Of a stretch of 62,388 nt of DNA, positions 1-62,388 are shown one piece after another. The DNA comes from Nitrosopumilus sp. LS_AOA (GTDB lineage: Archaea > Thermoproteota > Nitrososphaeria > Nitrososphaerales > Nitrosopumilaceae). The notes beneath the pieces are model-generated. The model did no database searches, was not told where the DNA came from, and saw only the letters and a list, made by a program, of their open reading frames with translations. Location: assembly GCA_001543015.1 (NCBI GenBank), contig LFLC01000032.1, positions 1 to 62,388 of the forward strand. The letters run 5' to 3'. Positions within the stretch are counted from its first letter, which is position 1; the number at the start of each line of letters is the position of its first letter. The translations under genes and the position numbers were made by a program.

Positions 1-811
1 TTATGGGAAAAATGGTGTCTATTCGACTGATACATCACTGAAAGATCTGTAAAACTCCTTTTACGTTTTCTCTGCAGAGGACATCTAACTTTAAGATTTA
101 ATAATTGATTGGTACATGCCTCACAGAATCCTCCATGCACGCAATTATCGTGTAAGAGCGCGAAATTTGTCACTCTTGGTAGTAGCCAAACGTGACATTG
201 ACTGCTATTGTCTTCTTCATTCATGTCATCTGACATATCACCTAAATTGTCAGAACTTTGAAAGGGTCCTGGTGCAGGATTTATGTTTGCATGCCCTATT
301 GTCAATGATATGGCATTGAGATAGTCGACTGCAGTATAAGTACCATTTAAATATTTTTCTTTACATTGCTTTCTGCGTATCTGTTTAGCCCTTGTAGTCG
401 CATTAGGATCTCTTGTAGTGGCATGACCATTCATCAATCTTTGCAATTCCAAATCGTTATCGGTAATAATATTGTTCAAACATTCCATGAACTTCCAAAT
501 GTTTGGATGGGAACTCTTTATATATGTTTTTAGAGAATTGTGATATGTTTCCGCTCCATTATTGGTCGCTTAATTTTATTACTTAGTGTAATTGCATCAT
601 GATTATAAGCTACAGCTTCATGATTGTGAAAAGTAGAAATTTCGAATAAATTTGCTGATTTGTTTATTTTCCCATTACATTCACAAGAGTGAGTTCGAAA
701 CAGGCTACATTTGACATAAATACAGGATTCAGGTTCCCTAGCCTTGACATATCGGAAACCTTCACAGAGATTCTTTTTACCTTCAATGACGGTATATTCC
801 ATTAAGATCAC
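1..811 (-). mobile_element. Decayed FLYWCH/MULE-type (Mutator-like) transposase gene with RING-like C-terminus, eukaryotic
   Basis: Read on the minus strand. Positions 811-530 encode a FLYWCH-like zinc finger: aromatic residues, two cysteines (YVKCSLFRTHSCEC) and a terminal HNHE. A second frame, open from 569 to the window edge with no stop (about 190 codons), continues with TNNGAETYHNSLK and HPNIWKFMECL, which I recognise as the C-terminal part of invertebrate MULE-transposase-like proteins. It ends in a RING-like finger (CVHGGFCEACT, then RCPLQRKR) with some zinc ligands substituted. The two parts are in different frames near 570, and the roughly 250-residue catalytic core is absent between them. 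This is therefore a deletion derivative or pseudogene, unless exons are missing. The family is eukaryotic and not expected in an archaeal chromosome. Confidence 0.6.
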
Positions 812-968
812 TTAGAAGGAGGAAATTAGTTGGTTTGTAGAATTTCAAGATATATGAATAGTTTTGCAATTTATACCTCGATACAATTGCATATAATGTG
901 GAATTGTCAAATGTAGAATACATAGAGACTTGTTGGGTGTCATACAAAACACAAAATTAAATAACAAT

Positions 969-1060
969 ACAATCACTATTAATTTGTTATCAACACTAGT
1001 TGTAAAATACCATACCTGCGAAAAATACAAAACAATCACTATTAATTTGCTATCAACACT
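969..1060. repeat. Direct duplication of a ~29-bp unit
   Basis: The unit ACAATCACTATTAATTTG followed by a variable base and TATCAACACT occurs at 969-997 and again at about 1032-1060, with one difference. It lies directly before the 53-bp tandem array. The 88-codon minus-strand reading frame across this interval is built from these repeats, and I do not consider it a gene. Confidence 0.7.
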
Positions 1061-1262
1061 TCCTAACTTTAATATAGTGTTGGATAAATTCCGGAATTGG
1101 ATGTAGGACAAATTCCTAACTTTAATATAGTGTAGGATAAATCCCGGAATTGATTGTAGGACAAATTCCTACCTTTAATATAGTGTAGGATAAATTCCGT
1201 AATTTGCTGAGGACAAATTCCTAACTCTAAGTGTAGTACACAATCCGATTTTCTCTAGGACA
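1061..1262. repeat. 53-bp tandem repeat, about 3.7 copies
   Basis: Copies begin at 1061, 1114, 1167 and 1219 with TCCTAACTTT or close variants. Each continues with AATATAGTGTAGGATAAAT, then a CCGGAATT-like core and GGACAAAT. The period is 53 bp, then 52 in the last step, and copies become more divergent toward the 3' end. No coding function is seen. Such minisatellite-like arrays suit the eukaryotic reading of this end of the window. Apart from these repeats I see nothing in the gene-free stretch 812-1415. Confidence 0.8.
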
Positions 1263-1314
1263 CATTCCGCGGTTCCTTACATATTAGTCAGCATAGCAAT
1301 AAAAGTATAATAAG

Positions 1315-1348
1315 TTGTTAGGTTCTTTAAACTTGTTAGGTTCTTTAA
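1315..1348. repeat. 18-bp-period tandem duplication
   Basis: TTGTTAGGTTCTTTAA is present at 1315-1330 and repeated exactly at 1333-1348. It is a short local duplication in the non-coding DNA just beyond the IFT139-like exon. Confidence 0.75.
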
Positions 1349-1415
1349 GCGATTCAAATATTTATTTTCATATGATAAAACTTATTGCCTTATTTATTAA
1401 GATTTGAGAAATAAC

Positions 1416-2299
1416 TGACTTATAATTATGTGTTTCAACAAGAGCTTGACCAATTTTCCTAGACAAAGCAGCATCTTTTGAATTCTTTTTAAGAGCTCCT
1501 TCGTAAATATCAATAGCTTTCTCAGTTTCCTGAACTCTCATATATGCATCTCCAAGCAATAACATTATGTAGGATTCAGAAATCTAAAAAATGTAAAATA
1601 ATCATTGATTTAAGTAACGTCCTAGCTAATGCTATAGCTCAGTGGATCTCAAGTTCAATCCTGTAGACCCTTTTAATCCATTTCCACAGAATCTGGTGAC
1701 ACATAGAGTATGCTTAGTTTAATTTTATGGCTCCCGAACCGAAGTTAAGGACCAATGCTACCATTCTGAGAGCGAATTTTAGAAACATTACTATATTATG
1801 TATATAAGCAGATGAGATACGAATAATGTTACGATTAGTATAGTCATACCTCGTTATAGAGGTCTTTATAACATTGGAGAAAAAGTTTCTTGTCTCTTCT
1901 CTTGTTCAAATATATATCTGCCATTAAAATGACTGCATCAACATAGCAGGTATGATCATTTGGTATTGATTTGAGATTTATTAATGCTGTGTCTATATCT
2001 CCACACTTAGCAGCAAGTTCTGCATCAGCCAATTGTAATCTAGCTTCTGCTTGCGAACCAACAAATAATTGTTTAGCTTCTCTCATTGTCCTCTCGGCCT
2101 GCTCTTTCTCACCTTCTTCAGCTTGCAGATTAGCTAACTCAACGTAGAATGAAGCTCTCTCCTGCACACTAATATTGAATCCTGGAGTAATTCTACTCTG
2201 CTTTTTAGTATTAGCCATACTACTTTTCATATCAGTAGAGGATATTGCTGATGTTAAGTTTTTTAAAGATTCCTTAGTATCGCCAAGTTTCTTACTAAC
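1416..2299 (-). CDS. IFT139/TTC21B-like intraflagellar transport TPR protein, two internal exons (partial, spliced, eukaryotic)
   Basis: Exon A (2299-1850) follows a TTACAG acceptor and ends GAG|GTATGA, a textbook 5' splice site. A 266-bp intron (1849-1584) ends in a pyrimidine-rich TTTTTTAG acceptor. Exon B starts at 1583 in phase 0 and runs to a donor near 1416-1420, where two GT sites are possible. The joined protein reads as tandem TPRs: ERASFYVELANLQAEEG, ADIYLNKRRDKKL, LLLGDAYMRVQETEKAI, VETHNYKS. From memory this closely follows animal TTC21B/IFT139 (for example ADIYLKHRKDK, LLLGDAYM, KTHNYS), a retrograde IFT-A subunit needed for cilia. Archaea have neither cilia nor spliceosomal introns, so this segment is eukaryotic. 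Upstream and downstream exons are not in the window. Confidence 0.85.
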
Positions 2300-2856
2300 C
2301 TGTAATATATTAATGCATCACTATATTTACATATACATACAGTCTCCCCTTTATAACGAAGCAAGAGGAAACTCTCAAATTATGTAATTATCTCCAAAGT
2401 TCGTTATAGCCTAGAATAGACTTATTATCTTTCTAATCTAGTAATAGACTGTTTACATTAAATTTCTATTCAAGCAGATGTTAGGCCAGTTGCAGATTAT
2501 GTAGAATCCGAATGAGATTTGTCCTGAGTGCAAACCACAATTTTAACTTTAGCCAAATATAGCAAGCAATTGAATATTTGTTTTTAGGTAAACAAAAATT
2601 TTAGTCCTAGTTCAGATTTGACATACTCTAGCCATAGAATTTTGCAAATTGGCATAAATGAAAAAAACTTGTCATTATATTGTGTCTGTTGGCGGTAAGT
2701 TTTCCTTTGCGGACAAAATCATTTCTCATTCCCGATATAATAACAAATATATCGATTGTAACCACATGTAAGTATTCACAAGTGTATAAAAAATTAAATA
2801 GTTAAAGTTACTATACTATTTGATGTCGATAGATATAATTCCTATCGAATAAAGTT
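2300..2856. other. Gene-free AT-rich stretch containing the probable eukaryote/archaeon junction
   Basis: I see no reading frame, tRNA or recognisable gene here. Eukaryotic coding signal ends at the 2299 splice acceptor, and archaeal-style coding resumes with the gene ending at 2953. A small inverted repeat, TCGATAG/CTATCGA (2826-2832 and 2842-2848, 9-nt loop), sits just before the structured element at 2857. The exact switch between the two DNA types cannot be placed by eye. Confidence 0.5.
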
Positions 2857-2949
2857 GCGTAACCCCGCAGAACAGAAAAGGCAATCATGTGTTTTGACAC
2901 ATGACCACGAGAGGAAATCTCTCAACGTTCTGCAGTTAGGGGTTTACGC
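2857..2949 (+). ncRNA. Candidate structured RNA with closing stem and two internal hairpins
   Basis: An outer helix pairs GCGTAACCCC (2857-2866) with GGGGTTTACGC (2939-2949, one bulged T). It continues directly into GCAGAAC (2867-2873) paired with GTTCTGC (2927-2933), leaving a 5-nt bulge on the 3' side. Inside are a perfect 8-bp hairpin TCATGTGT/ACACATGA (2885-2892/2897-2904, TTTG loop) and a 5-bp hairpin GAGAG/CTCTC (2909-2913/2919-2923). This three-way-junction fold is far more GC-rich than its surroundings. The strand is uncertain and either could fold. I recognise no known RNA family. It lies just past the 3' end of the 2953-3384 gene, so a long 3'-end hairpin is an alternative. Confidence 0.5.
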
Positions 2950-2952
2950 CTT

Positions 2953-3384
2953 TTAATTTTCTAAAATATCCACTGATACTGAGCCCATTACATTTCCATT
3001 GGGATTAATAGAAATCAAAATCTCTTGTTCTTCAGGAATCAAAATATTTCTCTCTCCATTGTAATTCCATGTGTAATATTCTGATATTCCAGTTTGGTGT
3101 GATGTACCTTCAAGCTTGAAATCTTCAGAAAAATCAAAACTATCACCATTTAATTTAATTGATAATATTTTTGGGCTGCTACCATTTGGAACAAAACTAA
3201 ATGAATATTCTCCTTTACTAATAGCAAATTCATCAAAATATACTCCATTTGTATACAAATTAGGATCTGCAAGAGTAATATGAAAAACATTATTGCTTTT
3301 TTCTACATTTGAATCAGATGAAAAATTTATTGCAAAAACTATGACGATAATGATAATTGGAATAACGGCGATTTTTTTATTCAC
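2953..3384 (-). CDS. Hypothetical membrane-anchored or secreted protein
   Basis: 143 residues starting at ATG. The N-terminus is a short basic stretch (MNKK) and a strongly hydrophobic segment of about 17 residues (IAVIPIIIIVIVFAINF), so it is a signal anchor or signal peptide. The remainder is acidic and likely beta-rich, with aromatic and Gly/Asn residues (for example EYYTWNYNGE). No enzyme motif is seen and no family is recognised. It is the first archaeal-looking gene from the left end and is transcribed away from the cdvB gene at 3540. Its function is unknown. Confidence 0.6.
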   Translation of the reverse strand: MNKKIAVIPIIIIVIVFAINFSSDSNVEKSNNVFHITLADPNLYTNGVYFDEFAISKGEYSFSFVPNGSSPKILSIKLNGDSFDFSEDFKLEGTSHQTGISEYYTWNYNGERNILIPEEQEILISINPNGNVMGSVSVDILEN

Positions 3385-3539
3385 TGGAACGATTTCTTTT
3401 CTCCATTATAAAAATAGATTTTCTGCATAAAATATTTCTTAAAATCATTAGTTTAACTGGTATTTTTGTTAGTAAAATTTTACAAGCAGTGAACCATTTT
3501 TTACACCTTGAATTAAGTATATTTTCTTAAAGCAAATTC

Positions 3540-4181
3540 ATGCCTAGTTTGAATAATACGTGGACTACACAACCAAAATCCAATATTTCTGAAAAAATTA
3601 ATGATACAATCAAGCCTAAAGGTGCATTAAAACCAAGAGTTCAAACTGGAATAAAAAAATTACAATTACAAATTAAAAAATTAGATACAATGTTGACTGG
3701 CCTACAAGAGCGAGATGTAAAACTATTTCAAAGAATTGTAGATGCAACACAGAACCATGATACTCAAACAAGCAAAGTTCTAGGAAATGAACTAGCAGAG
3801 ATACGAAAAGTAATTAAAATTATGAGTGGTGCTAGAATTGCATTAGAGCAAATTGAATTACGATTAATCACATTCAGTGATCTTGGAGATACAGTAGTTG
3901 CAATAATGCCAACTATGGGTTTGATGAAAAATCTAAAATCATCTCTTGGAAAAGTAATGCCTGGAGCTGAACAAGAAATCAGTCAAATGGCAGAAATGCT
4001 TGGAGGTTTTATGACTGAAAGTTTCTCAGGTGATGGAGCATTTAGTATGGATGAAACTACTAATACAGAATCTGAAAATATTCTAAAAGAGGCTGCTGCA
4101 GTAGCTGAAAGTTCTACAGGAGAAATGTTTCCATCAGTACCAAGTAGTACTCAAGAAGCAACTAGTACAAAATTTCTATAA
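3540..4181 (+). CDS. cdvB: CdvB-family ESCRT-III-like cell division protein (paralog 1)
   Basis: 213 residues. The N-terminal region GALKPRVQTGIKKLQLQ and the amphipathic helices to about residue 150 (LQERDVKLFQRIV, HDTQTSKVLGNELAEIRKV, ALEQIELRL) match the Snf7/ESCRT-III core of thaumarchaeal CdvB proteins. The tail after about 155 is acidic and Ser/Thr-rich. CdvB forms membrane-remodelling filaments at the division site with CdvA and the ATPase CdvC, neither of which is in this window. A second, clearly similar paralog lies at 27526-28176. This copy diverges more and carries more Lys/Ile. I see no obvious MIM2-type proline motif near the end, so direct CdvC recruitment is uncertain. Confidence 0.85.
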   Translation: MPSLNNTWTTQPKSNISEKINDTIKPKGALKPRVQTGIKKLQLQIKKLDTMLTGLQERDVKLFQRIVDATQNHDTQTSKVLGNELAEIRKVIKIMSGARIALEQIELRLITFSDLGDTVVAIMPTMGLMKNLKSSLGKVMPGAEQEISQMAEMLGGFMTESFSGDGAFSMDETTNTESENILKEAAAVAESSTGEMFPSVPSSTQEATSTKFL

Positions 4182-4191
4182 TTCAAAAATT

Positions 4192-4659
4192 TTAACTTTC
4201 TAACGAGTTTTTAGATTCTTTAATTTTTCTAACTCTATTTCCTTCATCATCAATAATTCTATCAACACCTGCTAGTTTATCTCTTAAAGAATTAATTATT
4301 GTACCAACTTCATCAGCTTCATCCTCTACCCTCTTTCTTTTACTTGCAAGCTCCATTATTCCTCTATTTTCCTCATCAATGTATTCGCTAACTTTTTGAA
4401 GTTTTTCTTTTAAATTTTTAATATCTACTGATTCTTCTTCAATATCTTTTTCAAGTAAAGTTCTCTTATCTTTTAAATTTTTAATCATTAAACCAACATA
4501 ATCTATTGCCTCTTCTAATTTTGCACGTTTTCCCATTAATTCCCCGATTCCAATTTGACTAGATTCAGCTGGAGTTTCTACAGATTCTGCATTAGATGTT
4601 TCTTCAGGTCTTTCTTCTACCATTTCTCCTCCCTCATCATTTTTGAATTTATCAAACAT
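4192..4659 (-). CDS. Coiled-coil protein of unknown function
   Basis: 155 residues from the ATG at 4659 (MFDKFKNDEGG). A longer in-frame start at 4737 would add a 26-residue aromatic extension that looks like untranslated leader, and a TTTTTAT box lies about 30 nt before the chosen ATG. Residues about 1-40 are acidic and low in complexity. The rest is a continuous heptad-patterned coiled coil rich in Glu and Lys (KRAKLEEAIDYV, LEKDIEEESVDI, KRKRVEDEADEV). The gene converges on cdvB at 4181 with a 10-bp gap. A role in division or cytoskeletal scaffolding is only a guess from this neighbourhood. Confidence 0.65.
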   Translation of the reverse strand: MFDKFKNDEGGEMVEERPEETSNAESVETPAESSQIGIGELMGKRAKLEEAIDYVGLMIKNLKDKRTLLEKDIEEESVDIKNLKEKLQKVSEYIDEENRGIMELASKRKRVEDEADEVGTIINSLRDKLAGVDRIIDDEGNRVRKIKESKNSLES

Positions 4660-4761
4660 TTTATAATTTCTTTTCTGAAATAGGAATAAAAAGTTACTAT
4701 GAGTCTCAAAGCTGACCTTGTGAATGATTTTAGTCAATAAAAAAAAGAAAATGGTGATAAA

Positions 4762-5373
4762 TCACCAGTTGAAATTTCTTAATTTTTCATTTGCAAGATC
4801 TATTTTTTCTAAATTTTCTCCAAAATCAAGGAATTTCATATTTTGAGTCAATTCAGGAAAGAAGATAGAATTTACAAAGTAAATAATTTTCTCACTTTCT
4901 AAATCTGAATTTACAATATTTCCTGAAAAAATGACTTTGTATCTTAGTTCTTTTTCAGCAGTCTCACTTTGAGAATTTTCAGGTATTTCAAGCCCAGATT
5001 GACTATCTTCAAGCAAATTAGTAGAAATCTCTAGTTGATTCTCTCCAATTTTTGATGCTTTTCCATCGTATAGTACAATTCCTGAATGAAGTGCATTGTA
5101 ATTCACATATGCCCAACTTGATGATTCTTCTTCAAATGATACCATTCTCTGTTTATCATTATCTGAAAACTCATCAGGTAGAGAATATTGTTGAATTTGC
5201 AACTTCCCATTCACTACTTTTTCAGTAAGAATTACTCCTAGTCTTTTATTTTTCAAAAGTTCAGAGTCATTTTCTCCAAAGTCTGCAAATGAATAACTTA
5301 CAGATAGTGGTGAGGTACCAAGCATTACAAATATTGCAATGACTCCAAATGATCTTTTTTGGGAATTTTTCAC
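4762..5373 (-). CDS. Secreted hypothetical protein with signal peptide
   Basis: 203 residues starting at GTG. It has a basic N-terminus, a hydrophobic core (FGVIAIFVMLGTSPLSV) and a plausible signal-peptidase site after SYSFA. The mature part is acidic (many Glu, Asp, Ser) with no cysteine pairs or catalytic motif visible. No family is recognised. It is probably cell-surface or pseudoperiplasmic. About 300 bp of AT-rich non-coding DNA separates it from the divergent regulator at 5677, so the two may share a control region. Confidence 0.6.
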   Translation of the reverse strand: MKNSQKRSFGVIAIFVMLGTSPLSVSYSFADFGENDSELLKNKRLGVILTEKVVNGKLQIQQYSLPDEFSDNDKQRMVSFEEESSSWAYVNYNALHSGIVLYDGKASKIGENQLEISTNLLEDSQSGLEIPENSQSETAEKELRYKVIFSGNIVNSDLESEKIIYFVNSIFFPELTQNMKFLDFGENLEKIDLANEKLRNFNW

Positions 5374-5676
5374 ATTTAGAATGAAGTTAAAATGATAGAT
5401 TAGGAACAGTGAGGAATCATCCTGTTCTTTATATGCAAAATTTTTTCAAAATTCCCAAAAACTATAAAATTTAAAATTTTTTTCTAAAAATAATAAAAAC
5501 AGGATGTTTTCAAGAAAATAATAATTTTTTAATCAATTTTTTACGCATGAACTTTCTCCCCGCATCATTTTTGTAAAAAATCATACGATTTTCTTAGCTA
5601 AAACACTGTTCCGCTTTGTGTTCCGCTTTAGCGTTTCATAATGTCCCTAATTATCTAATTAGTTCTATACTTTAAC
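5374..5676. other. Divergent intergenic region with short direct repeat
   Basis: This is a gene-free, AT-rich 303-bp stretch between divergently transcribed genes. It holds a direct repeat of GTTCCGCTTT (about 5607 and 5619) and the palindrome described at 5647-5662. No RNA gene or reading frame is supported. Confidence 0.5.
5647..5662. promoter_or_regulatory. Candidate operator palindrome upstream of the winged-helix gene
   Basis: CTAATTA-TC-TAATTAG is a perfect 7-bp inverted repeat with a 2-bp spacer. It is centred about 22 nt before the ATG at 5677, where the TATA box and transcription start of a leaderless archaeal gene would lie. Binding here would block initiation. The obvious candidate binder is the winged-helix protein it precedes (autoregulation), which is an inference. 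Confidence 0.45.
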
Positions 5677-5964
5677 ATGTCAAAACAACAATACAGGTCC
5701 GAAATGGGCATAATGGGTGATATCTTAGACGTTACCGCTGATGGCGGCCGTGATGGAATCATTGTATCTGCAATCTCTCGAAAAGCAAACCTATCTCACT
5801 ACGCAGTATTAGACAAATGTGAGAAATTGGTAGAAGCCGGCTTAGTAGAATCCACAAAAAATGAAAGGAATAGAGTCTTTCAAATAACTGAAAAAGAATT
5901 AGCATTTTTTCAGGAATTTAAGAGATTTCAGGGATTAGTAGAAAGCATGAATCTAAGGTATTGA
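5677..5964 (+). CDS. Small winged helix-turn-helix transcriptional regulator
   Basis: 95 residues. The sequence follows the archaeal small wHTH pattern (HTH_45-like): a starting helix RSEMGIMGDILDV, then GIIVSAISRKANLSHYAVLDKCEKLVEAGLV as helix-turn-helix, and a wing-like VESTKNERNRVFQITEKE. A C-terminal helix could dimerise it. It is followed after 3 bp by the membrane wHTH protein at 5968, so the two are probably co-transcribed. The palindrome at 5647-5662 overlaps its promoter and may be its own operator. Target genes are unknown. Confidence 0.75.
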   Translation: MSKQQYRSEMGIMGDILDVTADGGRDGIIVSAISRKANLSHYAVLDKCEKLVEAGLVESTKNERNRVFQITEKELAFFQEFKRFQGLVESMNLRY

Positions 5965-5967
5965 CTC

Positions 5968-6993
5968 ATGAATCCCCAAATTGTACCAATTCATAGGAAA
6001 GAATCTCTTCGAGAAGATGGAATGCTTTTTGTAAGGACTGAAGGTATCCTCGATACGATGGTCAAATTACCCCTTTTGGTAGCTAGCATGATTATTGTAG
6101 CAGCAGTAATGCCAATTCAGTCTTCATTCAGTTCTCCTAGAGTTCTTGATTTAATTATTTATCCAGATGGAACAACTCATGTCTCATCAGAAATTGATGT
6201 TGATCCACTTGTTACTGATTATGAACTTGATCTATTTGGAAGTACAATTGATAATTTTGTAGTAGTAGGAGAAGATGGATTTCTACTAAATACTGATGTT
6301 ATTGGTAATTCAGCATTAATTGAAACTTTTGGTTCATCTATTATTACTATAGAATATGACATTCATGATTTAGTTTCAAAACAAGGTAGAATTTGGACAT
6401 TCTCTTTGGATGCTCCATCTGATTTTACATTACTTTTACCAAAAAATTCTGCTATAGTTGGAATGACAAATCTTCCAATTAATATGGAAATAATTAATGA
6501 TCAAAACCAATTAACATTATCAGTGGGCGATACTGAAATTGATTATCTTTTCAGTACAACTCCAATAATATCTGATCCTATAGTTTCAGATACTTTAACA
6601 CCACAAACTGATTATCTTACATATGCATTAGTTGGTGGGGTTGTTGCAGCATCTATTGCTGGAATAGCAATAGTAATTCGTTCCAAACAAAAAACTGCTA
6701 AACCAGAACAGGTTCAAGAATCTACACAAAAAATTGAAACAGTTGATGCTGAAACAATTTTTAAACTAAAACCAGATTTACGTGAAGATGATAAAGAAAT
6801 AGTGAAGTTTATTGCTAATAATGGAGGATATGCACTTGAAAGTGAATTGCGAAAGAAATTCTTACAACCAAGAACTACAATGTGGCGTGCAGTTAAGAGA
6901 TTAGAGCGTAATGGAGTTATAGTAATTGAAAAGAAAGACTTGCAAAATCTTGTAAAATTACGAAAAGACATAGAGAAGGAGGAAGAGGAATGA
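5968..6993 (+). CDS. Membrane-anchored protein with extracytoplasmic domain and cytoplasmic C-terminal winged helix
   Basis: 341 residues from the ATG at 5968. A later ATG at 6058 (MVKLPLLVASM) would start at the signal-like hydrophobic segment and is a realistic alternative. Order: N-terminal hydrophobic segment at about 31-55; a beta-rich outer domain at about 57-210 (VLDLIIYPDGTTHVSSEI); a TM helix at about 215-240 (YALVGGVVAASIAGIAIVI); a charged linker; and a wHTH at about 270-330 (ELRKKFLQPRTTMWRAVKRLERNGVIVIE). This matches archaeal one-component membrane-bound regulators, which may couple an outside signal to DNA binding. It overlaps the next gene by ATGA. Confidence 0.75.
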   Translation: MNPQIVPIHRKESLREDGMLFVRTEGILDTMVKLPLLVASMIIVAAVMPIQSSFSSPRVLDLIIYPDGTTHVSSEIDVDPLVTDYELDLFGSTIDNFVVVGEDGFLLNTDVIGNSALIETFGSSIITIEYDIHDLVSKQGRIWTFSLDAPSDFTLLLPKNSAIVGMTNLPINMEIINDQNQLTLSVGDTEIDYLFSTTPIISDPIVSDTLTPQTDYLTYALVGGVVAASIAGIAIVIRSKQKTAKPEQVQESTQKIETVDAETIFKLKPDLREDDKEIVKFIANNGGYALESELRKKFLQPRTTMWRAVKRLERNGVIVIEKKDLQNLVKLRKDIEKEEEE

Positions 6994-7805
6994 AAACATT
7001 AGCAATATTTACAATATTTGTATTAATTTCTGGAGTAGCATTTACATCATCAGCTAATAATGCATATGCACAAAATGATCCTAGTATTTTATTACGCATT
7101 GCTACACAAGCAGACAAACAAATCTTAAATCAATTAGATAGATCATATGGTGATTCGATACCATCTAAGATACAAACACTATATGAAAAAGGACACACAT
7201 CAGTTGAATCATTAAAAAATTCATTACCTGATAATATAGAACAAGCAAGAGAAGATTTCCTTTCAGCAATGAAATCATTTAAACAAATTACAAGAATGAT
7301 TTCAGAACCTGTTGCAGAATCGAAGATTTCTGCATATACATCAGAATCTCATAGAGATTTTTCTAGTGAACTAGATAGATTAGAAAAACATGTGCAAAAT
7401 CTAAAAAAGATATCTGAAAAATATAAATCTGAAATAAATTTTGATGAAATTGATAATTTAATCAATGAAGCATATATTCAAATCGATAATGGAACTGATA
7501 ACACATCTGAAATTATTGATAAATTAAAAGACCTTATTCATTCTATTGAAAAGGAAATTCGTGAATCTGCTTCTCATGGGGCATCTGATAGAATTAAACA
7601 ATTTATTGATAAACAACTGAAAGGTATTGAGAAGAAATTAACAAGAGCACTTGATGCAGGAGCTGATGAAACCCAAATTGATAATGCTCATGAATTAATT
7701 GCTGAAATCAAAATTCTAATTTCTGAAAACGATATCGATAACGCAAAGATGGTATTTCATGATTTACACAAATTAGTGAAAAATATCGTACGTTCGGTAC
7801 GGTAG
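6990..7805 (+). CDS. Secreted coiled-coil protein, partner of the membrane regulator
   Basis: 271 residues. The start ATG overlaps the upstream stop (ATGA), showing translational coupling with the membrane wHTH gene. A clear signal peptide (MKTLAIFTIFVLISGVAFTS) ends near NNAYAQ. The mature protein is almost entirely alpha-helical and charged (ELDRLEKHVQNLKKISEKY, DKQLKGIEKKLTRALDAG), consistent with a long coiled coil or helical bundle. No catalytic motif is seen. The tight coupling suggests it works outside the cell with the sensor-like domain of the 5968 product. That is inference from gene order. Confidence 0.7.
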   Translation: MKTLAIFTIFVLISGVAFTSSANNAYAQNDPSILLRIATQADKQILNQLDRSYGDSIPSKIQTLYEKGHTSVESLKNSLPDNIEQAREDFLSAMKSFKQITRMISEPVAESKISAYTSESHRDFSSELDRLEKHVQNLKKISEKYKSEINFDEIDNLINEAYIQIDNGTDNTSEIIDKLKDLIHSIEKEIRESASHGASDRIKQFIDKQLKGIEKKLTRALDAGADETQIDNAHELIAEIKILISENDIDNAKMVFHDLHKLVKNIVRSVR

Positions 7806-7820
7806 ATAACATAAGCTTCA

Positions 7821-7826
7821 TATACA
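7821..7826 (+). promoter_or_regulatory. TATA-like box of a leaderless gene
   Basis: TATACA lies 25 nt before the ATG at 7846, the spacing expected for a transcript starting at or just before the start codon. It supports choosing ATG 7846 rather than the in-frame TTG at 7840. Confidence 0.4.
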
Positions 7827-7845
7827 TTTTCTAAAGAATTTGAAC

Positions 7846-8040
7846 ATGGCATCAAAAGCAATTACTATTGGTGTAGGAATTCCAATGATAATAGTTGGTG
7901 CTTTAATGGCCTGGTTATGGGGCTCAATTGAAGGCGTTTATCAAAACCAAATAGAACTAATTGGAAGTACAATTGGAATTTTAGGTGTTGTATTCTTTAT
8001 TTCTGGATTATTTTATACAAAAGAACCTGTAATGCATTAG
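7846..8040 (+). CDS. Small two-helix membrane protein
   Basis: 64 residues from the ATG at 7846 (MASKAITIGVG); an in-frame TTG six bases earlier is less likely. Two hydrophobic helices (GVGIPMIIVGALMAWLW and IGSTIGILGVVFFISGLFY) are joined by a short polar loop (GSIEGVYQNQIEL), giving a hairpin membrane protein. No family is recognised. It lies between the secreted coiled-coil gene and queE, with its own TATA-like box. Confidence 0.6.
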   Translation: MASKAITIGVGIPMIIVGALMAWLWGSIEGVYQNQIELIGSTIGILGVVFFISGLFYTKEPVMH

Positions 8041-8081
8041 AAACTCATCGAATAAATAATAAAAAAAAACAGTGTTGTTAC

Positions 8082-8795
8082 TTGAAAGTCAGAATATTTG
8101 AGATATTTACATCAGTTGAGGGAGAAGGAATTCTTTATGGAACAAAAACTCTTTTTGTAAGATTAGCAGGTTGTCCTTTTACTTGTTTTTATTGTGATAC
8201 AAAAGAATCACTTCCACTTGATTCTGGAATAGAATATACAATTGATGATGCATGCCAACTAATTGATTCTAATTTAAAAAAACAAACATACAAAGTTAAT
8301 TTTACAGGTGGTGATCCGTTAATTCAACACCAAGCAGTTGCACAACTTGCAAAGTATATTCAAGAAAAGAAAATTCCTACATACCTTGAATCATCTTGTT
8401 TTGATATTGATAGATTTAATCATGTTTTACCATTTTTTGATATTGTTAAAATTGAATTCAAAACAAAAGATTCTGATTTTGTAGATTCTAAACATTATGA
8501 CAAATTAATTGATCACACATTCAAATGTCTTGAATCTTCTGTAAAAGAAAAGAAAACAACATATATCAAAATTGTTGTTAGTTCTAAAACCAAACTAAAT
8601 GATTTTGAAGATTTGACAAATCAAATTTTCAAAATTATTTCTAAAGAAAATATTGATGGATTTGTCATTCAACCTACATATGGTATTGCTGAACCATCAT
8701 TGGAACTTTTATTGGATTTGTATGATATTGTATATCCACATTACATTGATGTCAAAGTGGTTCCACAGCTACACAAATTCATTGGAGCACCATAA
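8082..8795 (+). CDS. queE: 7-carboxy-7-deazaguanine synthase (radical SAM)
   Basis: 237 residues with a TTG start. Radical-SAM signature C-x3-C-x2-C in LAGCPFTCFYCDTK, preceded by EIFTSVEGEGILYGTKTLFVRL, which is diagnostic of QueE. NFTGGDPLIQ is the SAM-binding GGE-type segment. The enzyme converts 6-carboxytetrahydropterin to 7-carboxy-7-deazaguanine, the second specific step toward preQ0 and, in archaea, the tRNA nucleoside archaeosine. The neighbours folE (8855) and queC (9706) supply the preceding GTP cyclohydrolase and the following preQ0 synthase. QueD and the tRNA transglycosylase are not in this window. Confidence 0.92.
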   Translation: MKVRIFEIFTSVEGEGILYGTKTLFVRLAGCPFTCFYCDTKESLPLDSGIEYTIDDACQLIDSNLKKQTYKVNFTGGDPLIQHQAVAQLAKYIQEKKIPTYLESSCFDIDRFNHVLPFFDIVKIEFKTKDSDFVDSKHYDKLIDHTFKCLESSVKEKKTTYIKIVVSSKTKLNDFEDLTNQIFKIISKENIDGFVIQPTYGIAEPSLELLLDLYDIVYPHYIDVKVVPQLHKFIGAP

Positions 8796-8854
8796 TTATC
8801 TGCCTAAAAATCAGATTAGGTTCAAATACTAGAAAAATTCTGTGAAATTATAAA

Positions 8855-9412
8855 ATGGATGACGAACGCGTAAAAAAACTCATTAGAGAATTAATTATTG
8901 AAGTTGGAGAAGATCCTACCCGTGAGGGATTACGAGAGACACCTCAAAGAATTGCAAATATGTACAAAGAAATCTTTGGTGGATATGACTCTGATTCAGA
9001 ACTATCAGTACAATTCTCTGAAGACTCTGATGTAGTAATTGCACGTGATATTCAATTTTATTCAATGTGTGAGCACCATATGTTACCATTTTTTGGAAAG
9101 GTTCACATTGCATATTCTCCAAATGGTAGAGTTTTTGGAATATCAAAATTGGTACGACTAGTTGAGAAATATGCAAAAAGATTACAAATTCAAGAAAGAT
9201 TAACCAAAAACATTGCAGATGAACTATACTCACAAGGAGTGAAAGGTGTAGTGGTATTAGCTGATGCTGAACATCTATGTATGAAAATGCGTGGTGTTAG
9301 AAACGATGCAACTTTGACTTCATCAGCATTTAGAGGAATTTATGAAAATACCCGAGAAAAAGAAGGCATTTTGGCTTTAATTAGAAAACATGCACCTGAT
9401 TCTTACATGTAG
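8855..9412 (+). CDS. folE: GTP cyclohydrolase I
   Basis: 185 residues. Family signatures: zinc and active-site segment YSMCEHHMLPFFGKVHIAY, a second zinc Cys in EHLCMKMRGVRND, and the substrate segment GRVFGISKLVRLVEKYAKR. It forms 7,8-dihydroneopterin triphosphate from GTP, here most likely feeding deazaguanine synthesis because queE and queC flank it; a tetrahydropterin role is also possible. The length is normal for the core enzyme without the longer N-terminal regulatory arm. Confidence 0.93.
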   Translation: MDDERVKKLIRELIIEVGEDPTREGLRETPQRIANMYKEIFGGYDSDSELSVQFSEDSDVVIARDIQFYSMCEHHMLPFFGKVHIAYSPNGRVFGISKLVRLVEKYAKRLQIQERLTKNIADELYSQGVKGVVVLADAEHLCMKMRGVRNDATLTSSAFRGIYENTREKEGILALIRKHAPDSYM

Positions 9413-9454
9413 AAATACTGAAAAATTAAATAATCTAAATTTTTGATAAATATC

Positions 9455-9703
9455 ATGGGAGTGCATCCAAATATTCACATTCCAAAAGAATCATGGCCTA
9501 GATGGACATGGTATGCAATAGAATGTATAATTGTAATTGCAGTAACTTTGGTATTATCAAGTAAAATTACTAATTCAATAGAAGGACTATCTCCTGAAGT
9601 ACAAAACTACATGTTTATAGGATTTTTAGGAGTTTCGTTTTTCATTTGGTATATTGTAATTAGACGTATTATTCTAACAAAGTTTCTTCGAAACGGTTAC
9701 TAA
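9455..9703 (+). CDS. Small two-TM membrane protein
   Basis: 82 residues from the ATG at 9455 (MGVHPNIHIPKESWPRW). An in-frame TTG at 9443 would add four residues. TTAAATAAT about 30 nt upstream suits a leaderless start. Two TM helices are seen, IECIIVIAVTLVLS and FIGFLGVSFFIWYIVIRR, with a basic C-terminus. No function is recognised. It ends 2 bp before the convergent queC stop. Confidence 0.6.
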   Translation: MGVHPNIHIPKESWPRWTWYAIECIIVIAVTLVLSSKITNSIEGLSPEVQNYMFIGFLGVSFFIWYIVIRRIILTKFLRNGY

Positions 9704-9705
9704 TT

Positions 9706-10380
9706 TTATTTTAAATATTTTGTTTTATCATTAATTCTAGCTTTTGCAAATGCACTTTTTCTATTGTTACAAGATTCACAAACTCCACAATGATATTTTT
9801 TATTGGAATAACAACTCCAAGTCTTAAAGATAGAATCACCTAGAACTTTGATTCCTGATTTTAATAAATTACTTTTTGATAATCCCTCACGATAGGGTGA
9901 CCAAATTGTAAGACTTTTTCTTAATTTTGAATTAATTCCATCAATTTCTCCTTGATTAAATGCAGACTCTAATTTTTTTGTAAAAATTGGTCTACAATCA
10001 GGATAGTGTTTATCTCCTGTATGAGCACCATACACAACAAGTGAAGCATTTAGAGTATATGCCCATGCTGATGCTATAGATAAAAAAACTGCATTTCTAA
10101 TTGGAACTACAATTGAATATTCAAATTTACTAGGAATTTTCTTTTTTGAACTTGTTAAAACATTAGAATCACCGTACAAATCTTTCATAAAACCAATATC
10201 AATGACTTTGTGCTGTTTTAACCCTAATTTTTTAGCAAAATATTTTGCAGCAGTAATTTCCATATCTGCCTTTTGTCCATATGAGAACGTAATACCGTAC
10301 AACTCATATTTTGATTTCAAATATGAAACTGCACAAACAGAATCTATCCCACCACTAAAAACAATAACTGCTTTTTTCAT
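9706..10380 (-). CDS. queC: 7-cyano-7-deazaguanine (preQ0) synthase
   Basis: 224 residues. ATP pyrophosphatase PP-loop VIVFSGGIDSVCAVSYL at the N-terminus; YGITFSYGQKADMEI and the VVYGAHTGDKHYPDCRP segment are typical of QueC. The C-terminal zinc site C-x8-C-x2-C-x2-C is intact (CYSNKKYHCGVCESC). It converts 7-carboxy-7-deazaguanine and ammonia to preQ0. It lies next to thrB with a 6-bp gap and may be co-transcribed with thrB and the GPN GTPase. Confidence 0.92.
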   Translation of the reverse strand: MKKAVIVFSGGIDSVCAVSYLKSKYELYGITFSYGQKADMEITAAKYFAKKLGLKQHKVIDIGFMKDLYGDSNVLTSSKKKIPSKFEYSIVVPIRNAVFLSIASAWAYTLNASLVVYGAHTGDKHYPDCRPIFTKKLESAFNQGEIDGINSKLRKSLTIWSPYREGLSKSNLLKSGIKVLGDSIFKTWSCYSNKKYHCGVCESCNNRKSAFAKARINDKTKYLK

Positions 10381-10386
10381 AAATTC

Positions 10387-11316
10387 TCAACTATAATTTT
10401 TTTTATCAATTGCACCTATACTAGGTTTACAGATAATTATTTGACATTTTGTATTGGCTGTTGCAAAACCTCTTGACATTGCTAAACCAATTTTTTTTAA
10501 ATTAGAAGATTTTTTTGCAAATGCTATCACTGATGGTCCTGCTCCACTAATTGTCACCCCTAACGCTCCTGCTTTTAGAGCATTTTCTTTGACTTTGGTG
10601 AATCCTGGTATCAAATGCTGTCTTGCAGGTTCAACTATTACATCTTTGATTGAATTTCCAATTAATTCTGGATCCTTACTCATAAATCCTGCAACAATTC
10701 CTGAGGCATTTGATAAATTCAAAACACTATCAGTTAGTTTAATTTTTTTAGGAATTACTCCCCTTGATACTTTGGTTTTCTTTTTTGGAACTTTAATTTT
10801 TGGAACTGCAATACACATTCTAAGATTTGTTGGTGGCTCAATTCTAATTACATCAAGTGGATTAGTTTTTACAATTACAAATCCTCCTAAAACAGATGCT
10901 GCTACATTATCATAGTGAATTGAGCCGGCACTAGCTTTTTCTCCTGATCCTGCAAATTCTACTATACTATTTTTATCCAATTTTAATCCAAATAGTTTAT
11001 CAAATGCTACTGCAGTTGCAGCAGCTGATGCAGCACTGCTTCCCATCCCAAATCCTGCAGGAATTCCTTTTTTGATTTTTATTTCAACACCGTCCTTAAT
11101 TTTGAATTTCTTCTTCATATTTTTTACAACTAGTCCTGCTGTATTGTTTTCAGGCTTTGTCGGAACATCATCACTAGTAATTATTGTAATTCCACTTTTT
11201 GTTTTAGTCAATGTCACTTTATCATACAATGCATCTAGTGCTAATCCAAACACATCAAAACCTGGACCTAAATTTGCAGTAGATGATGGAGCTTTGATAG
11301 TAATTTTTGATATCAC
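10387..11316 (-). CDS. thrB: Homoserine kinase
   Basis: 309 residues with a GTG start that overlaps the upstream TAG by one base (TAGTG), so it is translationally coupled to the GPN GTPase. GHMP-kinase motifs are present: APSSTANLGPGFDVFGLAL near the start, the ATP loop PAGFGMGSSAASAAA, and the C-terminal ITISGAGPSVIAF (seen as VTISGAGPSVIAFA). It phosphorylates homoserine for threonine synthesis. Length is normal for archaeal ThrB. Confidence 0.92.
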   Translation of the reverse strand: MISKITIKAPSSTANLGPGFDVFGLALDALYDKVTLTKTKSGITIITSDDVPTKPENNTAGLVVKNMKKKFKIKDGVEIKIKKGIPAGFGMGSSAASAAATAVAFDKLFGLKLDKNSIVEFAGSGEKASAGSIHYDNVAASVLGGFVIVKTNPLDVIRIEPPTNLRMCIAVPKIKVPKKKTKVSRGVIPKKIKLTDSVLNLSNASGIVAGFMSKDPELIGNSIKDVIVEPARQHLIPGFTKVKENALKAGALGVTISGAGPSVIAFAKKSSNLKKIGLAMSRGFATANTKCQIIICKPSIGAIDKKNYS

Positions 11317-12074
11317 TAGTCTTCTACCTCCTCACCCAAATTAAGAATTCTACTTAACGCACCTTCAAGATTGATAAATCCATCACCTGTTGTATTTGAT
11401 ATTGGGATTAATCCTTGTGCAAACCCACCTAGATTCAATCCACGTAAAATATTTGAAGTCAATGAATATGTATCTCCATCAACTTCCTTAGCTATTGCAT
11501 TTTCTAATGTACTCAAACTAGTAGTCCAATGTAAAATTTCTTTTAGTTTATCTCCTATAATGTCTGTTTTAGTTAATACGTTAATTGCGGGTAAATTCAA
11601 TCGTAATCTAATTGATGTAGCTAGTAATGCAATTGATACAAAATTTACTGGAGATGTAATTAGAGCGCCATCAAAAAGAAAGATACTTGTTTTCTCTTCT
11701 GATGTAAGATTTTCTACAATGAATGGCCCACTAGAACGATATGCAAATAATTCAATTTGTCCAGGTGTATCAACAATTAGATAATCAGGATTTACGTTGT
11801 GTACCTCATTTTGAATCTCATCAATTTTTGATGCAATCAAATCATTTGCCATTACTAGTGCTCCATTTGGACCAAGATCGTATTGCTGCATAATTGAGAC
11901 ATAATCGATATAGTCCCTCACATCAATATCACAAGTGTATGGCATATTTTCTACACCTGGATCCAAATTTAGTACGGCTGCAAAAACTCCACTATTCGTA
12001 TAATGTTCAAGCAACTTTGATGTAAGAAGTGATTTTCCAGAACCTGCAGTACCTGAAACAAAAATCGTTTTCAA
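11316..12074 (-). CDS. GPN-loop GTPase
   Basis: 252 residues with a TTG start. Walker A TIFVSGTAGSGKSLL, the GPN insertion YDLGPNGALVMAND, LIVDTPGQIELF (G3) and NVLTKTDI (G4) define the GPN-loop family, homodimeric in archaea and related to eukaryotic GPN1-3, which act in RNA polymerase assembly. The exact archaeal role is unsettled. It is the first gene of a probable operon with thrB and queC. Confidence 0.88.
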   Translation of the reverse strand: MKTIFVSGTAGSGKSLLTSKLLEHYTNSGVFAAVLNLDPGVENMPYTCDIDVRDYIDYVSIMQQYDLGPNGALVMANDLIASKIDEIQNEVHNVNPDYLIVDTPGQIELFAYRSSGPFIVENLTSEEKTSIFLFDGALITSPVNFVSIALLATSIRLRLNLPAINVLTKTDIIGDKLKEILHWTTSLSTLENAIAKEVDGDTYSLTSNILRGLNLGGFAQGLIPISNTTGDGFINLEGALSRILNLGEEVED

Positions 12075-12218
12075 CTCTTTGATTCTTTTTTTGCTTGTAT
12101 TTCAAACTACTTTAAAGTGGATTTTATTCATTTTTTACGCCTAATTTGATATATTGACTAGTTAATGAATAGAAATTTGCTCAACTTTCATATTTGATTC
12201 CTTAAAAAAAATATTCAG

Positions 12219-13235
12219 ATGAACTGGAGACTAGTAGCAATACCTGTTACACTAATACCTATTTTCATAATTGCTATTCAATTTGATATTAAATTAGCAG
12301 ACATTCTAGCAATTGGAGTTTATCCATTTATTGGAGCAATAACTGTAATGATGATAAAATTAGGTCTTCAGGGAGTTAAATTTGCATATATCACAAGAAA
12401 GTATCTTGGTAATTTTGATTCATTTTTCAAGCTAGTTGGTGTTAGAGTCGGTAGCGAATTTATCAAATTTACTACTCCAATGTTTATTGGTGCAGAATTT
12501 GTTGTAATTTATTATTTAAAGAAAAAGGGAGTCGAGCTATCAAAAGCTACATGGATTGCACTAGTAGATATTGTAACTGAAGTTCTTGCAGCAGGTTTGT
12601 TATCTATAATGGCTGGAATTCTTGCGTTACTAAGTGGTGCATATGTTGTTGGAATAATTATTTTGATTACTAGTATTATTGTTACATTTGTGTGGGTGCT
12701 AATGTTTTTCTTATCATCCAAAAGAGTTTTCCAAGTTCCAACTACATTAGAAAATATTGTTAAAAAACTAGGAAAAGAAAAAGGTGTTAAAATTGTTGAC
12801 CAAGCTAATTCTTGGATGAATGAAACATGTACTGTAATTAAAGAAAACATCAATACTCCTGAATCCAAAAAAATCTTTACAGTTTCATTTTTGTTTTCAC
12901 TTGTATCTTGGTCATTTTATGGATTATCATTTATGATAATTGCAATGGGGACAGATTATGTGATAAATGTATTTGATTCTATAATGGCTGTAATGGGCGC
13001 TAATGCAATTGGAAATCTACCAATAACTATAGGTGGCTCTGGTTTGGCTGAATTTGGAATTGTTGCATATCTAAATAATTTGAATCCATTTGATTTTCAT
13101 ATCGCAGAAGGAATTGTTGCCTGGGATGCAGTGATAGGCTGGAGAATTGCAACATATTATGTTCCAGTTTTGATTACATGGCTATTACTAGTAAAATTAG
13201 CCTTGAGTAAAATCCCTAAATCAAAAACCACATAG
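12219..13235 (+). CDS. UPF0104/LPG-synthase-TM-like flippase-type membrane protein
   Basis: 338 residues with about eight TM helices. The conserved family features are the cytoplasmic loop KLVGVRVGSEFIKFTTPMFIGAE and, near the C-terminus, GNLPITIGGSGLAEFG, as in AglD/MprF transmembrane-domain proteins. Members include polyprenol-phosphate-sugar flippase-like proteins and the membrane half of lysyl-phosphatidylglycerol synthases. The soluble transferase half is absent. A role in cell-envelope glycan or lipid transport is inferred from the family. It precedes an SDR gene by 35 bp. Confidence 0.8.
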   Translation: MNWRLVAIPVTLIPIFIIAIQFDIKLADILAIGVYPFIGAITVMMIKLGLQGVKFAYITRKYLGNFDSFFKLVGVRVGSEFIKFTTPMFIGAEFVVIYYLKKKGVELSKATWIALVDIVTEVLAAGLLSIMAGILALLSGAYVVGIIILITSIIVTFVWVLMFFLSSKRVFQVPTTLENIVKKLGKEKGVKIVDQANSWMNETCTVIKENINTPESKKIFTVSFLFSLVSWSFYGLSFMIIAMGTDYVINVFDSIMAVMGANAIGNLPITIGGSGLAEFGIVAYLNNLNPFDFHIAEGIVAWDAVIGWRIATYYVPVLITWLLLVKLALSKIPKSKTT

Positions 13236-13270
13236 AAACCACTTTATCTTTAAATGATTTTTTTGAATTT

Positions 13271-14065
13271 ATGGATTTTAAAAATAAAGTAATTCTAATT
13301 ACTGGCGCATCATCAGGAATTGGTAAACAATCTGCAATAGAATTTGCAAAAAAAGGTGCAAAGCTAATCCTAGTTGCAAGAAGAAAAGACAAACTAGAGC
13401 TAGTTGCAAAAGAATTAGAAAAATTTCATACAACAATCCTTGTTTGTCAATGTGATGTATCAGACAAAGACCAAGTAAAAGAAATGTCAAAAACAGTACT
13501 AGAAAAATTTAACAGCATAGATATTTTGGTAAATAATGCAGGTTTTGCAATTTATGGCACAGTATCTAGTTTATCTATAGATGAGATAGAATCACAAATG
13601 AATACTAATTATTTTGGAATGATATACTGTGTCAAAAATTTCCTTCCCTCAATGATTGAGAAAAAATCAGGTCACATTGTTAATGTCGCATCAGTTGCTG
13701 CAAGCTTTGGATTACCAGGAATTGCATCGTACTGTGCATCAAAATTTGCAATGCTTGGATTCTCAGAGGGTCTAAAACATGAACTAAAAGGCACGGGAGT
13801 AGGAATTACAGTCGTTAGTCCAATAATGGTTAGAACTGATTTTTTTGATCATCCATCATTTGAAAAAATGCCAAAATTCTCTCCAACATCACTTAGCTCA
13901 AAGACTGTTGCAAATGCAATCATAAAAGCTGCAAACTCTCCAAGATTAGAAATTATTACTCCATCTATAGTACGTGGTGCTGTATGGTTCAAACATACAT
14001 TTCCATATCTTATCAATCCAATTCTTGGAAAAGCTTTCAAAAATATTTCAGATTCTAAAAAATAA
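13271..14065 (+). CDS. Short-chain dehydrogenase/reductase
   Basis: 264 residues. Classical SDR motifs: TGASSGIGKQSA (cofactor loop), CDVSDKDQV, NNAGFAIYG, catalytic Ser in VASVAASFG and YCASKFA. RRKDK after the second strand suggests NADP(H) preference. The C-terminal region after about residue 200 is longer and basic-hydrophobic (VWFKHTFPYLINPILGKAF), as in DltE/acyl-reductase-like SDRs, possibly membrane-associated. The substrate cannot be named from sequence. Confidence 0.85.
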   Translation: MDFKNKVILITGASSGIGKQSAIEFAKKGAKLILVARRKDKLELVAKELEKFHTTILVCQCDVSDKDQVKEMSKTVLEKFNSIDILVNNAGFAIYGTVSSLSIDEIESQMNTNYFGMIYCVKNFLPSMIEKKSGHIVNVASVAASFGLPGIASYCASKFAMLGFSEGLKHELKGTGVGITVVSPIMVRTDFFDHPSFEKMPKFSPTSLSSKTVANAIIKAANSPRLEIITPSIVRGAVWFKHTFPYLINPILGKAFKNISDSKK

Positions 14066-14073
14066 TTCTAGCT

Positions 14074-14265
14074 TTACTCTTCAGTATCACTATCTGTAGT
14101 CTCACTTGAGCCTACTTCTGTTAATTCTAGAGATTTTAAATCAAATTGATAGATTGCCTTCATTTCAATTTCTTTATCTAAAAATTCTGTAACTTTTTTG
14201 CTTAGTGGTGCTTTATGTTGATCAAAAATAAATTCATAAACTTCACCTTTTAGTAAACCATCCAT
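14074..14265 (-). CDS. Small acidic hypothetical protein
   Basis: 63 residues with an ATG start. The body reads as a small beta/alpha fold (LLKGEVYEFIFDQHKAPLS, KAIYQFDLKSLELTEVG) followed by an acidic Ser/Thr tail (SSETTDSDTEE). No motif is recognised. It converges on the SDR gene with an 8-bp gap and lies 29 bp downstream of the zinc-ribbon gene on the same strand, so the two may form an operon. Confidence 0.55.
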   Translation of the reverse strand: MDGLLKGEVYEFIFDQHKAPLSKKVTEFLDKEIEMKAIYQFDLKSLELTEVGSSETTDSDTEE

Positions 14266-14294
14266 TTTGATTGTCTTTGGTAACTAAATCGGCT

Positions 14295-14606
14295 CTAGTC
14301 TAATTCTTTTTCTTTTTTACTTTTTGACCACCACTCAAGATAGTCATCGTGTTTATCATCACGTGTTCTTTCTTTTTGATTTAGTTTGTATCTAATGTCT
14401 GATACCTCTTCTCTTGTGGCATATAGTCCACATCGTTTACAGATGAAATGTCTTCTATTTTTTTCATCCATCTTCATTGGGATGTCAATTTCATCAAATA
14501 ATTTGAATAAGTCTTCTCTACCTCTTTCCTCTTCTGGTACTTCTTCTTCATACTTTGCTACAATTTTCTTTTTCTCTCGGAATGTACATTCAGGACAATT
14601 AGGCAC
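14295..14606 (-). CDS. Zinc-ribbon hypothetical protein
   Basis: 103 residues with a GTG start. Two CxxC knuckles (NCPECTF at residues 3-8 and CKRCGLY at about 56-62) flank an acidic helical insert (EEEVPEEERGREDLFKLF). This is consistent with one zinc-ribbon fold, common in archaeal proteins that bind nucleic acids or ribosomes. The C-terminus is charged and helical. The exact function is unknown. The hairpin-RNA candidate lies just upstream. Confidence 0.65.
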   Translation of the reverse strand: MPNCPECTFREKKKIVAKYEEEVPEEERGREDLFKLFDEIDIPMKMDEKNRRHFICKRCGLYATREEVSDIRYKLNQKERTRDDKHDDYLEWWSKSKKEKELD

Positions 14607-14667
14607 TATGATTTTGGCTTAATTTTTTCCATAAAAGCGTTGGCACCTTCTTTACTGATCGATGTGA

Positions 14668-14735
14668 ATCTGACACGCGGATTTTTTCATCATCCCTTTC
14701 GGTCCGTTCGCCCATCGAAATCCCGCGTGCCAGAT
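14668..14735 (-). ncRNA. Candidate hairpin RNA, GC-rich, between two minus-strand genes
   Basis: The arms at 14668-14684 (ATCTGACACGCGGATTT) and 14718-14735 (AAATCCCGCGTGCCAGAT) form about 17 bp with one bulged base. The single mismatch is A-C if transcribed on the plus strand but G-U on the minus strand, which favours the minus strand. The minus-strand loop contains GGACCGAAAGG, with a possible CC-GAAA-GG GNRA tetraloop, and GATGATGA, which resembles a box C sequence. The GC content far exceeds the flanks. It lies 25 nt past the stop of the 14760-15995 glycosyltransferase. Possible identities are an sRNA (for example of H/ACA or C/D type) or a transcript-end structure; none is proven. Confidence 0.5.
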
Positions 14736-14759
14736 GAGCGAATTTCTTAGGATAATGTA

Positions 14760-15995
14760 TTATCTCTTTTCTTCTAGAATTTCTGCAGCAATTTTTGCTG
14801 AATTTTCTGCCCCAGTAGGAACAAAATTCTTTGAAAACTCACTCAAACTACCCTCAAATTCTGCGTAATTTTCTTTAATTTTAGAAATTCCTTGAATCAC
14901 TTGCTTTGTTTTTATGGCTAAAACACCCAAATTTTTCTCCTGAGCCCATTTGATGTTGTTTGTATGTTCATCATAAATTGGAATTCCAATAATTGGCTTT
15001 GATTTTCCACCCATAATTTCCCCCATGACAGTATGAGAGCCATTAACTACTGCATAATTACATAAATTCAAAATTGTATCTTTTTCTTGTTCTGAGAGAA
15101 ATCCAATATCTATTTGAATCCAATCAATCTTTTTCTCCAAAGCATCAGATATTGAATATTTTTTACCATCTTTTCCAATTACTCCATCAATACTTGATTC
15201 ATTTCTTGCATGTGAAATAATTCGTTTTTCTTTTTGCATTTCCGATTGAGTGAATACTTCTTCATATCTTTGACCTGTTCCGTCATTAGTTGATTTGTTT
15301 CCTGTTCTCATCCAATAACCAAATTCATTATTGGCAACTAATTGTTCTAAATCCGTCTCTTTTTCTTTTTGAATTGGTTTACTGTTTGTAAAATGTCCAA
15401 CATAAACAACTTTTTCTTCTGCTTCTTTTATGAAGTTTAGATTATATTCACACATTGTATATGGTGGAGGAGAATCTGCAACAAGAATTTTTGATGCTTT
15501 AATAATTTGTTTTGCAATAAAAATTAATGATGGATAAAGATATGATCTTGAATTATATAATTTTGGTCTAAATTGATTTGTTACAAATAAACTCGGAATA
15601 TTTCTATTTTTTGCCAAAATATTTGAACCCATGTCACCATCATTGATTACCAAATCAAATTTTTCTTTATTGTATAATTTTCTCTCTTCTCTCAAATAAT
15701 TAATTATTTGTCTTATCAGGGAAGGATTATTTTCAATTGGTAATAGTATATTCATCAATGATTTTGAAACACTTGGACCAAATTTTCCATCAATTGGTGT
15801 TGGCATTAAAATATTATGAATTTTTTCTTTCTTGTCTGGAAATCTTTTAATTAATTTTTCATAAACGTGATCTTTACTTGAAAAATGAACATCTAATTCA
15901 TCATCAATGTGATCTTCTAGTGCTTCATGCAATCTCATCATTCGAGAATAGTGACCACTTCCCCACGGATAGATAAATTCCCCTATTTTGAGCAC
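14760..15995 (-). CDS. GT-B-fold glycosyltransferase (MurG/UGT-like)
   Basis: 411 residues with a GTG start. The N-terminus KIGEFIYPWGSGHYSRMM is the glycine-rich GxGH-type acceptor loop of the MurG/GT28/UGT superfamily. LVINDGDMGSNILAKN corresponds to the donor-side strand of the first domain, and VNGSHTVMGEIMGGKSKPI is the C-terminal nucleotide-sugar binding segment (G-x-T-x-x-E equivalent). The donor and acceptor are unknown; a surface or lipid glycan is likely given the STT3 and flippase-type genes elsewhere. No signal peptide is seen. Confidence 0.78.
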   Translation of the reverse strand: MLKIGEFIYPWGSGHYSRMMRLHEALEDHIDDELDVHFSSKDHVYEKLIKRFPDKKEKIHNILMPTPIDGKFGPSVSKSLMNILLPIENNPSLIRQIINYLREERKLYNKEKFDLVINDGDMGSNILAKNRNIPSLFVTNQFRPKLYNSRSYLYPSLIFIAKQIIKASKILVADSPPPYTMCEYNLNFIKEAEEKVVYVGHFTNSKPIQKEKETDLEQLVANNEFGYWMRTGNKSTNDGTGQRYEEVFTQSEMQKEKRIISHARNESSIDGVIGKDGKKYSISDALEKKIDWIQIDIGFLSEQEKDTILNLCNYAVVNGSHTVMGEIMGGKSKPIIGIPIYDEHTNNIKWAQEKNLGVLAIKTKQVIQGISKIKENYAEFEGSLSEFSKNFVPTGAENSAKIAAEILEEKR

Positions 15996-16035
15996 AATAT
16001 GAAACCAAATATGCCTGTTTAAATTCTCAGTGATT

Positions 16036-17142
16036 CTACTCTAAGGAATCTAAAATATCATGTAGATTATTTGATCCTACTTTAATTGAAATTACTTTTT
16101 TTGTTTTTATTGCCATTTCTACTTCTTTTTTCAAAAATGGAGGAATTTCATTAGAACTAGTCATAACTATTTTTTCTAATTTTTTGAAATTTCTTTCTAA
16201 CCCTATCTCTTTTGCCTCATCAAACAAACTAGAATCCACTCCTGCAAGTGGAATAATTGGAATTTTCTTTTTTTCAAAAACTCTCTTTAATGAATTATCA
16301 ATAAATTTTGAAGAAAATACTAGAGGTGATAAAGACAATGACACTCGATTGTTTGATTGCTTTAGCATTAACTCTAGAATAGAATTTACATAAACTAGAT
16401 AATTTTTAATTCCACTAGATTTTATTTTTAAGCAAAAAAATTCCAACTCTATCTTATCTTGTACTAGTCTTGGAATTATTTGATTAATTATTTTAGCTAA
16501 ATTCATTAATTCTGATTTTTGTCTATAACAAACTATGATTTTTGTATCATAACCTTGTTTGATTGTCTCATAACAAGAAACTGCAGATAGTTCATCATAA
16601 ACTGCACAAATTGTTTTCTCATTTTGAGATTGATAGGGAATTCCTCCATTACCTTTATCTGAAAAAATAGAAATGTATGCAAAATTTTTTGTTAAATACG
16701 TGAATAACAATTTATCATAATTTTGATCCGTTCCAGGATGAGCTCCCAACTTTGATTTTTTCTCTATAATGTTTGATGTTGCAGCAATTTCTACATCTTT
16801 GACTAGAAATCCTTTTGATGTTCCCTCTACTCTAACTAAAAATTTTTCACCTTTCAAGAGTAGATTCCCACTTATTGATGTAATATCAGAAATAATATCT
16901 TGAAAATTATTTTTTATTTGTTTGGCAATTATTATTTTTTCAATCCCAAAGAGTAAATTGATAGCAGATGATGCAAAGACTGGATCATTTGCATCTACTA
17001 AAATTACATCACAGTCACGTTTTACAGATTTAAATTGTTGATTTTTTATTTTGAGAATTTTTTTAATATTTGAAATTAATTGAGGTATTTTGTTTTTTGA
17101 AAATATCGTTGGAAAAACTACAACATAAGACATTTCATTCAT
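16036..17142 (-). CDS. ThiI-like THUMP protein with degenerate PP-loop
   Basis: 368 residues from the ATG at 17142. The frame is open to 17217, but a TATAAA box at 17167-17172 fits a leaderless start here. A THUMP domain at about 60-180 is supported by GEKFLVRVEG, LGAHPGTDQNYDKLLF and FSDKGNGGIPYQSQ (compare ThiI GGxP). The following Rossmann-like domain aligns in order with the ThiI ATP-pyrophosphatase, but where SGGxDS is expected it reads AVYDELSAVSCYETIKQG. IPIIPLAGVDSSLFDEAKEIG resembles the later ThiI RPL(I)GxDK segment. It can probably bind tRNA through THUMP, but adenylation for 4-thiouridine synthesis looks lost. Confidence in the ThiI relationship is moderate. Confidence 0.6.
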   Translation of the reverse strand: MNEMSYVVVFPTIFSKNKIPQLISNIKKILKIKNQQFKSVKRDCDVILVDANDPVFASSAINLLFGIEKIIIAKQIKNNFQDIISDITSISGNLLLKGEKFLVRVEGTSKGFLVKDVEIAATSNIIEKKSKLGAHPGTDQNYDKLLFTYLTKNFAYISIFSDKGNGGIPYQSQNEKTICAVYDELSAVSCYETIKQGYDTKIIVCYRQKSELMNLAKIINQIIPRLVQDKIELEFFCLKIKSSGIKNYLVYVNSILELMLKQSNNRVSLSLSPLVFSSKFIDNSLKRVFEKKKIPIIPLAGVDSSLFDEAKEIGLERNFKKLEKIVMTSSNEIPPFLKKEVEMAIKTKKVISIKVGSNNLHDILDSLE

Positions 17143-17166
17143 AATTTCTATTTTGAATTCTACTTG

Positions 17167-17172
17167 TTTATA
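17167..17172 (-). promoter_or_regulatory. TATA box of the ThiI-like gene
   Basis: TATAAA on the minus strand starts 30 nt before the ATG at 17142. The spacing implies a nearly leaderless transcript and decides the start codon of the ThiI-like protein. Confidence 0.45.
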
Positions 17173-17225
17173 ATTTAGGATAAAAATCGGGTAATCAATA
17201 TAAAACAAATACTTCAAAACATAGT

Positions 17226-17942
17226 GTGGTAAGATTTACGCAAGAACAAGTAGATGAACTAAACTCCAAAATAAGCACTACAGAGGAGGCTATTCAATGG
17301 GTATCTGATAATCTTCATCCTAAAGTTGCAAAGGCATCAAGTTTTGGAGCAGAAGATGCAGTTGTAATGGATATTATGTTAAAGATTAATCCAAAATTTA
17401 GATTCTTTACATTAGATACTGGAAGACTACCTCAAGAAACTTATGACATTATGGATATTTTAAGAAAAAAATATAATATTTCAATTGAAGTACTTTTCCC
17501 TGATACAAAAGAAGTAGAAGAAATGGTTCTAGAAAAAGGAATGAATCTCTTCTATGATAGTGTGGAGAACAGAAAACTTTGTTGTGGAATTCGTAAAGTA
17601 CATCCAATGAATAAAATGTTGAACACTTTGGATGGATGGATTACTGGTTTAAGACGTGATCAGACCAAGATTAGAGAAAATGTGAAAATTTTTCAGCTTG
17701 ATTCTGGACATGGAGGAATTCTCAAAATTAATCCAATTATTGATTGGACATGGGAACAAATTCAAGAATATATCAAAAAGAATGAACTTCCATACAACAG
17801 TCTTCTTGACAAAGGATATCCAAGTATTGGATGTGAACCTTGTACAAGAGCAATAAAACCAGGTGAAGATCTTAGAGCTGGAAGATGGTGGTGGGAACAG
17901 GGTGAACACAAAGAATGTGGCCTTCATATAGACGATAAATAG
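17226..17942 (+). CDS. cysH: Adenylylsulfate/phosphoadenylylsulfate reductase
   Basis: 238 residues with a GTG start. PP-loop-like [29 protein letters not shown], the [14 protein letters not shown] and GCEPCTRA cysteine pairs that bind a [4Fe-4S] cluster, and the catalytic KECGLH near the C-terminus are all present. The two cysteine pairs mark the iron-sulfur type, which usually uses APS. It reduces activated sulfate to sulfite in assimilation. It lies 10 bp before sat, so they form an operon. Confidence 0.92.
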
Positions 17943-17952
17943 AGGATTTAAC

Positions 17953-19095
17953 GTGTCAGATAACGGTCAAATCAAAGCACATGGTGGCGTTCTTGTAAAC
18001 AGAATTACTAATGTTGATCCTACCGGACTATTCACAATTACAATTAGTGAAGATCTTGCAAATGATGTAGAAAATATTGCAGATGGAATTTTTAGTCCTT
18101 TAGAGGGATTTTTGGGTCAAAAAGACTTTGACAGTGTTGTTTCTCGTGGAAGACTAGCAAATGATTTAGCTTGGACCATTCCAATTGTACTTGATGTTGA
18201 TGAAGAAACTGCCTCAAAAATGAAAGAATCAGGTGATGTTTTGATACAAAATCATCAAGGAACAGGCATTGCAGTATTACATGTTTCAGAAACATTTTCT
18301 TTTGATAAAGAAAAAACTGCTCAAGGAGTCTACGGTACTAATGATTCATCACATCCAGGTGTTGCATATACTATGTCAATGAAAGATTATTTGGTTGGCG
18401 GAAAAATTGATTATATTCAAAGACCTGAAGACACTGAAATTAGAAAAAATAGATTAACTCCAATTCAAACAAGGGAAGCATTTGCTCAAGCAGGTTGGAA
18501 AACAATTTGTGCTTTTCAAACTAGAAATCCTCCACACGTTGCACATGAAATGCTACAAAAGACATCAATTACAACTCGCGATGGAGTCTTTGTCAATCCA
18601 ATCATTGGAAAGAAAAAATCCGGTGATTTTGTAGATGAAGTGATTGTAAAATGTTATGAAACCATGATAAAATTATACTATCCAGAAAATAGATGTAAAC
18701 TTGGAACACTACACACACAAATGAAATATGCTGGTCCAAAAGAGGCAATTCATCATGCAATTATGAGACAAAATTATGGATGTACTCATATTATTATCGG
18801 GCGTGATCATGCAGGTGTTGGAAAATTCTATGATCCATTTGCAGCCCAAAAAATATTTGACGATTATCCAGAATTAGAAATATCTCCAGTATTTTTCCCA
18901 CCGTTCTTTTATTGTAAGAAATGTCTTACATACACAACTCCAAAAGCATGTCCACATGATAATGATGTAAAAGTGCAAATCAGTGGAACTGCACTAAGAG
19001 AGATGATTCAAAATGGAGAAGCACCCTCTGAATTCATCTTAAGACCAGAAGTAGCAAAAGTAATTTTAGATCATCCAAAACCATTTGTTGATTAG
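17953..19095 (+). CDS. sat: Sulfate adenylyltransferase (ATP sulfurylase)
   Basis: 380 residues with a GTG start. The hallmark [17 protein letters not shown] (QxRN and HxxH), [10 protein letters not shown] and the [18 protein letters not shown] zinc-binding segment are present, as in archaeal/bacterial homo-oligomeric Sat. It makes APS from ATP and sulfate; no APS kinase domain is fused. The gene order cysH-sat gives the first two steps of sulfate assimilation. Sulfite reductase is not in the window. Confidence 0.94.
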
Positions 19096-19125
19096 ATATT
19101 TATTCAATCAAACTTTAATAAATTT

Positions 19126-19794
19126 GTGAAATATCTATTTGCAATAATTTTGTTAATAGGATTTATTTTTACTCCAGCATTTGCTCAAGAAACAAAAAAT
19201 CCTTCTTTAGTAGATGTTTCGTTTGAAATTCCTGCAGAAGAATTCAATACTATTGTACGAGATACACAAATTATACCACTTGATGATATTCATGTAATTA
19301 GTTGGCAAGTCGACATTGATAATAATTTAATTTATTCAAATCCTAATGGAACGGCAGTCATTAGATTATACGATCAGCAAGGTAGTGGACAATTAATTGA
19401 AATTGGAATGGGTCCACAACCTAATAACAAATTTTGGGTAGCAGTAATAACTGAAGAAACAGGATACATCATAGTCCATAGAGATTTAGTTAGAGGTTGG
19501 TATCCTGAAACCAAATTAATCATATCTTATACTGATAAAGCAGGATTAACTGTCAATAATGGAGCAAGAATTGTAGTTACCAATCTTGATATTTCCCCAT
19601 TTGCAATTGACGCTTATTCAGTTCATGGAATGGAGAGCTCAACTGATCCACCCGCAGTAAATTCTGGAAGTATGATTGTAGATATTTTATCCGGTGACCC
19701 ATCAAAAAACATCTTTGCATATTTTCCATTTTATATGGCCATAGGAGTTGGAATAATAGTTGCAGCACTATTTCTAACTAAGAAGCGTACTTAG
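19126..19794 (+). CDS. Membrane-anchored extracytoplasmic hypothetical protein
   Basis: 222 residues with a GTG start. The signal peptide MKYLFAIILLIGFIFTPAFA is cleaved before QE. A beta-rich ectodomain of about 165 residues follows (HVISWQVDID, GTAVIRLYDQQGSG), and a C-terminal TM anchor (FYMAIGVGIIVAALFLT) ends in KKRT. No family is recognised. Its end overlaps the convergent endonuclease III gene by 17 bp. Confidence 0.65.
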   Translation: MKYLFAIILLIGFIFTPAFAQETKNPSLVDVSFEIPAEEFNTIVRDTQIIPLDDIHVISWQVDIDNNLIYSNPNGTAVIRLYDQQGSGQLIEIGMGPQPNNKFWVAVITEETGYIIVHRDLVRGWYPETKLIISYTDKAGLTVNNGARIVVTNLDISPFAIDAYSVHGMESSTDPPAVNSGSMIVDILSGDPSKNIFAYFPFYMAIGVGIIVAALFLTKKRT

Positions 19795-20428
19795 TTTTGT
19801 AATATTTGCAATTTTTTTTAATCTTACATACATCACACATTGGAGAAATTGGCTTGCAAATATTTTGGCCATACATTACAAAAGTATCATTAATATCAAT
19901 CCAATATTTTTTTGGAACTTTCTTCATTAATTCTTGCTCTGTCTCTTCAGGATTTTTTGTATCCACTAGTCCTAATCTATTTGAAATTCTATGAACATGA
20001 ATATCAACTGGAATAGCTGGTTTTTCAAAAGCATAAACTAGTACACAATTTGCAGTCTTTCTTCCAACGCCTGGTAATTCGACTAGTGTATCTAAATTAT
20101 CTGGAACTTTACCTTTGTATTTTGTATTAATAATTTTTGCAACTTCAATAATTCTTTTAGATTTCACATGAAAAAATCCAATTGATTTTATTATCTTCTC
20201 AACATCTTTTACTTTGGCATTTGCAAGTTGTTTAGAGTTTTTGTATTTTGAGAATAATGCTTTAACAGCCTTTGTTGTAGCCTCATCTTTTGTTCTTGCT
20301 GATAGAATGGTACCAATTAGAATACTAAATGGACCAGTTTGTGCATCATGAAGATCTCTTAATGCTGTGATTCTGGGAGGTTTTACAGCATCCATTGTAT
20401 TTATCATACCGCGAAGAATTCTTTCCAT
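19778..20428 (-). CDS. nth: Endonuclease III (DNA glycosylase/AP lyase)
   Basis: 216 residues from the ATG at 20428 (MERILRGMINTM). An in-frame TTG at 20452 would add eight residues. The helix-hairpin-helix LVELPGVGRKTANCVL carries the catalytic Lys, PVDIHVHRISNRLGL the catalytic Asp, and the C-terminal C-x6-C-x2-C-x5-C binds a [4Fe-4S] cluster (CKPISPMCDVCKIKKNC). It removes oxidised pyrimidines in base excision repair. Length and motifs are complete. Confidence 0.93.
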   Translation of the reverse strand: MERILRGMINTMDAVKPPRITALRDLHDAQTGPFSILIGTILSARTKDEATTKAVKALFSKYKNSKQLANAKVKDVEKIIKSIGFFHVKSKRIIEVAKIINTKYKGKVPDNLDTLVELPGVGRKTANCVLVYAFEKPAIPVDIHVHRISNRLGLVDTKNPEETEQELMKKVPKKYWIDINDTFVMYGQNICKPISPMCDVCKIKKNCKYYKTKYAS

Positions 20429-20484
20429 TTTAATCTGAAAAACTACATACAAGTATTATAACTGTAATAACTGCATATTTTTCA

Positions 20485-21639
20485 TTGGAATTAACGAAAC
20501 AAGAAGAATCTGCACTAAAAGGTGAACAAGGCGAAATGATGCAGATGGCATACAGAATTCTAGTTGCAACAGGTGAGGCAACTGATGCTGAAAAATTAAT
20601 TCCAATTGAATGGACCCATCTTTCTGGTGTAAATTATAATACAATTGGTGATGCAGGCGAAGAATTCCTTTCTAGTATTAGTAAAGAAGCTCGAGTTAAA
20701 GTAAAAACAACCCTAAACCCAATGGGTTTTGATATTGATAATGTATCAAATTATGGACTAGACGAAAATTTTATCACAAAACAACTATCAATAAAAAATT
20801 CATATGAAACAATGGGTGTAATTCCATCATTTTCATGTATTCCATATGAGATTTATGATATTCCAAAAAAAGGAACTCAAGTTGCATTTGCTGAAAGTAA
20901 TGCTGCAATCCACGCAAATTCTTATGATAATCTAAAAACAAACAAGGAAAGTGCATTTAGTGCATTAGCTAGTGCACTTACTGGAAAAAGTCCAAATTCT
21001 TCACTAAGAAAAGAAGACAAACCAAATGTCACAATTCAGATGAAGGTAAAAAATCCAAATGAATTATCATATGGAATGTTAGGATTTTTTGCTGGAAAAG
21101 TTGGAGATATATCAGTAAATGTGTCTGGACTTGCAGAAATGGATAAACGACAATGTAAAGCCATGTGTGGAGGCATGGGAACTTCAGGAACTTGTGCCAA
21201 ATTCATTTTTGGAGAAGGTGATTCTGATTGTGAAAAAATTGATTTTGATGAAAAAGAGATGCTAAATATTTTTGATGAATTAAACACCGCTGAGAAAGGC
21301 GATATCATCACACTAGGAAGTCCTCAATTAGGATTAGATGAAATTACTGAACTTTCTGAAAAATTAAAGGGCCGCTCTTTCAAAAAGAGATGTATGGTTT
21401 TTACTCCAAGAATTGTAAAGGAACAAGCAAAAAAACTTGGATATACAAATGAATTAGAACGCGCAGGTTGTGAAATTCTATCTGATTGTTGCACTTGTCT
21501 TACTCCATTAATTAACAAAGATTCTGTTGATGCAGTTACTACAAACAGCATCAAAGGTGCATTTTATCTAAAAAATTCTAACGGTGTAGATGTAAATCTA
21601 AAACCATTATCCCAAATAATTGAAGATGAGACAAGTTGA
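20485..21639 (+). CDS. Phosphomevalonate dehydratase large subunit (aconitase X catalytic)
   Basis: 384 residues with a TTG start. It matches the DUF521/aconitase-X large subunit: early EESALKGEQGEMMQMAYRIL, GMLGFFAGKVGDI, the cysteine-containing CKAMCGGMGTSGTCAKF, and ILSDCCTCLTP with clustered cysteines for the Fe-S site. In archaea this family forms trans-anhydromevalonate 5-phosphate from mevalonate 5-phosphate in the modified mevalonate pathway. The TTGA overlap with the small subunit gene (21636) confirms the pair. Confidence 0.88.
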   Translation: MELTKQEESALKGEQGEMMQMAYRILVATGEATDAEKLIPIEWTHLSGVNYNTIGDAGEEFLSSISKEARVKVKTTLNPMGFDIDNVSNYGLDENFITKQLSIKNSYETMGVIPSFSCIPYEIYDIPKKGTQVAFAESNAAIHANSYDNLKTNKESAFSALASALTGKSPNSSLRKEDKPNVTIQMKVKNPNELSYGMLGFFAGKVGDISVNVSGLAEMDKRQCKAMCGGMGTSGTCAKFIFGEGDSDCEKIDFDEKEMLNIFDELNTAEKGDIITLGSPQLGLDEITELSEKLKGRSFKKRCMVFTPRIVKEQAKKLGYTNELERAGCEILSDCCTCLTPLINKDSVDAVTTNSIKGAFYLKNSNGVDVNLKPLSQIIEDETS

Positions 21640-22025
21640 AGAAAATTCTAGTTTCAGGTAAAGTACAAGGAACTGTTTTAAAATCTAATGATCCAATTAA
21701 TTTTTTAGGTACAGTTGATAAAAAAACTGGAATTATCAGTGACAAGAATCATGATCTTTTTCAAAAATCACTTAAAGATTCTATCTTAGTATTTCCTTCA
21801 GGTGTAGGAAGTAGTGTTGGGGCATATACAATTTATTCAATTAAATCAAATAATGTTGCACCTCGTGCAATGATTTGCCAAAAAGCAGATCTTACAGTGG
21901 CTACTGGATGTGCATTAGCAAATATTCCATTAATCACTATAACTGATGAAGAATTTCTCTCTATTGAAGATGGAATGAAAATTTCACTTGATACAGATGA
22001 TTCTAATCCAATTCATCATCAGTAA
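21636..22025 (+). CDS. Phosphomevalonate dehydratase small subunit (aconitase X swivel domain, DUF126)
   Basis: 129 residues with a TTG start overlapping the large-subunit stop by 4 nt. Swivel-domain features: GTVDKKTGIISDKNHDLF, SILVFPSGVGSSVGAYTIY (the conserved Gly/Ser loop) and APRAMICQKADLTVATGCALANIP. Together with the large subunit it makes the archaeal isoprenoid-pathway dehydratase. The last 23 bp overlap the convergent NFACT gene. Confidence 0.88.
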   Translation: MKKILVSGKVQGTVLKSNDPINFLGTVDKKTGIISDKNHDLFQKSLKDSILVFPSGVGSSVGAYTIYSIKSNNVAPRAMICQKADLTVATGCALANIPLITITDEEFLSIEDGMKISLDTDDSNPIHHQ

Positions 22026-23949
22026 GATTTTCTATTTGTGCATCTCCTACCCCTACTTCCTTAATCTGACTTTTTCCTGAAGGCATTACACGAACAAAAT
22101 CATCAATGCTAATCTTTTTAGTAATTTCTTCATGAATTTTTAAGAATTCAATTCTAACCTTTTTTGCAGTATCTACCATTTCTGCCCCATGAGGCTCAAT
22201 TATTGCATAACAGATTGAATTTTTCTTTATTGTTTCTGGAGGTCCACATGTTAATGCATGACCATCTTCTTCTTGAATTATTCCTACAGCTAGTTTGAGA
22301 TTTTTAGAATTGATAAAATTCCGTTGCCCTTCAATTGTAAATGATCCTTTTGGAAGAAATTCTCCACTTGGAGCAGATTTTTTCACTTGTTCAGGATGTA
22401 TCCAATATGCTTTAACACCATACAATCCTTCTCTCCATGCACGACTAAAACAAACAGTAGCATGTGCTACTTCATCCATACTCGTAGCTGGTGCATGTTC
22501 TGCATCTTTAATGATAAAAAATGGCGAACCAAAAATATCCGCATGAAATATTTTATCATTTTTAACTAAATGTTTTCTAACTACAGCTGAATTTGATGCA
22601 GCATCTCTTCCACCTATAGCAAGATATCCATCTGTTGTATAGAACCACCTATACCTTTCATACCAACTTTTCTTTCTAATCTCTGTAACTAACATTATAT
22701 CTTGTTCTGATTCTGTTTTATTCTGAAATTTTTCAAGCTTTTTCTCAGTTTTAGATTTTATTTCTTCAATTGAACTAATTGCTCTTGATTGTTTTTTTGC
22801 CTCATTAAATAATAATGACGCAATTGATTGAAGAGAAGATTTTGTTTTAATTTTTATTTTTTCATCTTGTACTATAATTAATGAAATTCCTTTTTCACTA
22901 GTTAATTTTGCATTGTGATTTGCTAAAATCTTTTGTGCAGATGCATCCTCAATTGATAATATCCCACTTGAAACCATTTCAAAAAGAGAATTTGCTACAT
23001 TTGTAATGTTTTTTGATCTATCCTTGACTGTTTGAATTGCCTTTTCTTGCTCTGAAATTTGAGTTTGAAATTCTTTAATTTTTTTATCAGAACCACTTGA
23101 CTGAATAGATTTTCCTTTTGTGACTATATTTTCTGTATATACAGTATCTAATCCTTCAATGAAACTATTTACATCAACTATTTCCCCCTCTATTTTTCCC
23201 AACTTTATTGGAAGAATTTCAGTTTTTTCATTTCTAATAATAATTGGTTTATGATTTCCTGAAATTACATCTGAAACAACTTTTTTTGTTGTTTCAAAAA
23301 TTTTTGTTATTTCATCATTAGTTAATAGATTTCCAATTTTTTTTGGATCAATATTTGCAATCTCAAAAATTCCCTCCACATATTTTTTTGGCAATCCTAA
23401 AGTTCGTCCAAACCATTTTGCAGAAACTAAATCTGATGTTTTAAGAACATCAAAATCAGATTCTAATATGTTAAAAATATCTAATCCATTATTTGGTGGT
23501 TGTACATATTCTAACCCAACACTTAGTTTTCTATGTCTGACTTCTATTGAATGCTGTAATGCAAGAATTTTCATTTCTTTACTGCAAAGTAAAATATTCC
23601 CATCTCCAAAAAATTCCCCTACTAAAACAAACTCTTTTCCAAATCCCTCAAAAGTAAAATATGCGATTCTTTCAGCACCTATCTGTTCAATTTTTTTTAA
23701 CTTTAATCTAAGAAGATCACTTCGTAATCTTTTGAGTAATCTATTTGGTTCCATCTGATCAATTTTTACTGCAGTTAACCAAACACCTGATGTCGAGACC
23801 ATCATGAAAAGATCACTTTTTTCAGTATGATGAAGTTTGAATAGAATGCTATCTTTTGTAATCCCATAGATATTGCTAATATAGTAGCCTTGAACTTGCT
23901 CTGAAATTGTATCTACTAAATATCGTAATTCAATTCCAGCAAGTCCCAT
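22003..23949 (-). CDS. Rqc2/NEMF/FbpA family (NFACT) ribosome quality-control protein
   Basis: 648 residues. The NFACT-N start AGIELRYLVDTISEQVQGYYISNIYG, LLKRLRSDLLRLKLKKIEQ and FEGFGKEFVLVGEFFGDGN are characteristic. The middle is a coiled coil (KIKEFQTQISEQEKAIQTV). The C-terminal NFACT-R domain has SWYERYRWFYTTDGYLAIGGRDA and HADIFGSPFFIIK. The family binds 60S/50S subunits with stalled peptidyl-tRNA and supports C-terminal tailing. Length is typical of archaeal members. Confidence 0.9.
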   Translation of the reverse strand: MGLAGIELRYLVDTISEQVQGYYISNIYGITKDSILFKLHHTEKSDLFMMVSTSGVWLTAVKIDQMEPNRLLKRLRSDLLRLKLKKIEQIGAERIAYFTFEGFGKEFVLVGEFFGDGNILLCSKEMKILALQHSIEVRHRKLSVGLEYVQPPNNGLDIFNILESDFDVLKTSDLVSAKWFGRTLGLPKKYVEGIFEIANIDPKKIGNLLTNDEITKIFETTKKVVSDVISGNHKPIIIRNEKTEILPIKLGKIEGEIVDVNSFIEGLDTVYTENIVTKGKSIQSSGSDKKIKEFQTQISEQEKAIQTVKDRSKNITNVANSLFEMVSSGILSIEDASAQKILANHNAKLTSEKGISLIIVQDEKIKIKTKSSLQSIASLLFNEAKKQSRAISSIEEIKSKTEKKLEKFQNKTESEQDIMLVTEIRKKSWYERYRWFYTTDGYLAIGGRDAASNSAVVRKHLVKNDKIFHADIFGSPFFIIKDAEHAPATSMDEVAHATVCFSRAWREGLYGVKAYWIHPEQVKKSAPSGEFLPKGSFTIEGQRNFINSKNLKLAVGIIQEEDGHALTCGPPETIKKNSICYAIIEPHGAEMVDTAKKVRIEFLKIHEEITKKISIDDFVRVMPSGKSQIKEVGVGDAQIENLTDDELD

Positions 23950-24051
23950 AATTATCGTATTTTCAGTCTAAAATTATATCCTTGCTATAACATGCTCAAA
24001 CTCGAGCAAAGATATTAAACATGGTTTGATTGAGTCACGCTAGAAATTTAA

Positions 24052-24528
24052 TTGGCGAAATTTAAAAAGAAAACATCTGAACCTACACCTGATACTAATG
24101 ACTCTAAAATCGAATCAATAGACGAAAAACCCTCAGATATACCTGAAACAGAAAAATCTGAACCCATACCTGTAGATCCAAAAAATCCACCTGTGAGTAC
24201 AGCTGAAAAGAGTGAAAAAAATAGAAAATTAAATAAATTATACTGGATGCGAGTTGCTTTAGCTATAATTGCAGGAACTAGTGCAACCTTCATTTTTGCA
24301 GATATTGAAGGTGAAGAAAGACGATGGGCTTCAATTGGATATATGATTATCATATTTTTTGCATCTATTATGGTTGCAAAAGGAATGAAAATGCAATTAC
24401 CACATTCAGATAGAAAGAAACTTGTCACACAAGCAATTGGTAGCTATGTTTTCTTGTACTTGTTTACTTGGATTGTAAGTCATACTTTGATTCATTCAGG
24501 AAGTATTACAAATGGAATTAATCTCTAA
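24052..24528 (+). CDS. Membrane protein with acidic proline-rich cytoplasmic N-terminus
   Basis: 158 residues with a TTG start. Residues 1-60 are disordered, rich in Glu, Lys, Pro and Ser (EPIPVDPKNPPVSTAEK). Three TM helices follow: RVALAIIAGTSATFIFADI, IGYMIIIFFASIMVAKGM and IGSYVFLYLFTWIVSHTLI. The arrangement faintly resembles EMC6-like small membrane proteins, but I would not assign it. It precedes cbiT by 31 bp on the same strand. Confidence 0.65.
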   Translation: MAKFKKKTSEPTPDTNDSKIESIDEKPSDIPETEKSEPIPVDPKNPPVSTAEKSEKNRKLNKLYWMRVALAIIAGTSATFIFADIEGEERRWASIGYMIIIFFASIMVAKGMKMQLPHSDRKKLVTQAIGSYVFLYLFTWIVSHTLIHSGSITNGINL

Positions 24529-24559
24529 TTTTTCAATCAAAACTATGAGAAGATAGTAT

Positions 24560-25150
24560 ATGTGGAATTTTAAAACACCTGGCATTCCTGATGAAAATTT
24601 TGAACGAGTCGATAAAGTTCCAATTACTAAAGAAGAAGTAAGAACCATCCAAATTAGTAAAGCAAGACTAAAGCCAGGTCAAATAGTTTATGATATTGGT
24701 TGTGGTAGTGGATCAATTTCAGTTGAAGCTGCACTTCAAGTTGAATCATCTGGAAAAATTTTGGCAATTGATTTTGATGAAAAAGCTATAGAACTCACTA
24801 AAAAAAATGCAGAAAAATTTCAAGTTTCAAACATTACAACAATTTTTGGTAATGCTAAAGAAAAAATTTTAGAATTAGAACAAGCTGATGTAATTTTCAT
24901 TGGAGGAACTGGTGGAGACACACAAAAAATTGTTGAATTATCTCAGGAAAAACTAAAATCTGGTGGTAGAATTGTGATTGGTACTATTCTTATTGAAACA
25001 CTTTCAGCAGTATTGCAGATTTTAGAGAAATTACAATTTAAAGACGTAGATATTACTCAGGTTACAATATCCAAGAGCAGAAAAACTACTACTGGAACTA
25101 TGATGCTTGCAAGAAACCCTGTAACCATAATTTCTGCTACCAAAATATAA
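24560..25150 (+). CDS. cbiT: Cobalt-precorrin-6B C15-methyltransferase/decarboxylase
   Basis: 196 residues. GIPDENFERVDKVPITKEEVRTI is the CbiT signature N-terminus, followed by the SAM-binding motif YDIGCGSGSISVEAA, AIDFDEKAIELTKKNAEKF and VIFIGGTGGDTQKIVE. It methylates C15 and decarboxylates the acetate at C12 in cobalamin synthesis. The CbiE half, which methylates C5, is not fused and not in the window. It begins the cbiT-cbiL-cbiF run. Confidence 0.92.
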   Translation: MWNFKTPGIPDENFERVDKVPITKEEVRTIQISKARLKPGQIVYDIGCGSGSISVEAALQVESSGKILAIDFDEKAIELTKKNAEKFQVSNITTIFGNAKEKILELEQADVIFIGGTGGDTQKIVELSQEKLKSGGRIVIGTILIETLSAVLQILEKLQFKDVDITQVTISKSRKTTTGTMMLARNPVTIISATKI

Positions 25151-25186
25151 TCTAGATTTTTAATTGGGGAATTTGGGACATATTTC

Positions 25187-25909
25187 ATGCCTGGATTAAT
25201 TGGAATTGGAGTAGGTCCTGGAGATGTAGAGCTTCTTACAGTCAAAGCAGTAAAAGCAATTCACAATGCCGATATTATCATGTGTCCTGCTTCTAAAGAA
25301 GATAGACCAAGCATTGCTTTATCCATAATAGAATCCATAATTGATAAATCAAAAAATCAAGAAATTATAAAACTAATTTTCCCAATGACTAAAGATAAAG
25401 ATATTCTAGAAGCATCTTGGAAAAGAAATGCCAAAATAATGGCTGAAACTGTTTTGAAAGGAAAAAATGTTGTGTATATTACAATAGGTGATCCATATCT
25501 CTATAGTACTTGGATTTACATGCACAGAGATTTAAAAGAAAAATATCCTGATATGGATATTAGTGTAGTACCAGGAATTGTTTCAATATTTTCATTTGCT
25601 TCAAAAGTTGGTATTAGTGTTGCCGAGGGTGCAGAAAAAGTTGCAATTATTCCATCTTGTTATGATCTATCTAGTGTGAAAGAGATTGCAAAATATTCTG
25701 AATCAATGATATTTCTTAAAGATGGCAGATACTTTGATCAAGTAATTGAAGTTTTAAAAGAAGCTGGATTCCCTGATAATTCTCTTTTTGCAATTGGACA
25801 AGACTTAGGAACTGATAATGAAATTATACGAACAATGACTTTGGGTGAGGTAAATGATGATACATTGACTACAAAATATTTTTCAATTTTGGTGGTAAAA
25901 CGTGTCTGA
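25187..25909 (+). CDS. cbiL: Cobalt-precorrin-2 C20-methyltransferase
   Basis: 240 residues. Tetrapyrrole-methylase motifs: LIGIGVGPGDVELLTVKAV, MCPASKEDRPSIALSI, VVYITIGDPYLYSTWIYM and VVPGIVSIFSFASKVG. The pattern ADIIMCPAS and the DPYLYST segment point to the C20 enzyme (CbiL/CobI). It overlaps cbiF by 8 bp. Confidence 0.9.
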   Translation: MPGLIGIGVGPGDVELLTVKAVKAIHNADIIMCPASKEDRPSIALSIIESIIDKSKNQEIIKLIFPMTKDKDILEASWKRNAKIMAETVLKGKNVVYITIGDPYLYSTWIYMHRDLKEKYPDMDISVVPGIVSIFSFASKVGISVAEGAEKVAIIPSCYDLSSVKEIAKYSESMIFLKDGRYFDQVIEVLKEAGFPDNSLFAIGQDLGTDNEIIRTMTLGEVNDDTLTTKYFSILVVKRV

Positions 25910-26666
25910 TGTATTTTTTGTTGGTTGTGGTCCAGGTGATCCTGATCTAATTACAATTAAAGCAAAAAAATTAATTCAAAAAGCAGACATTGTTGTTTTT
26001 TCTGGTTCTTTAATTCCAAAACCCATTTTGAAATTCTGTAAAAGAGGAAAATTATATGATGCAGCAAAATTAGTTCGAGAAGAAATTTTTGATTTATTAT
26101 ACAAAAATGCAAAAAAAGACAAACTAGTAGTTCGACTCCATGATGGTGATCCTGCAATTTATGGTGCAATTAGGGAGCAAATTGATAATTTAGAAAAAAA
26201 AGGAATAGCATCAATAGTTGTGCCTGGGGTTACATCATTTTTAGCCTCAGCTGCGGCACTTGGCACACAACTAACTCTTCCAGGTGTTACACAAACAATG
26301 ATAATTACAAGAGCAGAATCTAGAACCAAAGTTCCTAAAAGAGAACAAATTTCTGAACTTGCAAAACATCAAGCAACATTAATTTTCTATCTTAGTGTTC
26401 ATCTATTAACTAAAATTTCAAAAGAGGCAATTGCTGGTGGATATAAAAAAACTACACCTGTTGCAGTAGTTTATAGAGCAAGTAGAAAGGATCAAAAAAT
26501 AATTCTTGGAACACTTACAGATATTGCAAAAAAAGTTAAAGCTGAAAAAATTACAATGACTGCTATTGTAATTATTGGTGATGTAATAAAACCAAAATCA
26601 TATGAGTATTCAAAACTATATGATAAAACATTTAGTCATGGTTTTAGAAAAGCCAAAGTCAAGTAG
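25902..26666 (+). CDS. cbiF: Cobalt-precorrin-4 C11-methyltransferase
   Basis: 254 residues with a GTG start inside the end of cbiL. FFVGCGPGDPDLITIKAKKL, VFSGSLIPKPILKFC, VVRLHDGDPAIYGAIREQ and VVPGVTSFLASAAALG are diagnostic of CbiF/CobM (the SGSL and HDGDP motifs). It methylates C11 in the oxygen-independent corrin pathway. The stop lies 8 bp inside the convergent racemase-like gene. Confidence 0.93.
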   Translation: MSDVFFVGCGPGDPDLITIKAKKLIQKADIVVFSGSLIPKPILKFCKRGKLYDAAKLVREEIFDLLYKNAKKDKLVVRLHDGDPAIYGAIREQIDNLEKKGIASIVVPGVTSFLASAAALGTQLTLPGVTQTMIITRAESRTKVPKREQISELAKHQATLIFYLSVHLLTKISKEAIAGGYKKTTPVAVVYRASRKDQKIILGTLTDIAKKVKAEKITMTAIVIIGDVIKPKSYEYSKLYDKTFSHGFRKAKVK

Positions 26667-27420
26667 ATAAAAAATTAACTTTATTTGTTATTCCTAATTT
26701 ATTTAATTTAATTTGAAAATCATTTACATTTCCTGATGTTAATATTTTCAATGAATTCCTTTTAGATTCTTTATTTTTAATTTTTAAAAAAATCTTTTGT
26801 GCAACCATTTTTCCTGGATCTACAAATTTTATTTTTGGAAATTCTTTTTTTAATAATGATTTTAAAAAAATTAAATGAGTACTAGAAAGTGTAATTGTAT
26901 CAATTGATTGTTGAGATAAAATTTCTAAATCTTTTTTAATAATTTTTCTACAATATTTTTTATTTGTGAGAAATTTTCCAGACTCTACTAAATCTACAAG
27001 ATTAGAACCATTAATTTTAAAAATTTTAAAACTTTTTGAAAAATTATTTTTTCTAATATATTCTGATAGTCCTTTACTGTTAATTGCAGACTTTGTTGCA
27101 AGAATTCCAATTTGTTTAGTCTTTGTAATCTTTTTTGCAATCTCGAGTGGTGGTTTTACATCAATAATTTTTTGTGTAGATAAATCTAACATCAAACTAG
27201 GCGTGTTTGAAGCAACAACAATTATCTCAGGTGCAAATTCCTTTTCTAAAAGTTTGATTGTTTTTTGAATTATTGTGTTTAATTGGGCCTTAGATTTTTT
27301 CCCATATGGATAATTTTTTTGATCAGCAAAATAGATGATTTCACTCTTTGTAATTTTTTGAATTTCTTTTATGATTGATAATGAGCCTAATCCTGAATCA
27401 AAAACTGCAATTTTTACCAC
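26659..27420 (-). CDS. Glutamate racemase-like protein lacking both catalytic cysteines
   Basis: 253 residues with a GTG start. The Asp/Glu racemase fold is clear: AVFDSGLGSLSIIKEI, YFADQKNYPYGKKSKAQL, and VDPGKMVAQKI near the end. However, the first catalytic segment (normally CNTAS) reads VVASNTPS, and the second (normally GCTHYP) reads LSSTHLIF, so both proton-transfer cysteines are serine. Classical racemization is therefore doubtful. Thaumarchaea lack bacterial murein, so the usual role is not expected either. It lies tail-to-tail with cbiF. Binding or another reaction on an acidic amino acid or dicarboxylate is possible. Confidence 0.7.
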   Translation of the reverse strand: MVKIAVFDSGLGSLSIIKEIQKITKSEIIYFADQKNYPYGKKSKAQLNTIIQKTIKLLEKEFAPEIIVVASNTPSLMLDLSTQKIIDVKPPLEIAKKITKTKQIGILATKSAINSKGLSEYIRKNNFSKSFKIFKINGSNLVDLVESGKFLTNKKYCRKIIKKDLEILSQQSIDTITLSSTHLIFLKSLLKKEFPKIKFVDPGKMVAQKIFLKIKNKESKRNSLKILTSGNVNDFQIKLNKLGITNKVNFLST

Positions 27421-27525
27421 AAAAATAATGAATAAATCTCGAATAATAGTTTGTTAGCTAAATTTACCTCAAAACCGATCTAAATTTACACTGTCCATTA
27501 AGACTAAATTCCTGAATTCGTAAAT

Positions 27526-28176
27526 ATGCCAAACTTCGATAGTACTTGGGCTCGACAAGAGACTCAAAGTGTAACTGGCAAACTACGTGATGCAGTAAAA
27601 CCTCAAGGTGCATTAAAACCACGAATTCAAACTGCAGTTAACAAACTACAAGTCCAAATTTCAAAAATGGATTCTATGTTGAATAAACTGCATGAAAGAG
27701 ATGCGCAACTCTTTCAGAGAGTCGTGACTGCAATGCAGCAACATGATACTAGCACTAGTAGAGTTTTGTCAAACGAATTAGCTGAAATTCGTAAAGTTAC
27801 AAAGATGCTCGGCAATGCAAGAATGTCATTAGAACAAGTTCAACTAAGACTGACAACTATTCATGATCTTGGTGATGCTATGGTAGCAATTGGACCAGCG
27901 ATGTCAACAATGAAGGGATTGAAGTCATCACTTGGAAGATTCATGCCAGAAGCTGATGCCGAATTGAACAGTATGACCCAGACACTTAATGGACTAATGA
28001 TGGATTCACTCGCAGGAGATTCCTTTAACATGGAGTCTGATGTTGCAAACGAAGAAACAGATAAGATTCTTCAAGAAGCATCTGCAGTAGCTGAGCAACA
28101 GATAGGAGACAAATTCCCATCTGTACCAACATCAACCGGACTTTCGTCTCAATCATCTACTACTTCCTTTGAGTAG
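27526..28176 (+). CDS. cdvB: CdvB-family ESCRT-III-like cell division protein (paralog 2)
   Basis: 216 residues. It shares the whole architecture of the 3540-4181 protein: GALKPRIQTAVNKLQVQISKMDSML, LHERDAQLFQRVV, HDTSTSRVLSNELAEIRKVTKM and LEQVQLRLTTIHDLGDAMVAI. An acidic Ser/Thr tail ends FPSVPTSTGLSSQSS. Codon use here is visibly less AT-biased than in paralog 1, which may mark the more highly expressed, principal CdvB. A T-rich terminator-like tract follows. Confidence 0.88.
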   Translation: MPNFDSTWARQETQSVTGKLRDAVKPQGALKPRIQTAVNKLQVQISKMDSMLNKLHERDAQLFQRVVTAMQQHDTSTSRVLSNELAEIRKVTKMLGNARMSLEQVQLRLTTIHDLGDAMVAIGPAMSTMKGLKSSLGRFMPEADAELNSMTQTLNGLMMDSLAGDSFNMESDVANEETDKILQEASAVAEQQIGDKFPSVPTSTGLSSQSSTTSFE

Positions 28177-28197
28177 TTAGTTAGATAGGACGCTAGT

Positions 28198-28250
28198 CAT
28201 TATTTTTATTTAATTTTTTAAAAATAATTTTTTTTATTATTTTATGTTAA
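28198..28250 (+). terminator. T-rich transcription terminator after cdvB paralog 2
   Basis: Several T runs (including one of eight) begin about 20 nt after the cdvB stop. This matches the poly-T signals at which archaeal RNA polymerase terminates. No stem-loop is required or seen. Confidence 0.4.
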
Positions 28251-28315
28251 TAATTAAAAATCCAAGGTACAAAAATTCAGAATTATTAAGTTAACAGTAC
28301 AATAAATCACAAAAA

Positions 28316-29446
28316 TTAGAGAATTCTTCTAATTCCAACAACTGCTACGATTGGAATTCCAACATACATCATTCCATTTAGAATAATTAATGAAATTCCA
28401 TATCCTAATACTTCAGCTTCTGAATTCATATCAACAAAATTTAAAATTGATAGGGATGAGAGCAAAGGGGTAATTACTATTTTAACTGCCTCTTTGAATA
28501 CTGGATTTTCTCTTTCATAATCAGCTATGATTGGACTAAAAGAATAATAGAAATTGTTGAATGTTTTCATGAATAATGTTCCTGATTCTGTTTGTAATAG
28601 TGAATTATCTCGTAATTCCCTTAGTTGTTGAACTTGTGGTGACATTTCAGAACCAAATGTTGCAGTTGCAATAAGACATCCTCCGCCTGTAGGACTAGAA
28701 TTAAAACCAGATACACAGTTTCCATTGATTAGAATTTCACCAAAATCATCTTCTGTTGAGCCTTCAGCCACAACTTTTTGATCTTGAATCACAATAATTT
28801 TCAAATAACCATCTTGAGTCAATTTTTTAATTTTTGCACCAAAGACACCCTGACGACCAAAAGAAGATTCACAACCAAAAATAACTTCATCATCACTATT
28901 ACCATTAATTTCAGTATAATCAAAACTTGAAGATTGGAATGCACCTGACCAATCAGTGTTAGAAAATATCATTAACTTTGCTTGACCATCAGGTATCTGT
29001 GTTTTTAATTCTGATTGAATTACTTGATCCATCGATTTCTCACTAGTGATTTGTGCAGCTGGTGGTTGAGAAAAAACATGTGTTCCAGTAATTTGAAATT
29101 CACCGTTTCCTCTTTTGAATGGAATTGTAATTGTTCTATCATATGGTGTACTGGTTTCATCATAGGAGATAAGTTGTAATCCACTTACTTGAACTAAGAA
29201 ATCAATATCTTCAGAACCAACTTTTGCATCAATTAAATATCTAGGTAATGTTATGATAAGTTCTCCTCTTGCTCTAGCCTCAACTAAAATGTTTAGAATT
29301 GCATTATCCTCATCTATTTCAAAACTTATCAATTCTCCACCACGAATCTTGTAATCTAAATCTTCAAATTGTTGCGCAAAAGCTGGAGTTGAAAATAAAC
29401 CAATCATTACTAAAAATGTTGCAATTACTAAAATCTGTTTTTCCAC
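28316..29446 (-). CDS. Secreted surface protein with C-terminal CFI-box-like region and TM anchor
   Basis: 376 residues with a GTG start. The signal peptide ILVIATFLVMIGLFSTPAFAQ is followed by a beta-rich domain to about residue 255. Then comes GGGCLIATATFGSEMSPQVQQ, LRELRDNSLLQTESG and FYYSFSPIIADYERENPVF, which correspond to the CFI-box C-terminal module (C-[FL]-IATA-x-[YF]GS, LRxxRD, YYxxSP) found on many exported proteins. A final hydrophobic segment (GISLIILNGMMYVGIPIVAVVG) anchors it. The cargo function is unknown. Confidence 0.75.
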   Translation of the reverse strand: MEKQILVIATFLVMIGLFSTPAFAQQFEDLDYKIRGGELISFEIDEDNAILNILVEARARGELIITLPRYLIDAKVGSEDIDFLVQVSGLQLISYDETSTPYDRTITIPFKRGNGEFQITGTHVFSQPPAAQITSEKSMDQVIQSELKTQIPDGQAKLMIFSNTDWSGAFQSSSFDYTEINGNSDDEVIFGCESSFGRQGVFGAKIKKLTQDGYLKIIVIQDQKVVAEGSTEDDFGEILINGNCVSGFNSSPTGGGCLIATATFGSEMSPQVQQLRELRDNSLLQTESGTLFMKTFNNFYYSFSPIIADYERENPVFKEAVKIVITPLLSSLSILNFVDMNSEAEVLGYGISLIILNGMMYVGIPIVAVVGIRRIL

Positions 29447-29591
29447 TAATAATTATTGAATTATCGGAGACAAATAAACCAGTCTTATTCTTTAATTTCT
29501 AAAAACTATTTTTCATTCATAGTAAATTTTAGAAATCAATGAATTTTTTCATAATGATTTTAGATTTTGTAATGTATGATTGATGAGTTAC

Positions 29592-30758
29592 TTAATTCAA
29601 TAATTTCTCATTAAAAGTCCATTTTTTATTTAAAACAAAGTTTCCAAATGCTGCAGTGATAACTGCAACTATCAATGCTAATGGATATGACACATCATTA
29701 CCATCTACTAAGAAATAGACCATTCCTAATTGTACTAGAGCACCTAATGAACTAAACATCACAAATTTTCCATATTGAGAAATGATTTTTTTAATTCTGA
29801 AATCCCTATCTCCAAATGTCCATGTTTTATTCAAAAAGAAATTACTAGTAATTGATGCAAATATTCCTAATACAGTTGCATGCAAATACCACATATCCAA
29901 GCCACCATTTGTAAAAAGTAATGAAATCAAATAATTTACAAGAAATCCTGATGCACCTACTGTGTAAAATCTAGCTGCTTTGGAAAGAAATTTGACTGAT
30001 GAACGTTTTTCTTGTTTTTCTAATGGTTTACCATAACGATATAATTTCCAAACTGATTTGTAATAATCTAAAATAGTCTTAAGACCTACTTTGCTAGAAC
30101 CAAACTCTCTATCCTGAAAAGTATATGGAATTTCTTTTATGTTAACCCCTTTTGTTTTTACTAAAATTTCTAAAAGAATTTTGTAACCTATTGCATCAAA
30201 ATTTAATTCTTTGATTATACTTCGTTTGAATGCAAAAAATCCTGACATTGGATCTTTGGTATTAATTCCTAATCCTTTTTTTGCAATTAGAGTTGCAAAT
30301 TTACTCATTAATTTTCTTTTAAGAGACCATCCTTGAATTTTTCCACCACTTATGTATCGTGATGCAACTGCAATGTCATATTGATATTTTTTTATTGATT
30401 CAATTAATTTTGGAATAATTTGAGGTGGGTGGGAAAAATCACAATCCATTACAACAATTGTGTCACCTTTTGATTGTTGAATTCCTTTAAGAATTGCAGA
30501 ACCTAAACCGTCCTTTGCTTTTCTATGAATTATTTCTATAGTATTATCAGCAATTTTTTTTACATTTTTTAAATAATCTTCTACTAATTTCCCTGTTCCA
30601 TCTGGTGAATTATCATCTACTACAATAGTTTGAGATGAAATATTTCTTGGTATGATTTCTCTAATTGAATGTAAAATATTAATAATATTTTCAGATTCAT
30701 TGTACGTAGGAATTATTATAGAAATCTGACTTTTTTCAGCCTCAACTTGCTTTAGCAT
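29592..30758 (-). CDS. Dolichol-phosphate mannosyltransferase-like GT2 fused to GtrA membrane domain
   Basis: 388 residues. N-terminal GT2 domain: ISIIIPTYNESENI, VVDDNSPDGTGKLVEDY, VMDCDFSHPPQIIPKL (DxD) and RYISGGKIQGWSLKRKLMS match DPM1-type polyprenol-phosphate sugar transferases. The C-terminal half after about residue 265 has four TM helices of GtrA type (FYTVGASGFLVNYLISLLF, FLNKTWTFGDRDF, VLNKKWTFNE). The fusion probably makes a polyprenyl-phosphate hexose and moves or anchors it for N-glycosylation, consistent with STT3 at 46876. Confidence 0.88.
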   Translation of the reverse strand: MLKQVEAEKSQISIIIPTYNESENIINILHSIREIIPRNISSQTIVVDDNSPDGTGKLVEDYLKNVKKIADNTIEIIHRKAKDGLGSAILKGIQQSKGDTIVVMDCDFSHPPQIIPKLIESIKKYQYDIAVASRYISGGKIQGWSLKRKLMSKFATLIAKKGLGINTKDPMSGFFAFKRSIIKELNFDAIGYKILLEILVKTKGVNIKEIPYTFQDREFGSSKVGLKTILDYYKSVWKLYRYGKPLEKQEKRSSVKFLSKAARFYTVGASGFLVNYLISLLFTNGGLDMWYLHATVLGIFASITSNFFLNKTWTFGDRDFRIKKIISQYGKFVMFSSLGALVQLGMVYFLVDGNDVSYPLALIVAVITAAFGNFVLNKKWTFNEKLLN

Positions 30759-30921
30759 ATCTATTCAATCACAAAATCTGATAGATATTAAACCTTAATT
30801 CATCAATATGAGATTATTAGGCGATTTGATAATTCTTTAGAAAATGTTCAAAATTTATTTCACACATTTTACTTGAAATAAAATATATCAAGAATTCAAA
30901 AATGAATATATTTTATTCATA

Positions 30922-32379
30922 CTAAGGAAATGCAACTGATTCAGAAAGAATTGAATCTAATTCAGAAATCTTTATTCTAGTTTGTTCCATGGAATCTCTT
31001 TTTCGAATAGTTATGGTATCATCTTCTAATGTTTGATGGTCTACTGTAATTGCAAATGGTGCACCAATTTCATCTAATCTTCGATATCTTCTACCTATTG
31101 CTCCTGAATGATCTAAAAATGCATCAAATTTTCTCTTGATGTTTAGATAAATTTCATCTGTTTTTTCTTTTAACCCATCTTTTTTTACTAGAGAAAGAAT
31201 TCCGACATGTGTTGGTGACAAATATGGTTTTAAAGATAAAACAATTCTTTCATGTTCTTTATCCTCTTTGAGTGAATGCTCCAAAATTGTGTAAAGACTT
31301 CTATCAATCCCCATTGAAATCTCAAATACATGTGGTAGAACCTTCTCATCATTATCCATAACTTCAAACTTTTCTTTACTCTTCTTTGCGTGACTAGACA
31401 AATCATAATCTGATCTATAATTACATGCAACTAATTCAAGCCATCCTATTGTAGTTTCAACTTCAAAATCAAATGCAACTTCAGCATAGAATGCTTTTTC
31501 TTTATCCCCTAATTTTCTAAATCTACTTTTTGATATATCAATTCCAGTTTTCTCATAAAATTCAGTTAAAATTCCCAAGTAATATGCGACTAGTTTGTTT
31601 GGAACTACTCCTGATTCTACTGCCTCTTTACATGTCATTGCAACTGGATCAGAATCTGTCTGTATTCTGAGAATGGTATCTTGAATTTCATCAAATTTTT
31701 CTACTTGATTTAGTTTTGTAGGATTACAAAACACCTCAATTTCTGCTTGATAAAATTCTCTGAGACGAAGTAAACTTTGTCTTGGTGCTATCTCATTTCT
31801 AAAACTTTTACCAACTTGTCCAATTCCTAAAGGAAGTTTTCCTCTCATGGTTTTGTAGAGTCTTGGAAAATCAACAAAGATTGATTGACATGTTTCAGGT
31901 CTAAGATATGCCTCTTCTTCTTCAGGACCTATGCCAACTTTGAACATCATATTGAAATTTTTTGTTTTATCAAAATCACCTTTACATTTTGGACATTTAA
32001 TATTATTTTGTAAAATCGCATTATCAAATTCTACTAAATCAGCACTTTCAGGAATTTCAATTTTTGTTATTTCTGCAATGGTTCTATCAGCTCTAAATGT
32101 TGAATTACATTTTGTACATTTGATAATTGGATCAGCAAAGTTTCCTAAATGTCCTGATGCTTCAAAAACTGATTTTGACATAATCTGAGAACCATCAATC
32201 TCAAGCATTCCATCTCTTCTGATTAATTCTCTTCTCCATAACTCTAGAAATTTATTTTTTAATCCAACACCTGTTGGTCCATATTCCCAAAATCCTGCTT
32301 GAGCATCTGAATAAACTTCACAACTAGGAAAGTAAAATCCACGCTCAAGTGCTAATTTCATTACGGTCTCATAATTCAT
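30922..32379 (-). CDS. glyS: Glycyl-tRNA synthetase (archaeal/eukaryotic type)
   Basis: 485 residues. Class II motifs: WEYGPTGVGLKNKFLELW, RPETCQSIFVDFPRLY, IGQVGKSFRNEIAPRQSLLRLREF (motif 2) and FEISMGIDRSLYTIL (motif 3). Two CxxC zinc knuckles (IIKCTKCNSTF and IKCPKCKGDF) and the C-terminal anticodon-binding domain (AIGRRYRRLDEIGAPFAITV) are present. It charges tRNA-Gly; one cognate tRNA-Gly gene lies at 43756-43829. Confidence 0.95.
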   Translation of the reverse strand: MNYETVMKLALERGFYFPSCEVYSDAQAGFWEYGPTGVGLKNKFLELWRRELIRRDGMLEIDGSQIMSKSVFEASGHLGNFADPIIKCTKCNSTFRADRTIAEITKIEIPESADLVEFDNAILQNNIKCPKCKGDFDKTKNFNMMFKVGIGPEEEEAYLRPETCQSIFVDFPRLYKTMRGKLPLGIGQVGKSFRNEIAPRQSLLRLREFYQAEIEVFCNPTKLNQVEKFDEIQDTILRIQTDSDPVAMTCKEAVESGVVPNKLVAYYLGILTEFYEKTGIDISKSRFRKLGDKEKAFYAEVAFDFEVETTIGWLELVACNYRSDYDLSSHAKKSKEKFEVMDNDEKVLPHVFEISMGIDRSLYTILEHSLKEDKEHERIVLSLKPYLSPTHVGILSLVKKDGLKEKTDEIYLNIKRKFDAFLDHSGAIGRRYRRLDEIGAPFAITVDHQTLEDDTITIRKRDSMEQTRIKISELDSILSESVAFP

Positions 32380-32410
32380 TGCTATATTTCCTCACTCATG
32401 AAATAAATCT

Positions 32411-33259
32411 CTACGCAAATTCCTTTGCTTTTCTAACATTCTCAAAATCATCTCGGTCTTTATCAATTGGAGTTTCCAAAATTATGGGAATTTTTTCCTT
32501 GTTTGCAAATTTTATAACTGCAGAAATTCCTTTTTCTCCAATTCCTCCTAATCCTAGGTGATAATGTCTATCAAGATTACATCCCATCTCTCCCCTAGCA
32601 TCATTTAGATGAAGAATTTTTAAATTCTTTATTCCTACGTATTTTTCAAAATCATCAAAAGTTTCTTTGACTTTTTCTTTACTTCTTAAATCATATCCTG
32701 AAACAAATGCATGACATGTATCAAAACAAACACCAAATTTTTTTGCAGGTTTTAACTGATTAAAAATTTCTCCTAGTTGTTTAAAATCAGAACCAACAGA
32801 ATTTTTCTGACCTGCAGTATTTTCTAATAGAATCATTACATCTTTTGATGTTTTACCTGCTCTACTCAAGCCCTCAACTAATCTCTTAATTCCACCTTCC
32901 TCACCTGTTCCTAAATGACTACCAAGATGTGTCACAAGATATGGAATTCCTAATTGTGAACATCTCTCAATTTCATCAATCAAAGTTTTAACTGATTTTT
33001 CAAATCCTTCTACTTTTGGTGATGCAAGATTTGGTAAATATGGCATATGTGCACAAGTTGCCAATCTCTCAATTTTGCTTTCTTTTAGTTTTGATTTAAA
33101 ATTAGCAATATCTTCTTTGATGAGTTCTTTTGCATTCCATCCTCTTGGATTTCTGGTAAATATTTGAAAAGCAGAGCATTTTCTTTCAACTGCATTATCT
33201 ACTGCTTTATCAATTGATCCTGATATTGAGACATGACAGCCAATCTGCATATGTAACAT
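32411..33259 (-). CDS. nfo: Endonuclease IV (AP endonuclease)
   Basis: 282 residues from the ATG at 33259 (MLHMQIGCHVSISG). The frame is open to 33292, but family members begin with the MQIGxHVS strand, so even the ATG at 33250 is possible. Metal-site motifs are intact: CAHMPYLPNLASP, YLVTHLGSHLGTGEEGG, VMILLENTAGQKNSVG, FGVCFDTCHAFVSGYD, ILHLNDARGEMG and IILETP. It cleaves abasic sites, complementing endonuclease III at 19778. It is divergent from priL across a 77-bp promoter region. Confidence 0.92.
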   Translation of the reverse strand: MLHMQIGCHVSISGSIDKAVDNAVERKCSAFQIFTRNPRGWNAKELIKEDIANFKSKLKESKIERLATCAHMPYLPNLASPKVEGFEKSVKTLIDEIERCSQLGIPYLVTHLGSHLGTGEEGGIKRLVEGLSRAGKTSKDVMILLENTAGQKNSVGSDFKQLGEIFNQLKPAKKFGVCFDTCHAFVSGYDLRSKEKVKETFDDFEKYVGIKNLKILHLNDARGEMGCNLDRHYHLGLGGIGEKGISAVIKFANKEKIPIILETPIDKDRDDFENVRKAKEFA

Positions 33260-33336
33260 TTTCTTTAAAACATAATTTAAACCAGCATTCAATATATCAA
33301 ACCCAGATTTTTAAGTAAATTAGGTTAATCACTATT

Positions 33337-34365
33337 ATGCTTGAACTTGGACCCGATGAAAAAGCAAAGTATCCTTTCTTAACTGATGCTGGCCAGTATC
33401 TAAAAGACAAGGGTTTTCCTCTAGTCCAATTTGGTACAGATCCAGATCTCAAATCATCTGTTGAAAAAGCATTTCACAGGCTCAAAGTATCAACTGAAGG
33501 AGGAATTTACAAATCTGATCTTATTGATGGCCAAGCATCAAAATCATATGTTCTTGAAAGAGAAGTTTTTTCATTTCTTTTAGCAATAGTTATGATAAAA
33601 CTAACTGGTATGAATACACTAGTCAAACGATTTGCATTAGCTGAAGCAAGAAGAGCAGAACAACATCTTGAAAAAGATTTGGGAAATGCTACTGATAAAT
33701 CAAAAATTGATTTAGCTATTAGAATAATTTCTGATTTATTTGGTATTGAGGTAACAAAACAAAATGATTTTTTTGTAATGCCTGTATCTGATTACATCAA
33801 ACATTCAGTTACTTTTCATGAACGAGAATGGAAATTAATCAATAGACATGTTGAAGATGGTAAAGTGTTCTTAACTCCAGATAAAACAGTTAGATTAATT
33901 CGAAAAGAATTAGGTAGTTACATTAGTTCAAAAATTATTAATGCTCCAATACCACCAATGATTCCTGGATTTGAAAATTATGTTGGTGAACTAGTTTCAA
34001 TTTGTAAAAAACTTACACCTTCTTACACCATTACTACTGGAGAACATCCTCCTTGCATAAAACATGCAATTGAAGTTCTTGAAAAAGGAGAAAACCTTCC
34101 ACACTCTGGGAGATTTATGTTAGCAGCATTTCTATTATCAAAGGGTCAAAGTGTTGAACAAATTGCACCTTTGTTTAAAAACGCCCCTGATTATAATGAA
34201 CGAGTTACACTTTACCAACTAAATCATCTAGCAGGACTTTCTGGAAGTGGTACACAGTATTCATGTCCTTCATGTGAAAAATTAAAAACACAAAATTTGT
34301 GTTTTATTATACCTGAGTGTGATAATATCATTAATCCATTACAATTTGGAAGAAAGAGAAAATAA
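33337..34365 (+). CDS. priL: DNA primase large subunit
   Basis: 342 residues. The early segment YPFLTDAGQYLKDKGFPLVQFGTDPDL and the C-terminal Fe-S domain identify PriL. Its four cluster cysteines are visible in SICKKLTPS, EHPPCIKHAIEVL, YSCPSCEKL and FIIPECDN. The last base of its stop codon starts priS (TAATG), so the two are translationally coupled. It positions the template and initiating nucleotide for primer synthesis. Confidence 0.93.
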   Translation: MLELGPDEKAKYPFLTDAGQYLKDKGFPLVQFGTDPDLKSSVEKAFHRLKVSTEGGIYKSDLIDGQASKSYVLEREVFSFLLAIVMIKLTGMNTLVKRFALAEARRAEQHLEKDLGNATDKSKIDLAIRIISDLFGIEVTKQNDFFVMPVSDYIKHSVTFHEREWKLINRHVEDGKVFLTPDKTVRLIRKELGSYISSKIINAPIPPMIPGFENYVGELVSICKKLTPSYTITTGEHPPCIKHAIEVLEKGENLPHSGRFMLAAFLLSKGQSVEQIAPLFKNAPDYNERVTLYQLNHLAGLSGSGTQYSCPSCEKLKTQNLCFIIPECDNIINPLQFGRKRK

Positions 34366-35486
34366 TGAAAGAAACTGATGTAAAATTTTTAGAAGATTCA
34401 TTTAAAAAATATTATTTTGATCATTCTGATTTAATTCACGTGCCTGAACGTACATCTGAGAGGGAATTTGGATATCAAAAATTCAATTCTGGAATGAATC
34501 GTCATATTTCCATTAAGGATGATAAGGCATTACATTTGTTATTTATGCAAAATATACCATCTGATGTTTATTGTTCAAACGCATATTATTCATTTCCTGA
34601 TTTACAGATGAATGAAAAAGATTGGAAGGAAGCAGATTTAATTTTTGATATTGATGCAAAAGATCTAAATCTATCTTGCAGAAAAAATCATACAGTATCA
34701 ATTTGTAATGAATGCAATGAAGTATCAAAGAATTTAGATCAATGTTTAAAATGTAAATCAATAAAACTAGAAAAAAAATCTCTACCATGTAAAAATTGTA
34801 TAGATTCCTCAAAAAATGAAGTGTTGAAACTATCTGAAATTCTAATTAATGATTTAGCAATTTCTAAAGATGATATTCATGTTTATTTTTCTGGAAACGA
34901 AGGATTTCATGTTTATGTGTATAATTCACAATTTCAACAAATTGGTTCTAGAGAGAGATCAGAACTAGTAGATTACATCATGTTTAATGGAGCTATTCCT
35001 GAAACATTTGGAATGAAGAAATTCAAACCAAACCGTTCATCTTTTTCTGATTTTAATGAATATGGATGGAGAGGCAGATTCTCAAAACAAGTATTTGGTT
35101 CAAAATCAAAACGCTCAAAAATTATTTCAGAGTTACTGGCAAATGGCTATTCTTCTTTTCAAAAAACACTTGAAGACATTTCAGAAAAAATTGGTACAAA
35201 AATTGATCCTAATGTAACTATGGATATTCATAGAATTTTTAGATTACCTGGTTCCATTAACAGCAAAAGTGGATTAACCAAACTTTATTGTAAAGATTTA
35301 ACAAAATTTGATCCATACGTTGAAGCATCATTTCTTAATGAGAATTCAGTTGAAGTTATTGCAAATTGTCCTATAGAATTTAAATTAAAAAACAAAAAAT
35401 TTGGACCGTACATCAATGAAAAAGTAACAATTCCTACATTTGCAGCAGCTTACATGATTTGCAAAAAACTAGCCACAATAGCTTAA
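34365..35486 (+). CDS. priS: DNA primase small catalytic subunit
   Basis: 373 residues. The catalytic D-x-D is in EADLIFDIDAKDLN; a Cys-rich zinc insert follows (CNECNEVSKNLDQCLKC, CKNC). VYFSGNEGFHVYVY is the SGxxGxHV motif, and MDIHRIFRLPGSINSKSG is the conserved triphosphate/metal segment. It synthesises RNA/DNA primers with PriL. Start and stop are standard and the length is typical. Confidence 0.94.
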   Translation: MKETDVKFLEDSFKKYYFDHSDLIHVPERTSEREFGYQKFNSGMNRHISIKDDKALHLLFMQNIPSDVYCSNAYYSFPDLQMNEKDWKEADLIFDIDAKDLNLSCRKNHTVSICNECNEVSKNLDQCLKCKSIKLEKKSLPCKNCIDSSKNEVLKLSEILINDLAISKDDIHVYFSGNEGFHVYVYNSQFQQIGSRERSELVDYIMFNGAIPETFGMKKFKPNRSSFSDFNEYGWRGRFSKQVFGSKSKRSKIISELLANGYSSFQKTLEDISEKIGTKIDPNVTMDIHRIFRLPGSINSKSGLTKLYCKDLTKFDPYVEASFLNENSVEVIANCPIEFKLKNKKFGPYINEKVTIPTFAAAYMICKKLATIA

Positions 35487-35527
35487 TTTTACCGGTAAGA
35501 CATTAATTTACCAAATCTCAAGCAAGG

Positions 35528-38389
35528 TTGATTTTGTATAGTGCCTCTACTGATAAGCAAGCTCCGCCTCCTGATGCTGGAAAATACATCAGATTAGGTA
35601 TAGTTGCTATACTTGGCGTCATAATTTTTGCTACAGTAGGCAATCAGGCAGTAACTTTATCGATGAATTTTACTGAATTTGGAGAACAATTCACAAAACC
35701 ACTCTTTTACACATTAGTATCTACAATAATTTTATCCATAATTGCACTTGTACGTGTAAATATTGTTGGACGATCTTCTATTTTCTGGTATGCAATTAGT
35801 ACAGGAATCAAGTTTCTTGGACAAGGAGGACAACAGCCACTTGCATCTAGTTTTTCAAGTTTCAAAAACTACAAACTAACTTCACCACAATTTGTTATTT
35901 GGCAGATTACAAAGATTCTCCTTTTTGGAGCATTTTTTGCAAATATCATGTTTGGATTTGCAGCAATATCATTTATTGATGGAAATACTTTTGGACTAGA
36001 AAATTTACCAAACTTATTTTCATTACCTTTTGTAACTCCTGACACTGATCCAAATTATGCAGTAGAAAAAGTTGTACCAATGATTCCTGCATTAGTTATT
36101 TTAATTCCTCCAATACTTGCAGCAATTGGATTACGTTTACTTTTGTACGTTGGTGTTCACAGACTTATTGATGTAGTTACATCATATATTCAGGATTCTA
36201 CTGACGGAAAACCAAGATATCTTAATTATGTTTCAACTATAGAAGGAATTTTTGGAATAGCAATTATTTGGATTGGAATTAATCTTTTCTTTACTGATCA
36301 AATTGATTATAATACAAGATATGTAATTGGGGGCACACTAGTTATTGGTTTTGCATTAATCGCATTTGCAGTATTTGATAGAATTAGAGCAAAGGTTCTT
36401 ACTCACATGTTTAAACGAGATGTGTATATTAGAATTCTAACAATTATTACAATTGCAATAATTGTAGCAGGTGTTGTTTCTGTGAATAATAGTATTGCTG
36501 ATGCAAAAAAGATTGAATATTTGGGTCCATACACTGCACAACAAGTTGGAGTAAACAGATATCTTGGTGAATTAAATGATATACAAGAAAATACTCATGA
36601 TCCTCAACTAACTTCAGTTTCTGCAAATAATATCAATAATTATGTACAACAAAACAGTGATGTTCTTGATGTTATTAGAATTTGGGACTGGGAAGCAGCT
36701 TTTGCTAAACTAAAACCTGAAATTGGTTTAATTCCTTATGTGGACTTTGAAGATAACGATATTCTTCGTTTTAACAATACTTTGTATTGGACAGCCTCAA
36801 TGAAACCAATTTTACCATCATCAGTTAGTCTTGATAATAGATGGTATAACGAGCATCTTGTTTATACTCACGTTCCAAATGGATTTCTTACTTTAGAGGC
36901 AACTAGTGGACAAATTGTTAATAGTGACAAATTTTTCAAACAAAGAGAAATTTACTATGGTGAGGGTGGATTATTTGAACAAACTTGGTCTGGTTATCCT
37001 ACTTCTAGAGGTTCTGAGAGTGCAGAACTTGGAGGAGTATCTTATTCAGGTTTAGGTGGATTGGATGTTGCACCACCGTTAAGTTGGATATTTGAGCCAA
37101 ACTTTGTACTTTCATTTCCTTCTGAACCAGTTCACATAATGAGATACAAAGATGTTCATGACAGAATGGAAATATTGTATCCATATTTTCTTTATAATTT
37201 GTTTGGACAAGAATTAGATTCAATTCCTGTTACTGATGGAACAAACTCTTATTGGTTAATCCCATTAATTATTGGATTTGATACACATGATGTACCATGG
37301 TCTGTTGGAAATCCATACTTACGTTTGGTAGGCTATGCACTTGTAGATTCATACAATGGTGATATTCAATTATTAAAAACCGGAGATGATTTCTTTGCAG
37401 AAATGTTTGTTAGTCAATACTCTGATCAATTCATACCAATTCCAGCATGGTTAGAAGAACAAGTTAGATATCCTGCTGAATTATTTAATTGGAAAACAGA
37501 GATGTACAATATTTACCATGTAACTGATGTTGAGACATTTATTCAAGCCAATGAATTTTATGAAATTCCTCGTGGTCTTGATACCTATTATGTTGAAGCA
37601 AAACCACCAGGATTTTCAGAAACTGAGTTTATAGGATTATTGTCATTAGAATTAAGAGGATCTCAGGGAAGAAATCTTGCAGGTTACATGATAGTTGAAA
37701 ATGATCTTGCAAATCTAGGTGATTTACAATTTTATGAAGTTCCATTAAATTCTACAACAAAATTAATTGGTCCAACTGCAGTTAGAGAGGCACTAGATAG
37801 AGATCCTGATTTCGCTCAACTAAAGACACTTTTGAGAAATCCAAGAATTGGTGATAATATTTTGTATCGTGTAGGTAATCATGATGTATACTTTATTCCA
37901 GTGTATACTGCTGGTGCTGGAGGAGTAGTTGCTCAACTAGGCACAATTGCTGCAGTTGGTGCTGCATTTAATGGAGAATACTTTGTTGGACTAGGAGAAA
38001 CTCAAGAAGCAGCATTTGAAGCATATCTGAAGAAAGTTTCAGGTGTTGCATCATCTACTACAGTAGCTGATGATGATTATGTTGAACTAGTAAAAGATGA
38101 TAGAATTGATATCATAAAGTCTGTGTTTGAGAAAAATGACATATCAATTGCTGAACCAACATCAATTCAAATTCCGTTGTCATTTAATGAAGGAGAAATA
38201 ATCTTCTTTACTGAAAATGATCAGGCAGAGGCTGAAGAATTCCTAGCTGAATTCATTGATGACTTTGTAAAGCCACGTACTGATAGAGTATTCATGTGGC
38301 AAGAAGAAAATAATCTTAATGTGGGAACCATATTAGTTAAAGATGGAATTCCTGAGATACATTATGTCTCAATTGAGGTAGGCAACTAA
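35528..38389 (+). CDS. UPF0182 family large membrane protein
   Basis: 953 residues with a TTG start; another TTG is two codons on, and no ATG is nearby. Residues about 20-330 contain around seven TM helices (LGIVAILGVIIFATVGNQAV, VRVNIVGRSSIFWYAI, IWQITKILLFGAFFANIMF). A large extracytoplasmic region follows with the family-typical VGVNRYLGELNDIQ, IRIWDWEAAFAKLKPEIGLIPYV and EQVRYPAELFNWKTEMYNIYHV. This matches COG1615/UPF0182, widespread but of unknown function. It is the largest gene here, directly abutting the glutaminase gene. Confidence 0.85.
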   Translation: MILYSASTDKQAPPPDAGKYIRLGIVAILGVIIFATVGNQAVTLSMNFTEFGEQFTKPLFYTLVSTIILSIIALVRVNIVGRSSIFWYAISTGIKFLGQGGQQPLASSFSSFKNYKLTSPQFVIWQITKILLFGAFFANIMFGFAAISFIDGNTFGLENLPNLFSLPFVTPDTDPNYAVEKVVPMIPALVILIPPILAAIGLRLLLYVGVHRLIDVVTSYIQDSTDGKPRYLNYVSTIEGIFGIAIIWIGINLFFTDQIDYNTRYVIGGTLVIGFALIAFAVFDRIRAKVLTHMFKRDVYIRILTIITIAIIVAGVVSVNNSIADAKKIEYLGPYTAQQVGVNRYLGELNDIQENTHDPQLTSVSANNINNYVQQNSDVLDVIRIWDWEAAFAKLKPEIGLIPYVDFEDNDILRFNNTLYWTASMKPILPSSVSLDNRWYNEHLVYTHVPNGFLTLEATSGQIVNSDKFFKQREIYYGEGGLFEQTWSGYPTSRGSESAELGGVSYSGLGGLDVAPPLSWIFEPNFVLSFPSEPVHIMRYKDVHDRMEILYPYFLYNLFGQELDSIPVTDGTNSYWLIPLIIGFDTHDVPWSVGNPYLRLVGYALVDSYNGDIQLLKTGDDFFAEMFVSQYSDQFIPIPAWLEEQVRYPAELFNWKTEMYNIYHVTDVETFIQANEFYEIPRGLDTYYVEAKPPGFSETEFIGLLSLELRGSQGRNLAGYMIVENDLANLGDLQFYEVPLNSTTKLIGPTAVREALDRDPDFAQLKTLLRNPRIGDNILYRVGNHDVYFIPVYTAGAGGVVAQLGTIAAVGAAFNGEYFVGLGETQEAAFEAYLKKVSGVASSTTVADDDYVELVKDDRIDIIKSVFEKNDISIAEPTSIQIPLSFNEGEIIFFTENDQAEAEEFLAEFIDDFVKPRTDRVFMWQEENNLNVGTILVKDGIPEIHYVSIEVGN

Positions 38390-38932
38390 TTGCTACTTGT
38401 TGTTGATAATGGTTCAATTTACACAAAAAATTTAACTGATTATCTAAACGAGAAAAATATTTCATTTGAGAAACATACTCCTCAACTTTTTGATTTAGAT
38501 TCTCTTAAAAATTATAATTCTATAATTTTATCAGGAAGAAGAAAAAATGAAAAAAAGATTAATCAAATAAATTCAAAAATAATTATTCAATCAATTAAAA
38601 ATAATGTGAAATTACTTGGTATTTGTTATGGAGCAGAAATTTTAGCTTTAACATTGGGTGGAACGATTAAAAAATCTCAATCACTTCAAAAAGGTAATGA
38701 AACAATCAAAATTTTTAAAGATAATTTAATTTCAAATGATACTTTGAATGTCTTTGAGAGTCATGGGTATGAGATATCTAAATTACCAGGCGTATTAATT
38801 CCACTTGCAGAATCACAGAACTGTAAATATGAAATTATTCAATATGAAAAAAAATTGATTTTTGGAACCCAATTTCATCCTGAAATGAGCAAAGATGGTC
38901 ATGATTTAATTCAAAAGTTTTGCTTACTCTGA
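38390..38932 (+). CDS. Class I glutamine amidotransferase (GMP synthase glutaminase subunit type)
   Basis: 180 residues with a TTG start immediately after the UPF0182 stop. The class I glutaminase triad is visible: nucleophile Cys in KLLGICYGAEILAL, and His/Glu in IFGTQFHPEMSKDG. The short stand-alone length and LVVDNGSIYTKNL start resemble archaeal GuaA subunit A, which hands ammonia to a separate ATP-PPase subunit. That partner is not in the window, so the GuaA assignment is probable rather than certain. Confidence 0.78.
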   Translation: MLLVVDNGSIYTKNLTDYLNEKNISFEKHTPQLFDLDSLKNYNSIILSGRRKNEKKINQINSKIIIQSIKNNVKLLGICYGAEILALTLGGTIKKSQSLQKGNETIKIFKDNLISNDTLNVFESHGYEISKLPGVLIPLAESQNCKYEIIQYEKKLIFGTQFHPEMSKDGHDLIQKFCLL

Positions 38933-38966
38933 TTGATTTTAATTACTCTTAGATTTTTTCTCATTC

Positions 38967-39929
38967 ATGGAACAAGATGTTCATGAATTAATTTTACCAC
39001 TAGTTGATGAGGAAAATATTTGTCTCCCATTACCAATTAACGTAGTTTCCAAATATTGGAATATTGAATTACCTATGGCTGAAGCCATAGAAACTGCAAA
39101 AAAATATTCAGGTTTTGATGGAAGTATTCTAATTGAAGGAATAGAGTCTGCTGAAAGACATGGATTAACATGCAAAATTATTCATTCATCGTTATCTGAA
39201 TTAAAAAAAATCATTGATGCTGGTATTCCGCCAATTGTTATTTTACCAGGAATTCCTGAAATTACACAACATGCATCAATAATTACTGGTTATAATGATG
39301 AAGAAAAAACAATTCTTCATTATATTCAGAAAGGAAACCAAAAGGGTGAACAACAAGAAGGTGCAATACCTCAAGATATTTTTGAAAATGAATGGTCTGA
39401 AGAAGGTAATTTAGTGATAGTACTTGCACCAAATGATATTTTATCTTCTCTAAAACTTGAAAATGATTCTAGTAACAAATCAAATAGATTGTGTTTTGAT
39501 TCAGAAAGATCAAGTATACTAAAAAATTATTCTAATGCACTTGAATCATTAAAGCAGGCAATAGAAATAACACCAAAAAATCCAACTGCTCTACATCTTT
39601 TAGGTTCTTTAATGAATGAGCAAAACTCAACAGAGTGTGTACAATTTTATGAAAAATGTTTAGAAATCAACAACAGATCATACTTGACATTTAATGGACT
39701 GGGAAATTTTTATCTTAAATCAAACCAATTTGAAAAGGCAGAAAATTATTACACCAAAGCTATCACAATTGATCCAAAAAGATCAGCCAAAATTTACAAA
39801 AATCGTGCTTTTCTTAGAGAAAAACAAAATAAAAATTCAGATGCAAAAGATGATCTTAAAAGTTATTTGAAATATTTTCCTAAAGCCAAAGATAGGGGAA
39901 TAATAGAACAGGCTATAAGAGAACTTTAA
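38967..39929 (+). CDS. C39-like papain-fold peptidase domain fused to TPR repeats
   Basis: 320 residues. N-terminal domain: ENICLPLPINVVSKYWNIE resembles the Cys-containing helix of C39/BtrH-like peptidases (D-x-C-G/L-P...YW), and ITQHASIITGYNDEEKTILHY the His/Asp segment. ILPGIPE and the DGSILIEGIESAERHGL segment also fit. From about residue 175, TPR units follow (ALESLKQAIEITPKNPTALHL, YLKSNQFEKAENYYTKAI). No signal peptide is seen, so it is probably cytoplasmic. The substrate is unknown; a processing or amidase role is a guess. Confidence 0.7.
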   Translation: MEQDVHELILPLVDEENICLPLPINVVSKYWNIELPMAEAIETAKKYSGFDGSILIEGIESAERHGLTCKIIHSSLSELKKIIDAGIPPIVILPGIPEITQHASIITGYNDEEKTILHYIQKGNQKGEQQEGAIPQDIFENEWSEEGNLVIVLAPNDILSSLKLENDSSNKSNRLCFDSERSSILKNYSNALESLKQAIEITPKNPTALHLLGSLMNEQNSTECVQFYEKCLEINNRSYLTFNGLGNFYLKSNQFEKAENYYTKAITIDPKRSAKIYKNRAFLREKQNKNSDAKDDLKSYLKYFPKAKDRGIIEQAIREL

Positions 39930-40008
39930 GATTTTAGAAACAAAGTTCCTAAAAACCGTTTAAATATTTTATACTAATTAATATGAAAGATTAATAATTT
40001 TTTTTAAC

Positions 40009-40944
40009 ATGAACAAAAAAATTGTTTTCTCAATTTTTCTTGCTTTTATTATATCATTTTCAATATTTATTATTTTTCAATATAATAATTGGAATTCTCT
40101 AGGACCTCTTCAAGAAGATTTTTTTAATAAAAATATAAAAAATTCTAAATCAACAATTTTACTCTTAGGTGCAAGTGATGTGGGAATGTTAAATGTAACA
40201 AGAATTCAATCATCAATCACAGAAAAATATGAAAATTATGAAGTTTTTAATCTTGCAATATCTGGAGACAAACCATCAAAAAGACTTCGTCAAATTGATG
40301 AAATCATATTGTTTCAACCTAAAATAATTCTGTATGGTATTGGATTACGAGATTTATCATCAGAAAATTATTTGTTTAATGACTATCTCCCAAATCCATC
40401 AATTTATGTATCAAATTTCTTTTGGTTAATATCGCCACCTTTTTTTGATAATCCAAAACTTGTCACTCTAAATTTTCTTAAAGATTTAATTAATTATAGA
40501 AATGAAATTGCTAATTTTGAAGAACATACTCCATTTTTTCATTATAAACCAGAATATGACAGTGTAACTAATCTTGAGGAATTAGAAAAAATGTATAATG
40601 ATGATAATCAATTACATATTCCAAAGTTTGATAATAATAAAGAATTTAAATCTCTAAAATTTTTGTTAGAAAAATTTTCGGAAAATGATATTAAAATTAT
40701 TTTGGTGATTACACCACATAATTCGTATTACACAAATTCTATTTCTCAAACAGACAAAGAAAATTTTTATCACCAAATTGATATTCTTAAATCAAATTCA
40801 AATGTAGATGTTTTTTCACTTATGAATAATTATTCAAAAATGAATATTTGGTTGAGTGAAAATCATATTAGTCATGGTCCCGAAGGAAAAATATACGATG
40901 AAAATATTAGTGAAATCATTTCTCAAATTTTGAAAAATAAGTGA
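40009..40944 (+). CDS. Membrane-anchored SGNH-hydrolase-like protein (DltD/AlgX-like), acylation locus
   Basis: 311 residues. An N-terminal signal anchor (KIVFSIFLAFIISFSIFIIF) places the domain outside the cell. SGNH-like blocks are seen in order: STILLLGASDVG (Ser nucleophile), VFNLAISGDKPSKRL (Gly), ILYGIGLRDL (near the Asn block, here R/D), and SENHISHGPEGKIY (catalytic His). MBOAT O-acylation systems pair with such proteins (DltB-DltD, AlgI-AlgJ/X). The MBOAT gene at 42262 and ACP at 41091 support that role. The missing canonical Asn makes hydrolytic activity uncertain. Confidence 0.65.
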   Translation: MNKKIVFSIFLAFIISFSIFIIFQYNNWNSLGPLQEDFFNKNIKNSKSTILLLGASDVGMLNVTRIQSSITEKYENYEVFNLAISGDKPSKRLRQIDEIILFQPKIILYGIGLRDLSSENYLFNDYLPNPSIYVSNFFWLISPPFFDNPKLVTLNFLKDLINYRNEIANFEEHTPFFHYKPEYDSVTNLEELEKMYNDDNQLHIPKFDNNKEFKSLKFLLEKFSENDIKIILVITPHNSYYTNSISQTDKENFYHQIDILKSNSNVDVFSLMNNYSKMNIWLSENHISHGPEGKIYDENISEIISQILKNK

Positions 40945-41046
40945 GTATTAATGGATAATTCCAAAACTTATTTTTAAAATACTAAAATGATATTTTCTAC
41001 TAAAAAATTTTCTTATTAAAATTGATTTAAAAACATGAAAATAATC

Positions 41047-41069
41047 TAGGAAACCATTTAAATTTCCTA
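41047..41069 (+). promoter_or_regulatory. Inverted repeat around the TATA-like box of the ACP gene
   Basis: TAGGAAA (41047-41053) and TTTCCTA (41063-41069) form a perfect 7-bp inverted repeat with a 9-bp spacer. The enclosed TTTAAATTT lies 26-34 nt before the TTG start at 41091, where a leaderless promoter's TATA box belongs. A repressor bound here would occlude TBP. The cognate regulator is unknown. Confidence 0.45.
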
Positions 41070-41090
41070 CATATGTTGAATTAATATAAT

Positions 41091-41330
41091 TTGTCTCAAG
41101 AATTATATCAAATCATATCAGAAGTAATGTCTATACCACTTTCAGAAATTAATGATGGTTCTGGTCCTGAAAGTATTGACTCTTGGGATTCTTTTAAAGG
41201 CTTATTGTTAGTTGATGAATTAGAATCTAAGTTTAAAATTATATTTTCATTAGAAGAAGTTGTTGATGTTAAAACCGTGGAAGATATTAAAAAACACTTG
41301 AAAAATCATGGTGTAATTTTAAATGATTAA
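41091..41330 (+). CDS. Acyl carrier protein
   Basis: 79 residues with a TTG start. The ACP/PCP four-helix pattern is clear: QIISEVMSIPLSEINDG, the phosphopantetheine site SIDSWDSFKGLLLVDELESKF (Ser of the WDSF motif) shown as IDSWDSFKGLLLV, then IIFSLEEVVDVKTVEDI. The WDSF type is closer to stand-alone biosynthetic/DltC-like carriers than to FabD-type DSLD. Archaea generally lack ACPs, so this is notable. It lies between an SGNH protein and a FabG-like reductase plus MBOAT. A phosphopantetheinyl transferase must exist elsewhere. Confidence 0.85.
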   Translation: MSQELYQIISEVMSIPLSEINDGSGPESIDSWDSFKGLLLVDELESKFKIIFSLEEVVDVKTVEDIKKHLKNHGVILND

Positions 41331-41454
41331 TACATTGGAATTAACTTTTGATGAAATTAAAATTAATGATGTATTCTGTTTTGATATTTTAATAATAGAG
41401 GAAATAATTGATAAATTTAAAGAAATGTCAAGGGTGAATCAAAAATATTGGTGA
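41323..41454 (+). pseudogene. Truncated MaoC-like dehydratase (43-residue N-terminal fragment)
   Basis: A short frame begins at an ATG overlapping the ACP stop (ATGATTAA) and ends at TGA 41452-41454. Its sequence LTFDEIKINDVFCFD followed by IIEEIIDKFKEMS reproduces the N-terminus of MaoC/hot-dog enoyl hydratases (F-DDIKVGDVF-F...T..DI.KFA.LSGD), but it stops where the conserved SGDxNPxH region should begin. The rest of the roughly 130-residue domain is absent before FabG starts at 41462. It is therefore a deletion remnant, or a micro-protein kept for coupling. Confidence 0.6.
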
Positions 41455-41461
41455 GAATAAT

Positions 41462-42208
41462 TTGCTAAAAGGAAAAACAATTCTAATTACTGGCGCAAAC
41501 GGTGGATTAGGTTACGCTATTTCTAAAAAGTTATTTGAAAAAAATTCTAATTTGATATTATTATATAATAAAAATGATGACAATATCAACAAATTAATTC
41601 ATTATTCAAAAAATTCTAAAAATAAAATTAAAACTTACAAAGTTGATCTACTCAATGATAATAATCTTGAGAAAGTATTAAAAAAAATTACTAAAAATGA
41701 ATCAATTGATATTTTTATTCATTCTACATCATTTTCTTTAGAACACGATCAGATTATTGATTCAAAATGGAGTGATTTTCAACATCATATTGAATTACAA
41801 ACTAAATCTTTTTTCCAAATAAGTAAAAGTATAATTCCAAAAATGAAGAAAAAAAAATCTGGGAAAATTATCGGAATTTTAAGCTCATCTGTAATAGGAC
41901 GACCACCTTCATCTCTTAGTCCATATATTGTAGCAAAATATTCATTGTTAGGTTTAATCAAAACATTAGCTGTTGAATTAGGTCCATACGGAATTACATG
42001 TAATGGAATTTCTCCTTCAATGTGTGAAACACCATTAACGAAAAAATTTCCAAAAAAAATGAAGGAAATTAATGCAAATGATATTCCATTAAAAAGACTA
42101 GTTTTTCCGGATGAAATTGCTTCTACTGTGTTATATCTTTGCTCTCAAATGTCAAATTTTGTAAATGGTGAAAATATCATTATATCTGGAGGACAATCCA
42201 TGCATTAA
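41462..42208 (+). CDS. FabG-like 3-oxoacyl-[ACP] reductase (SDR)
   Basis: 248 residues with a TTG start. TGANGGLGYAISKKL (cofactor), YKVDLLND, IHSTSFS in place of NNAG, catalytic Ser in GILSSSVIG and YIVAKYSLLGLIKTLAVEL (YxxxK), then GITCNGISPSMCETPL. ENIIISGGQSMH at the end is the FabG-like C-terminus. Its neighbours (ACP, MaoC fragment, MBOAT) suggest it reduces a carrier-bound 3-oxoacyl chain rather than a free metabolite, but the true substrate is not shown. Confidence 0.8.
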   Translation: MLKGKTILITGANGGLGYAISKKLFEKNSNLILLYNKNDDNINKLIHYSKNSKNKIKTYKVDLLNDNNLEKVLKKITKNESIDIFIHSTSFSLEHDQIIDSKWSDFQHHIELQTKSFFQISKSIIPKMKKKKSGKIIGILSSSVIGRPPSSLSPYIVAKYSLLGLIKTLAVELGPYGITCNGISPSMCETPLTKKFPKKMKEINANDIPLKRLVFPDEIASTVLYLCSQMSNFVNGENIIISGGQSMH

Positions 42209-42261
42209 CTACAAATTTTTCTAAATCATTATATTCCAAAATTTAATTATCAATTTAAGAA

Positions 42262-43731
42262 ATGTTATTCAACACAATCGATTTTGTAATATTTTTTATT
42301 TTTGTTTTATCTTTATTTGTAGTAATTAAAAATCGAAAATATCAACATACTTTGTTATTATTTGCAAGTCTTTTTTTCTTTTATTATTCAAGTAACTATC
42401 TAATTACACTATTAATTTTTTCAACAATTCTTGATTTTTATCTTGGTAAAGAAATTTATAAATCAAAAACAAAATCAAAGAAAAAATTTCTCTTATTTTT
42501 GAGTCTTGCTGGAAATCTTGGAATGTTAGGATTTTTTAAATATACAGATTTTGCAATAGATCAAATTAATTATGTATTATTTAGTATGAATTTTGAATCT
42601 TCTATTCCTCATTTAGACTTAATTTTACCGATCGGAATTTCATTTTATACATTTCAAACATTAAGTTATACAATTGACATTTATCGTGGAAATCTAATAC
42701 CCTCTAAATCTCTTCGTGAATTTGCAATTTTTGTTGCATTTTTTCCATCTTTGGTTGCAGGACCAATTATTAGAGCAAGAGATTTTCTTCCTCAATTACG
42801 AGAAAAAATTAATGGTACCTATAATGGAAAACTAAAACAAATTATTATTCAAAATACAAATTTAAAATTTGGAATAACTTTGATGGCAATAGGTTTTTTT
42901 AAAAAAATATTTTTTGCAGATAATATCGCTCCACTAGTAAACAATATTTTTGCAAACCCAATAGGTTTTGATTCTTCTACTATCTTTTTAGGTTCAATAG
43001 CATCTGGAATACAAATTTATTGTGATTTTTCAGGTTATTCTGATATTGCAATTGGCGCAGCAATGATAATTGGTATTAAAATTTCAAAAAATTTTAACAA
43101 CCCATTTTTTGCTACATCGCCAGCAAATTTTTGGGATAGATGGCATATTTCATTATCTTCGTGGGTAAGAGATTATCTTTATTATCCATTAATGTTTAAA
43201 CGAAGAAAATCCATAATTGTTGTATCTGGAACATTATTGTTTACAATGTTAGTATTAGGATTGTGGCATGGTTCTGGTTGGAATTTTCTTTTATTTGGTT
43301 TAATTCATGGACTAGTAATTTCTGGACATCGGTTATTAGCTCATATAATGCCTGAAAAAATAAAAAATCCATTTAAAACAAAAATAGGAATTTTATTTTC
43401 AATTTCTATTACACAATACTTTGTTTTCTTAGCTTGGATTCCTTTTAGAATAGATGATTCTGAAAAACTATTTTATGCAATGGGAAAATTTGTTTTCCTA
43501 GATTTTCAAATTACACAATTACTTCACCAAATAAATCTAAATCTTTTTTCTTCTTTATTGATAATATTATTTATTTTATTAAGTATAATTTCTTTTAAGA
43601 AAACTGATCTTCTCTTTAGAATTTCAAACCTAAAACTTCGATATTGGATTATATTCATGATTTTTATTATGATACCAATTTTCTTCTTTTATGATGGAAA
43701 TCCAGAAGATTTCATCTACTTTAGATTTTAA
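42262..43731 (+). CDS. MBOAT-family membrane O-acyltransferase (DltB/AlgI-like)
   Basis: 489 residues with about eleven TM helices. Family motifs: LPIGISFYTFQTLSYTIDIYRG, FFPSLVAGPIIRARDFLPQL, FWDRWHISLSSWVRDYLYYPL and the catalytic His in LGLWHGSGWNFLLFGLIHG (near residue 335). DltB/AlgI-type MBOATs move acyl groups across the membrane onto surface polymers. Paired here with an ACP and an SGNH protein, it would transfer a carrier-bound acyl group to an extracellular glycan or glycolipid (inferred). Confidence 0.9.
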   Translation: MLFNTIDFVIFFIFVLSLFVVIKNRKYQHTLLLFASLFFFYYSSNYLITLLIFSTILDFYLGKEIYKSKTKSKKKFLLFLSLAGNLGMLGFFKYTDFAIDQINYVLFSMNFESSIPHLDLILPIGISFYTFQTLSYTIDIYRGNLIPSKSLREFAIFVAFFPSLVAGPIIRARDFLPQLREKINGTYNGKLKQIIIQNTNLKFGITLMAIGFFKKIFFADNIAPLVNNIFANPIGFDSSTIFLGSIASGIQIYCDFSGYSDIAIGAAMIIGIKISKNFNNPFFATSPANFWDRWHISLSSWVRDYLYYPLMFKRRKSIIVVSGTLLFTMLVLGLWHGSGWNFLLFGLIHGLVISGHRLLAHIMPEKIKNPFKTKIGILFSISITQYFVFLAWIPFRIDDSEKLFYAMGKFVFLDFQITQLLHQINLNLFSSLLIILFILLSIISFKKTDLLFRISNLKLRYWIIFMIFIMIPIFFFYDGNPEDFIYFRF

Positions 43732-43755
43732 TCATTTTATTTCTAGAATTTGATA

Positions 43756-43829
43756 TGCGGAGTGCGGGATTTGAACCCGCGGCCTTCAGCTTGGGAAGCT
43801 GACGTCATACCAGACTAAACTAACTCCGC
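43756..43829 (-). tRNA. tRNA-Gly (anticodon CCC)
   Basis: On the minus strand the acceptor GCGGAGT pairs with ACTCCGC, with discriminator A. The anticodon arm TCAGC-TTCCCAA-GCTGA gives CCC, and the T arm GCGGGTTCAAATCCCGC is canonical. It is 74 nt without an intron and without an encoded CCA. Confidence 0.95.
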
Positions 43830-43881
43830 TTAGGTGGCATTCATTAATTATGATTAAATATCTTGATTGAATAATTATGTC

Positions 43882-44055
43882 ATGGATGCAAAATGCCCAG
43901 AATGTGAAAGAGTTGCAATTTTAGATGATGAGATTACTAGAGTAAAATGCCCCCATTGTAATTTTGAGGCAGATTATGATACTTATCTTGAAATTATGAA
44001 AGACCAAGCAATGAATATGGTATCTGATTATATTCCCGACAGATCTGGAATTTGA
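43882..44055 (+). CDS. Small zinc-ribbon protein
   Basis: 57 residues from the ATG at 43882 (MDAKCPECERV). An in-frame TTG at 43867 would add five residues. Two CxxC knuckles, CPEC and CPHC, 18 residues apart form a single zinc ribbon, followed by an acidic helix (TYLEIMKDQAMNMV). It converges directly on the 40-residue zinc-ribbon gene at 44056. The role is probably nucleic-acid or protein binding and is not known. Confidence 0.7.
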   Translation: MDAKCPECERVAILDDEITRVKCPHCNFEADYDTYLEIMKDQAMNMVSDYIPDRSGI

Positions 44056-44178
44056 TTACCAATAACTTCCTTTATCTGAGCAATCCAAGTGAGCACCACA
44101 GTTCGGACAAAACATATGGCATGCTTGCATGTCCACCATTTTATTATCACACTTTGGGCACTTGATGTCTTCTACCAT
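44056..44178 (-). CDS. 40-residue zinc-ribbon microprotein
   Basis: ATG at 44178, stop TAA at 44056-44058. MVEDIKCPKCDNKMVDMQ is followed by HMFCPNCGAHLDC. Two CxxC knuckles spaced like a zinc ribbon, with extra Cys and His, make coding by chance unlikely. The stop is immediately adjacent to the stop of the convergent zinc-ribbon gene. The function is unknown; a short ribbon of this type can be a subunit or adaptor. Confidence 0.75.
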   Translation of the reverse strand: MVEDIKCPKCDNKMVDMQACHMFCPNCGAHLDCSDKGSYW

Positions 44179-44251
44179 TATTCTCTTTTACAGTCTTGAT
44201 TTAAAAATAATGTCCAAAGCTTAATTAGACGTTCAACTTTTTTTTGAATAC

Positions 44252-44662
44252 TTGACTAACTTCAAACTCACAATTTCAGATATAAAGGGAAAATCTATTT
44301 CCAAAGAACTCAAAGACAGTGATGCAAATCCATTATTGGGATTGCAATTAGGAAATGAAACTGATGCTACCATTGTAGGATTATCTGGAAAATTAAAACT
44401 CACTGGAGGAAGTGACAAGTCTGGTGTTCCAATGAGATCTGATATTCATGGTGCAGCAAGAAAACGTGTTTTACTTTCTAAAGGAGTAGGTTTGCAAGCA
44501 GCAGAAACTGGACAAAGAATAAGAAAACTAATGCGTGGAAATACAATTTCTGAAGAAATCTATCAAGTAAATTGTAAATTTGATGGAGAATTACCTGTTG
44601 AAGCACCTGCAGAAGATGCAAAAGAATCAACAGATAAAAAAACTAAAGATAAAAAAGAATAA
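44252..44662 (+). CDS. rps6e: Ribosomal protein S6e
   Basis: 136 residues with a TTG start. LTISDIKGKSISKEL, LLGLQLGNETDATIVGL, GGSDKSGVPMRSDIHGAARKR and GLQAAETGQRIRKLMRGNTI are S6e signatures. The C-terminal tail is Lys/Glu-rich (ESTDKKTKDKKE). A 30S subunit protein of archaea and eukaryotes. It is followed 31 bp later by aIF2 gamma, a gene order common in archaea. Confidence 0.95.
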   Translation: MTNFKLTISDIKGKSISKELKDSDANPLLGLQLGNETDATIVGLSGKLKLTGGSDKSGVPMRSDIHGAARKRVLLSKGVGLQAAETGQRIRKLMRGNTISEEIYQVNCKFDGELPVEAPAEDAKESTDKKTKDKKE

Positions 44663-44693
44663 CTTAACATATACCGATTCTACATTTTGACTC

Positions 44694-45956
44694 ATGCATT
44701 GGAGAGAAACTCTTCCTGATTGGTACATCAAAAAATATGGTTATCAACCATGTGTTAACATTGGAACTTCAGGACATGTAGATCATGGAAAAACAACACT
44801 CATTCAAGCATTATCTGGTTCATGGACTAGTGTACATAGTCAAGAACTAAAACGAGGAATTACAATTCGTGTTGGATATTCTGATGCTGCATTTTACAAG
44901 TGTACAAGCTGTGAAGAACCATTAGGATTTTCTACAACTCCAAAATGTAATAACTGTGGACAAGAAAGTGAATTATCTAGAGTTGTCAGTTTTGTAGATA
45001 GTCCTGGCCACGAAAGTTTGATGGCAAATATGCTTTCAGGTTCTGCATTAATGGATGGTGCACTATTACTAGTTGCAGCAAATGAAAAAGTTCCAAAACC
45101 TCAAACAAAAGAACATCTTTTAGCTCTTCAAACTCTTGATATTCAACAAATAGTTGTAGTTCAGAATAAGGTCGATTTAATTTCATATGAGGAAGCATTA
45201 ACAAACTATCAAGATATTACTAAATTTGTTAAAGGAACACATGCAGCAAAAGCACCAATCATTCCAATTTCTGCCCAATCTGGTTTGAATGTTGATGCAT
45301 TAATTGGTTCAATTGAATCAACAATCAAAACACCAATCAGAGATGAGAAAAAAGATACCGTAATGCATGTTTTACGTTCTTTTGATGTAAATAAACCAGG
45401 TACAAAATTAAAAAATATCAAAGGTGGAGTAATTGGTGGAAGTTTAACTCAAGGAATTTTTAAAGTTGGAGATGAGATTGAGATTAAACCAGGAATAGTA
45501 AATGAGAAAAAGAAAATCTATGAACCTATATTGACAGAAATTACATCATTAGGAACTGCTGCAGGAATAGTTGAATCAGTAAAACCTGGTGGTTTAGTAG
45601 CTATTGGAACAAAACTTGATCCATCAATGACTAGAAGTGATTCTTTTATTGGTTCAGTAATTGGAAAACCAGGTACATTACCTGAAAATTCATCTCTGAT
45701 AAAATTAGAAACAAGCTTGTTTGATTCAGCAGTTGGAATTACTGAGGATATCAAAGTTCAACCAATAAAATCTGGAGAACTACTTCGATTAAACATTGGA
45801 ACTGCTCCTGTATTAGGAAAAGTTGTAAAAATTAAATCAAAATCAGTTGAGATTGAACTTAGAAGACCTGCATGTATCTTTGAAAATGGTAATGTAGCAC
45901 TTAGCAGAAGAATAGATGAGCGATGGAGATTAATTGGTGCAGGAATAGTTGGTTGA
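44694..45956 (+). CDS. Translation initiation factor aIF2 gamma subunit
   Basis: 420 residues. G1 NIGTSGHVDHGKTTLIQAL, switch region KRGITIRVGYSDA, zinc ribbon CTSCEEPL...CNNCG, G3 VDSPGHESLMANML, G4 VVQNKVDLI and a C-terminal pair of beta barrels. It is the GTPase that carries initiator Met-tRNA to the small subunit with aIF2 alpha (49168) and beta (not in the window). It overlaps the PIN-domain gene by 8 bp. Confidence 0.96.
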   Translation: MHWRETLPDWYIKKYGYQPCVNIGTSGHVDHGKTTLIQALSGSWTSVHSQELKRGITIRVGYSDAAFYKCTSCEEPLGFSTTPKCNNCGQESELSRVVSFVDSPGHESLMANMLSGSALMDGALLLVAANEKVPKPQTKEHLLALQTLDIQQIVVVQNKVDLISYEEALTNYQDITKFVKGTHAAKAPIIPISAQSGLNVDALIGSIESTIKTPIRDEKKDTVMHVLRSFDVNKPGTKLKNIKGGVIGGSLTQGIFKVGDEIEIKPGIVNEKKKIYEPILTEITSLGTAAGIVESVKPGGLVAIGTKLDPSMTRSDSFIGSVIGKPGTLPENSSLIKLETSLFDSAVGITEDIKVQPIKSGELLRLNIGTAPVLGKVVKIKSKSVEIELRRPACIFENGNVALSRRIDERWRLIGAGIVG

Positions 45957-46317
45957 AGTAATATGCGATACTAGTTTTTTAATTCATTTAGCAACTAGAC
46001 GAATCAAAAATATAGATAATTTGGATACAGAAATAGGCTCAATTTCATTTGTTGTTCCTGAAGTTGTAAAAAATGAATTAATTAGACTACAAAATAATCC
46101 AGAAAAAAAGCAAGAAATAGAAACAACTTTGAATTATATAAAAAAGCTAAAATCAATTCCTATTCAAGGAAATTTTGCAGATAAAGAATTGATAGAATAT
46201 GTGAAAAATAACAGATCTATTATAGGCACAATGGATAAAGTATTGAAAAAACAGATTAAACAAGAAGGCAGTTCTATTCTTTCTTTTTCACAAGATAAAA
46301 TTATCTTGGAATCTTAG
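45949..46317 (+). CDS. PIN-domain protein (Utp24/Fcf1-like)
   Basis: 122 residues with a TTG start inside the end of the aIF2 gamma gene. VICDTSFLIHLATRR holds the first catalytic Asp; FVVPEVVKNELIRLQ the Glu; and IIGTMDKVLKKQIKQEG the later acidic residue, seen as TMD rather than TxDxxL. This gene follows aIF2 gamma in many archaea. It is a likely RNA-cleaving or rRNA-processing nuclease, and not an obvious toxin because no antitoxin gene is adjacent. Confidence 0.82.
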   Translation: MVEVICDTSFLIHLATRRIKNIDNLDTEIGSISFVVPEVVKNELIRLQNNPEKKQEIETTLNYIKKLKSIPIQGNFADKELIEYVKNNRSIIGTMDKVLKKQIKQEGSSILSFSQDKIILES

Positions 46318-46356
46318 AAAAATTTAACTTTGGGACTTTTTTTATTAATAATTAAC

Positions 46357-46803
46357 ATGATTTTACAAAGTCTTGCTTTTGAAAATGGTGGAACCATACC
46401 AAAAAAATATGGATATAAAAATGGAAATATTAGCATTCCATTAAAAATTTCTGAAATTTCAGAAGGAACAAAATCTTTAGTTTTGATAATGGATGATCCT
46501 GATGCAATGGGTGTAGTTGGAAAAGTTTGGGTACATTGGGTTTTGTGGAATATTTCTCCAAATACAAAAGAAATTTCAGAAAATTCAATCCCTGAAGATT
46601 CTATTGAAGGAAAAACTGATTTTGGTGAAATTGGTTATGGTGGACCAGCACCACCTGACAAAGAACATACTTACATTTTCAAGCTTTACGCTTTAGACAT
46701 ATCACTAAATCTAAAACAAGATTCTACAAAAATTGAAGTAGAAGAATCAATGAAAGGCCATATTATTACTGAAACAAAACTCGAAGGAAAGTTTGCACCA
46801 TAA
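46357..46803 (+). CDS. PEBP/YbhB-YbcL family protein
   Basis: 148 residues from the ATG at 46357 (MILQSLAFENGGTIPKKYG). The TTG at 46330 is in frame but adds a hydrophobic stretch unlike the family. PEBP motifs: LVLIMDDPDAMG, VWVHWVLWNI, GYGGPAPPDKEHTYIFKLYALD. Members bind phosphorylated or anionic ligands. The cellular role in archaea is unknown. Confidence 0.88.
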   Translation: MILQSLAFENGGTIPKKYGYKNGNISIPLKISEISEGTKSLVLIMDDPDAMGVVGKVWVHWVLWNISPNTKEISENSIPEDSIEGKTDFGEIGYGGPAPPDKEHTYIFKLYALDISLNLKQDSTKIEVEESMKGHIITETKLEGKFAP

Positions 46804-46875
46804 TATTAGTTAATTTTTAGTTTAAGGATTATTTTTTCAAAAAGAGTAATAAATACAGATAATTTATGAAAAATA

Positions 46876-49002
46876 TTGAATTCAAATTCTAGTTTATTTT
46901 CAATTGGAAATTTCAATTTAAAACTAAATCATCTTTTGATTATTGGTATTCTTTCAATAGCTTTTTCTACATCATTTTTGATTAGATCTCAACCTGCAGA
47001 TTATGGTTGGGAATTAAATGAGTTTGATCCTTTTTTCAATTATCGAGCAACTCAATACATTGTAGATAATGGAATTGATGCATATTTCCAGTGGAATGAT
47101 GAATTAAGCTGGTATCCACATGGACGAGATGTTTCTCAATCTTCTCAAATCATGCTGCATCTTACAGCTGCAACTACATATTGGATTTTTGGTTCTGGTG
47201 GAAGTCTATATGATTTTACTATATTATTTCCAGTAATTGTTGGTTCTTTAACTGGAATAGCAATTTTTGCATTGGTTAGAGTTATTGGAGGAACCACTGC
47301 TGGTTTATTTGCAGCTTTATTTTTTTCAGTCTCAATACCAATTATAATCCGTGGTCAAATTGGTTGGTTTAAATCAGAACCTCTTGGATTATTTTTTGGA
47401 ATTATAACATTATATTTATTTTTGAGTGGATTACAATCAAACAATTTTAAAATTGCAGCATCCAAATTAATTTTATCTGGAATTTTATTAGGATTTAGTT
47501 TTGCATCTTGGGGTGGAACTCAATTTTTTGTAATTCCTATTGGTCTTTTTATAATGACATTACCATTTTTTAGAAATGACAATAAATTTTTATTTTGGTC
47601 TGTTCCATTATTCGTAATTTCTGTTTTAATAACTGCTATTAGTTTTGAAAGACCAGGTATACAATTTCTAACAAATATTGGTGGAATGGGATTAATAATA
47701 GCTACAAGTATTTTGCTAATTTTATTAACTGTTAAAACACTCAGTAACAAAAATGTAACCAGAAATATGTTATTTTGTCTGTTAGCTATTTGCTTAATTT
47801 CTACATCAATTTTTTTCCTTGGTTCAGAATTTTTACCTTCTGCAAGTTTTAGATATCTAAATGCAATTAATCCATTTTTAACAACTACGGATCCACTTGT
47901 AGATTCAGTTTCTGAACATGCAACTACAACAATTTCACAATCTTTCTTATTTCATTCAATATTGATGATTTTTGCAGGAATAGGAATTTGGTTAATTTTA
48001 AAAAATTCTAAAACAAAATATTCCATTAAAAATGAGATGGTAGCTTTTTCATTAATAATTGGTTTAACTGGAGTTTATATCAGTTCAACATTTGTTCGAC
48101 TCGAAGTATTTGCTTCTTTATCTGTAATTATTTTATCTTCATTAGGATTATCTATAATAATCAAAGAATTTTTCTTAAATAAAAAAGAAACGAAAAAATT
48201 AAAAAATTCACTAATTAAATTTTCTTTTGTATTTGGAATGATTATTTTATTAATTGTTCCGTTAGTTTTTCCTATTCAAGGAAATGTTTTTTCTATAAGT
48301 GATAATCCCCCCACTATAATGAATGGTGGGAGCATATTTCAGATAAGTACAACTGATTGGCTTGACTCTATGGAATGGATAAAAAATAATACATCAGAAG
48401 ATGCAGTTATTGGTGCTTGGTGGGATTATGGATATTGGATTCAAACAAAAGCAGATCGAGCATCTTTAGCTGATAATTCAACTCTTAGTACTGCTATAAT
48501 AAAAAAAATAGCCGAACTACTTCTTAATTCTCCTGAACAAGGGTGGCAAATTTTACGTCAAATGGAATCTGATTACTTTGTAATTTTTGTTGCAGGTCAA
48601 AGATTAGCAGTAGATGATAATGATCGAGCACTTTATTTATTACATGGTGGTGGTGACGAATCAAAAAAACAATGGTTCATGCGAATTGCTGAAGAACCAT
48701 TAGCAAAATATTTGCATTCAGATGGAGTTAGTGGAACAGATTATTTTTGGAATGAAACACTATTGGGAAAAATGATACCATTTACGCCTTTAGCATATGT
48801 GAATCTTCAAAATAATCAACAATCCCCGATTTATCAACCAGGTTTTTCTCCAATATATGTAAAAGATATTAAATTTCCAATAGATGGAGATGGTCCACTA
48901 AGATTAGTTTACAGTTCTCCAAGTTTTGATGTTGGAAAAGGAGGAAAATTAATTGGAGTATTTGTTTATGAAATCAACCAAAATTATGTTCCATTAAATT
49001 AA
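46876..49002 (+). CDS. aglB: Oligosaccharyltransferase STT3/AglB
   Basis: 708 residues with a TTG start. There are about 13 N-terminal TM helices with the first loop ELNEFDPFFNYRATQYIVD (D-x-[DE]-like metal and lipid site) and GQIGWFKSEPLGLF. The C-terminal soluble domain carries the acceptor-site motif GAWWDYGYWIQTKADRASL near residue 514. It transfers a dolichol-linked glycan to Asn-X-Ser/Thr of exported proteins. The DPM-GtrA, flippase-like and GT-B genes of this window may serve the same pathway. Confidence 0.94.
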   Translation: MNSNSSLFSIGNFNLKLNHLLIIGILSIAFSTSFLIRSQPADYGWELNEFDPFFNYRATQYIVDNGIDAYFQWNDELSWYPHGRDVSQSSQIMLHLTAATTYWIFGSGGSLYDFTILFPVIVGSLTGIAIFALVRVIGGTTAGLFAALFFSVSIPIIIRGQIGWFKSEPLGLFFGIITLYLFLSGLQSNNFKIAASKLILSGILLGFSFASWGGTQFFVIPIGLFIMTLPFFRNDNKFLFWSVPLFVISVLITAISFERPGIQFLTNIGGMGLIIATSILLILLTVKTLSNKNVTRNMLFCLLAICLISTSIFFLGSEFLPSASFRYLNAINPFLTTTDPLVDSVSEHATTTISQSFLFHSILMIFAGIGIWLILKNSKTKYSIKNEMVAFSLIIGLTGVYISSTFVRLEVFASLSVIILSSLGLSIIIKEFFLNKKETKKLKNSLIKFSFVFGMIILLIVPLVFPIQGNVFSISDNPPTIMNGGSIFQISTTDWLDSMEWIKNNTSEDAVIGAWWDYGYWIQTKADRASLADNSTLSTAIIKKIAELLLNSPEQGWQILRQMESDYFVIFVAGQRLAVDDNDRALYLLHGGGDESKKQWFMRIAEEPLAKYLHSDGVSGTDYFWNETLLGKMIPFTPLAYVNLQNNQQSPIYQPGFSPIYVKDIKFPIDGDGPLRLVYSSPSFDVGKGGKLIGVFVYEINQNYVPLN

Positions 49003-49006
49003 ATTT

Positions 49007-49162
49007 CTAATTGTATCTTTCAGCTAATCTATATCTCATGTATTTATCATCCGGTGAAAATTTTGCAGGATGTGCAGAAATTGTATCCTCATGACATCGT
49101 GGACATTTTTCTTTTAGTGTATACTGAAAACATTTGATACATTTTCTTAATTGAAATCTCAT
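49007..49162 (-). CDS. nop10: H/ACA RNP protein Nop10
   Basis: 51 residues, ATG at 49162, stop TAG at 49007-49009. [38 protein letters not shown] and [13 protein letters not shown] match archaeal Nop10, including four zinc cysteines and the C-terminal PAKFSPxDxY linker. It is part of the pseudouridylation RNP with Cbf5, L7Ae and Gar1. It follows aIF2 alpha by 5 bp, the usual archaeal order. It is easy to miss because of its length. Confidence 0.93.
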
Positions 49163-49167
49163 TTTAG

Positions 49168-49962
49168 TTATCCTCTAGTTTTCTTTGATTCTTCTCTAGT
49201 AAATTTGAATGAGCCTTTTTTCTTTTCTATATTGGTTTGAATTTCAGCAACAATTGGCTTCAATGTTTTTTCAGCCAATTTGAAATCTTCTGATATAAGT
49301 GATAATCTATATTTTGGTGCCCCCAAATATGTAATATCCATTTTAGAATCTTTCTTTAAAACATCTAGTAAGATTTTTTTAATTATTTCAATACCATTTG
49401 ATTTAGTATTTGTAATTTCCATAATTCCTCTTATTTCAACTGATGGTAGTTTAATTTTTGAGCATATTTCATCAATTGCGGTTGCAGTTTTTTTTGCAAG
49501 TTTAAGATCCTTTACAGATTCTATTCCGTTTCTTCCAATTTCAATAAATGCATCATACACTGAATCAAACTTTGAATAAATCATATCTTCTAATTTTTCA
49601 ATTTCTTCATCTGTTAGTTTTGTTTTATCTTGAACATTTTGTAGTAGTGTTTTACCTTTTTCATATTTTTTAACTTCTTTTAGTTTCTGTTTTTTCTGAT
49701 CTTTTGATACTTGTTTTAGTGAAAGATCAATATCTCCTCTTTTGATATTTACTTTTTTTACAAGCAGAACTTTTTTCTCCCCATCTTTTACAAATCTACT
49801 AATTGATCTAATCCAACCTGGAGCAATCTCTGAAATATGTAAAAATCCCTGAATTTCGTCATATTCATCTAATGTAACGTATGCACCATGATCCATTACT
49901 TTAGTCACTGTAGCAAGAATAATCTCTCCTTGTTCAGGCATTTCTTGAATTTCAGTAGACAT
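49168..49962 (-). CDS. Translation initiation factor aIF2 alpha subunit
   Basis: 264 residues. N-terminal S1-type OB domain: [60 protein letters not shown] helical middle and the C-terminal alpha/beta domain ([25 protein letters not shown]) follow. It completes aIF2 with gamma at 44694. It is in an operon with nop10. Confidence 0.95.
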
Positions 49963-50003
49963 TTCTTCTAAAACTCTTCACTGTGTAAATTAATGTTTGC
50001 TGG

Positions 50004-50537
50004 TTAGAAATCTATTCCTTTCTTTGCTTTGATACCTTTTTGAAATGGGTGTTTTATCTCTCTCATCTCTGTAACTAAATCAGCTACATCAATTACCTCA
50101 TCTTTGGCATAATTTCCTGTAAGTACAAGATCTACTTTTGATGGTTTTGATTTGATTATATTCAAAACATCATCAACTGAAATTAATTCAAGATTTACAG
50201 CATAATTTATCTCATCTAAAATGACAATATCATAATTTCCTGATTGAATTTTTTCATTACTAATCTTTATTGCTTCTCTAGCAATTTCTTTATGTACTTC
50301 TTTTGAAGTTTTATCATCTATAATTCCTACAAATCCTTTACCTACTGCAATCATTTCAAATTCTGGTTCTAATCTTTTTGATGAATCCATTTCACCATAA
50401 TGCCATGAACCTTTAATGAACTGAATCATACAACTCTTTTTTCCATAACCCGTAGCTCGTAAAGCAATACCTAATGCTGCAGTTGTTTTCCCTTTCCCTT
50501 TTCCAGTATAAACAATGACTAAACCATCATTTTTCAT
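50004..50537 (-). CDS. cobA: Cob(I)yrinic acid a,c-diamide adenosyltransferase (BtuR/CobA type)
   Basis: 177 residues. Walker-like P-loop VYTGKGKGKTTAALGIALRATG; IQFIKGSWHYGE; IVILDEINYAV; VDLVLTGNYA; and the C-terminal HPFQKGIKAKKGIDF are all CobA/BtuR hallmarks. It adds the 5'-deoxyadenosyl ligand to the corrinoid. It is divergent from cbiA across 85 bp, linking it to the cobalamin genes on its right. Confidence 0.93.
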   Translation of the reverse strand: MKNDGLVIVYTGKGKGKTTAALGIALRATGYGKKSCMIQFIKGSWHYGEMDSSKRLEPEFEMIAVGKGFVGIIDDKTSKEVHKEIAREAIKISNEKIQSGNYDIVILDEINYAVNLELISVDDVLNIIKSKPSKVDLVLTGNYAKDEVIDVADLVTEMREIKHPFQKGIKAKKGIDF

Positions 50538-50591
50538 AATTGGTATTCAAATAATCTTACTAAAAACATTGGGCATTACAAAAGACATCAG

Positions 50592-50599
50592 TTTAAATA
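50592..50599 (+). promoter_or_regulatory. TATA-like box of cbiA
   Basis: TTTAAATA begins 31 nt before the TTG start of cbiA at 50623, inside the 85-bp divergent region shared with cobA. The spacing suggests a leaderless cbiA transcript. No B12 riboswitch-like element is seen here. Confidence 0.4.
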
Positions 50600-50622
50600 A
50601 AAAAAATTCCTAGTCATTCAAA

Positions 50623-51975
50623 TTGAAAATTCCTAGAATTGTTTTAGCAGGTGTTACAAGCGGTGTTGGTAAGACATCAATTACATGTGCCATTATTCAT
50701 GCTTTACAAAAAAAAGGTTACTCAGTTCAACCATTTAAGGTAGGACCTGATTATATTGATCCCATTTACCTTTCAAATATTTCAAAACATGATGTATACA
50801 ATTTGGATGTATGGTTAATGGGAAAAAATCAACTTTTGAATAGTTTTATTTCAAATTCAAAATCTGATATCTCTATTATTGAAGGTGTAATGGGATATTA
50901 TGATGGATTTGGTGGTGATTCAAATTATGCTAGTACTCATCATGTAGCTACTATTACAAAATCTCCAGTTCTCCTAGTTTTAGATGCAAGTAAAACTTCA
51001 CGTTCAATTGCTGCAACTGCTTTAGGTTTTCAAAAATTTCATGGGAATTCTAGAATTGTGGGAATTATTCTTAATAAAATAGGTAGTAAAAAACATGAAA
51101 TTTTGTGCAGAACTGCATTAGAAAAATTAAAAATTCCTATAATTGGCGTAATCCCAAAAAATCTATTATTAAATATTGAATCACGACATTTAGGATTAAT
51201 TTCAACATTAGATAGCAAAATCCAAAATAATCAAATTATAAAAATCTCAAAAATTATCTCAAAATCATTAGATATCAATAAAATAATTCAAATTTTAAAA
51301 AAACCAATTGATCTTCCAAAAAAATCAAAAACAATCCCAAAAAAATCAAAAATTACAATTGCAGTTGCTCTTGACACTTCATTTAATTTCTATTATCAAG
51401 ATAATTTGGAGGCATTACATCGTGAAGGTGCAACTTTGAAATTTTTTAGTCCTGTTAAAGATAAAAAAATTCCAAAATGTGATGGGCTATACATTGGTGG
51501 TGGATTTCCTGAAGTATTAGGTAATTTACTTGAAAAAAATCAAACTATGAAAAAAACTATTAAAAAATTATCTGAAAACAATATGCCAATTTATGCTGAA
51601 TGTGGTGGATTGATGTATTTAACAAAATCAATTACATCTCATAATAAAAAACATAAAATGGTTGGATTGTTTGATGCTGAAACTATAATGACAAACAAAA
51701 TGAGACTAAATTATACAAAAGGAACAATTACAAAATCTACTATTTCAGAAAAACTCCACAATTTTCAAGGTCATGAATTTCATTATTCTCAATTAGATTT
51801 AGTCTCATCTGATTCTAAATTTGCATATAATTTAGAAATTGGTGAGGGAATCAAAAAACATCAAGATGGGATGATGGAATACAATACTCTTGCTTCATAC
51901 GGACATCTCTATTTTGATAGTTCAAATTATGCACAAATTTTTGTTAAAAACTGTTTAAAGTATTCAAGAAGCTGA
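50623..51975 (+). CDS. cbiA: Cobyrinate a,c-diamide synthase
   Basis: 450 residues with a TTG start. The N-terminal P-loop VLAGVTSGVGKTSITCAIIHAL, VGPDYIDPIYLSNI and VMGYYDGFGG belong to the dethiobiotin synthetase-like domain. The C-terminal glutaminase domain contains DGLYIGGGFPEVLG, PIYAECGGLMYLT (catalytic Cys) and GHLYF (His). It amidates the a and c side chains using glutamine. The 3' end overlaps cbiC by 12 bp. Confidence 0.94.
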   Translation: MKIPRIVLAGVTSGVGKTSITCAIIHALQKKGYSVQPFKVGPDYIDPIYLSNISKHDVYNLDVWLMGKNQLLNSFISNSKSDISIIEGVMGYYDGFGGDSNYASTHHVATITKSPVLLVLDASKTSRSIAATALGFQKFHGNSRIVGIILNKIGSKKHEILCRTALEKLKIPIIGVIPKNLLLNIESRHLGLISTLDSKIQNNQIIKISKIISKSLDINKIIQILKKPIDLPKKSKTIPKKSKITIAVALDTSFNFYYQDNLEALHREGATLKFFSPVKDKKIPKCDGLYIGGGFPEVLGNLLEKNQTMKKTIKKLSENNMPIYAECGGLMYLTKSITSHNKKHKMVGLFDAETIMTNKMRLNYTKGTITKSTISEKLHNFQGHEFHYSQLDLVSSDSKFAYNLEIGEGIKKHQDGMMEYNTLASYGHLYFDSSNYAQIFVKNCLKYSRS

Positions 51976-52605
51976 TTCTGTTCTAATTAGCTTAAAAATT
52001 GCATTAATTATAGCAGATGCTGATGAACTTCCTCCTTTTCTACCCAAATTAGTGATAAATGGTGTTTCTTCCAACTTTGCTAGTTCCTCCTTAGATTCTG
52101 CAGCACAAATGAATCCTACTGGAATTCCAACAATTAGAGCAGGTTTGACAATTCCCTCTTTTACCATCTTAATTACTTCAATTAATGCAGTAGGAGCATT
52201 TCCAATGACTACAACTCCTCCATCAATATCTGAAATTGCTGTCCTCATTGATACCTGAGAGCGTGTTTTTCCTTCTTTTTTTGCCAAATCCATGATTTCT
52301 GGTTTTGAAATATTACAAATTATATTATTTCCAAAATCTTTCGGGTTTTGTTTGTTAAATCCTCCAATTACGCCATTTACATCAACTACAATACTGCAAC
52401 CATTTTTCAAAGCATTCATGCCGCTTGTAATTGCATCTTTATGAAAAATTATTTTATTTTTATTTGCAAATTCAAAATCTGCAGTTGAATGAATTATTCT
52501 TCTAACAATTGGCCATTCTTTTTCATTATATGTATGTGATCCAATTTCATCTTCAATCATTTGCATGCTTGCATCTTCAATTGATTGACCTTTTTTAGTC
52601 TGCAT
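51964..52605 (-). CDS. cbiC: Cobalt-precorrin-8 methylmutase
   Basis: 213 residues. RRIIHSTADFEFANK with the catalytic His, ITSGMNALKNGCSIVVDVNGV, SMRTAISDIDGGVVVIGNAPTAL and GIPVGFICAAESKEEL are CbiC/CobH signatures. It shifts the C11 methyl to C12 to give cobyrinic acid. It overlaps cbiX by 11 bp as the last gene of the cbiD-cbiG-cbiX-cbiC operon. Confidence 0.94.
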   Translation of the reverse strand: MQTKKGQSIEDASMQMIEDEIGSHTYNEKEWPIVRRIIHSTADFEFANKNKIIFHKDAITSGMNALKNGCSIVVDVNGVIGGFNKQNPKDFGNNIICNISKPEIMDLAKKEGKTRSQVSMRTAISDIDGGVVVIGNAPTALIEVIKMVKEGIVKPALIVGIPVGFICAAESKEELAKLEETPFITNLGRKGGSSSASAIINAIFKLIRTESAS

Positions 52606-53347
52606 CTTCTACCTCTTTTGCTCTTTCAATAATTAAATTAATAATTTTTTGATCTGTTCCTATATGTTTTGTTATGTATGTATTTTTTAGATTAGAATTT
52701 TTTAATGCAGGAATTAAATCAATATTGATATCAGTTTTAACATGTGCACCTTCATGAAGAAAATAAAAAACAATCACTAGAACTTTTGGATTATCTTTTT
52801 CACACTTCTTTACGCCTTCAAAAATACCTGGTTGTTCAATTTCTAACCAACAACGACTTACATTTCTGTATGAATCACTTAACTCATTTACAATATAATC
52901 AAGTGATGTTTGTGCATTAGGATCCTTACTACCATGTCCAATGATCATTACATCTACATCTTTATTTTCAAGAGTTACTTGATTTTCTTTAAGTGTAGTT
53001 GATATTCTATTTTCAACAATTTCTACCAAAGTTTTATGCATGCTCATAGGTTTAGTAATTAAAAATTCTATTTTGGAATTTTTTTGTAATTTTTCAACAT
53101 CAGATATTGCATTTTTTACTTTTCTTCCTGGATACAAAAAATAAGGAATTACTGTTAAGGAATCAATTCCTTCTTTGAGACATTTTGAAATCCCTGCTTC
53201 AATGTATGGTGGTTCTACCTCTAAAAAACAATAATTAGTAATGGCATAATCTCTATTTTTCTTGATTTCTTGACAGATAGTCTCTAATTCCTGTGATGCC
53301 TCTTTTTCTCTACTTCCTCTATCAATAATTAATAATCCTCGCTTCAA
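52595..53347 (-). CDS. cbiX: Sirohydrochlorin cobaltochelatase (long CbiX)
   Basis: 250 residues with a TTG start overlapping the cbiG stop (TTGA). Two tandem chelatase half-domains are seen. The N-terminal half has LIIDRGSREKEASQEL, where Arg replaces the usual His of GHGSR, and VIPYFLYPGRKVKNAI. The C-terminal half has VMIIGHGSKDPNAQTSLDYI and VIVFYFLHEGAHVKTDI with metal-site histidines. Cobalt insertion probably uses the C-terminal half. Early chelation marks the anaerobic cobalamin route. Confidence 0.88.
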   Translation of the reverse strand: MKRGLLIIDRGSREKEASQELETICQEIKKNRDYAITNYCFLEVEPPYIEAGISKCLKEGIDSLTVIPYFLYPGRKVKNAISDVEKLQKNSKIEFLITKPMSMHKTLVEIVENRISTTLKENQVTLENKDVDVMIIGHGSKDPNAQTSLDYIVNELSDSYRNVSRCWLEIEQPGIFEGVKKCEKDNPKVLVIVFYFLHEGAHVKTDINIDLIPALKNSNLKNTYITKHIGTDQKIINLIIERAKEVEDAD

Positions 53348-54396
53348 TCTGTAATCCTCGCTATGGCTATAGTCAAATTAGGAGGGAATTTCTGTTTTTC
53401 TACTATCAATTCTCCTTCTGATACTTTGATTGCAGCAGCTTCTGAAACACTTGCAGTTCCTTCGAATCTTTTCACAGTTTCTGAGGGGTTTGGAGCTGTA
53501 ATTTCAGCCAAGTCTTCTCTATTTACATACTCTACTGGAATTTCCATTTCTTTCCCAAGATCAATTAATCCTTGAACATCTTCTGGTTTTTTTATTGATA
53601 CTAGTTTTGCAATTGATTTTGAACTCAGTTTGAATTTATCTAAACAAAATTCAATTCCTTCTCTAATGGTTTCTTTTGATGTATCCCAATGTAATCCAAT
53701 TCCTATTACCAAACTTGGAGGACGATAAATTACAGATTCTTTAGATATTTCATCATCAATTATTTTATCTGAAATTATAAGATGTGCTTTTGAATTTGAT
53801 TTTTGTAAATCATCCATGCTCTCATAAATTAAAACATTCTTTGGTAATTTTTTATACCAATTTCTCTTACCTGCTTCTTGAAAAACACCTATGGCTTCTT
53901 CATTTACCATATGTGCACTAATTTTAGTCACAGTAGAATCATCATCAATTTTCCAATTAAATTTTCTTCCTACAAGATCAACTGCAATTGTTTTGTTTAC
54001 ATCAGCTGCTGTGGTAATTACAGATAAAGCTCCTATTTTTTCTGCAATTTCTTCAGTAAGTTCATTTGCTCCACCTAAATGTCCAGATAAAACACTAATT
54101 ACAAAATTTGTTTTATCATCAATTACAATTACTGCAGGATCTGTTTTTTTATCTTTCAAATATGGAGCAATTAATCTAATTACTGCCCCTAGTGAAAAAA
54201 TACAAATTAATGCATTATTATTTTTAAAAAGTTCAATTATTTTCTCTGTTGTAGGCTCAGAATACCATGTTATACCTACTGCTTCAGTTGTTAATTTTGA
54301 AGGTGCAAATACACTCCACTCTGGAAATATTTTTTTTAGATTTTCTCCAATTTTGACTCCATTTTTAGTAATAGCAAGAACTGAAATTTTTTCCAT
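53344..54396 (-). CDS. cbiG: Cobalt-precorrin-5A hydrolase
   Basis: 350 residues from the ATG at 54396 (MEKISVLAITKNG). A TTG two codons earlier is in frame. The N-terminal domain has ICIFSLGAVIRLIAPYLKDKKTDPAVIVID and VISVLSGHLGGANELTEEIA; the C-terminal domain has VIGIGLHWDTSKETIREGI and ASVSEAAAI. CbiG opens the lactone and releases acetaldehyde during ring contraction. The partner CbiH is not fused here and not in the window. Confidence 0.92.
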   Translation of the reverse strand: MEKISVLAITKNGVKIGENLKKIFPEWSVFAPSKLTTEAVGITWYSEPTTEKIIELFKNNNALICIFSLGAVIRLIAPYLKDKKTDPAVIVIDDKTNFVISVLSGHLGGANELTEEIAEKIGALSVITTAADVNKTIAVDLVGRKFNWKIDDDSTVTKISAHMVNEEAIGVFQEAGKRNWYKKLPKNVLIYESMDDLQKSNSKAHLIISDKIIDDEISKESVIYRPPSLVIGIGLHWDTSKETIREGIEFCLDKFKLSSKSIAKLVSIKKPEDVQGLIDLGKEMEIPVEYVNREDLAEITAPNPSETVKRFEGTASVSEAAAIKVSEGELIVEKQKFPPNLTIAIARITD

Positions 54397-54427
54397 AATC
54401 AAAATCTTTCAACTTTAATAAAATACC

Positions 54428-55531
54428 TTACTGTTCTGATTTTCTAGCCAAAATGTTTCCTTCAAAATCAAACAATACCACCTCAATTGGAACTTTTTCT
54501 TCAGAATGTTTTTTCATATGTTTATACGTCTCACCACAAATCAAGTCAAAAAATCCCTCAACCTTATTTTCTTGAACAATTTCTGAAACATGTCTTGCCG
54601 TATTTGCTTTTTTTATATCTTGAATTACACTTTCATTTGCATTACATTTTTCAGCTAATCCTGCTAGAAAACTCATATCTACTTTAGATCCCTTAACATG
54701 AGTTTGTTTAACTCCTGCAGCCATTTTTGCAAGTTTTCCAATAAATCCTACAACATATGCTCTTTTGATATCTTTTCTACCACACTGTTGAATGGCATAT
54801 CCTGAAAAATCACCTATTTGTACAAAACAATGTTCTGGTAAATCTACCATTTTTTTTGCAAAATCTTCACTTCTTCCACCAGTTGTAAGCACCACTGTAT
54901 GATTACCCATTGCAATTGCAACATCCAAATTTTGTCTAATTGATGCTGCATAAGCAGCTGTAGAAAATGGAATGACAATACCACTAGTTCCTAAAATTGA
55001 AATCCCATTTGTAATACCTAATCTTGGATTGTCTGTTTTAGGTCCTAACTCTTTTCCTTTAGGTACTGAAATAACTATTCTAATTCCTTTTTCTAAAAGA
55101 ATTTCTTTTCCCACTTCTCTTAGATTTTCAATAATCATTTTCTTAGGAATTGGATTTATAGCTGGTTTGTTAATTTCCAAACCTAATCCTGGTTTTGTGA
55201 CAATTCCTATCCCCTCACCCCCATCAATATCGACTTGATTAATTTTTTTAGTAAATGATAACTCTACAATAATTTCTGCCCCATGAGTAACATCTGGATC
55301 ATCTCCTCCATTTTTAATCACTGAACATTTTGCTTTCTCAGATCCAAATTCACATGAATGTATTGGAATTTGAATATAGGATCTTTTTGGTAATAAAATA
55401 TCTACATTCTCAATTTTTTTCTGATTAATTATTGATAATAGTGCAGCTTTTGATGCTGCAGTTGCAGAACTTCCTGTAGTAAAACCTGTCTTTAATTTTG
55501 TCTTTTCTTCTTCCACGATAGTTGTAATCAT
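54428..55531 (-). CDS. cbiD: Cobalt-precorrin-5B C1-methyltransferase
   Basis: 367 residues. KLKTGFTTGSSATAASKAALL at the N-terminus, KNGGDDPDVTHGAEI, VDIDGGEGIGIVTKPGLGL and ILGTSGIVIPFSTAAY are unmistakable CbiD features. It methylates C1 in the anaerobic pathway. It is the first gene of a four-gene minus-strand operon and is divergent from the epimerase at 55611. Confidence 0.95.
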   Translation of the reverse strand: MITTIVEEEKTKLKTGFTTGSSATAASKAALLSIINQKKIENVDILLPKRSYIQIPIHSCEFGSEKAKCSVIKNGGDDPDVTHGAEIIVELSFTKKINQVDIDGGEGIGIVTKPGLGLEINKPAINPIPKKMIIENLREVGKEILLEKGIRIVISVPKGKELGPKTDNPRLGITNGISILGTSGIVIPFSTAAYAASIRQNLDVAIAMGNHTVVLTTGGRSEDFAKKMVDLPEHCFVQIGDFSGYAIQQCGRKDIKRAYVVGFIGKLAKMAAGVKQTHVKGSKVDMSFLAGLAEKCNANESVIQDIKKANTARHVSEIVQENKVEGFFDLICGETYKHMKKHSEEKVPIEVVLFDFEGNILARKSEQ

Positions 55532-55610
55532 TTTATGGTATTAACTCTTATTTCATAATTTTTAAAAATTATTCAAATAGATTTAAAATTAAAACAAACT
55601 TGATTCTACT

Positions 55611-56480
55611 GTGGTCAAATCTCTAAAGATTGTTGTTACTGGAGCTAGTGGTTTTATTGCAAAAAATCTCAGAAAATATTTATCCGAAAAAGATATTGAA
55701 TTAATCTCAATATCTAGAAATGACTTCAAGAATTTTAAAAATGAAATTAAAATTATCTCAAAGAATTATAACGATAAAAATATTCTTAAAAAAATTCAAA
55801 ATTCAGATGCATTAATTCATCTTGTTGGAATAGGAAAACAATCTGTAAATTCTGATTATGATGTGATAAACACTGATTTAACAAAACATGTTGTAAATTT
55901 AAGTAAGAAAGCTAGAATTAAAAAAATTATTTTTTTGAGTGGTTTAGGAGTTTCCCCAAATACATCATTAGGATATTTTATTTCAAAATATAATGCAGAA
56001 AAACAAATCACTGATTCTGGTTTAGAATTCACAATTTTTAGACCTTCATATATTGTTGGAAAAGATGATTTGTTTTCAAAAAATCTTAAAAACCAAATTA
56101 AATCTGGAGAAATTATTATCCCTGGCTCTGGAACATATTCAATTCAACCAATACATGTATCTGATGTTGTAAAAGTTATTTTTGAATCAGTATCTCAATT
56201 GAGATTTAATAATAAAATTATTGATCTTGTTGGTTCTGATAATATTACTTTTGAAAAATATGTTAAACTCTTTTCTAAAGGAACTAAAACTAAAATTAGA
56301 AAAATCAAACTTGAAGATGCATATCATGAAGCAATAAGAAATTCAAAATCTAATTTTGGAATTGATGATCTAAATATTCTAATTGGAAATTTTAAAGGAA
56401 ATCACAAAAAATTATCAAAATTATCTAAAATTAAATTTCAATCTGTACTGGAATTATTTCAATCCCGCAGATTTCCTTAA
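55611..56480 (+). CDS. NAD(P)-dependent epimerase/NDUFA9-like SDR
   Basis: 289 residues with a GTG start. Extended-SDR Rossmann motif [36 protein letters not shown] and [17 protein letters not shown]. The catalytic YxxxK is seen as [10 protein letters not shown]. The atypical GVGxxxxxxYxxSKxxAE pattern matches NDUFA9-like/atypical SDRs that bind NAD(P)(H) without being clear sugar epimerases. Substrate unknown. The last 27 bp overlap the metK tail. Confidence 0.8.
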
Positions 56481-57623
56481 AATTTCAACTTTGTCTGTTT
56501 TTTCCCAAGTAAATTCAGGCTCATTTCTTCCAAAATGACCATATGCTGCAGTTTTTTTGTAAATTGGTCTCTTCAAATCTAATTGTGATATGATGCCTGA
56601 TGGTTTCATATCAAAATTTTTTCTTACTATGTCCTCAATTTGATTTTCTGGAATTTTATTTGTTCCAAATGTATTTACATAAAGTGAAACTGGTTCTGCA
56701 ACCCCAATTGCATATGCTAATTGTACTTCACACCTATCAGCTAACCCTGCTGCAACAAGATTCTTTGCTATGTATCTACACATGTAACATGCAGACCTAT
56801 CAACTTTGGAAGGATCTTTTCCTGAAAAAGCTCCACCACCATGTCTTCCAAATCCACCATACGTATCAACAATAATTTTTCTTCCTGTTAAACCTGCATC
56901 ACCATGTGGACCACCAATTACAAATTTTCCAGTAGGATTGATGTGAATTTTAATTTGATCATTCCACAAATTTCCTAAAACTGGTTTTATTACTTTATCA
57001 ATAATTTCACTTGAAATTTCTTCTTGAGAAATTTCTGGTGCATGTTGTGTTGAAATTACAACTGTTTCAATCTTTGTTGGTTTGTCGTCTTCATATCTAA
57101 CTGACACTTGTGATTTTCCATCTGGTCTAACCCATGGTAAAGTTTTATCTCTTCTAACTTGTGATAACTTTTGAATTAATTTATGTGCAAGTAAAATTGG
57201 TAATGGCATCAATTCTTCTGATTCATTTGTTGCATATCCAAACATCAATCCTTGATCTCCTGCACCTTGTTCTTTTTCTTCAGTAGCTGTTACCCCTTGA
57301 CTGATATCTGGGCTTTGTGAATGTAGCAGTAAATTTACTTGACATGTATCTGCATCAAACATCAAATCTTTGTTATCATAACCAATTTCTCTAATTGTTT
57401 TCCTAACTAATTCTTCTTGAGCCTTTTTATCAAAATCTGCTTTAGTTGTAACCTCTCCTGATACAGCTACAAAATCAGTAGTGACCATTGTTTCAACGGC
57501 TACTCTCGAATTGGGATCTTGTCTAAGATATTCATCCAGGAATGCATCTGAAATATTATCACATATTTTGTCTGGATGACCTTCTGTAACTGATTCAGAA
57601 GTAAATAGAAAATTATTGGTCAT
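56454..57623 (-). CDS. metK: S-adenosylmethionine synthetase, bacterial/eukaryotic type
   Basis: 389 residues. [75 protein letters not shown] and [14 protein letters not shown] are MetK motifs. This is the bacterial/eukaryotic MAT, not the divergent archaeal MAT (COG1812). It makes SAM, heavily used here by cobalamin methyltransferases and radical-SAM QueE. It is followed upstream by the Lsm gene with a 16-bp gap. Confidence 0.94.
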
Positions 57624-57639
57624 AAAACCACATTTTGAA

Positions 57640-57885
57640 CTAGAGTTCGTTTTCTAGTTTGATAAATAATACATTATTGCCTCTTACGATTACTCTACCA
57701 TAATTTGCAATAGTTTTGCCATCTTGCAATTCTTCAGCATCAGTCATAATCAAATTCATGTATGAATCCACATTATCCATTTTTCCTTTATACTCTACTT
57801 CATTTTTTAATCTTACAGTAACTTTCTTCTTCGTACTTTTTTGAAGAACTGTTAAAGGTCTTTTTGCGCTAGTTGATTGTGACAC
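57640..57885 (-). CDS. Sm-like (Lsm/SmAP) RNA-binding protein
   Basis: 81 residues. Sm1 motif [26 protein letters not shown] and Sm2 motif [15 protein letters not shown] are complete. Archaeal Lsm proteins form heptameric rings on U-rich RNA. It is upstream of metK on the same strand, so the two are probably co-transcribed. Confidence 0.93.
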
Positions 57886-57993
57886 TAATTATTCACTTAA
57901 TTTGCAACTTTGTTCTCTAGAATAAAAGCCTTACCTCTTTTATGAAAATTGAAATTCCTTAAATTTTTTCTTCTTTTTGTATTAATTATACTA

Positions 57994-58653
57994 ATGATCT
58001 CTACTGGTTTACAAAAATTAGATGAATTCTTATCTGGAGGAATTCCAACTGGCGTGATCGTAGATATTTTTGGTGGAGCAGGTACAGGAAAAACCCAACT
58101 ATTACTACAATTATCTATTAATTCAATTAAAAAAGGTGGACATGTCTTATATTTTGATACAACTGGTGAATTCAGACCTGAGAGAGTACTTGAAATTCAA
58201 AAACAAACCGAAACACAATTTGATTTTCTTCAAAAAATTATTGTATCTAGATTGAGAAATACTTCAGAACAAATTAAATCAATTAAAAATATTCAAAACA
58301 ATACTTTTTCTTTAATTGTAATTGATAATGTTACAGATTTATTTTCATATGAATATAAAAAAAATGAATCTACTTTTGAAAAAAATTCATTATTCATGAA
58401 ATACATGCATGATTTATCAAAATTTGCAATAACAAACAAAATTCCTATCGTTCTTACTAATATGATTAGAAACATTGATGGTAAAGAAGTTGAAAATATG
58501 AAAAGTGCAATAGATCCTTTCACACATATCAAAATACATCTTTTTAAAAACTCATCAAAATTTAATGGAAAAATTTACTGGGCAGTCGATAAGAAATCTT
58601 TTTCTTACAAGATTAGTAAAATAGGTTTGTCTGATTATACTGAAGATTTTTAA
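57994..58653 (+). CDS. RadB-like RecA-family ATPase
   Basis: 219 residues from the ATG at 57994 (MISTGLQKLDEFLSGGI). The upstream in-frame TTG adds a hydrophobic leader foreign to the family. Walker A VDIFGGAGTGKTQLLLQL, GGHVLYFDTTGEFRPER and Walker B FSLIVIDNVTDLF are present; IPIVLTNMIRNIDG corresponds to the L2-side segment. It lacks the N-terminal HhH domain of RadA, hence the RadB-like call. It probably assists recombination as a paralog. Confidence 0.82.
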   Translation: MISTGLQKLDEFLSGGIPTGVIVDIFGGAGTGKTQLLLQLSINSIKKGGHVLYFDTTGEFRPERVLEIQKQTETQFDFLQKIIVSRLRNTSEQIKSIKNIQNNTFSLIVIDNVTDLFSYEYKKNESTFEKNSLFMKYMHDLSKFAITNKIPIVLTNMIRNIDGKEVENMKSAIDPFTHIKIHLFKNSSKFNGKIYWAVDKKSFSYKISKIGLSDYTEDF

Positions 58654-58675
58654 TGGTCAATCTTGAAGTTTATCA

Positions 58676-58786
58676 ATGGCAGGAATTTTTGATTCAATTC
58701 CAATTATTACTGTAGTTTTATTTGCACTTGGCTTAGTTGGTGTAATTGTTTATGAAAGATCAAGATCAAACTCATCAGATTCCTGA
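58676..58786 (+). CDS. 36-residue single-TM microprotein
   Basis: ATG at 58676, stop TGA at 58784-58786. MAGIFDSIPIITVVLFALGL continues with VGVIVYERSRSNSSDS: a single TM helix with a basic then polar C-terminus. It lies 22 bp after the RadB-like gene and overlaps the start of the Lhr remnant in another frame. The regular TM-plus-charge layout is suggestive, but chance cannot be excluded. Confidence 0.5.
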   Translation: MAGIFDSIPIITVVLFALGLVGVIVYERSRSNSSDS

Positions 58787-59111
58787 ATCTTTATTTAAAA
58801 AATTTGGATTTTCTACACTAACTGAAATTCAGAAGAAAGCTTCACCAATTATTTTACAAAAAAAAGATTGTCTTGTAATTGCTCCAACCGGTTCTGGAAA
58901 AACTGAATGTGCTACAATTCCAATTTTCTCCCTCTTGAAAAATTCTAAAAATTTTGGAAAAATTGCTATAACTGTTATTTCTGGATATGGAGTTGGTGCA
59001 GATACAGCAGCAAGAATATTGTGAAACATGGTAGATGAAGAATATCTATTCAAACAAATCTATGAAGCAGAGAGACAATATGTTGTTACTAGGGGTTTTT
59101 GGGATTCTTAA
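58752..59111 (+). pseudogene. Collapsed Lhr-type DEAD/H helicase: fused N- and C-terminal ends with large internal deletion
   Basis: From ATG 58752 the frame encodes the helicase Q-motif region FKKFGFSTLTEIQKKASPI and Walker A CLVIAPTGSGKTECATIPIF. After FGKIA it switches to ITVISGYGVGADTAARIL, which belongs to the extreme C-terminus of archaeal Lhr-like helicases. An in-frame TGA (59022-59024) interrupts where Arg (CGA) would be expected. The same frame then continues DEEYLFKQIYEAERQYVVTRGFWDS to TAA at 59109-59111. Some 700-800 residues of the helicase are missing. The tail overlaps the RPA stop. Confidence 0.75.
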
Positions 59112-60502
59112 CTTTTCTTTATAATTTTTGAAAATGGTGATAAAAATAATTCTATTCTACCTTCAAGTCCTGCCTTTGCATTTAATCCAGTAATTGAAAC
59201 AATTTCTCCTAATTCACATTTATCAATTATTCGAGCTTGATTTCTCCATCCCTTTACCCAAATTTGACCTGTATCATCTTCAACAAACATTTCTGAAAGT
59301 GAAATTGATTCTCCAGTTTTTGTTTGCACTTCACGTCTTTCAGGAACTTTTAAAATTATAGATTCAATACAATAACTCTCATCCACTTTAACATCATTAA
59401 TTTTTGTTCTGAGTTGAGATAACGATGGTATGTTTTTATCATTATCTAATTTCCTAACAAAAGAGTTTTCATCTAATGTTATTGAATTCCCATAAACTTT
59501 TGTTGGCATGCATTCTATTACATCACCTTCCTCACAAATACTAGTTGAATTCGATGAATCACTAATGTTGTATGTATTTTTTTTACTATCAACAGCTAAA
59601 ATCATTTTTCTTCTTGTTTCTGTAGTTGAAATGGAAAGTATTCTTGTTATGATAGGTTTTATTTCACCTCCCTCGATTTCAATTATTGTAGCATCATTTC
59701 CATGAATTTCTAATCCTTGGTTTCCTGATTTTATTCTAACACCAAGTAATCTTACTTTGGCTGATTGTGAAATCATATTTGGAATTGATGATTCATCTTT
59801 CCCCCAAAGAACTACTCTCATTGCACTTCCATCTTTACCCTTTAGCCTCATTCTTAGTGCCGTTCCAGGCTTTCCACGAGAATTTGTAAATTCCATCCCA
59901 CTAATTGCACCATCAATAATCCCTGACATTACAAGATCCTTTTGCCCCTCTTGAGATTCACTAACATCTTTTGTTATAGTATCAATAGTTGGAATTTCAC
60001 TATTCGTATCTGTAGTTTCAATATTTGATCCTGAACCAATATTGATAGTTGGTGAACCATCAAGATCTGATTTTACATAAGCTTTAATGATTTTAATTAA
60101 ATCTCCTGGTTTTAGATTTTCAATACCTGGTAAATTTGCTTTCTCATCCCATAATTTTACACTTGCAGTAGAATTTGTATCATATACCGTCATTGTTCTA
60201 AGATAAAATGGAGATCCATCTTTTCTTGAAAATTGTTTAGCAGGTGAAAGATTCAAAACCCTTGTTTCTAATGAAATCTCTTTTGCTCCTGCATATAGAT
60301 CCTTTATACTCATTTCCACTTTTAATGGCCCTGATAATGTAATCCCATAATCTGATGCAATTAAAAATAACGCTCCCTGATCAGTCAAATATCCGGCACC
60401 AATCTTTTCTTTCTTTTGATTTATTTGCTCTTTAACATCCTCTCTAGTTAATCCTGATTTTTGTTCAAGTAATTTATCAATCAAATTTTCAAATTCAGAC
60501 AA
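59108..60502 (-). CDS. Replication protein A (ssDNA-binding, multiple OB folds)
   Basis: 464 residues. The N-terminal helical segment (FENLIDKLLEQKSGLTREDV...YLTDQGALFLIASD) is typical of archaeal RPA. OB folds are recognisable at about 70-170 (LETRVLNLSPAKQFSRKDGSPF, ASVKLWDEKA), 190-280 (GMEFTNSRGKPGTALRMRLKG, MRVVLWGKDESSI) and 360-460 (VQTKTGESISLSEMFVEDDTGQIWVKGW). No zinc finger is seen in the last OB. It coats single-stranded DNA in replication and repair, and lies near radB-like and Lhr remnants. Confidence 0.9.
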   Translation of the reverse strand: MSEFENLIDKLLEQKSGLTREDVKEQINQKKEKIGAGYLTDQGALFLIASDYGITLSGPLKVEMSIKDLYAGAKEISLETRVLNLSPAKQFSRKDGSPFYLRTMTVYDTNSTASVKLWDEKANLPGIENLKPGDLIKIIKAYVKSDLDGSPTINIGSGSNIETTDTNSEIPTIDTITKDVSESQEGQKDLVMSGIIDGAISGMEFTNSRGKPGTALRMRLKGKDGSAMRVVLWGKDESSIPNMISQSAKVRLLGVRIKSGNQGLEIHGNDATIIEIEGGEIKPIITRILSISTTETRRKMILAVDSKKNTYNISDSSNSTSICEEGDVIECMPTKVYGNSITLDENSFVRKLDNDKNIPSLSQLRTKINDVKVDESYCIESIILKVPERREVQTKTGESISLSEMFVEDDTGQIWVKGWRNQARIIDKCELGEIVSITGLNAKAGLEGRIELFLSPFSKIIKKS

Positions 60503-60701
60503 TTCAATATTGCTAAACCTGTTGTATTAATAAAAATTTCATTTCTTTGAATATTTGATCGCTTTTCTCTTATCATTTTTAAAAATATTTCTAAATTTTC
60601 TCTTCTAATTTTTTACATATTTTATTTTGATAATCCTATTTTTTCTGAAATTATCATATTTACCTCATTAACTAAATTAATAGGAATATAGCAGTTTTAG
60701 T

Positions 60702-61640
60702 ATGTCATGCATTAATGTAAACCATTTATCAAAACTATATGGTTCAGTCAAAGCTGTTGATGATATAGTTTTATCAGTCAATACTGGACAGATTTTTGGA
60801 TTTTTAGGCCCAAATGGTGCTGGAAAATCAACTACAATCAAACTTCTTACCACATTAATCCCTCCTTCTAGTGGTTCGCTTTCTATTTTGGGAATAGACG
60901 CTGTAAAAAATCCCCTTAGTGTTCGTCATAAAATAGGTGTAGTTTTACAGCAACCAAGCTATGAACCTACTCTAACTGTTGAAAAATCTCTTGACAAATA
61001 TGGAATGATGTGGAATGTTCCCCAAATAAAACGTAAGAAAAGAATGGAACAATTATTACAAGATTTTGATCTTGTTGAAATTCGTAAAAAAAGAAATGAA
61101 GATCTATCAATTGGACAACGAAGACGAGTACAAGTTGCTCGTGAATTTATGCATGATATGGAATTATTATTTTTAGATGAACCAACTGTTGGATTAGATC
61201 CAAGTGCTAGAAGAAAATTATTAGATTATTTAAAAAATAAAGTTAAAACAGGATTAACTATTTTTTATACAACACATATTCTCTCCGAAGCTGAATATCT
61301 TTGTGATGAAATAGCTATTATTGATAAAGGGAAAATAATTGCTGTTGATTCTCCTAATGCATTAAAATCTAGATTTGGAAAAGAAAAAACAATTAAAATT
61401 CATTTGTTAGAACAAGAAACTAAAATCCCTTCTCTCCTATCCGGAATTCCTGACTGTAAAATTAATTTTGAGACCGGAACTAATATCATAATTCATTCAG
61501 AACAATCAGAATTAGTTTTGTTACAAGTCTTAAAAATACTTAATGAAAATAATATTGAAATTGAAGATCTATCTGCTGTCCCAACAAATCTTGAAGACAT
61601 CTTTTTAAAAATGGTGAAAGAAAACGCATCCAATAATTAG
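60702..61640 (+). CDS. ABC-2 type transporter ATP-binding protein
   Basis: 312 residues. Walker A FLGPNGAGKSTTIKLL, Q-loop VVLQQPSYEPTLTVEKSL, signature LSIGQRRRVQVAREF, Walker B MELLFLDEPTVGLDPSARRK and H-loop FYTTHILSEAEYLCDEIAIID. The C-terminal extension after about 225 is the DrrA-like regulatory region. It probably exports a lipid, glycan or drug with the adjacent permease, whose frame overlaps its end. Confidence 0.93.
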   Translation: MSCINVNHLSKLYGSVKAVDDIVLSVNTGQIFGFLGPNGAGKSTTIKLLTTLIPPSSGSLSILGIDAVKNPLSVRHKIGVVLQQPSYEPTLTVEKSLDKYGMMWNVPQIKRKKRMEQLLQDFDLVEIRKKRNEDLSIGQRRRVQVAREFMHDMELLFLDEPTVGLDPSARRKLLDYLKNKVKTGLTIFYTTHILSEAEYLCDEIAIIDKGKIIAVDSPNALKSRFGKEKTIKIHLLEQETKIPSLLSGIPDCKINFETGTNIIIHSEQSELVLLQVLKILNENNIEIEDLSAVPTNLEDIFLKMVKENASNN

Positions 61641-62385
61641 ACTTGTAAACAGAAATCTTACGATTTCTCTTAACCCTGGATTTTTAATTTGGCAAGTAAT
61701 TTTTCCTTTGATCTATATTTTTGTAGCAGGATATGCATATGCTCCATTGATTAACGATGTTCCTTTTGGGGGCAAAGATCTTGATTATCCTGCATTTTTA
61801 GCATCTGGAATGATAGGATTTAACATCATGAATAGTACACTGATTTCTGGTATTCTAATTTGGAATGATAGGAGACATGGTATGTTTGAGCAAATTATGT
61901 CAGGACCATTCACTAGGAGTCATTATATTCTTAGTAATATTTGCACTATAGGCATAATTGGATTAGTTAGTGCATCATTAATTGCCATAGTTGGTTATCC
62001 TGTCTTTTTTGAATCTGTAGAATTTTCATTTATTACAATTCCAATAATTATTTTTGGTGCAATTACAGGTTCTGTATTATTTGGTTCACTAGCATCCATA
62101 ATTTCTACCCGAATTCATTCAAGTGAAGGATTCAATGTACTAATTAATACTGTTTTTCTATTTTTTGCCTTTGTTAGTACTGCATTTTATCCTGTTGATG
62201 GTGTACCCGAACCATTACGTACTGCATTTTATCTTAATCCATTAACTTATCTTGTAGATGTTATTAGAGCCGGAATTTTTGGAACTATTACTGAATTTGT
62301 TATTATTGAAATGATAATTCTTGTTGGTATTGCATCTGTACTTTTTGTCATTGCATCAAAACTTCTTACAAAATTAGATTTTTAG
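61633..62385 (+). CDS. ABC-2 type transporter permease
   Basis: Six-TM ABC-2 permease: IYIFVAGYAYAPLI, FLASGMIGFNIMNSTLISG, ILIWNDRRHGMFEQIMSGPF, and TAFYPVDGVPEPLRTAFYLNPLTYLVDVIRAG (shown in part, FYLNPLTYLVDVIRAG), which is the family's C-terminal hallmark. The first conventional start is TTG at 61708, but that cuts TM1. The frame is open upstream from 61618 and reads IIRLVNRNLTISLNPGFLIW, a typical permease N-terminus. The start is therefore taken as ATA at 61633 (or ATT at 61636), overlapping the ATPase stop; 61708 is the conservative alternative. Confidence 0.8.
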   Translation: MIRLVNRNLTISLNPGFLIWQVIFPLIYIFVAGYAYAPLINDVPFGGKDLDYPAFLASGMIGFNIMNSTLISGILIWNDRRHGMFEQIMSGPFTRSHYILSNICTIGIIGLVSASLIAIVGYPVFFESVEFSFITIPIIIFGAITGSVLFGSLASIISTRIHSSEGFNVLINTVFLFFAFVSTAFYPVDGVPEPLRTAFYLNPLTYLVDVIRAGIFGTITEFVIIEMIILVGIASVLFVIASKLLTKLDF

Positions 62386-62388
62386 AAA

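Follow-up and report, generated by a model that had tools for sequence, protein, structure and literature searches.

The window analysed here is an entire contig, C36 (62,388 bp), from a Nitrosopumilus assembly of 1.93 Mb in 67 contigs with a completeness of 98.6%. Two kinds of DNA lie on it. Positions 1-2784 are contig-end DNA of eukaryotic type, set apart by the lack of matches in relatives, by open reading frame (ORF) coverage and by tetranucleotide usage. Positions 2785-62388 (plus strand) are a Nitrosopumilus chromosome segment, recognised by its identity to the isolate NORP47 and by a gene neighbourhood conserved across the genus.

The eukaryotic end carries a split coding sequence on the minus strand. 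Exon A (1850-2299, 150 aa) encodes TT21 ARM/TPR repeats and aligns with human TTC21B from residue 573 onwards; an acceptor, TATATTACAG/GTTAGT, stands just before 2299, and a donor, GAG/GTATGA, at 1850/1849 (slashes mark the splice boundary). The GT-AG intron that follows (1584-1849, minus strand, 266 bp, phase 0), read from sequence and reading frame, contains stop codons in all three minus-strand frames and ends in the acceptor TTTTTTAG. Exon B (1421-1583, minus strand) opens in phase at 1583 (TTTTTTAG/ATTTCT), encodes a TPR segment running from LLLGDAYM to ETHNYK, and takes the phmmer alignment to residue 777 of human TTC21B; its 3' border is uncertain (about 1416-1421), with a weak candidate donor, AA/GTCAGT, near 1421. 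The GT and AG ends, the pyrimidine-rich acceptor and a phase kept across a homologous protein are, at the sequence level, those of a spliceosomal intron. The open frames and the colinearity across the splice thus bear out the original prediction of a spliced gene with two TPR exons joined in phase over a 266-bp GT-AG intron. Because an acceptor-like sequence precedes 2299 and a weak donor lies near 1421, exons A and B are both internal, and the gene to which they belong is longer. Within the intron, positions 1628-1675 (TAGCTCAGTGG...AGTTCAATCC) resemble the A and B boxes of a tRNA, unusually close together, and this element is possibly a degraded tRNA-derived SINE.

Identity of the encoded protein

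The joined protein matched the Pfam family ARM_TT21 (PF25058) with 118.7 bits against a cut-off of 27 (E = 2.8e-34). When it was compared with the proteins of solved structures using phmmer, human TTC21B was the best match (E = 1.1e-39, 139 bits), with 77 of 204 positions identical (38%) and residues 2-209 of the protein colinear with human residues 573-777. Matches of this strength lie far outside what chance would give. The second-best structure (E = 1.6e-30) is IFT139 of Chlamydomonas, and the next two, more divergent chains scored about 1e-22. Three of the top five PDB matches are named TTC21B/IFT139 and two are unnamed TPR chains, presumably the IFT139 proteins of Tetrahymena and Leishmania. 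The fragment shares the TT21 ARM/TPR architecture of IFT139/TTC21B, a component of the IFT-A complex (PDB 8fgw chain D, 8bbe, 8bda), with which it is colinear over 204 aa, and also the motif MADIYL, an RKDK-like motif and LLLGDAYM. It differs in extent, with about 210 residues present out of about 1,316 in IFT139/TTC21B (a complete gene encodes about 1,300), and in sequence, at 38% identity to the human protein. These comparisons show that the stretch is a fragment, with its intron, of the eukaryotic cilium gene IFT139/TTC21B, in agreement with the family assignment that had been proposed for it.

TPR repeats are common in prokaryotes and the TT21 profiles weakly match archaeal TPR proteins, which would fit a reading of the protein as a prokaryotic TPR protein and of the intron as two ORF remnants that happen to pair. 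Against this, the match to TTC21B is colinear and at full strength across the splice, and generic archaeal TPR proteins reached only about 20-31 bits with PF25058, compared with 118.7 bits here. The order of the scores also argues against it, since human TTC21B ranks above Chlamydomonas and the latter above two other IFT139-like chains, with generic TPR proteins far lower. The scores refute a prokaryotic TPR identity, and we regard this reading as having practically no chance of being correct. In a set of 151 family genomes, the present one alone matched PF25058 strongly (119.9 bits). No other pieces of an IFT139 gene were found in this genome with the two exons as the only query, and when the genomes of about 85,000 species were scanned with the protein, a search limited to close relatives and perhaps not including this genome, there were 39 pattern matches, none of them confirmed. 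In the organism that owns the gene, the product acts in ciliary transport as one of the TPR/ARM-repeat subunits of IFT-A. Because human TTC21B outscores the algal and other IFT139 proteins, an animal or a near relative of animals is weakly suggested as the donor.

Extent of the foreign DNA and the archaeal neighbourhood

The original prediction had placed the foreign part at 1416-2299. Its eukaryotic nature held; its extent proved larger, covering 1-2784 with the boundary at 2784/2785. ORFs of at least 100 aa cover 28% of 1-2784 versus 92% of the remaining window. The tetranucleotide distance of 1-2784 (0.325) lies above that of each of the 228 equally long archaeal windows, although only slightly (maximum 0.317). 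The GC content of 1-2784 is near that of the archaeon and CpG depletion does not tell the two parts apart, and base composition alone is thus a weak test. No match to 1-2784 was found in the NORP47 genome or at 61 named loci of the same group, and DNA comparison gave no match to 2300-2784 among 60 related genomes. Two decayed ORFs with sub-threshold Pfam similarity to FLYWCH (E = 0.0085) and RING (E = 0.0023) domains occupy 3-811 on the minus strand, and perhaps represent a MULE-type transposon. At 1060-1230 lies a 53-bp minisatellite of 3.2 copies (Tandem Repeats Finder score 272, also detected by a second repeat finder), a possible fingerprint of the source species. As a whole, 1-2784 reads as ordinary eukaryotic nuclear DNA in character.

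The remainder of the window is a thaumarchaeal chromosome, as had been supposed. From 2785 onwards it is Nitrosopumilus, with 97-99% identity to, and near-collinearity with, NORP47 contig G203:C16 over 2785-20000, where the comparison ended. In this part the ORF at 3540-4181, which matched no Pfam family, has a 69%-identical DNA paralogue on the same contig (3602-3970 versus 27588-27956).

The junction itself (2784/2785) was located by the start of homology in relatives and by the continuity of NORP47 across the site. In 45 of the 61 named loci the archaeal homology begins between 2783 and 2795, most often at 2785, and DNA comparison with the 60 related genomes placed it at 2785-2795 in most same-genus genomes having the site. 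To the left of this point, relatives carry a conserved block of genes for an SDR oxidoreductase, a CysQ-like phosphatase, APS kinase (CysC), a hemerythrin-like protein, an antiporter and TFB, names that were assigned by reading translations. In the present assembly these genes lie on a separate contig, C30 (4,922 bp; G000:C30:37-4465), to within 36 bp of its tip, and sequences corresponding to C30 and C36 adjoin in 42 of the 61 named loci with a spacing of -11 to 274 bp. NORP47 (NVWC01000019.1), a Nitrosopumilus-group isolate for which a literature search by isolate name returned nothing, shows 97.7% identity over the whole length of C30 and 96.9% over C36 from 2785 onward. Its order is the end of C30, then 19 A/T-rich bp (AAAATATTGTAAAATTTTA), then C36:2785, uninterrupted. 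NORP47 therefore shares the gene order of C36 from 2785 and, unlike C36, is continuous across the junction and lacks 1-2784. No eukaryotic DNA was detected on the C30 tip. A repeat shared at the junction was rejected, as the C30 tips and window positions 1-3200 have no exact 11-mer in common. Since NORP47 is continuous here and has no match to 1-2784, the archaeal chromosome runs from C30 into C36, with the 2.78 kb of foreign DNA sitting at a contig end where the assembly broke.

Origin of the join

The combined results leave us almost certain that 1-2784 is a chimeric contig end, made of eukaryotic DNA that an error in assembly or library construction attached to the archaeal contig. The join is read as an artefact because a near-identical archaeon runs across this point without such DNA, and the true continuation of the chromosome is present elsewhere in the assembly, on C30. 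An assembly chimera was also the explanation ranked first in the original prediction, and the placement of the left archaeal sequence on C30, together with a 97%-identical relative continuous across the site, speaks for it. The estimated contamination of the genome, only 0.02%, counts against a chimera, but marker-gene estimates are blind to eukaryotic DNA of this kind.

Transfer between the genomes could give a similar picture. A genuine and recent insertion of host DNA into the chromosome of this Nitrosopumilus strain, with the SDR gene on one side and the structured RNA described below on the other, would account for a junction that falls cleanly within an intergenic gap, and at the level of contigs an insertion at this exact spot, with C30 stopping at its far edge, would be indistinguishable from a chimera. 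It would, however, require C30 to end at that edge by coincidence and without a single foreign base, when its tip, free of foreign DNA, lies no more than 19 bp away; NORP47 and the other relatives covering the site show no interruption there, and two internal exons with an intron would be useless to an archaeon. The opposite direction, with archaeal DNA inserted from a symbiont into a eukaryotic nuclear genome and the contig being host DNA, would likewise explain the presence of both kinds of DNA on one contig. It sits poorly with the approximately 59.6 kb of archaeal sequence that follow, the first 17 kb of which are 97-99% identical and near-collinear to NORP47. A host copy beside the normal archaeal copy would be expected to leave duplicates, but a search of the genome for the first 3 kb gave, besides the RNA paralogue, no further copy, and C30 supplies the missing neighbour. 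The genes of C36 stand in conserved order as one side of an otherwise intact archaeal neighbourhood, and this idea, ranked third in the original prediction, is accordingly disfavoured. We consider both directions of transfer very improbable, and equally so.

The chimeric reading would have the assembly break in the A/T-rich, palindromic intergenic stretch, and eukaryotic reads or a chimeric molecule would then have extended the contig end in error. The foreign DNA would have come from the nuclear genome of a eukaryote, probably an animal-like host or an organism sampled along with the archaeon. Because it was joined by an assembly or library chimera, the fragment would have no function in the archaeon. 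At 129 of the 134 contig ends, inspected with a crude test, no other clear eukaryotic stretch was seen, so a single event is likely. Two contigs, C54 (2574 bp) and C65 (2870 bp), read entirely as N and fall outside this check. Low-coding stretches considered as host DNA were rejected, being an rRNA operon (C11), a CRISPR-like array at the end of C47 and a sparse 7.7-kb element (C41). The array (L144:16400-19500) is long, with roughly 40 copies of CAATTAATGATATTCTAAAACAATAAAGATTGAAAC and later a variant repeat. C41 (L138, 7732 bp) is sparsely coding, with two tRNA genes and short ORFs, and is perhaps a mobile element or the remnant of a virus.

Cross-kingdom contamination of public assemblies has been documented with Conterminator (PMC7218494) and FCS-GX (PMC10246020). 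As in those cases, eukaryotic DNA is here labelled as part of a prokaryotic genome; instead of forming a contaminant contig of its own, however, it is attached to one end of a contig that is otherwise truly archaeal.

A candidate structured RNA beside the junction

Immediately inside the archaeal part and outside the chimera, covariation and a covariance model point to a conserved, candidate structured RNA of archaeal origin at 2822-2961 (plus strand). It is roughly 140 nt long and forms a long stem with two inner hairpins, with a T-rich run at its 3' end, and is preceded by a promoter-like TTAAATA box at about 2794-2800 whose core is invariant. Among 32 copies, 97.3% of pair cells were standard, and 7 pairs had changed on both sides compared with a mean of 2.9 in shuffled alignments (0 of 500 shuffles as high). 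When the partner was slid by 1-3 columns, pairing fell to 31-54%. Of 120 Nitrosopumilaceae-level family genomes, 115 contained matches to the covariance model, usually two each, and in a sample of 151 genomes drawn from the phylum all 25 matching genomes were Nitrosopumilaceae. The second copy in the present genome lies at G000:C53:35561-35700 (-). No match was found in Rfam and no report in the literature searched. Together, these alignment-based results suggest that 2822-2961 is probably a new structured RNA gene of the Nitrosopumilaceae.

The join itself has no biological meaning; left in the reference, it would pass for a ciliary gene of eukaryotic type carried by an ammonia-oxidizing archaeon, or for an interdomain transfer, and we advise trimming C36 so that the sequence from 2785 onward is kept. 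The fragment hints at the DNA of a ciliated eukaryote in the sample. Of greater biological interest than the chimeric join is the RNA at its side, probably a gene that this archaeal family carries.

Follow-up and report, generated by a model that had tools for sequence, protein, structure and literature searches.

A five-gene islet inserted beside a tRNA-Gly gene in this marine ammonia-oxidizing archaeon encodes, on balance, a carrier-protein-fed MBOAT-SGNH acyl-transfer system that was acquired as a block and depends for its charging on a second cluster on another contig, C63. The transferred group is best read as a glyceryl-derived C3 acyl, perhaps lactyl. An earlier note on this DNA had proposed carrier-dependent O-acylation through the MBOAT-SGNH pair, and this is still the best reading: a PPTase is present in the genome, the ACP serine is conserved, and the gene order recurs in relatives. 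ACPs are generally not considered part of fatty-acid synthesis in this marine archaeal family. If correct, the system would bring carrier-protein-based acyl chemistry to a major marine archaeal family.

A five-gene insertion at a tRNA-Gly gene

Open reading frames and profile matches confirm the SGNH protein, ACP, MaoC fragment, FabG-like SDR, and MBOAT described in the earlier note (Table 1), and the islet, as that note had said, has no open reading frame for a DltA-type adenylating ligase. The G+C content of the islet is 0.23-0.25 compared to 0.30 for the window, the whole 62,388-nucleotide stretch that was analyzed. The site is empty in 26/26 congeneric genomes in which both flanks and the tRNA were readable; in these the TPR stop directly abuts tRNA-Gly. 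The near-identical relative G015 lacks the islet, and its flanking proteins are 95-100% identical. The five genes were acquired as a single block. The inserted content between the TPR gene and tRNA-Gly is exactly these five genes, which places the gene set beyond chance. The adjacency of ACP and MBOAT has a chance probability of 6e-8 genome-wide, which rises to 0.03 when the two genes may lie only among ~150 glycan genes, and on its own it is therefore weak evidence. A tRNA-targeting integrase element was rejected because the islet contains no integrase gene and its ends show no att-like direct repeats of ≥10 bp.

Table 1. Features of the islet and its insertion site.
Feature	Position	Strand	Basis
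Whole islet, ~3.8 kb	39930..43755		Insertion between TPR gene stop (39929) and tRNA-Gly 3' end
SGNH/DltD-like protein, N-terminal hydrophobic helix, predicted outer acyltransferase	40009..40944	+	Pfam DltD; AlphaFold model
Acyl carrier protein ACP1	41091..41330	+	PF00550 above cutoff
MaoC dehydratase remnant, 43 codons	41323..41454	+	HMM match to archaeal MaoC N-terminus
SDR reductase, FabG superfamily, YxxxK present	41462..42208	+	PF13561 (adh_short_C2), E 9e-45
MBOAT acyltransferase, 489 aa	42262..43731	+	PF03062, E 6.5e-28
FIYFRF (FxYxxF acyl-Tyr shuttle motif), MBOAT C-terminus	43711..43728	+	Motif conservation in relatives
tRNA-Gly (CCC), insertion site	43756..43829	-	ARAGORN

Catalytic residues of the islet proteins

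The SGNH protein matches Pfam DltD with 24.8 bits (E 1.7e-5), and the structural matches of its AlphaFold model are SGNH esterases, DltD, and PatB. Residues G54, Ser56 (codon 40174-40176), and His286 (codon 40864-40866) are invariant across archaeal and bacterial relatives, and the protein supplies the SGNH partner with Ser/His that characterizes the PatAB type. The MBOAT scores 152.9 bits against TIGR04091 (DltB), under the equivalog cutoff of 375, and all of its PDB matches are DltB. Its His295 and His336 align with the conserved DltB histidines, and both are invariant in a 15-sequence alignment. An FxYxxF C-terminal end is found in 27/28 full-length archaeal MBOATs and in all 31 of the bacterial MBOATs from FkbH loci. 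The islet MBOAT therefore has both the C-terminal FxYxxF and the catalytic His of the PatAB type. The function of the FxYxxF acyl-Tyr shuttle was shown for PatA (PMC12148441), and such a shuttle has also been shown for DltX.

ACP1 scores 24.4 bits against PF00550 (PP-binding; cutoff 20.8) and carries the phosphopantetheine Ser34 in a WDSF motif (codon 41190-41192). The earlier note had singled out this serine as a check, and it is conserved in 38/38 archaeal ACPs read. With its PF00550 match and conserved Ser, ACP1 is a dedicated carrier protein of the kind that Dlt systems use. The MaoC remnant matches the N-terminus of an archaeal MaoC family HMM with 14.5 bits and has no Pfam match. Its start overlaps the ACP stop codon, as in intact MaoC genes, and it stops short of the SGD-NPxH active-site segment, which is lost. 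Of the 250 family genomes, exactly 5 have an SDR orthologue, each time adjoining ACP/MaoC genes. The MBOAT is present in four of these five (P = 7e-4, in a test that, like the other cross-genome co-occurrence test below, ignores shared ancestry).

An FkbH-ACP-MaoC-PPTase cluster on contig C63

Contig C63 of the same genome carries an FkbH-ACP-MaoC-PPTase cluster with an intact MaoC and a second ACP. The search for a phosphopantetheinyl transferase that the earlier note had called for returned a single PPTase in the genome, the one on C63 (PF01648, 54 bits). The C63 FkbH contains a DLDNTLWGG motif and scores 323.9 bits against TIGR01686 (cutoff 146.65); FkbH is not encoded in the islet and is found in 36/250 Nitrosopumilaceae. 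FkbH takes glyceryl from 1,3-bisphosphoglycerate and attaches it to the carrier as glyceryl-ACP (PMC7489565, PMC8949500). The earlier note had suggested that an acyl group, possibly 3-hydroxyacyl, is built or tailored on the carrier. A 3-hydroxyacyl group built there was abandoned because the genome yielded only a sub-threshold PF00109 match, hence no fatty-acid ketosynthase above the family cutoff, and no PF08545 (FabH) match; the linked loading enzyme is FkbH. Bryostatin may offer a precedent for FkbH-linked lactate.

C63 also holds a hexapeptide acyltransferase adjoining a polysaccharide deacetylase. A hexapeptide acyltransferase flanks FkbH in 30/32 archaeal cassettes, usually with the deacetylase next, and MBOAT is not the usual neighbor. 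This arrangement would fit a scheme in which ACP1 and the SDR serve the C63 hexapeptide acyltransferase in de-N-acetylation and then re-acylation of amino sugars while the MBOAT works separately. That scheme is very unlikely, however, because C63 has its own ACP, ACP1 and the SDR share their insertion with the MBOAT, and bacterial operons join ACP-MaoC-SDR directly to MBOAT.

Several observations count against the carrier-fed reading: the islet has lost a working MaoC of its own, it holds neither FkbH nor PPTase, the sister cluster in the congener G034 is frameshifted, and most FkbH-ACP cassettes have a hexapeptide acyltransferase rather than an MBOAT as neighbor. The islet could instead be a decaying and now functionless fragment of a former FkbH-ACP-MaoC-SDR-MBOAT operon, as its truncated MaoC and lack of FkbH and PPTase would suggest; in the G034 sister copy the reading frames are broken, and the closest relative has no insertion. 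Decay is nevertheless improbable, given that four genes (SGNH, ACP, SDR, and MBOAT) retain their full length and every catalytic residue at ~25% G+C, a composition at which stop codons often arise by chance, and that the missing functions are present on C63.

Gene order in archaeal and bacterial relatives

The earlier note had made conservation of gene order a test, and ACP-MaoC-SDR-(PPTase)-MBOAT does recur in G034:C52 and, minus the PPTase, in bacteria. The G034 cluster reads FkbH-ACP-MaoC-SDR-PPTase-MBOAT and is frameshifted throughout; its MBOAT is the sister of the islet MBOAT (tree support 99/95). SGNH-MBOAT is located inside FkbH-ACP cassettes in two other genomes (G159, G167) and adjoins MaoC-SDR-ACP-AMP-ligase in a third (G158). 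Bacteroidota and Clostridia (Pedobacter hartonius, Clostridium tepidiprofundi) have complete FkbH-ACP-MaoC-SDR-MBOAT operons with an SGNH-like gene after them; these SGNH-like partners have no Pfam match and were recognized by position, an N-terminal helix, and a G-x-S motif. Because this full order exists in bacteria, the islet is, judged by gene order, a truncated archaeal form of a wider system. The literature searched gave no published description of the bacterial operons, and searches for FkbH with MBOAT, HAD-IIIC/MBOAT/MaoC, and archaeal MBOAT found no such system described. The sections consulted in a thaumarchaeal N-glycoproteome paper (PMC12153357) contain nothing bearing on acyl groups here. 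No account of such a system in archaea was found. The composition is not unique, since it is complete in bacteria.

No PPTase was detected in at least 16/29 MBOAT-bearing Nitrosopumilaceae, including the one-contig genomes G003, G007, and G035, so the MBOAT family can presumably function without an ACP. ACP linkage as a general requirement of the family was rejected because the MBOAT-SGNH pair occurs in many genomes without a detected PPTase. Together with the broken islet MaoC, these pairs give some weight to CoA-fed or decaying alternatives. The islet pair could be an ordinary PatAB/AlgIJ-type enzyme that O-acetylates the surface and is fed by CoA, with the ACP, MaoC remnant, and SDR as insertion passengers; most archaeal SGNH-MBOAT pairs have no nearby ACP, and PatA, which has the same tail, uses acetyl-CoA (PMC12148441). 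We consider this rather unlikely, as the ACP and SDR are intact with their catalytic residues although MaoC has decayed, the islet genes all lie in one insertion, and the islet MBOAT belongs to lineages known only from genomes with FkbH and PPTase. The host genomes of all six deep-branching archaeal MBOATs carry both, compared to 5/21 in the main clade (p = 0.0016).

A proposed route of acyl transfer

In the carrier-fed reading, the C63 PPTase would convert ACP1 to its holo form, and FkbH, on the same contig, would use 1,3-bisphosphoglycerate to charge it with glyceryl. Next, the C63 MaoC together with the islet SDR may convert glyceryl-ACP via 2-hydroxyacryloyl/pyruvyl-ACP to lactyl-ACP, a predicted conversion. 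The MBOAT would carry the acyl group across the membrane to its own Tyr486 in the FIYFRF tail, and SGNH Ser56 would accept it and esterify an extracellular glycan or S-layer glycan. The sequence data show the gene content, the conservation of catalytic residues and motifs, the single insertion, and the co-occurrence and order of the genes in relatives, while FkbH chemistry and the Tyr shuttle come from published work. We infer the use of ACP1 by the C63 enzymes, the use of acyl-ACP rather than acyl-CoA by the MBOAT, and the identity of the acyl group and of the acceptor.

More tentatively, and with some doubt, the islet may represent an undescribed class of surface acylation common to archaea and bacteria, in which FkbH makes glyceryl-ACP from an intermediate of glycolysis, MaoC/SDR turn this into lactyl-ACP, and an MBOAT that carries its own Tyr shuttle forms, with an SGNH protein, lactyl esters on extracellular glycans, with small islets traded among Nitrosopumilaceae. 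The carrier-fed reading, if correct, would give the widespread FkbH-ACP-PPTase cassette a probable role. It would bridge two schemes regarded as distinct, Dlt, which is carrier-fed, and MBOAT-SGNH, which is CoA-fed and has the Tyr shuttle fused (PMC12148441), and would make testable predictions on the surface-glycan acyl groups of ammonia-oxidizing archaea and Bacteroidota.

Comparison with known systems

The islet resembles teichoic acid D-alanylation by DltABCD/DltX in that a carrier protein would feed an MBOAT and an SGNH protein (DltD) finishes the transfer outside. It differs in having no DltA-type ligase in the islet, in the proposed FkbH loading, in the extra SDR (and MaoC), and in a shuttle Tyr that is part of the MBOAT C-terminus rather than carried by a separate DltX microprotein. 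Plain Dlt membership was rejected on the DltB cutoff and on the DltA and DltX comparisons. True Dlt-type aminoacylation, with an adenylating ligase elsewhere charging ACP1 with an amino acid, would fit DltB and DltD as the nearest named families and the ACP-AMP-ligase-LbH-SGNH-MBOAT order of a congener that has a PPTase (G001). The fused shuttle, an MBOAT far under the DltB cutoff, and the lack of a ligase within the islet or the C63 stretch read make it extremely unlikely. PatA/PatB and other MBOAT-SGNH O-acetyltransferases (PMC12148441) share the C-terminal FxYxxF acyl-Tyr shuttle and the SGNH partner, but they use acyl-CoA and are stated to work without a carrier protein, whereas an ACP accompanies the islet pair. 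Polyketide/tetronate pathways that load glyceryl onto an ACP (PMC7489565, PMC8949500) likewise pair a TIGR01686 FkbH with a stand-alone ACP charged from 1,3-bisphosphoglycerate; the archaeal FkbH instead lies in surface-glycan loci with MaoC/SDR, PPTase, hexapeptide transferase, or MBOAT-SGNH, and no polyketide synthase was seen. The bacterial FkbH-ACP-MaoC-SDR-MBOAT-SGNH-like operons are complete and contiguous, whereas the islet has no FkbH, a MaoC remnant, and its SGNH gene upstream, but they have the same parts, order, and MBOAT tail.

Gene content and insertion site of the islet

The genes that the earlier note assigned to a carrier-protein-dependent O-acylation locus are all present in the window.

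Coordinates of the islet features in the window
Feature	Position	State
SGNH	40009-40944	full-length
ACP	41091-41330	full-length
MaoC remnant	41323-41454	43-codon frame between ACP and SDR
SDR	41462-42208	full-length
MBOAT	42262-43731	full-length

Against a MaoC profile from relatives, the proposed MaoC fragment scores 14.5 bits, with the match falling in the N-terminal part of the archaeal family. It starts inside the ACP stop, the same overlap as in intact MaoC genes, and ends at the expected start of the missing SGD-NPxH active-site segment. Judged by its sequence, it is a true remnant that cannot be active.

In 26/26 congeneric genomes with both flanks and the tRNA readable, the upstream TPR gene ends, with its stop codon, directly at the 3′ end of tRNA-Gly(CCC); in the window, the two are 3.8 kb apart. 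The nearest relative (G015; flanking proteins 95–100% identical) has the empty site and lacks an MBOAT. The inserted block is exactly SGNH-ACP-MaoC′-SDR-MBOAT, with a G+C of 0.23–0.25 compared to 0.30 for the window. The empty site and this exact content therefore identify the grouping in the earlier note as the unit occupying the insertion. The simplest interpretation is a single arrival of the block; neither an integrase nor long direct repeats were seen at the islet. Genes for a 953-aa UPF0182 membrane protein and a GATase precede the insertion site (35528-38389), and 3 kb downstream, outside the islet, is a gene for an STT3 oligosaccharyltransferase.

FkbH clusters

The PPTase called for in the earlier note was found: the genome has one (PF01648), on another contig (C63), in the order FkbH-ACP-MaoC-PPTase. 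This ACP is the second of only two PP-binding proteins in the genome. The C63 FkbH is unmistakable from its sequence (TIGR01686, 323.9 bits; LDLDxTLWGGxxGED conserved), and FkbH enzymes load a glyceryl unit from 1,3-bisphosphoglycerate onto ACP (PMC7489565, PMC8949500). The islet is missing FkbH, MaoC, and PPTase, all three present on C63, and the part of C63 that was read has no SDR, MBOAT, or SGNH. Islet and cluster complement each other in this way, which is suggestive, though not proof, of cooperation. The C63 cluster is flanked by sugar-nucleotide genes, a hexapeptide acyltransferase, and an XrtA-type polysaccharide deacetylase; the latter two adjoin the FkbH cassette (L169:8443-9829), suggesting de-N-acetylation and then re-acylation of an amino sugar.

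FkbH occurs in 36/250 Nitrosopumilaceae genomes, plus one weak match; a PPTase is present in 32 of them. Among the full-length FkbH genes read, a hexapeptide transferase adjoins 30/32 and a PPTase 29/32; MaoC follows in 23/32 and a VOC (epimerase/glyoxalase-like) protein in 7/32. In 66 FkbH loci outside Nitrosopumilaceae, which are the best matches of a scan and not a random sample, MaoC is found in 26, VOC in 12, and both in none, hinting that they are alternative ways of tailoring the same acyl-ACP. VOC replaces MaoC after ACP in L119 (7548-7949) and other g14 cassettes. In L117 (G159; 10326-13424), the expected PPTase place after FkbH-ACP-MaoC is taken by two proteins (499 and 519 aa) that have no Pfam match.

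Bacterial and archaeal relatives

The GTDB scan found complete bacterial FkbH-ACP-MaoC-SDR-MBOAT operons followed by an SGNH-like gene, for example in Pedobacter hartonius (L250) and Clostridium tepidiprofundi (L240). ACP, MaoC, SDR, and MBOAT all lie beside FkbH in 10 of the 66 best-match loci. The composition is therefore no archaeal oddity, and the window holds a pared-down version of a more widespread module. Pfam confirmed the first five genes of L250 and gave no match for its SGNH-like partner. The bacterial partners have 300–375 residues, an N-terminal hydrophobic helix, and a G-x-S motif; G54, S56, and H286 are invariant in the alignment of window, archaeal, and bacterial SGNH partners. 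Orthologues of the window SDR were found only in G008, G034, G158, and G231 (E 1e-65 or better; next match 1e-29), each adjoining ACP/MaoC genes. Together with the window SDR, these make five sequences that form one clade (95/97) next to the SDRs of the bacterial FkbH-ACP-MaoC-SDR operons.

An MBOAT-SGNH pair is present in 29/250 genomes, usually with its two genes overlapping and without an ACP in the neighborhood; ACP genes accompany it in the window, G034, G159, G167, G158, and one of two G001 copies. Archaeal MBOATs form one clade (100/100), with the window and G034 as sisters (99/95). Six lie outside the main clade (G000, the window's genome; G034, G158, G159, G167, G231), all in genomes with FkbH and PPTase, compared to 5/21 in the main clade (p = 0.0016, by a test that ignores shared ancestry). 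The G034 cluster, FkbH-ACP-MaoC-SDR-PPTase-MBOAT, is frameshifted in nearly every gene. The islet could itself be in decay, as its broken MaoC and this decayed sister copy would allow. In this G034 cluster (L032, G034:C52; 5834-10721), the FkbH-to-MBOAT genes are frameshifted one by one, upstream contig genes are intact, and a transposase-like frame lies downstream. In the congener G001, a Dlt-like archaeal locus (L023:3841-8949) includes an adenylating ligase: its PPTase is divergent from ACP-AMP-ligase-hexapeptide transferase-SGNH-MBOAT. Divergent PPTases also accompany ACP-AMP-ligase cassettes in G094, G164, G170, G061, and G188.

Proposed acyl transfer

An FxYxxF tail ends 27/28 full-length archaeal MBOATs and 31/31 bacterial relatives in FkbH loci; the sole changed tail is FIYFRI (L159, G231). 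His295 and His336 of the window MBOAT align with conserved DltB histidines, and the SGNH model (pLDDT 72.5) matches SGNH esterases, DltD, and PatB. We therefore propose an FkbH-to-glycan route. FkbH would form glyceryl-ACP, which MaoC and SDR would convert to lactyl-ACP by dehydration to the enol of pyruvyl and then reduction. The lactyl group would pass to MBOAT Tyr486, then to SGNH Ser56 and the glycan. Acyl transfer by MBOAT-SGNH is well supported. The glyceryl origin would follow from linkage, and the lactyl identity from chemical reasoning.

Acyl-CoA could be the donor instead of acyl-ACP, as is presumably the case where a genome has the MBOAT but no detected PPTase; ACP as the donor has moderate support. 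Non-Dlt MBOAT-SGNH pathways are stated to be carrier-free because they use acyl-CoA, and the FxYxxF tyrosine of PatA and DltX takes the acyl group from the MBOAT and delivers it to the SGNH protein (PMC12148441). The window MBOAT shares this motif with PatA and DltX, as a C-terminal FIYFRF.
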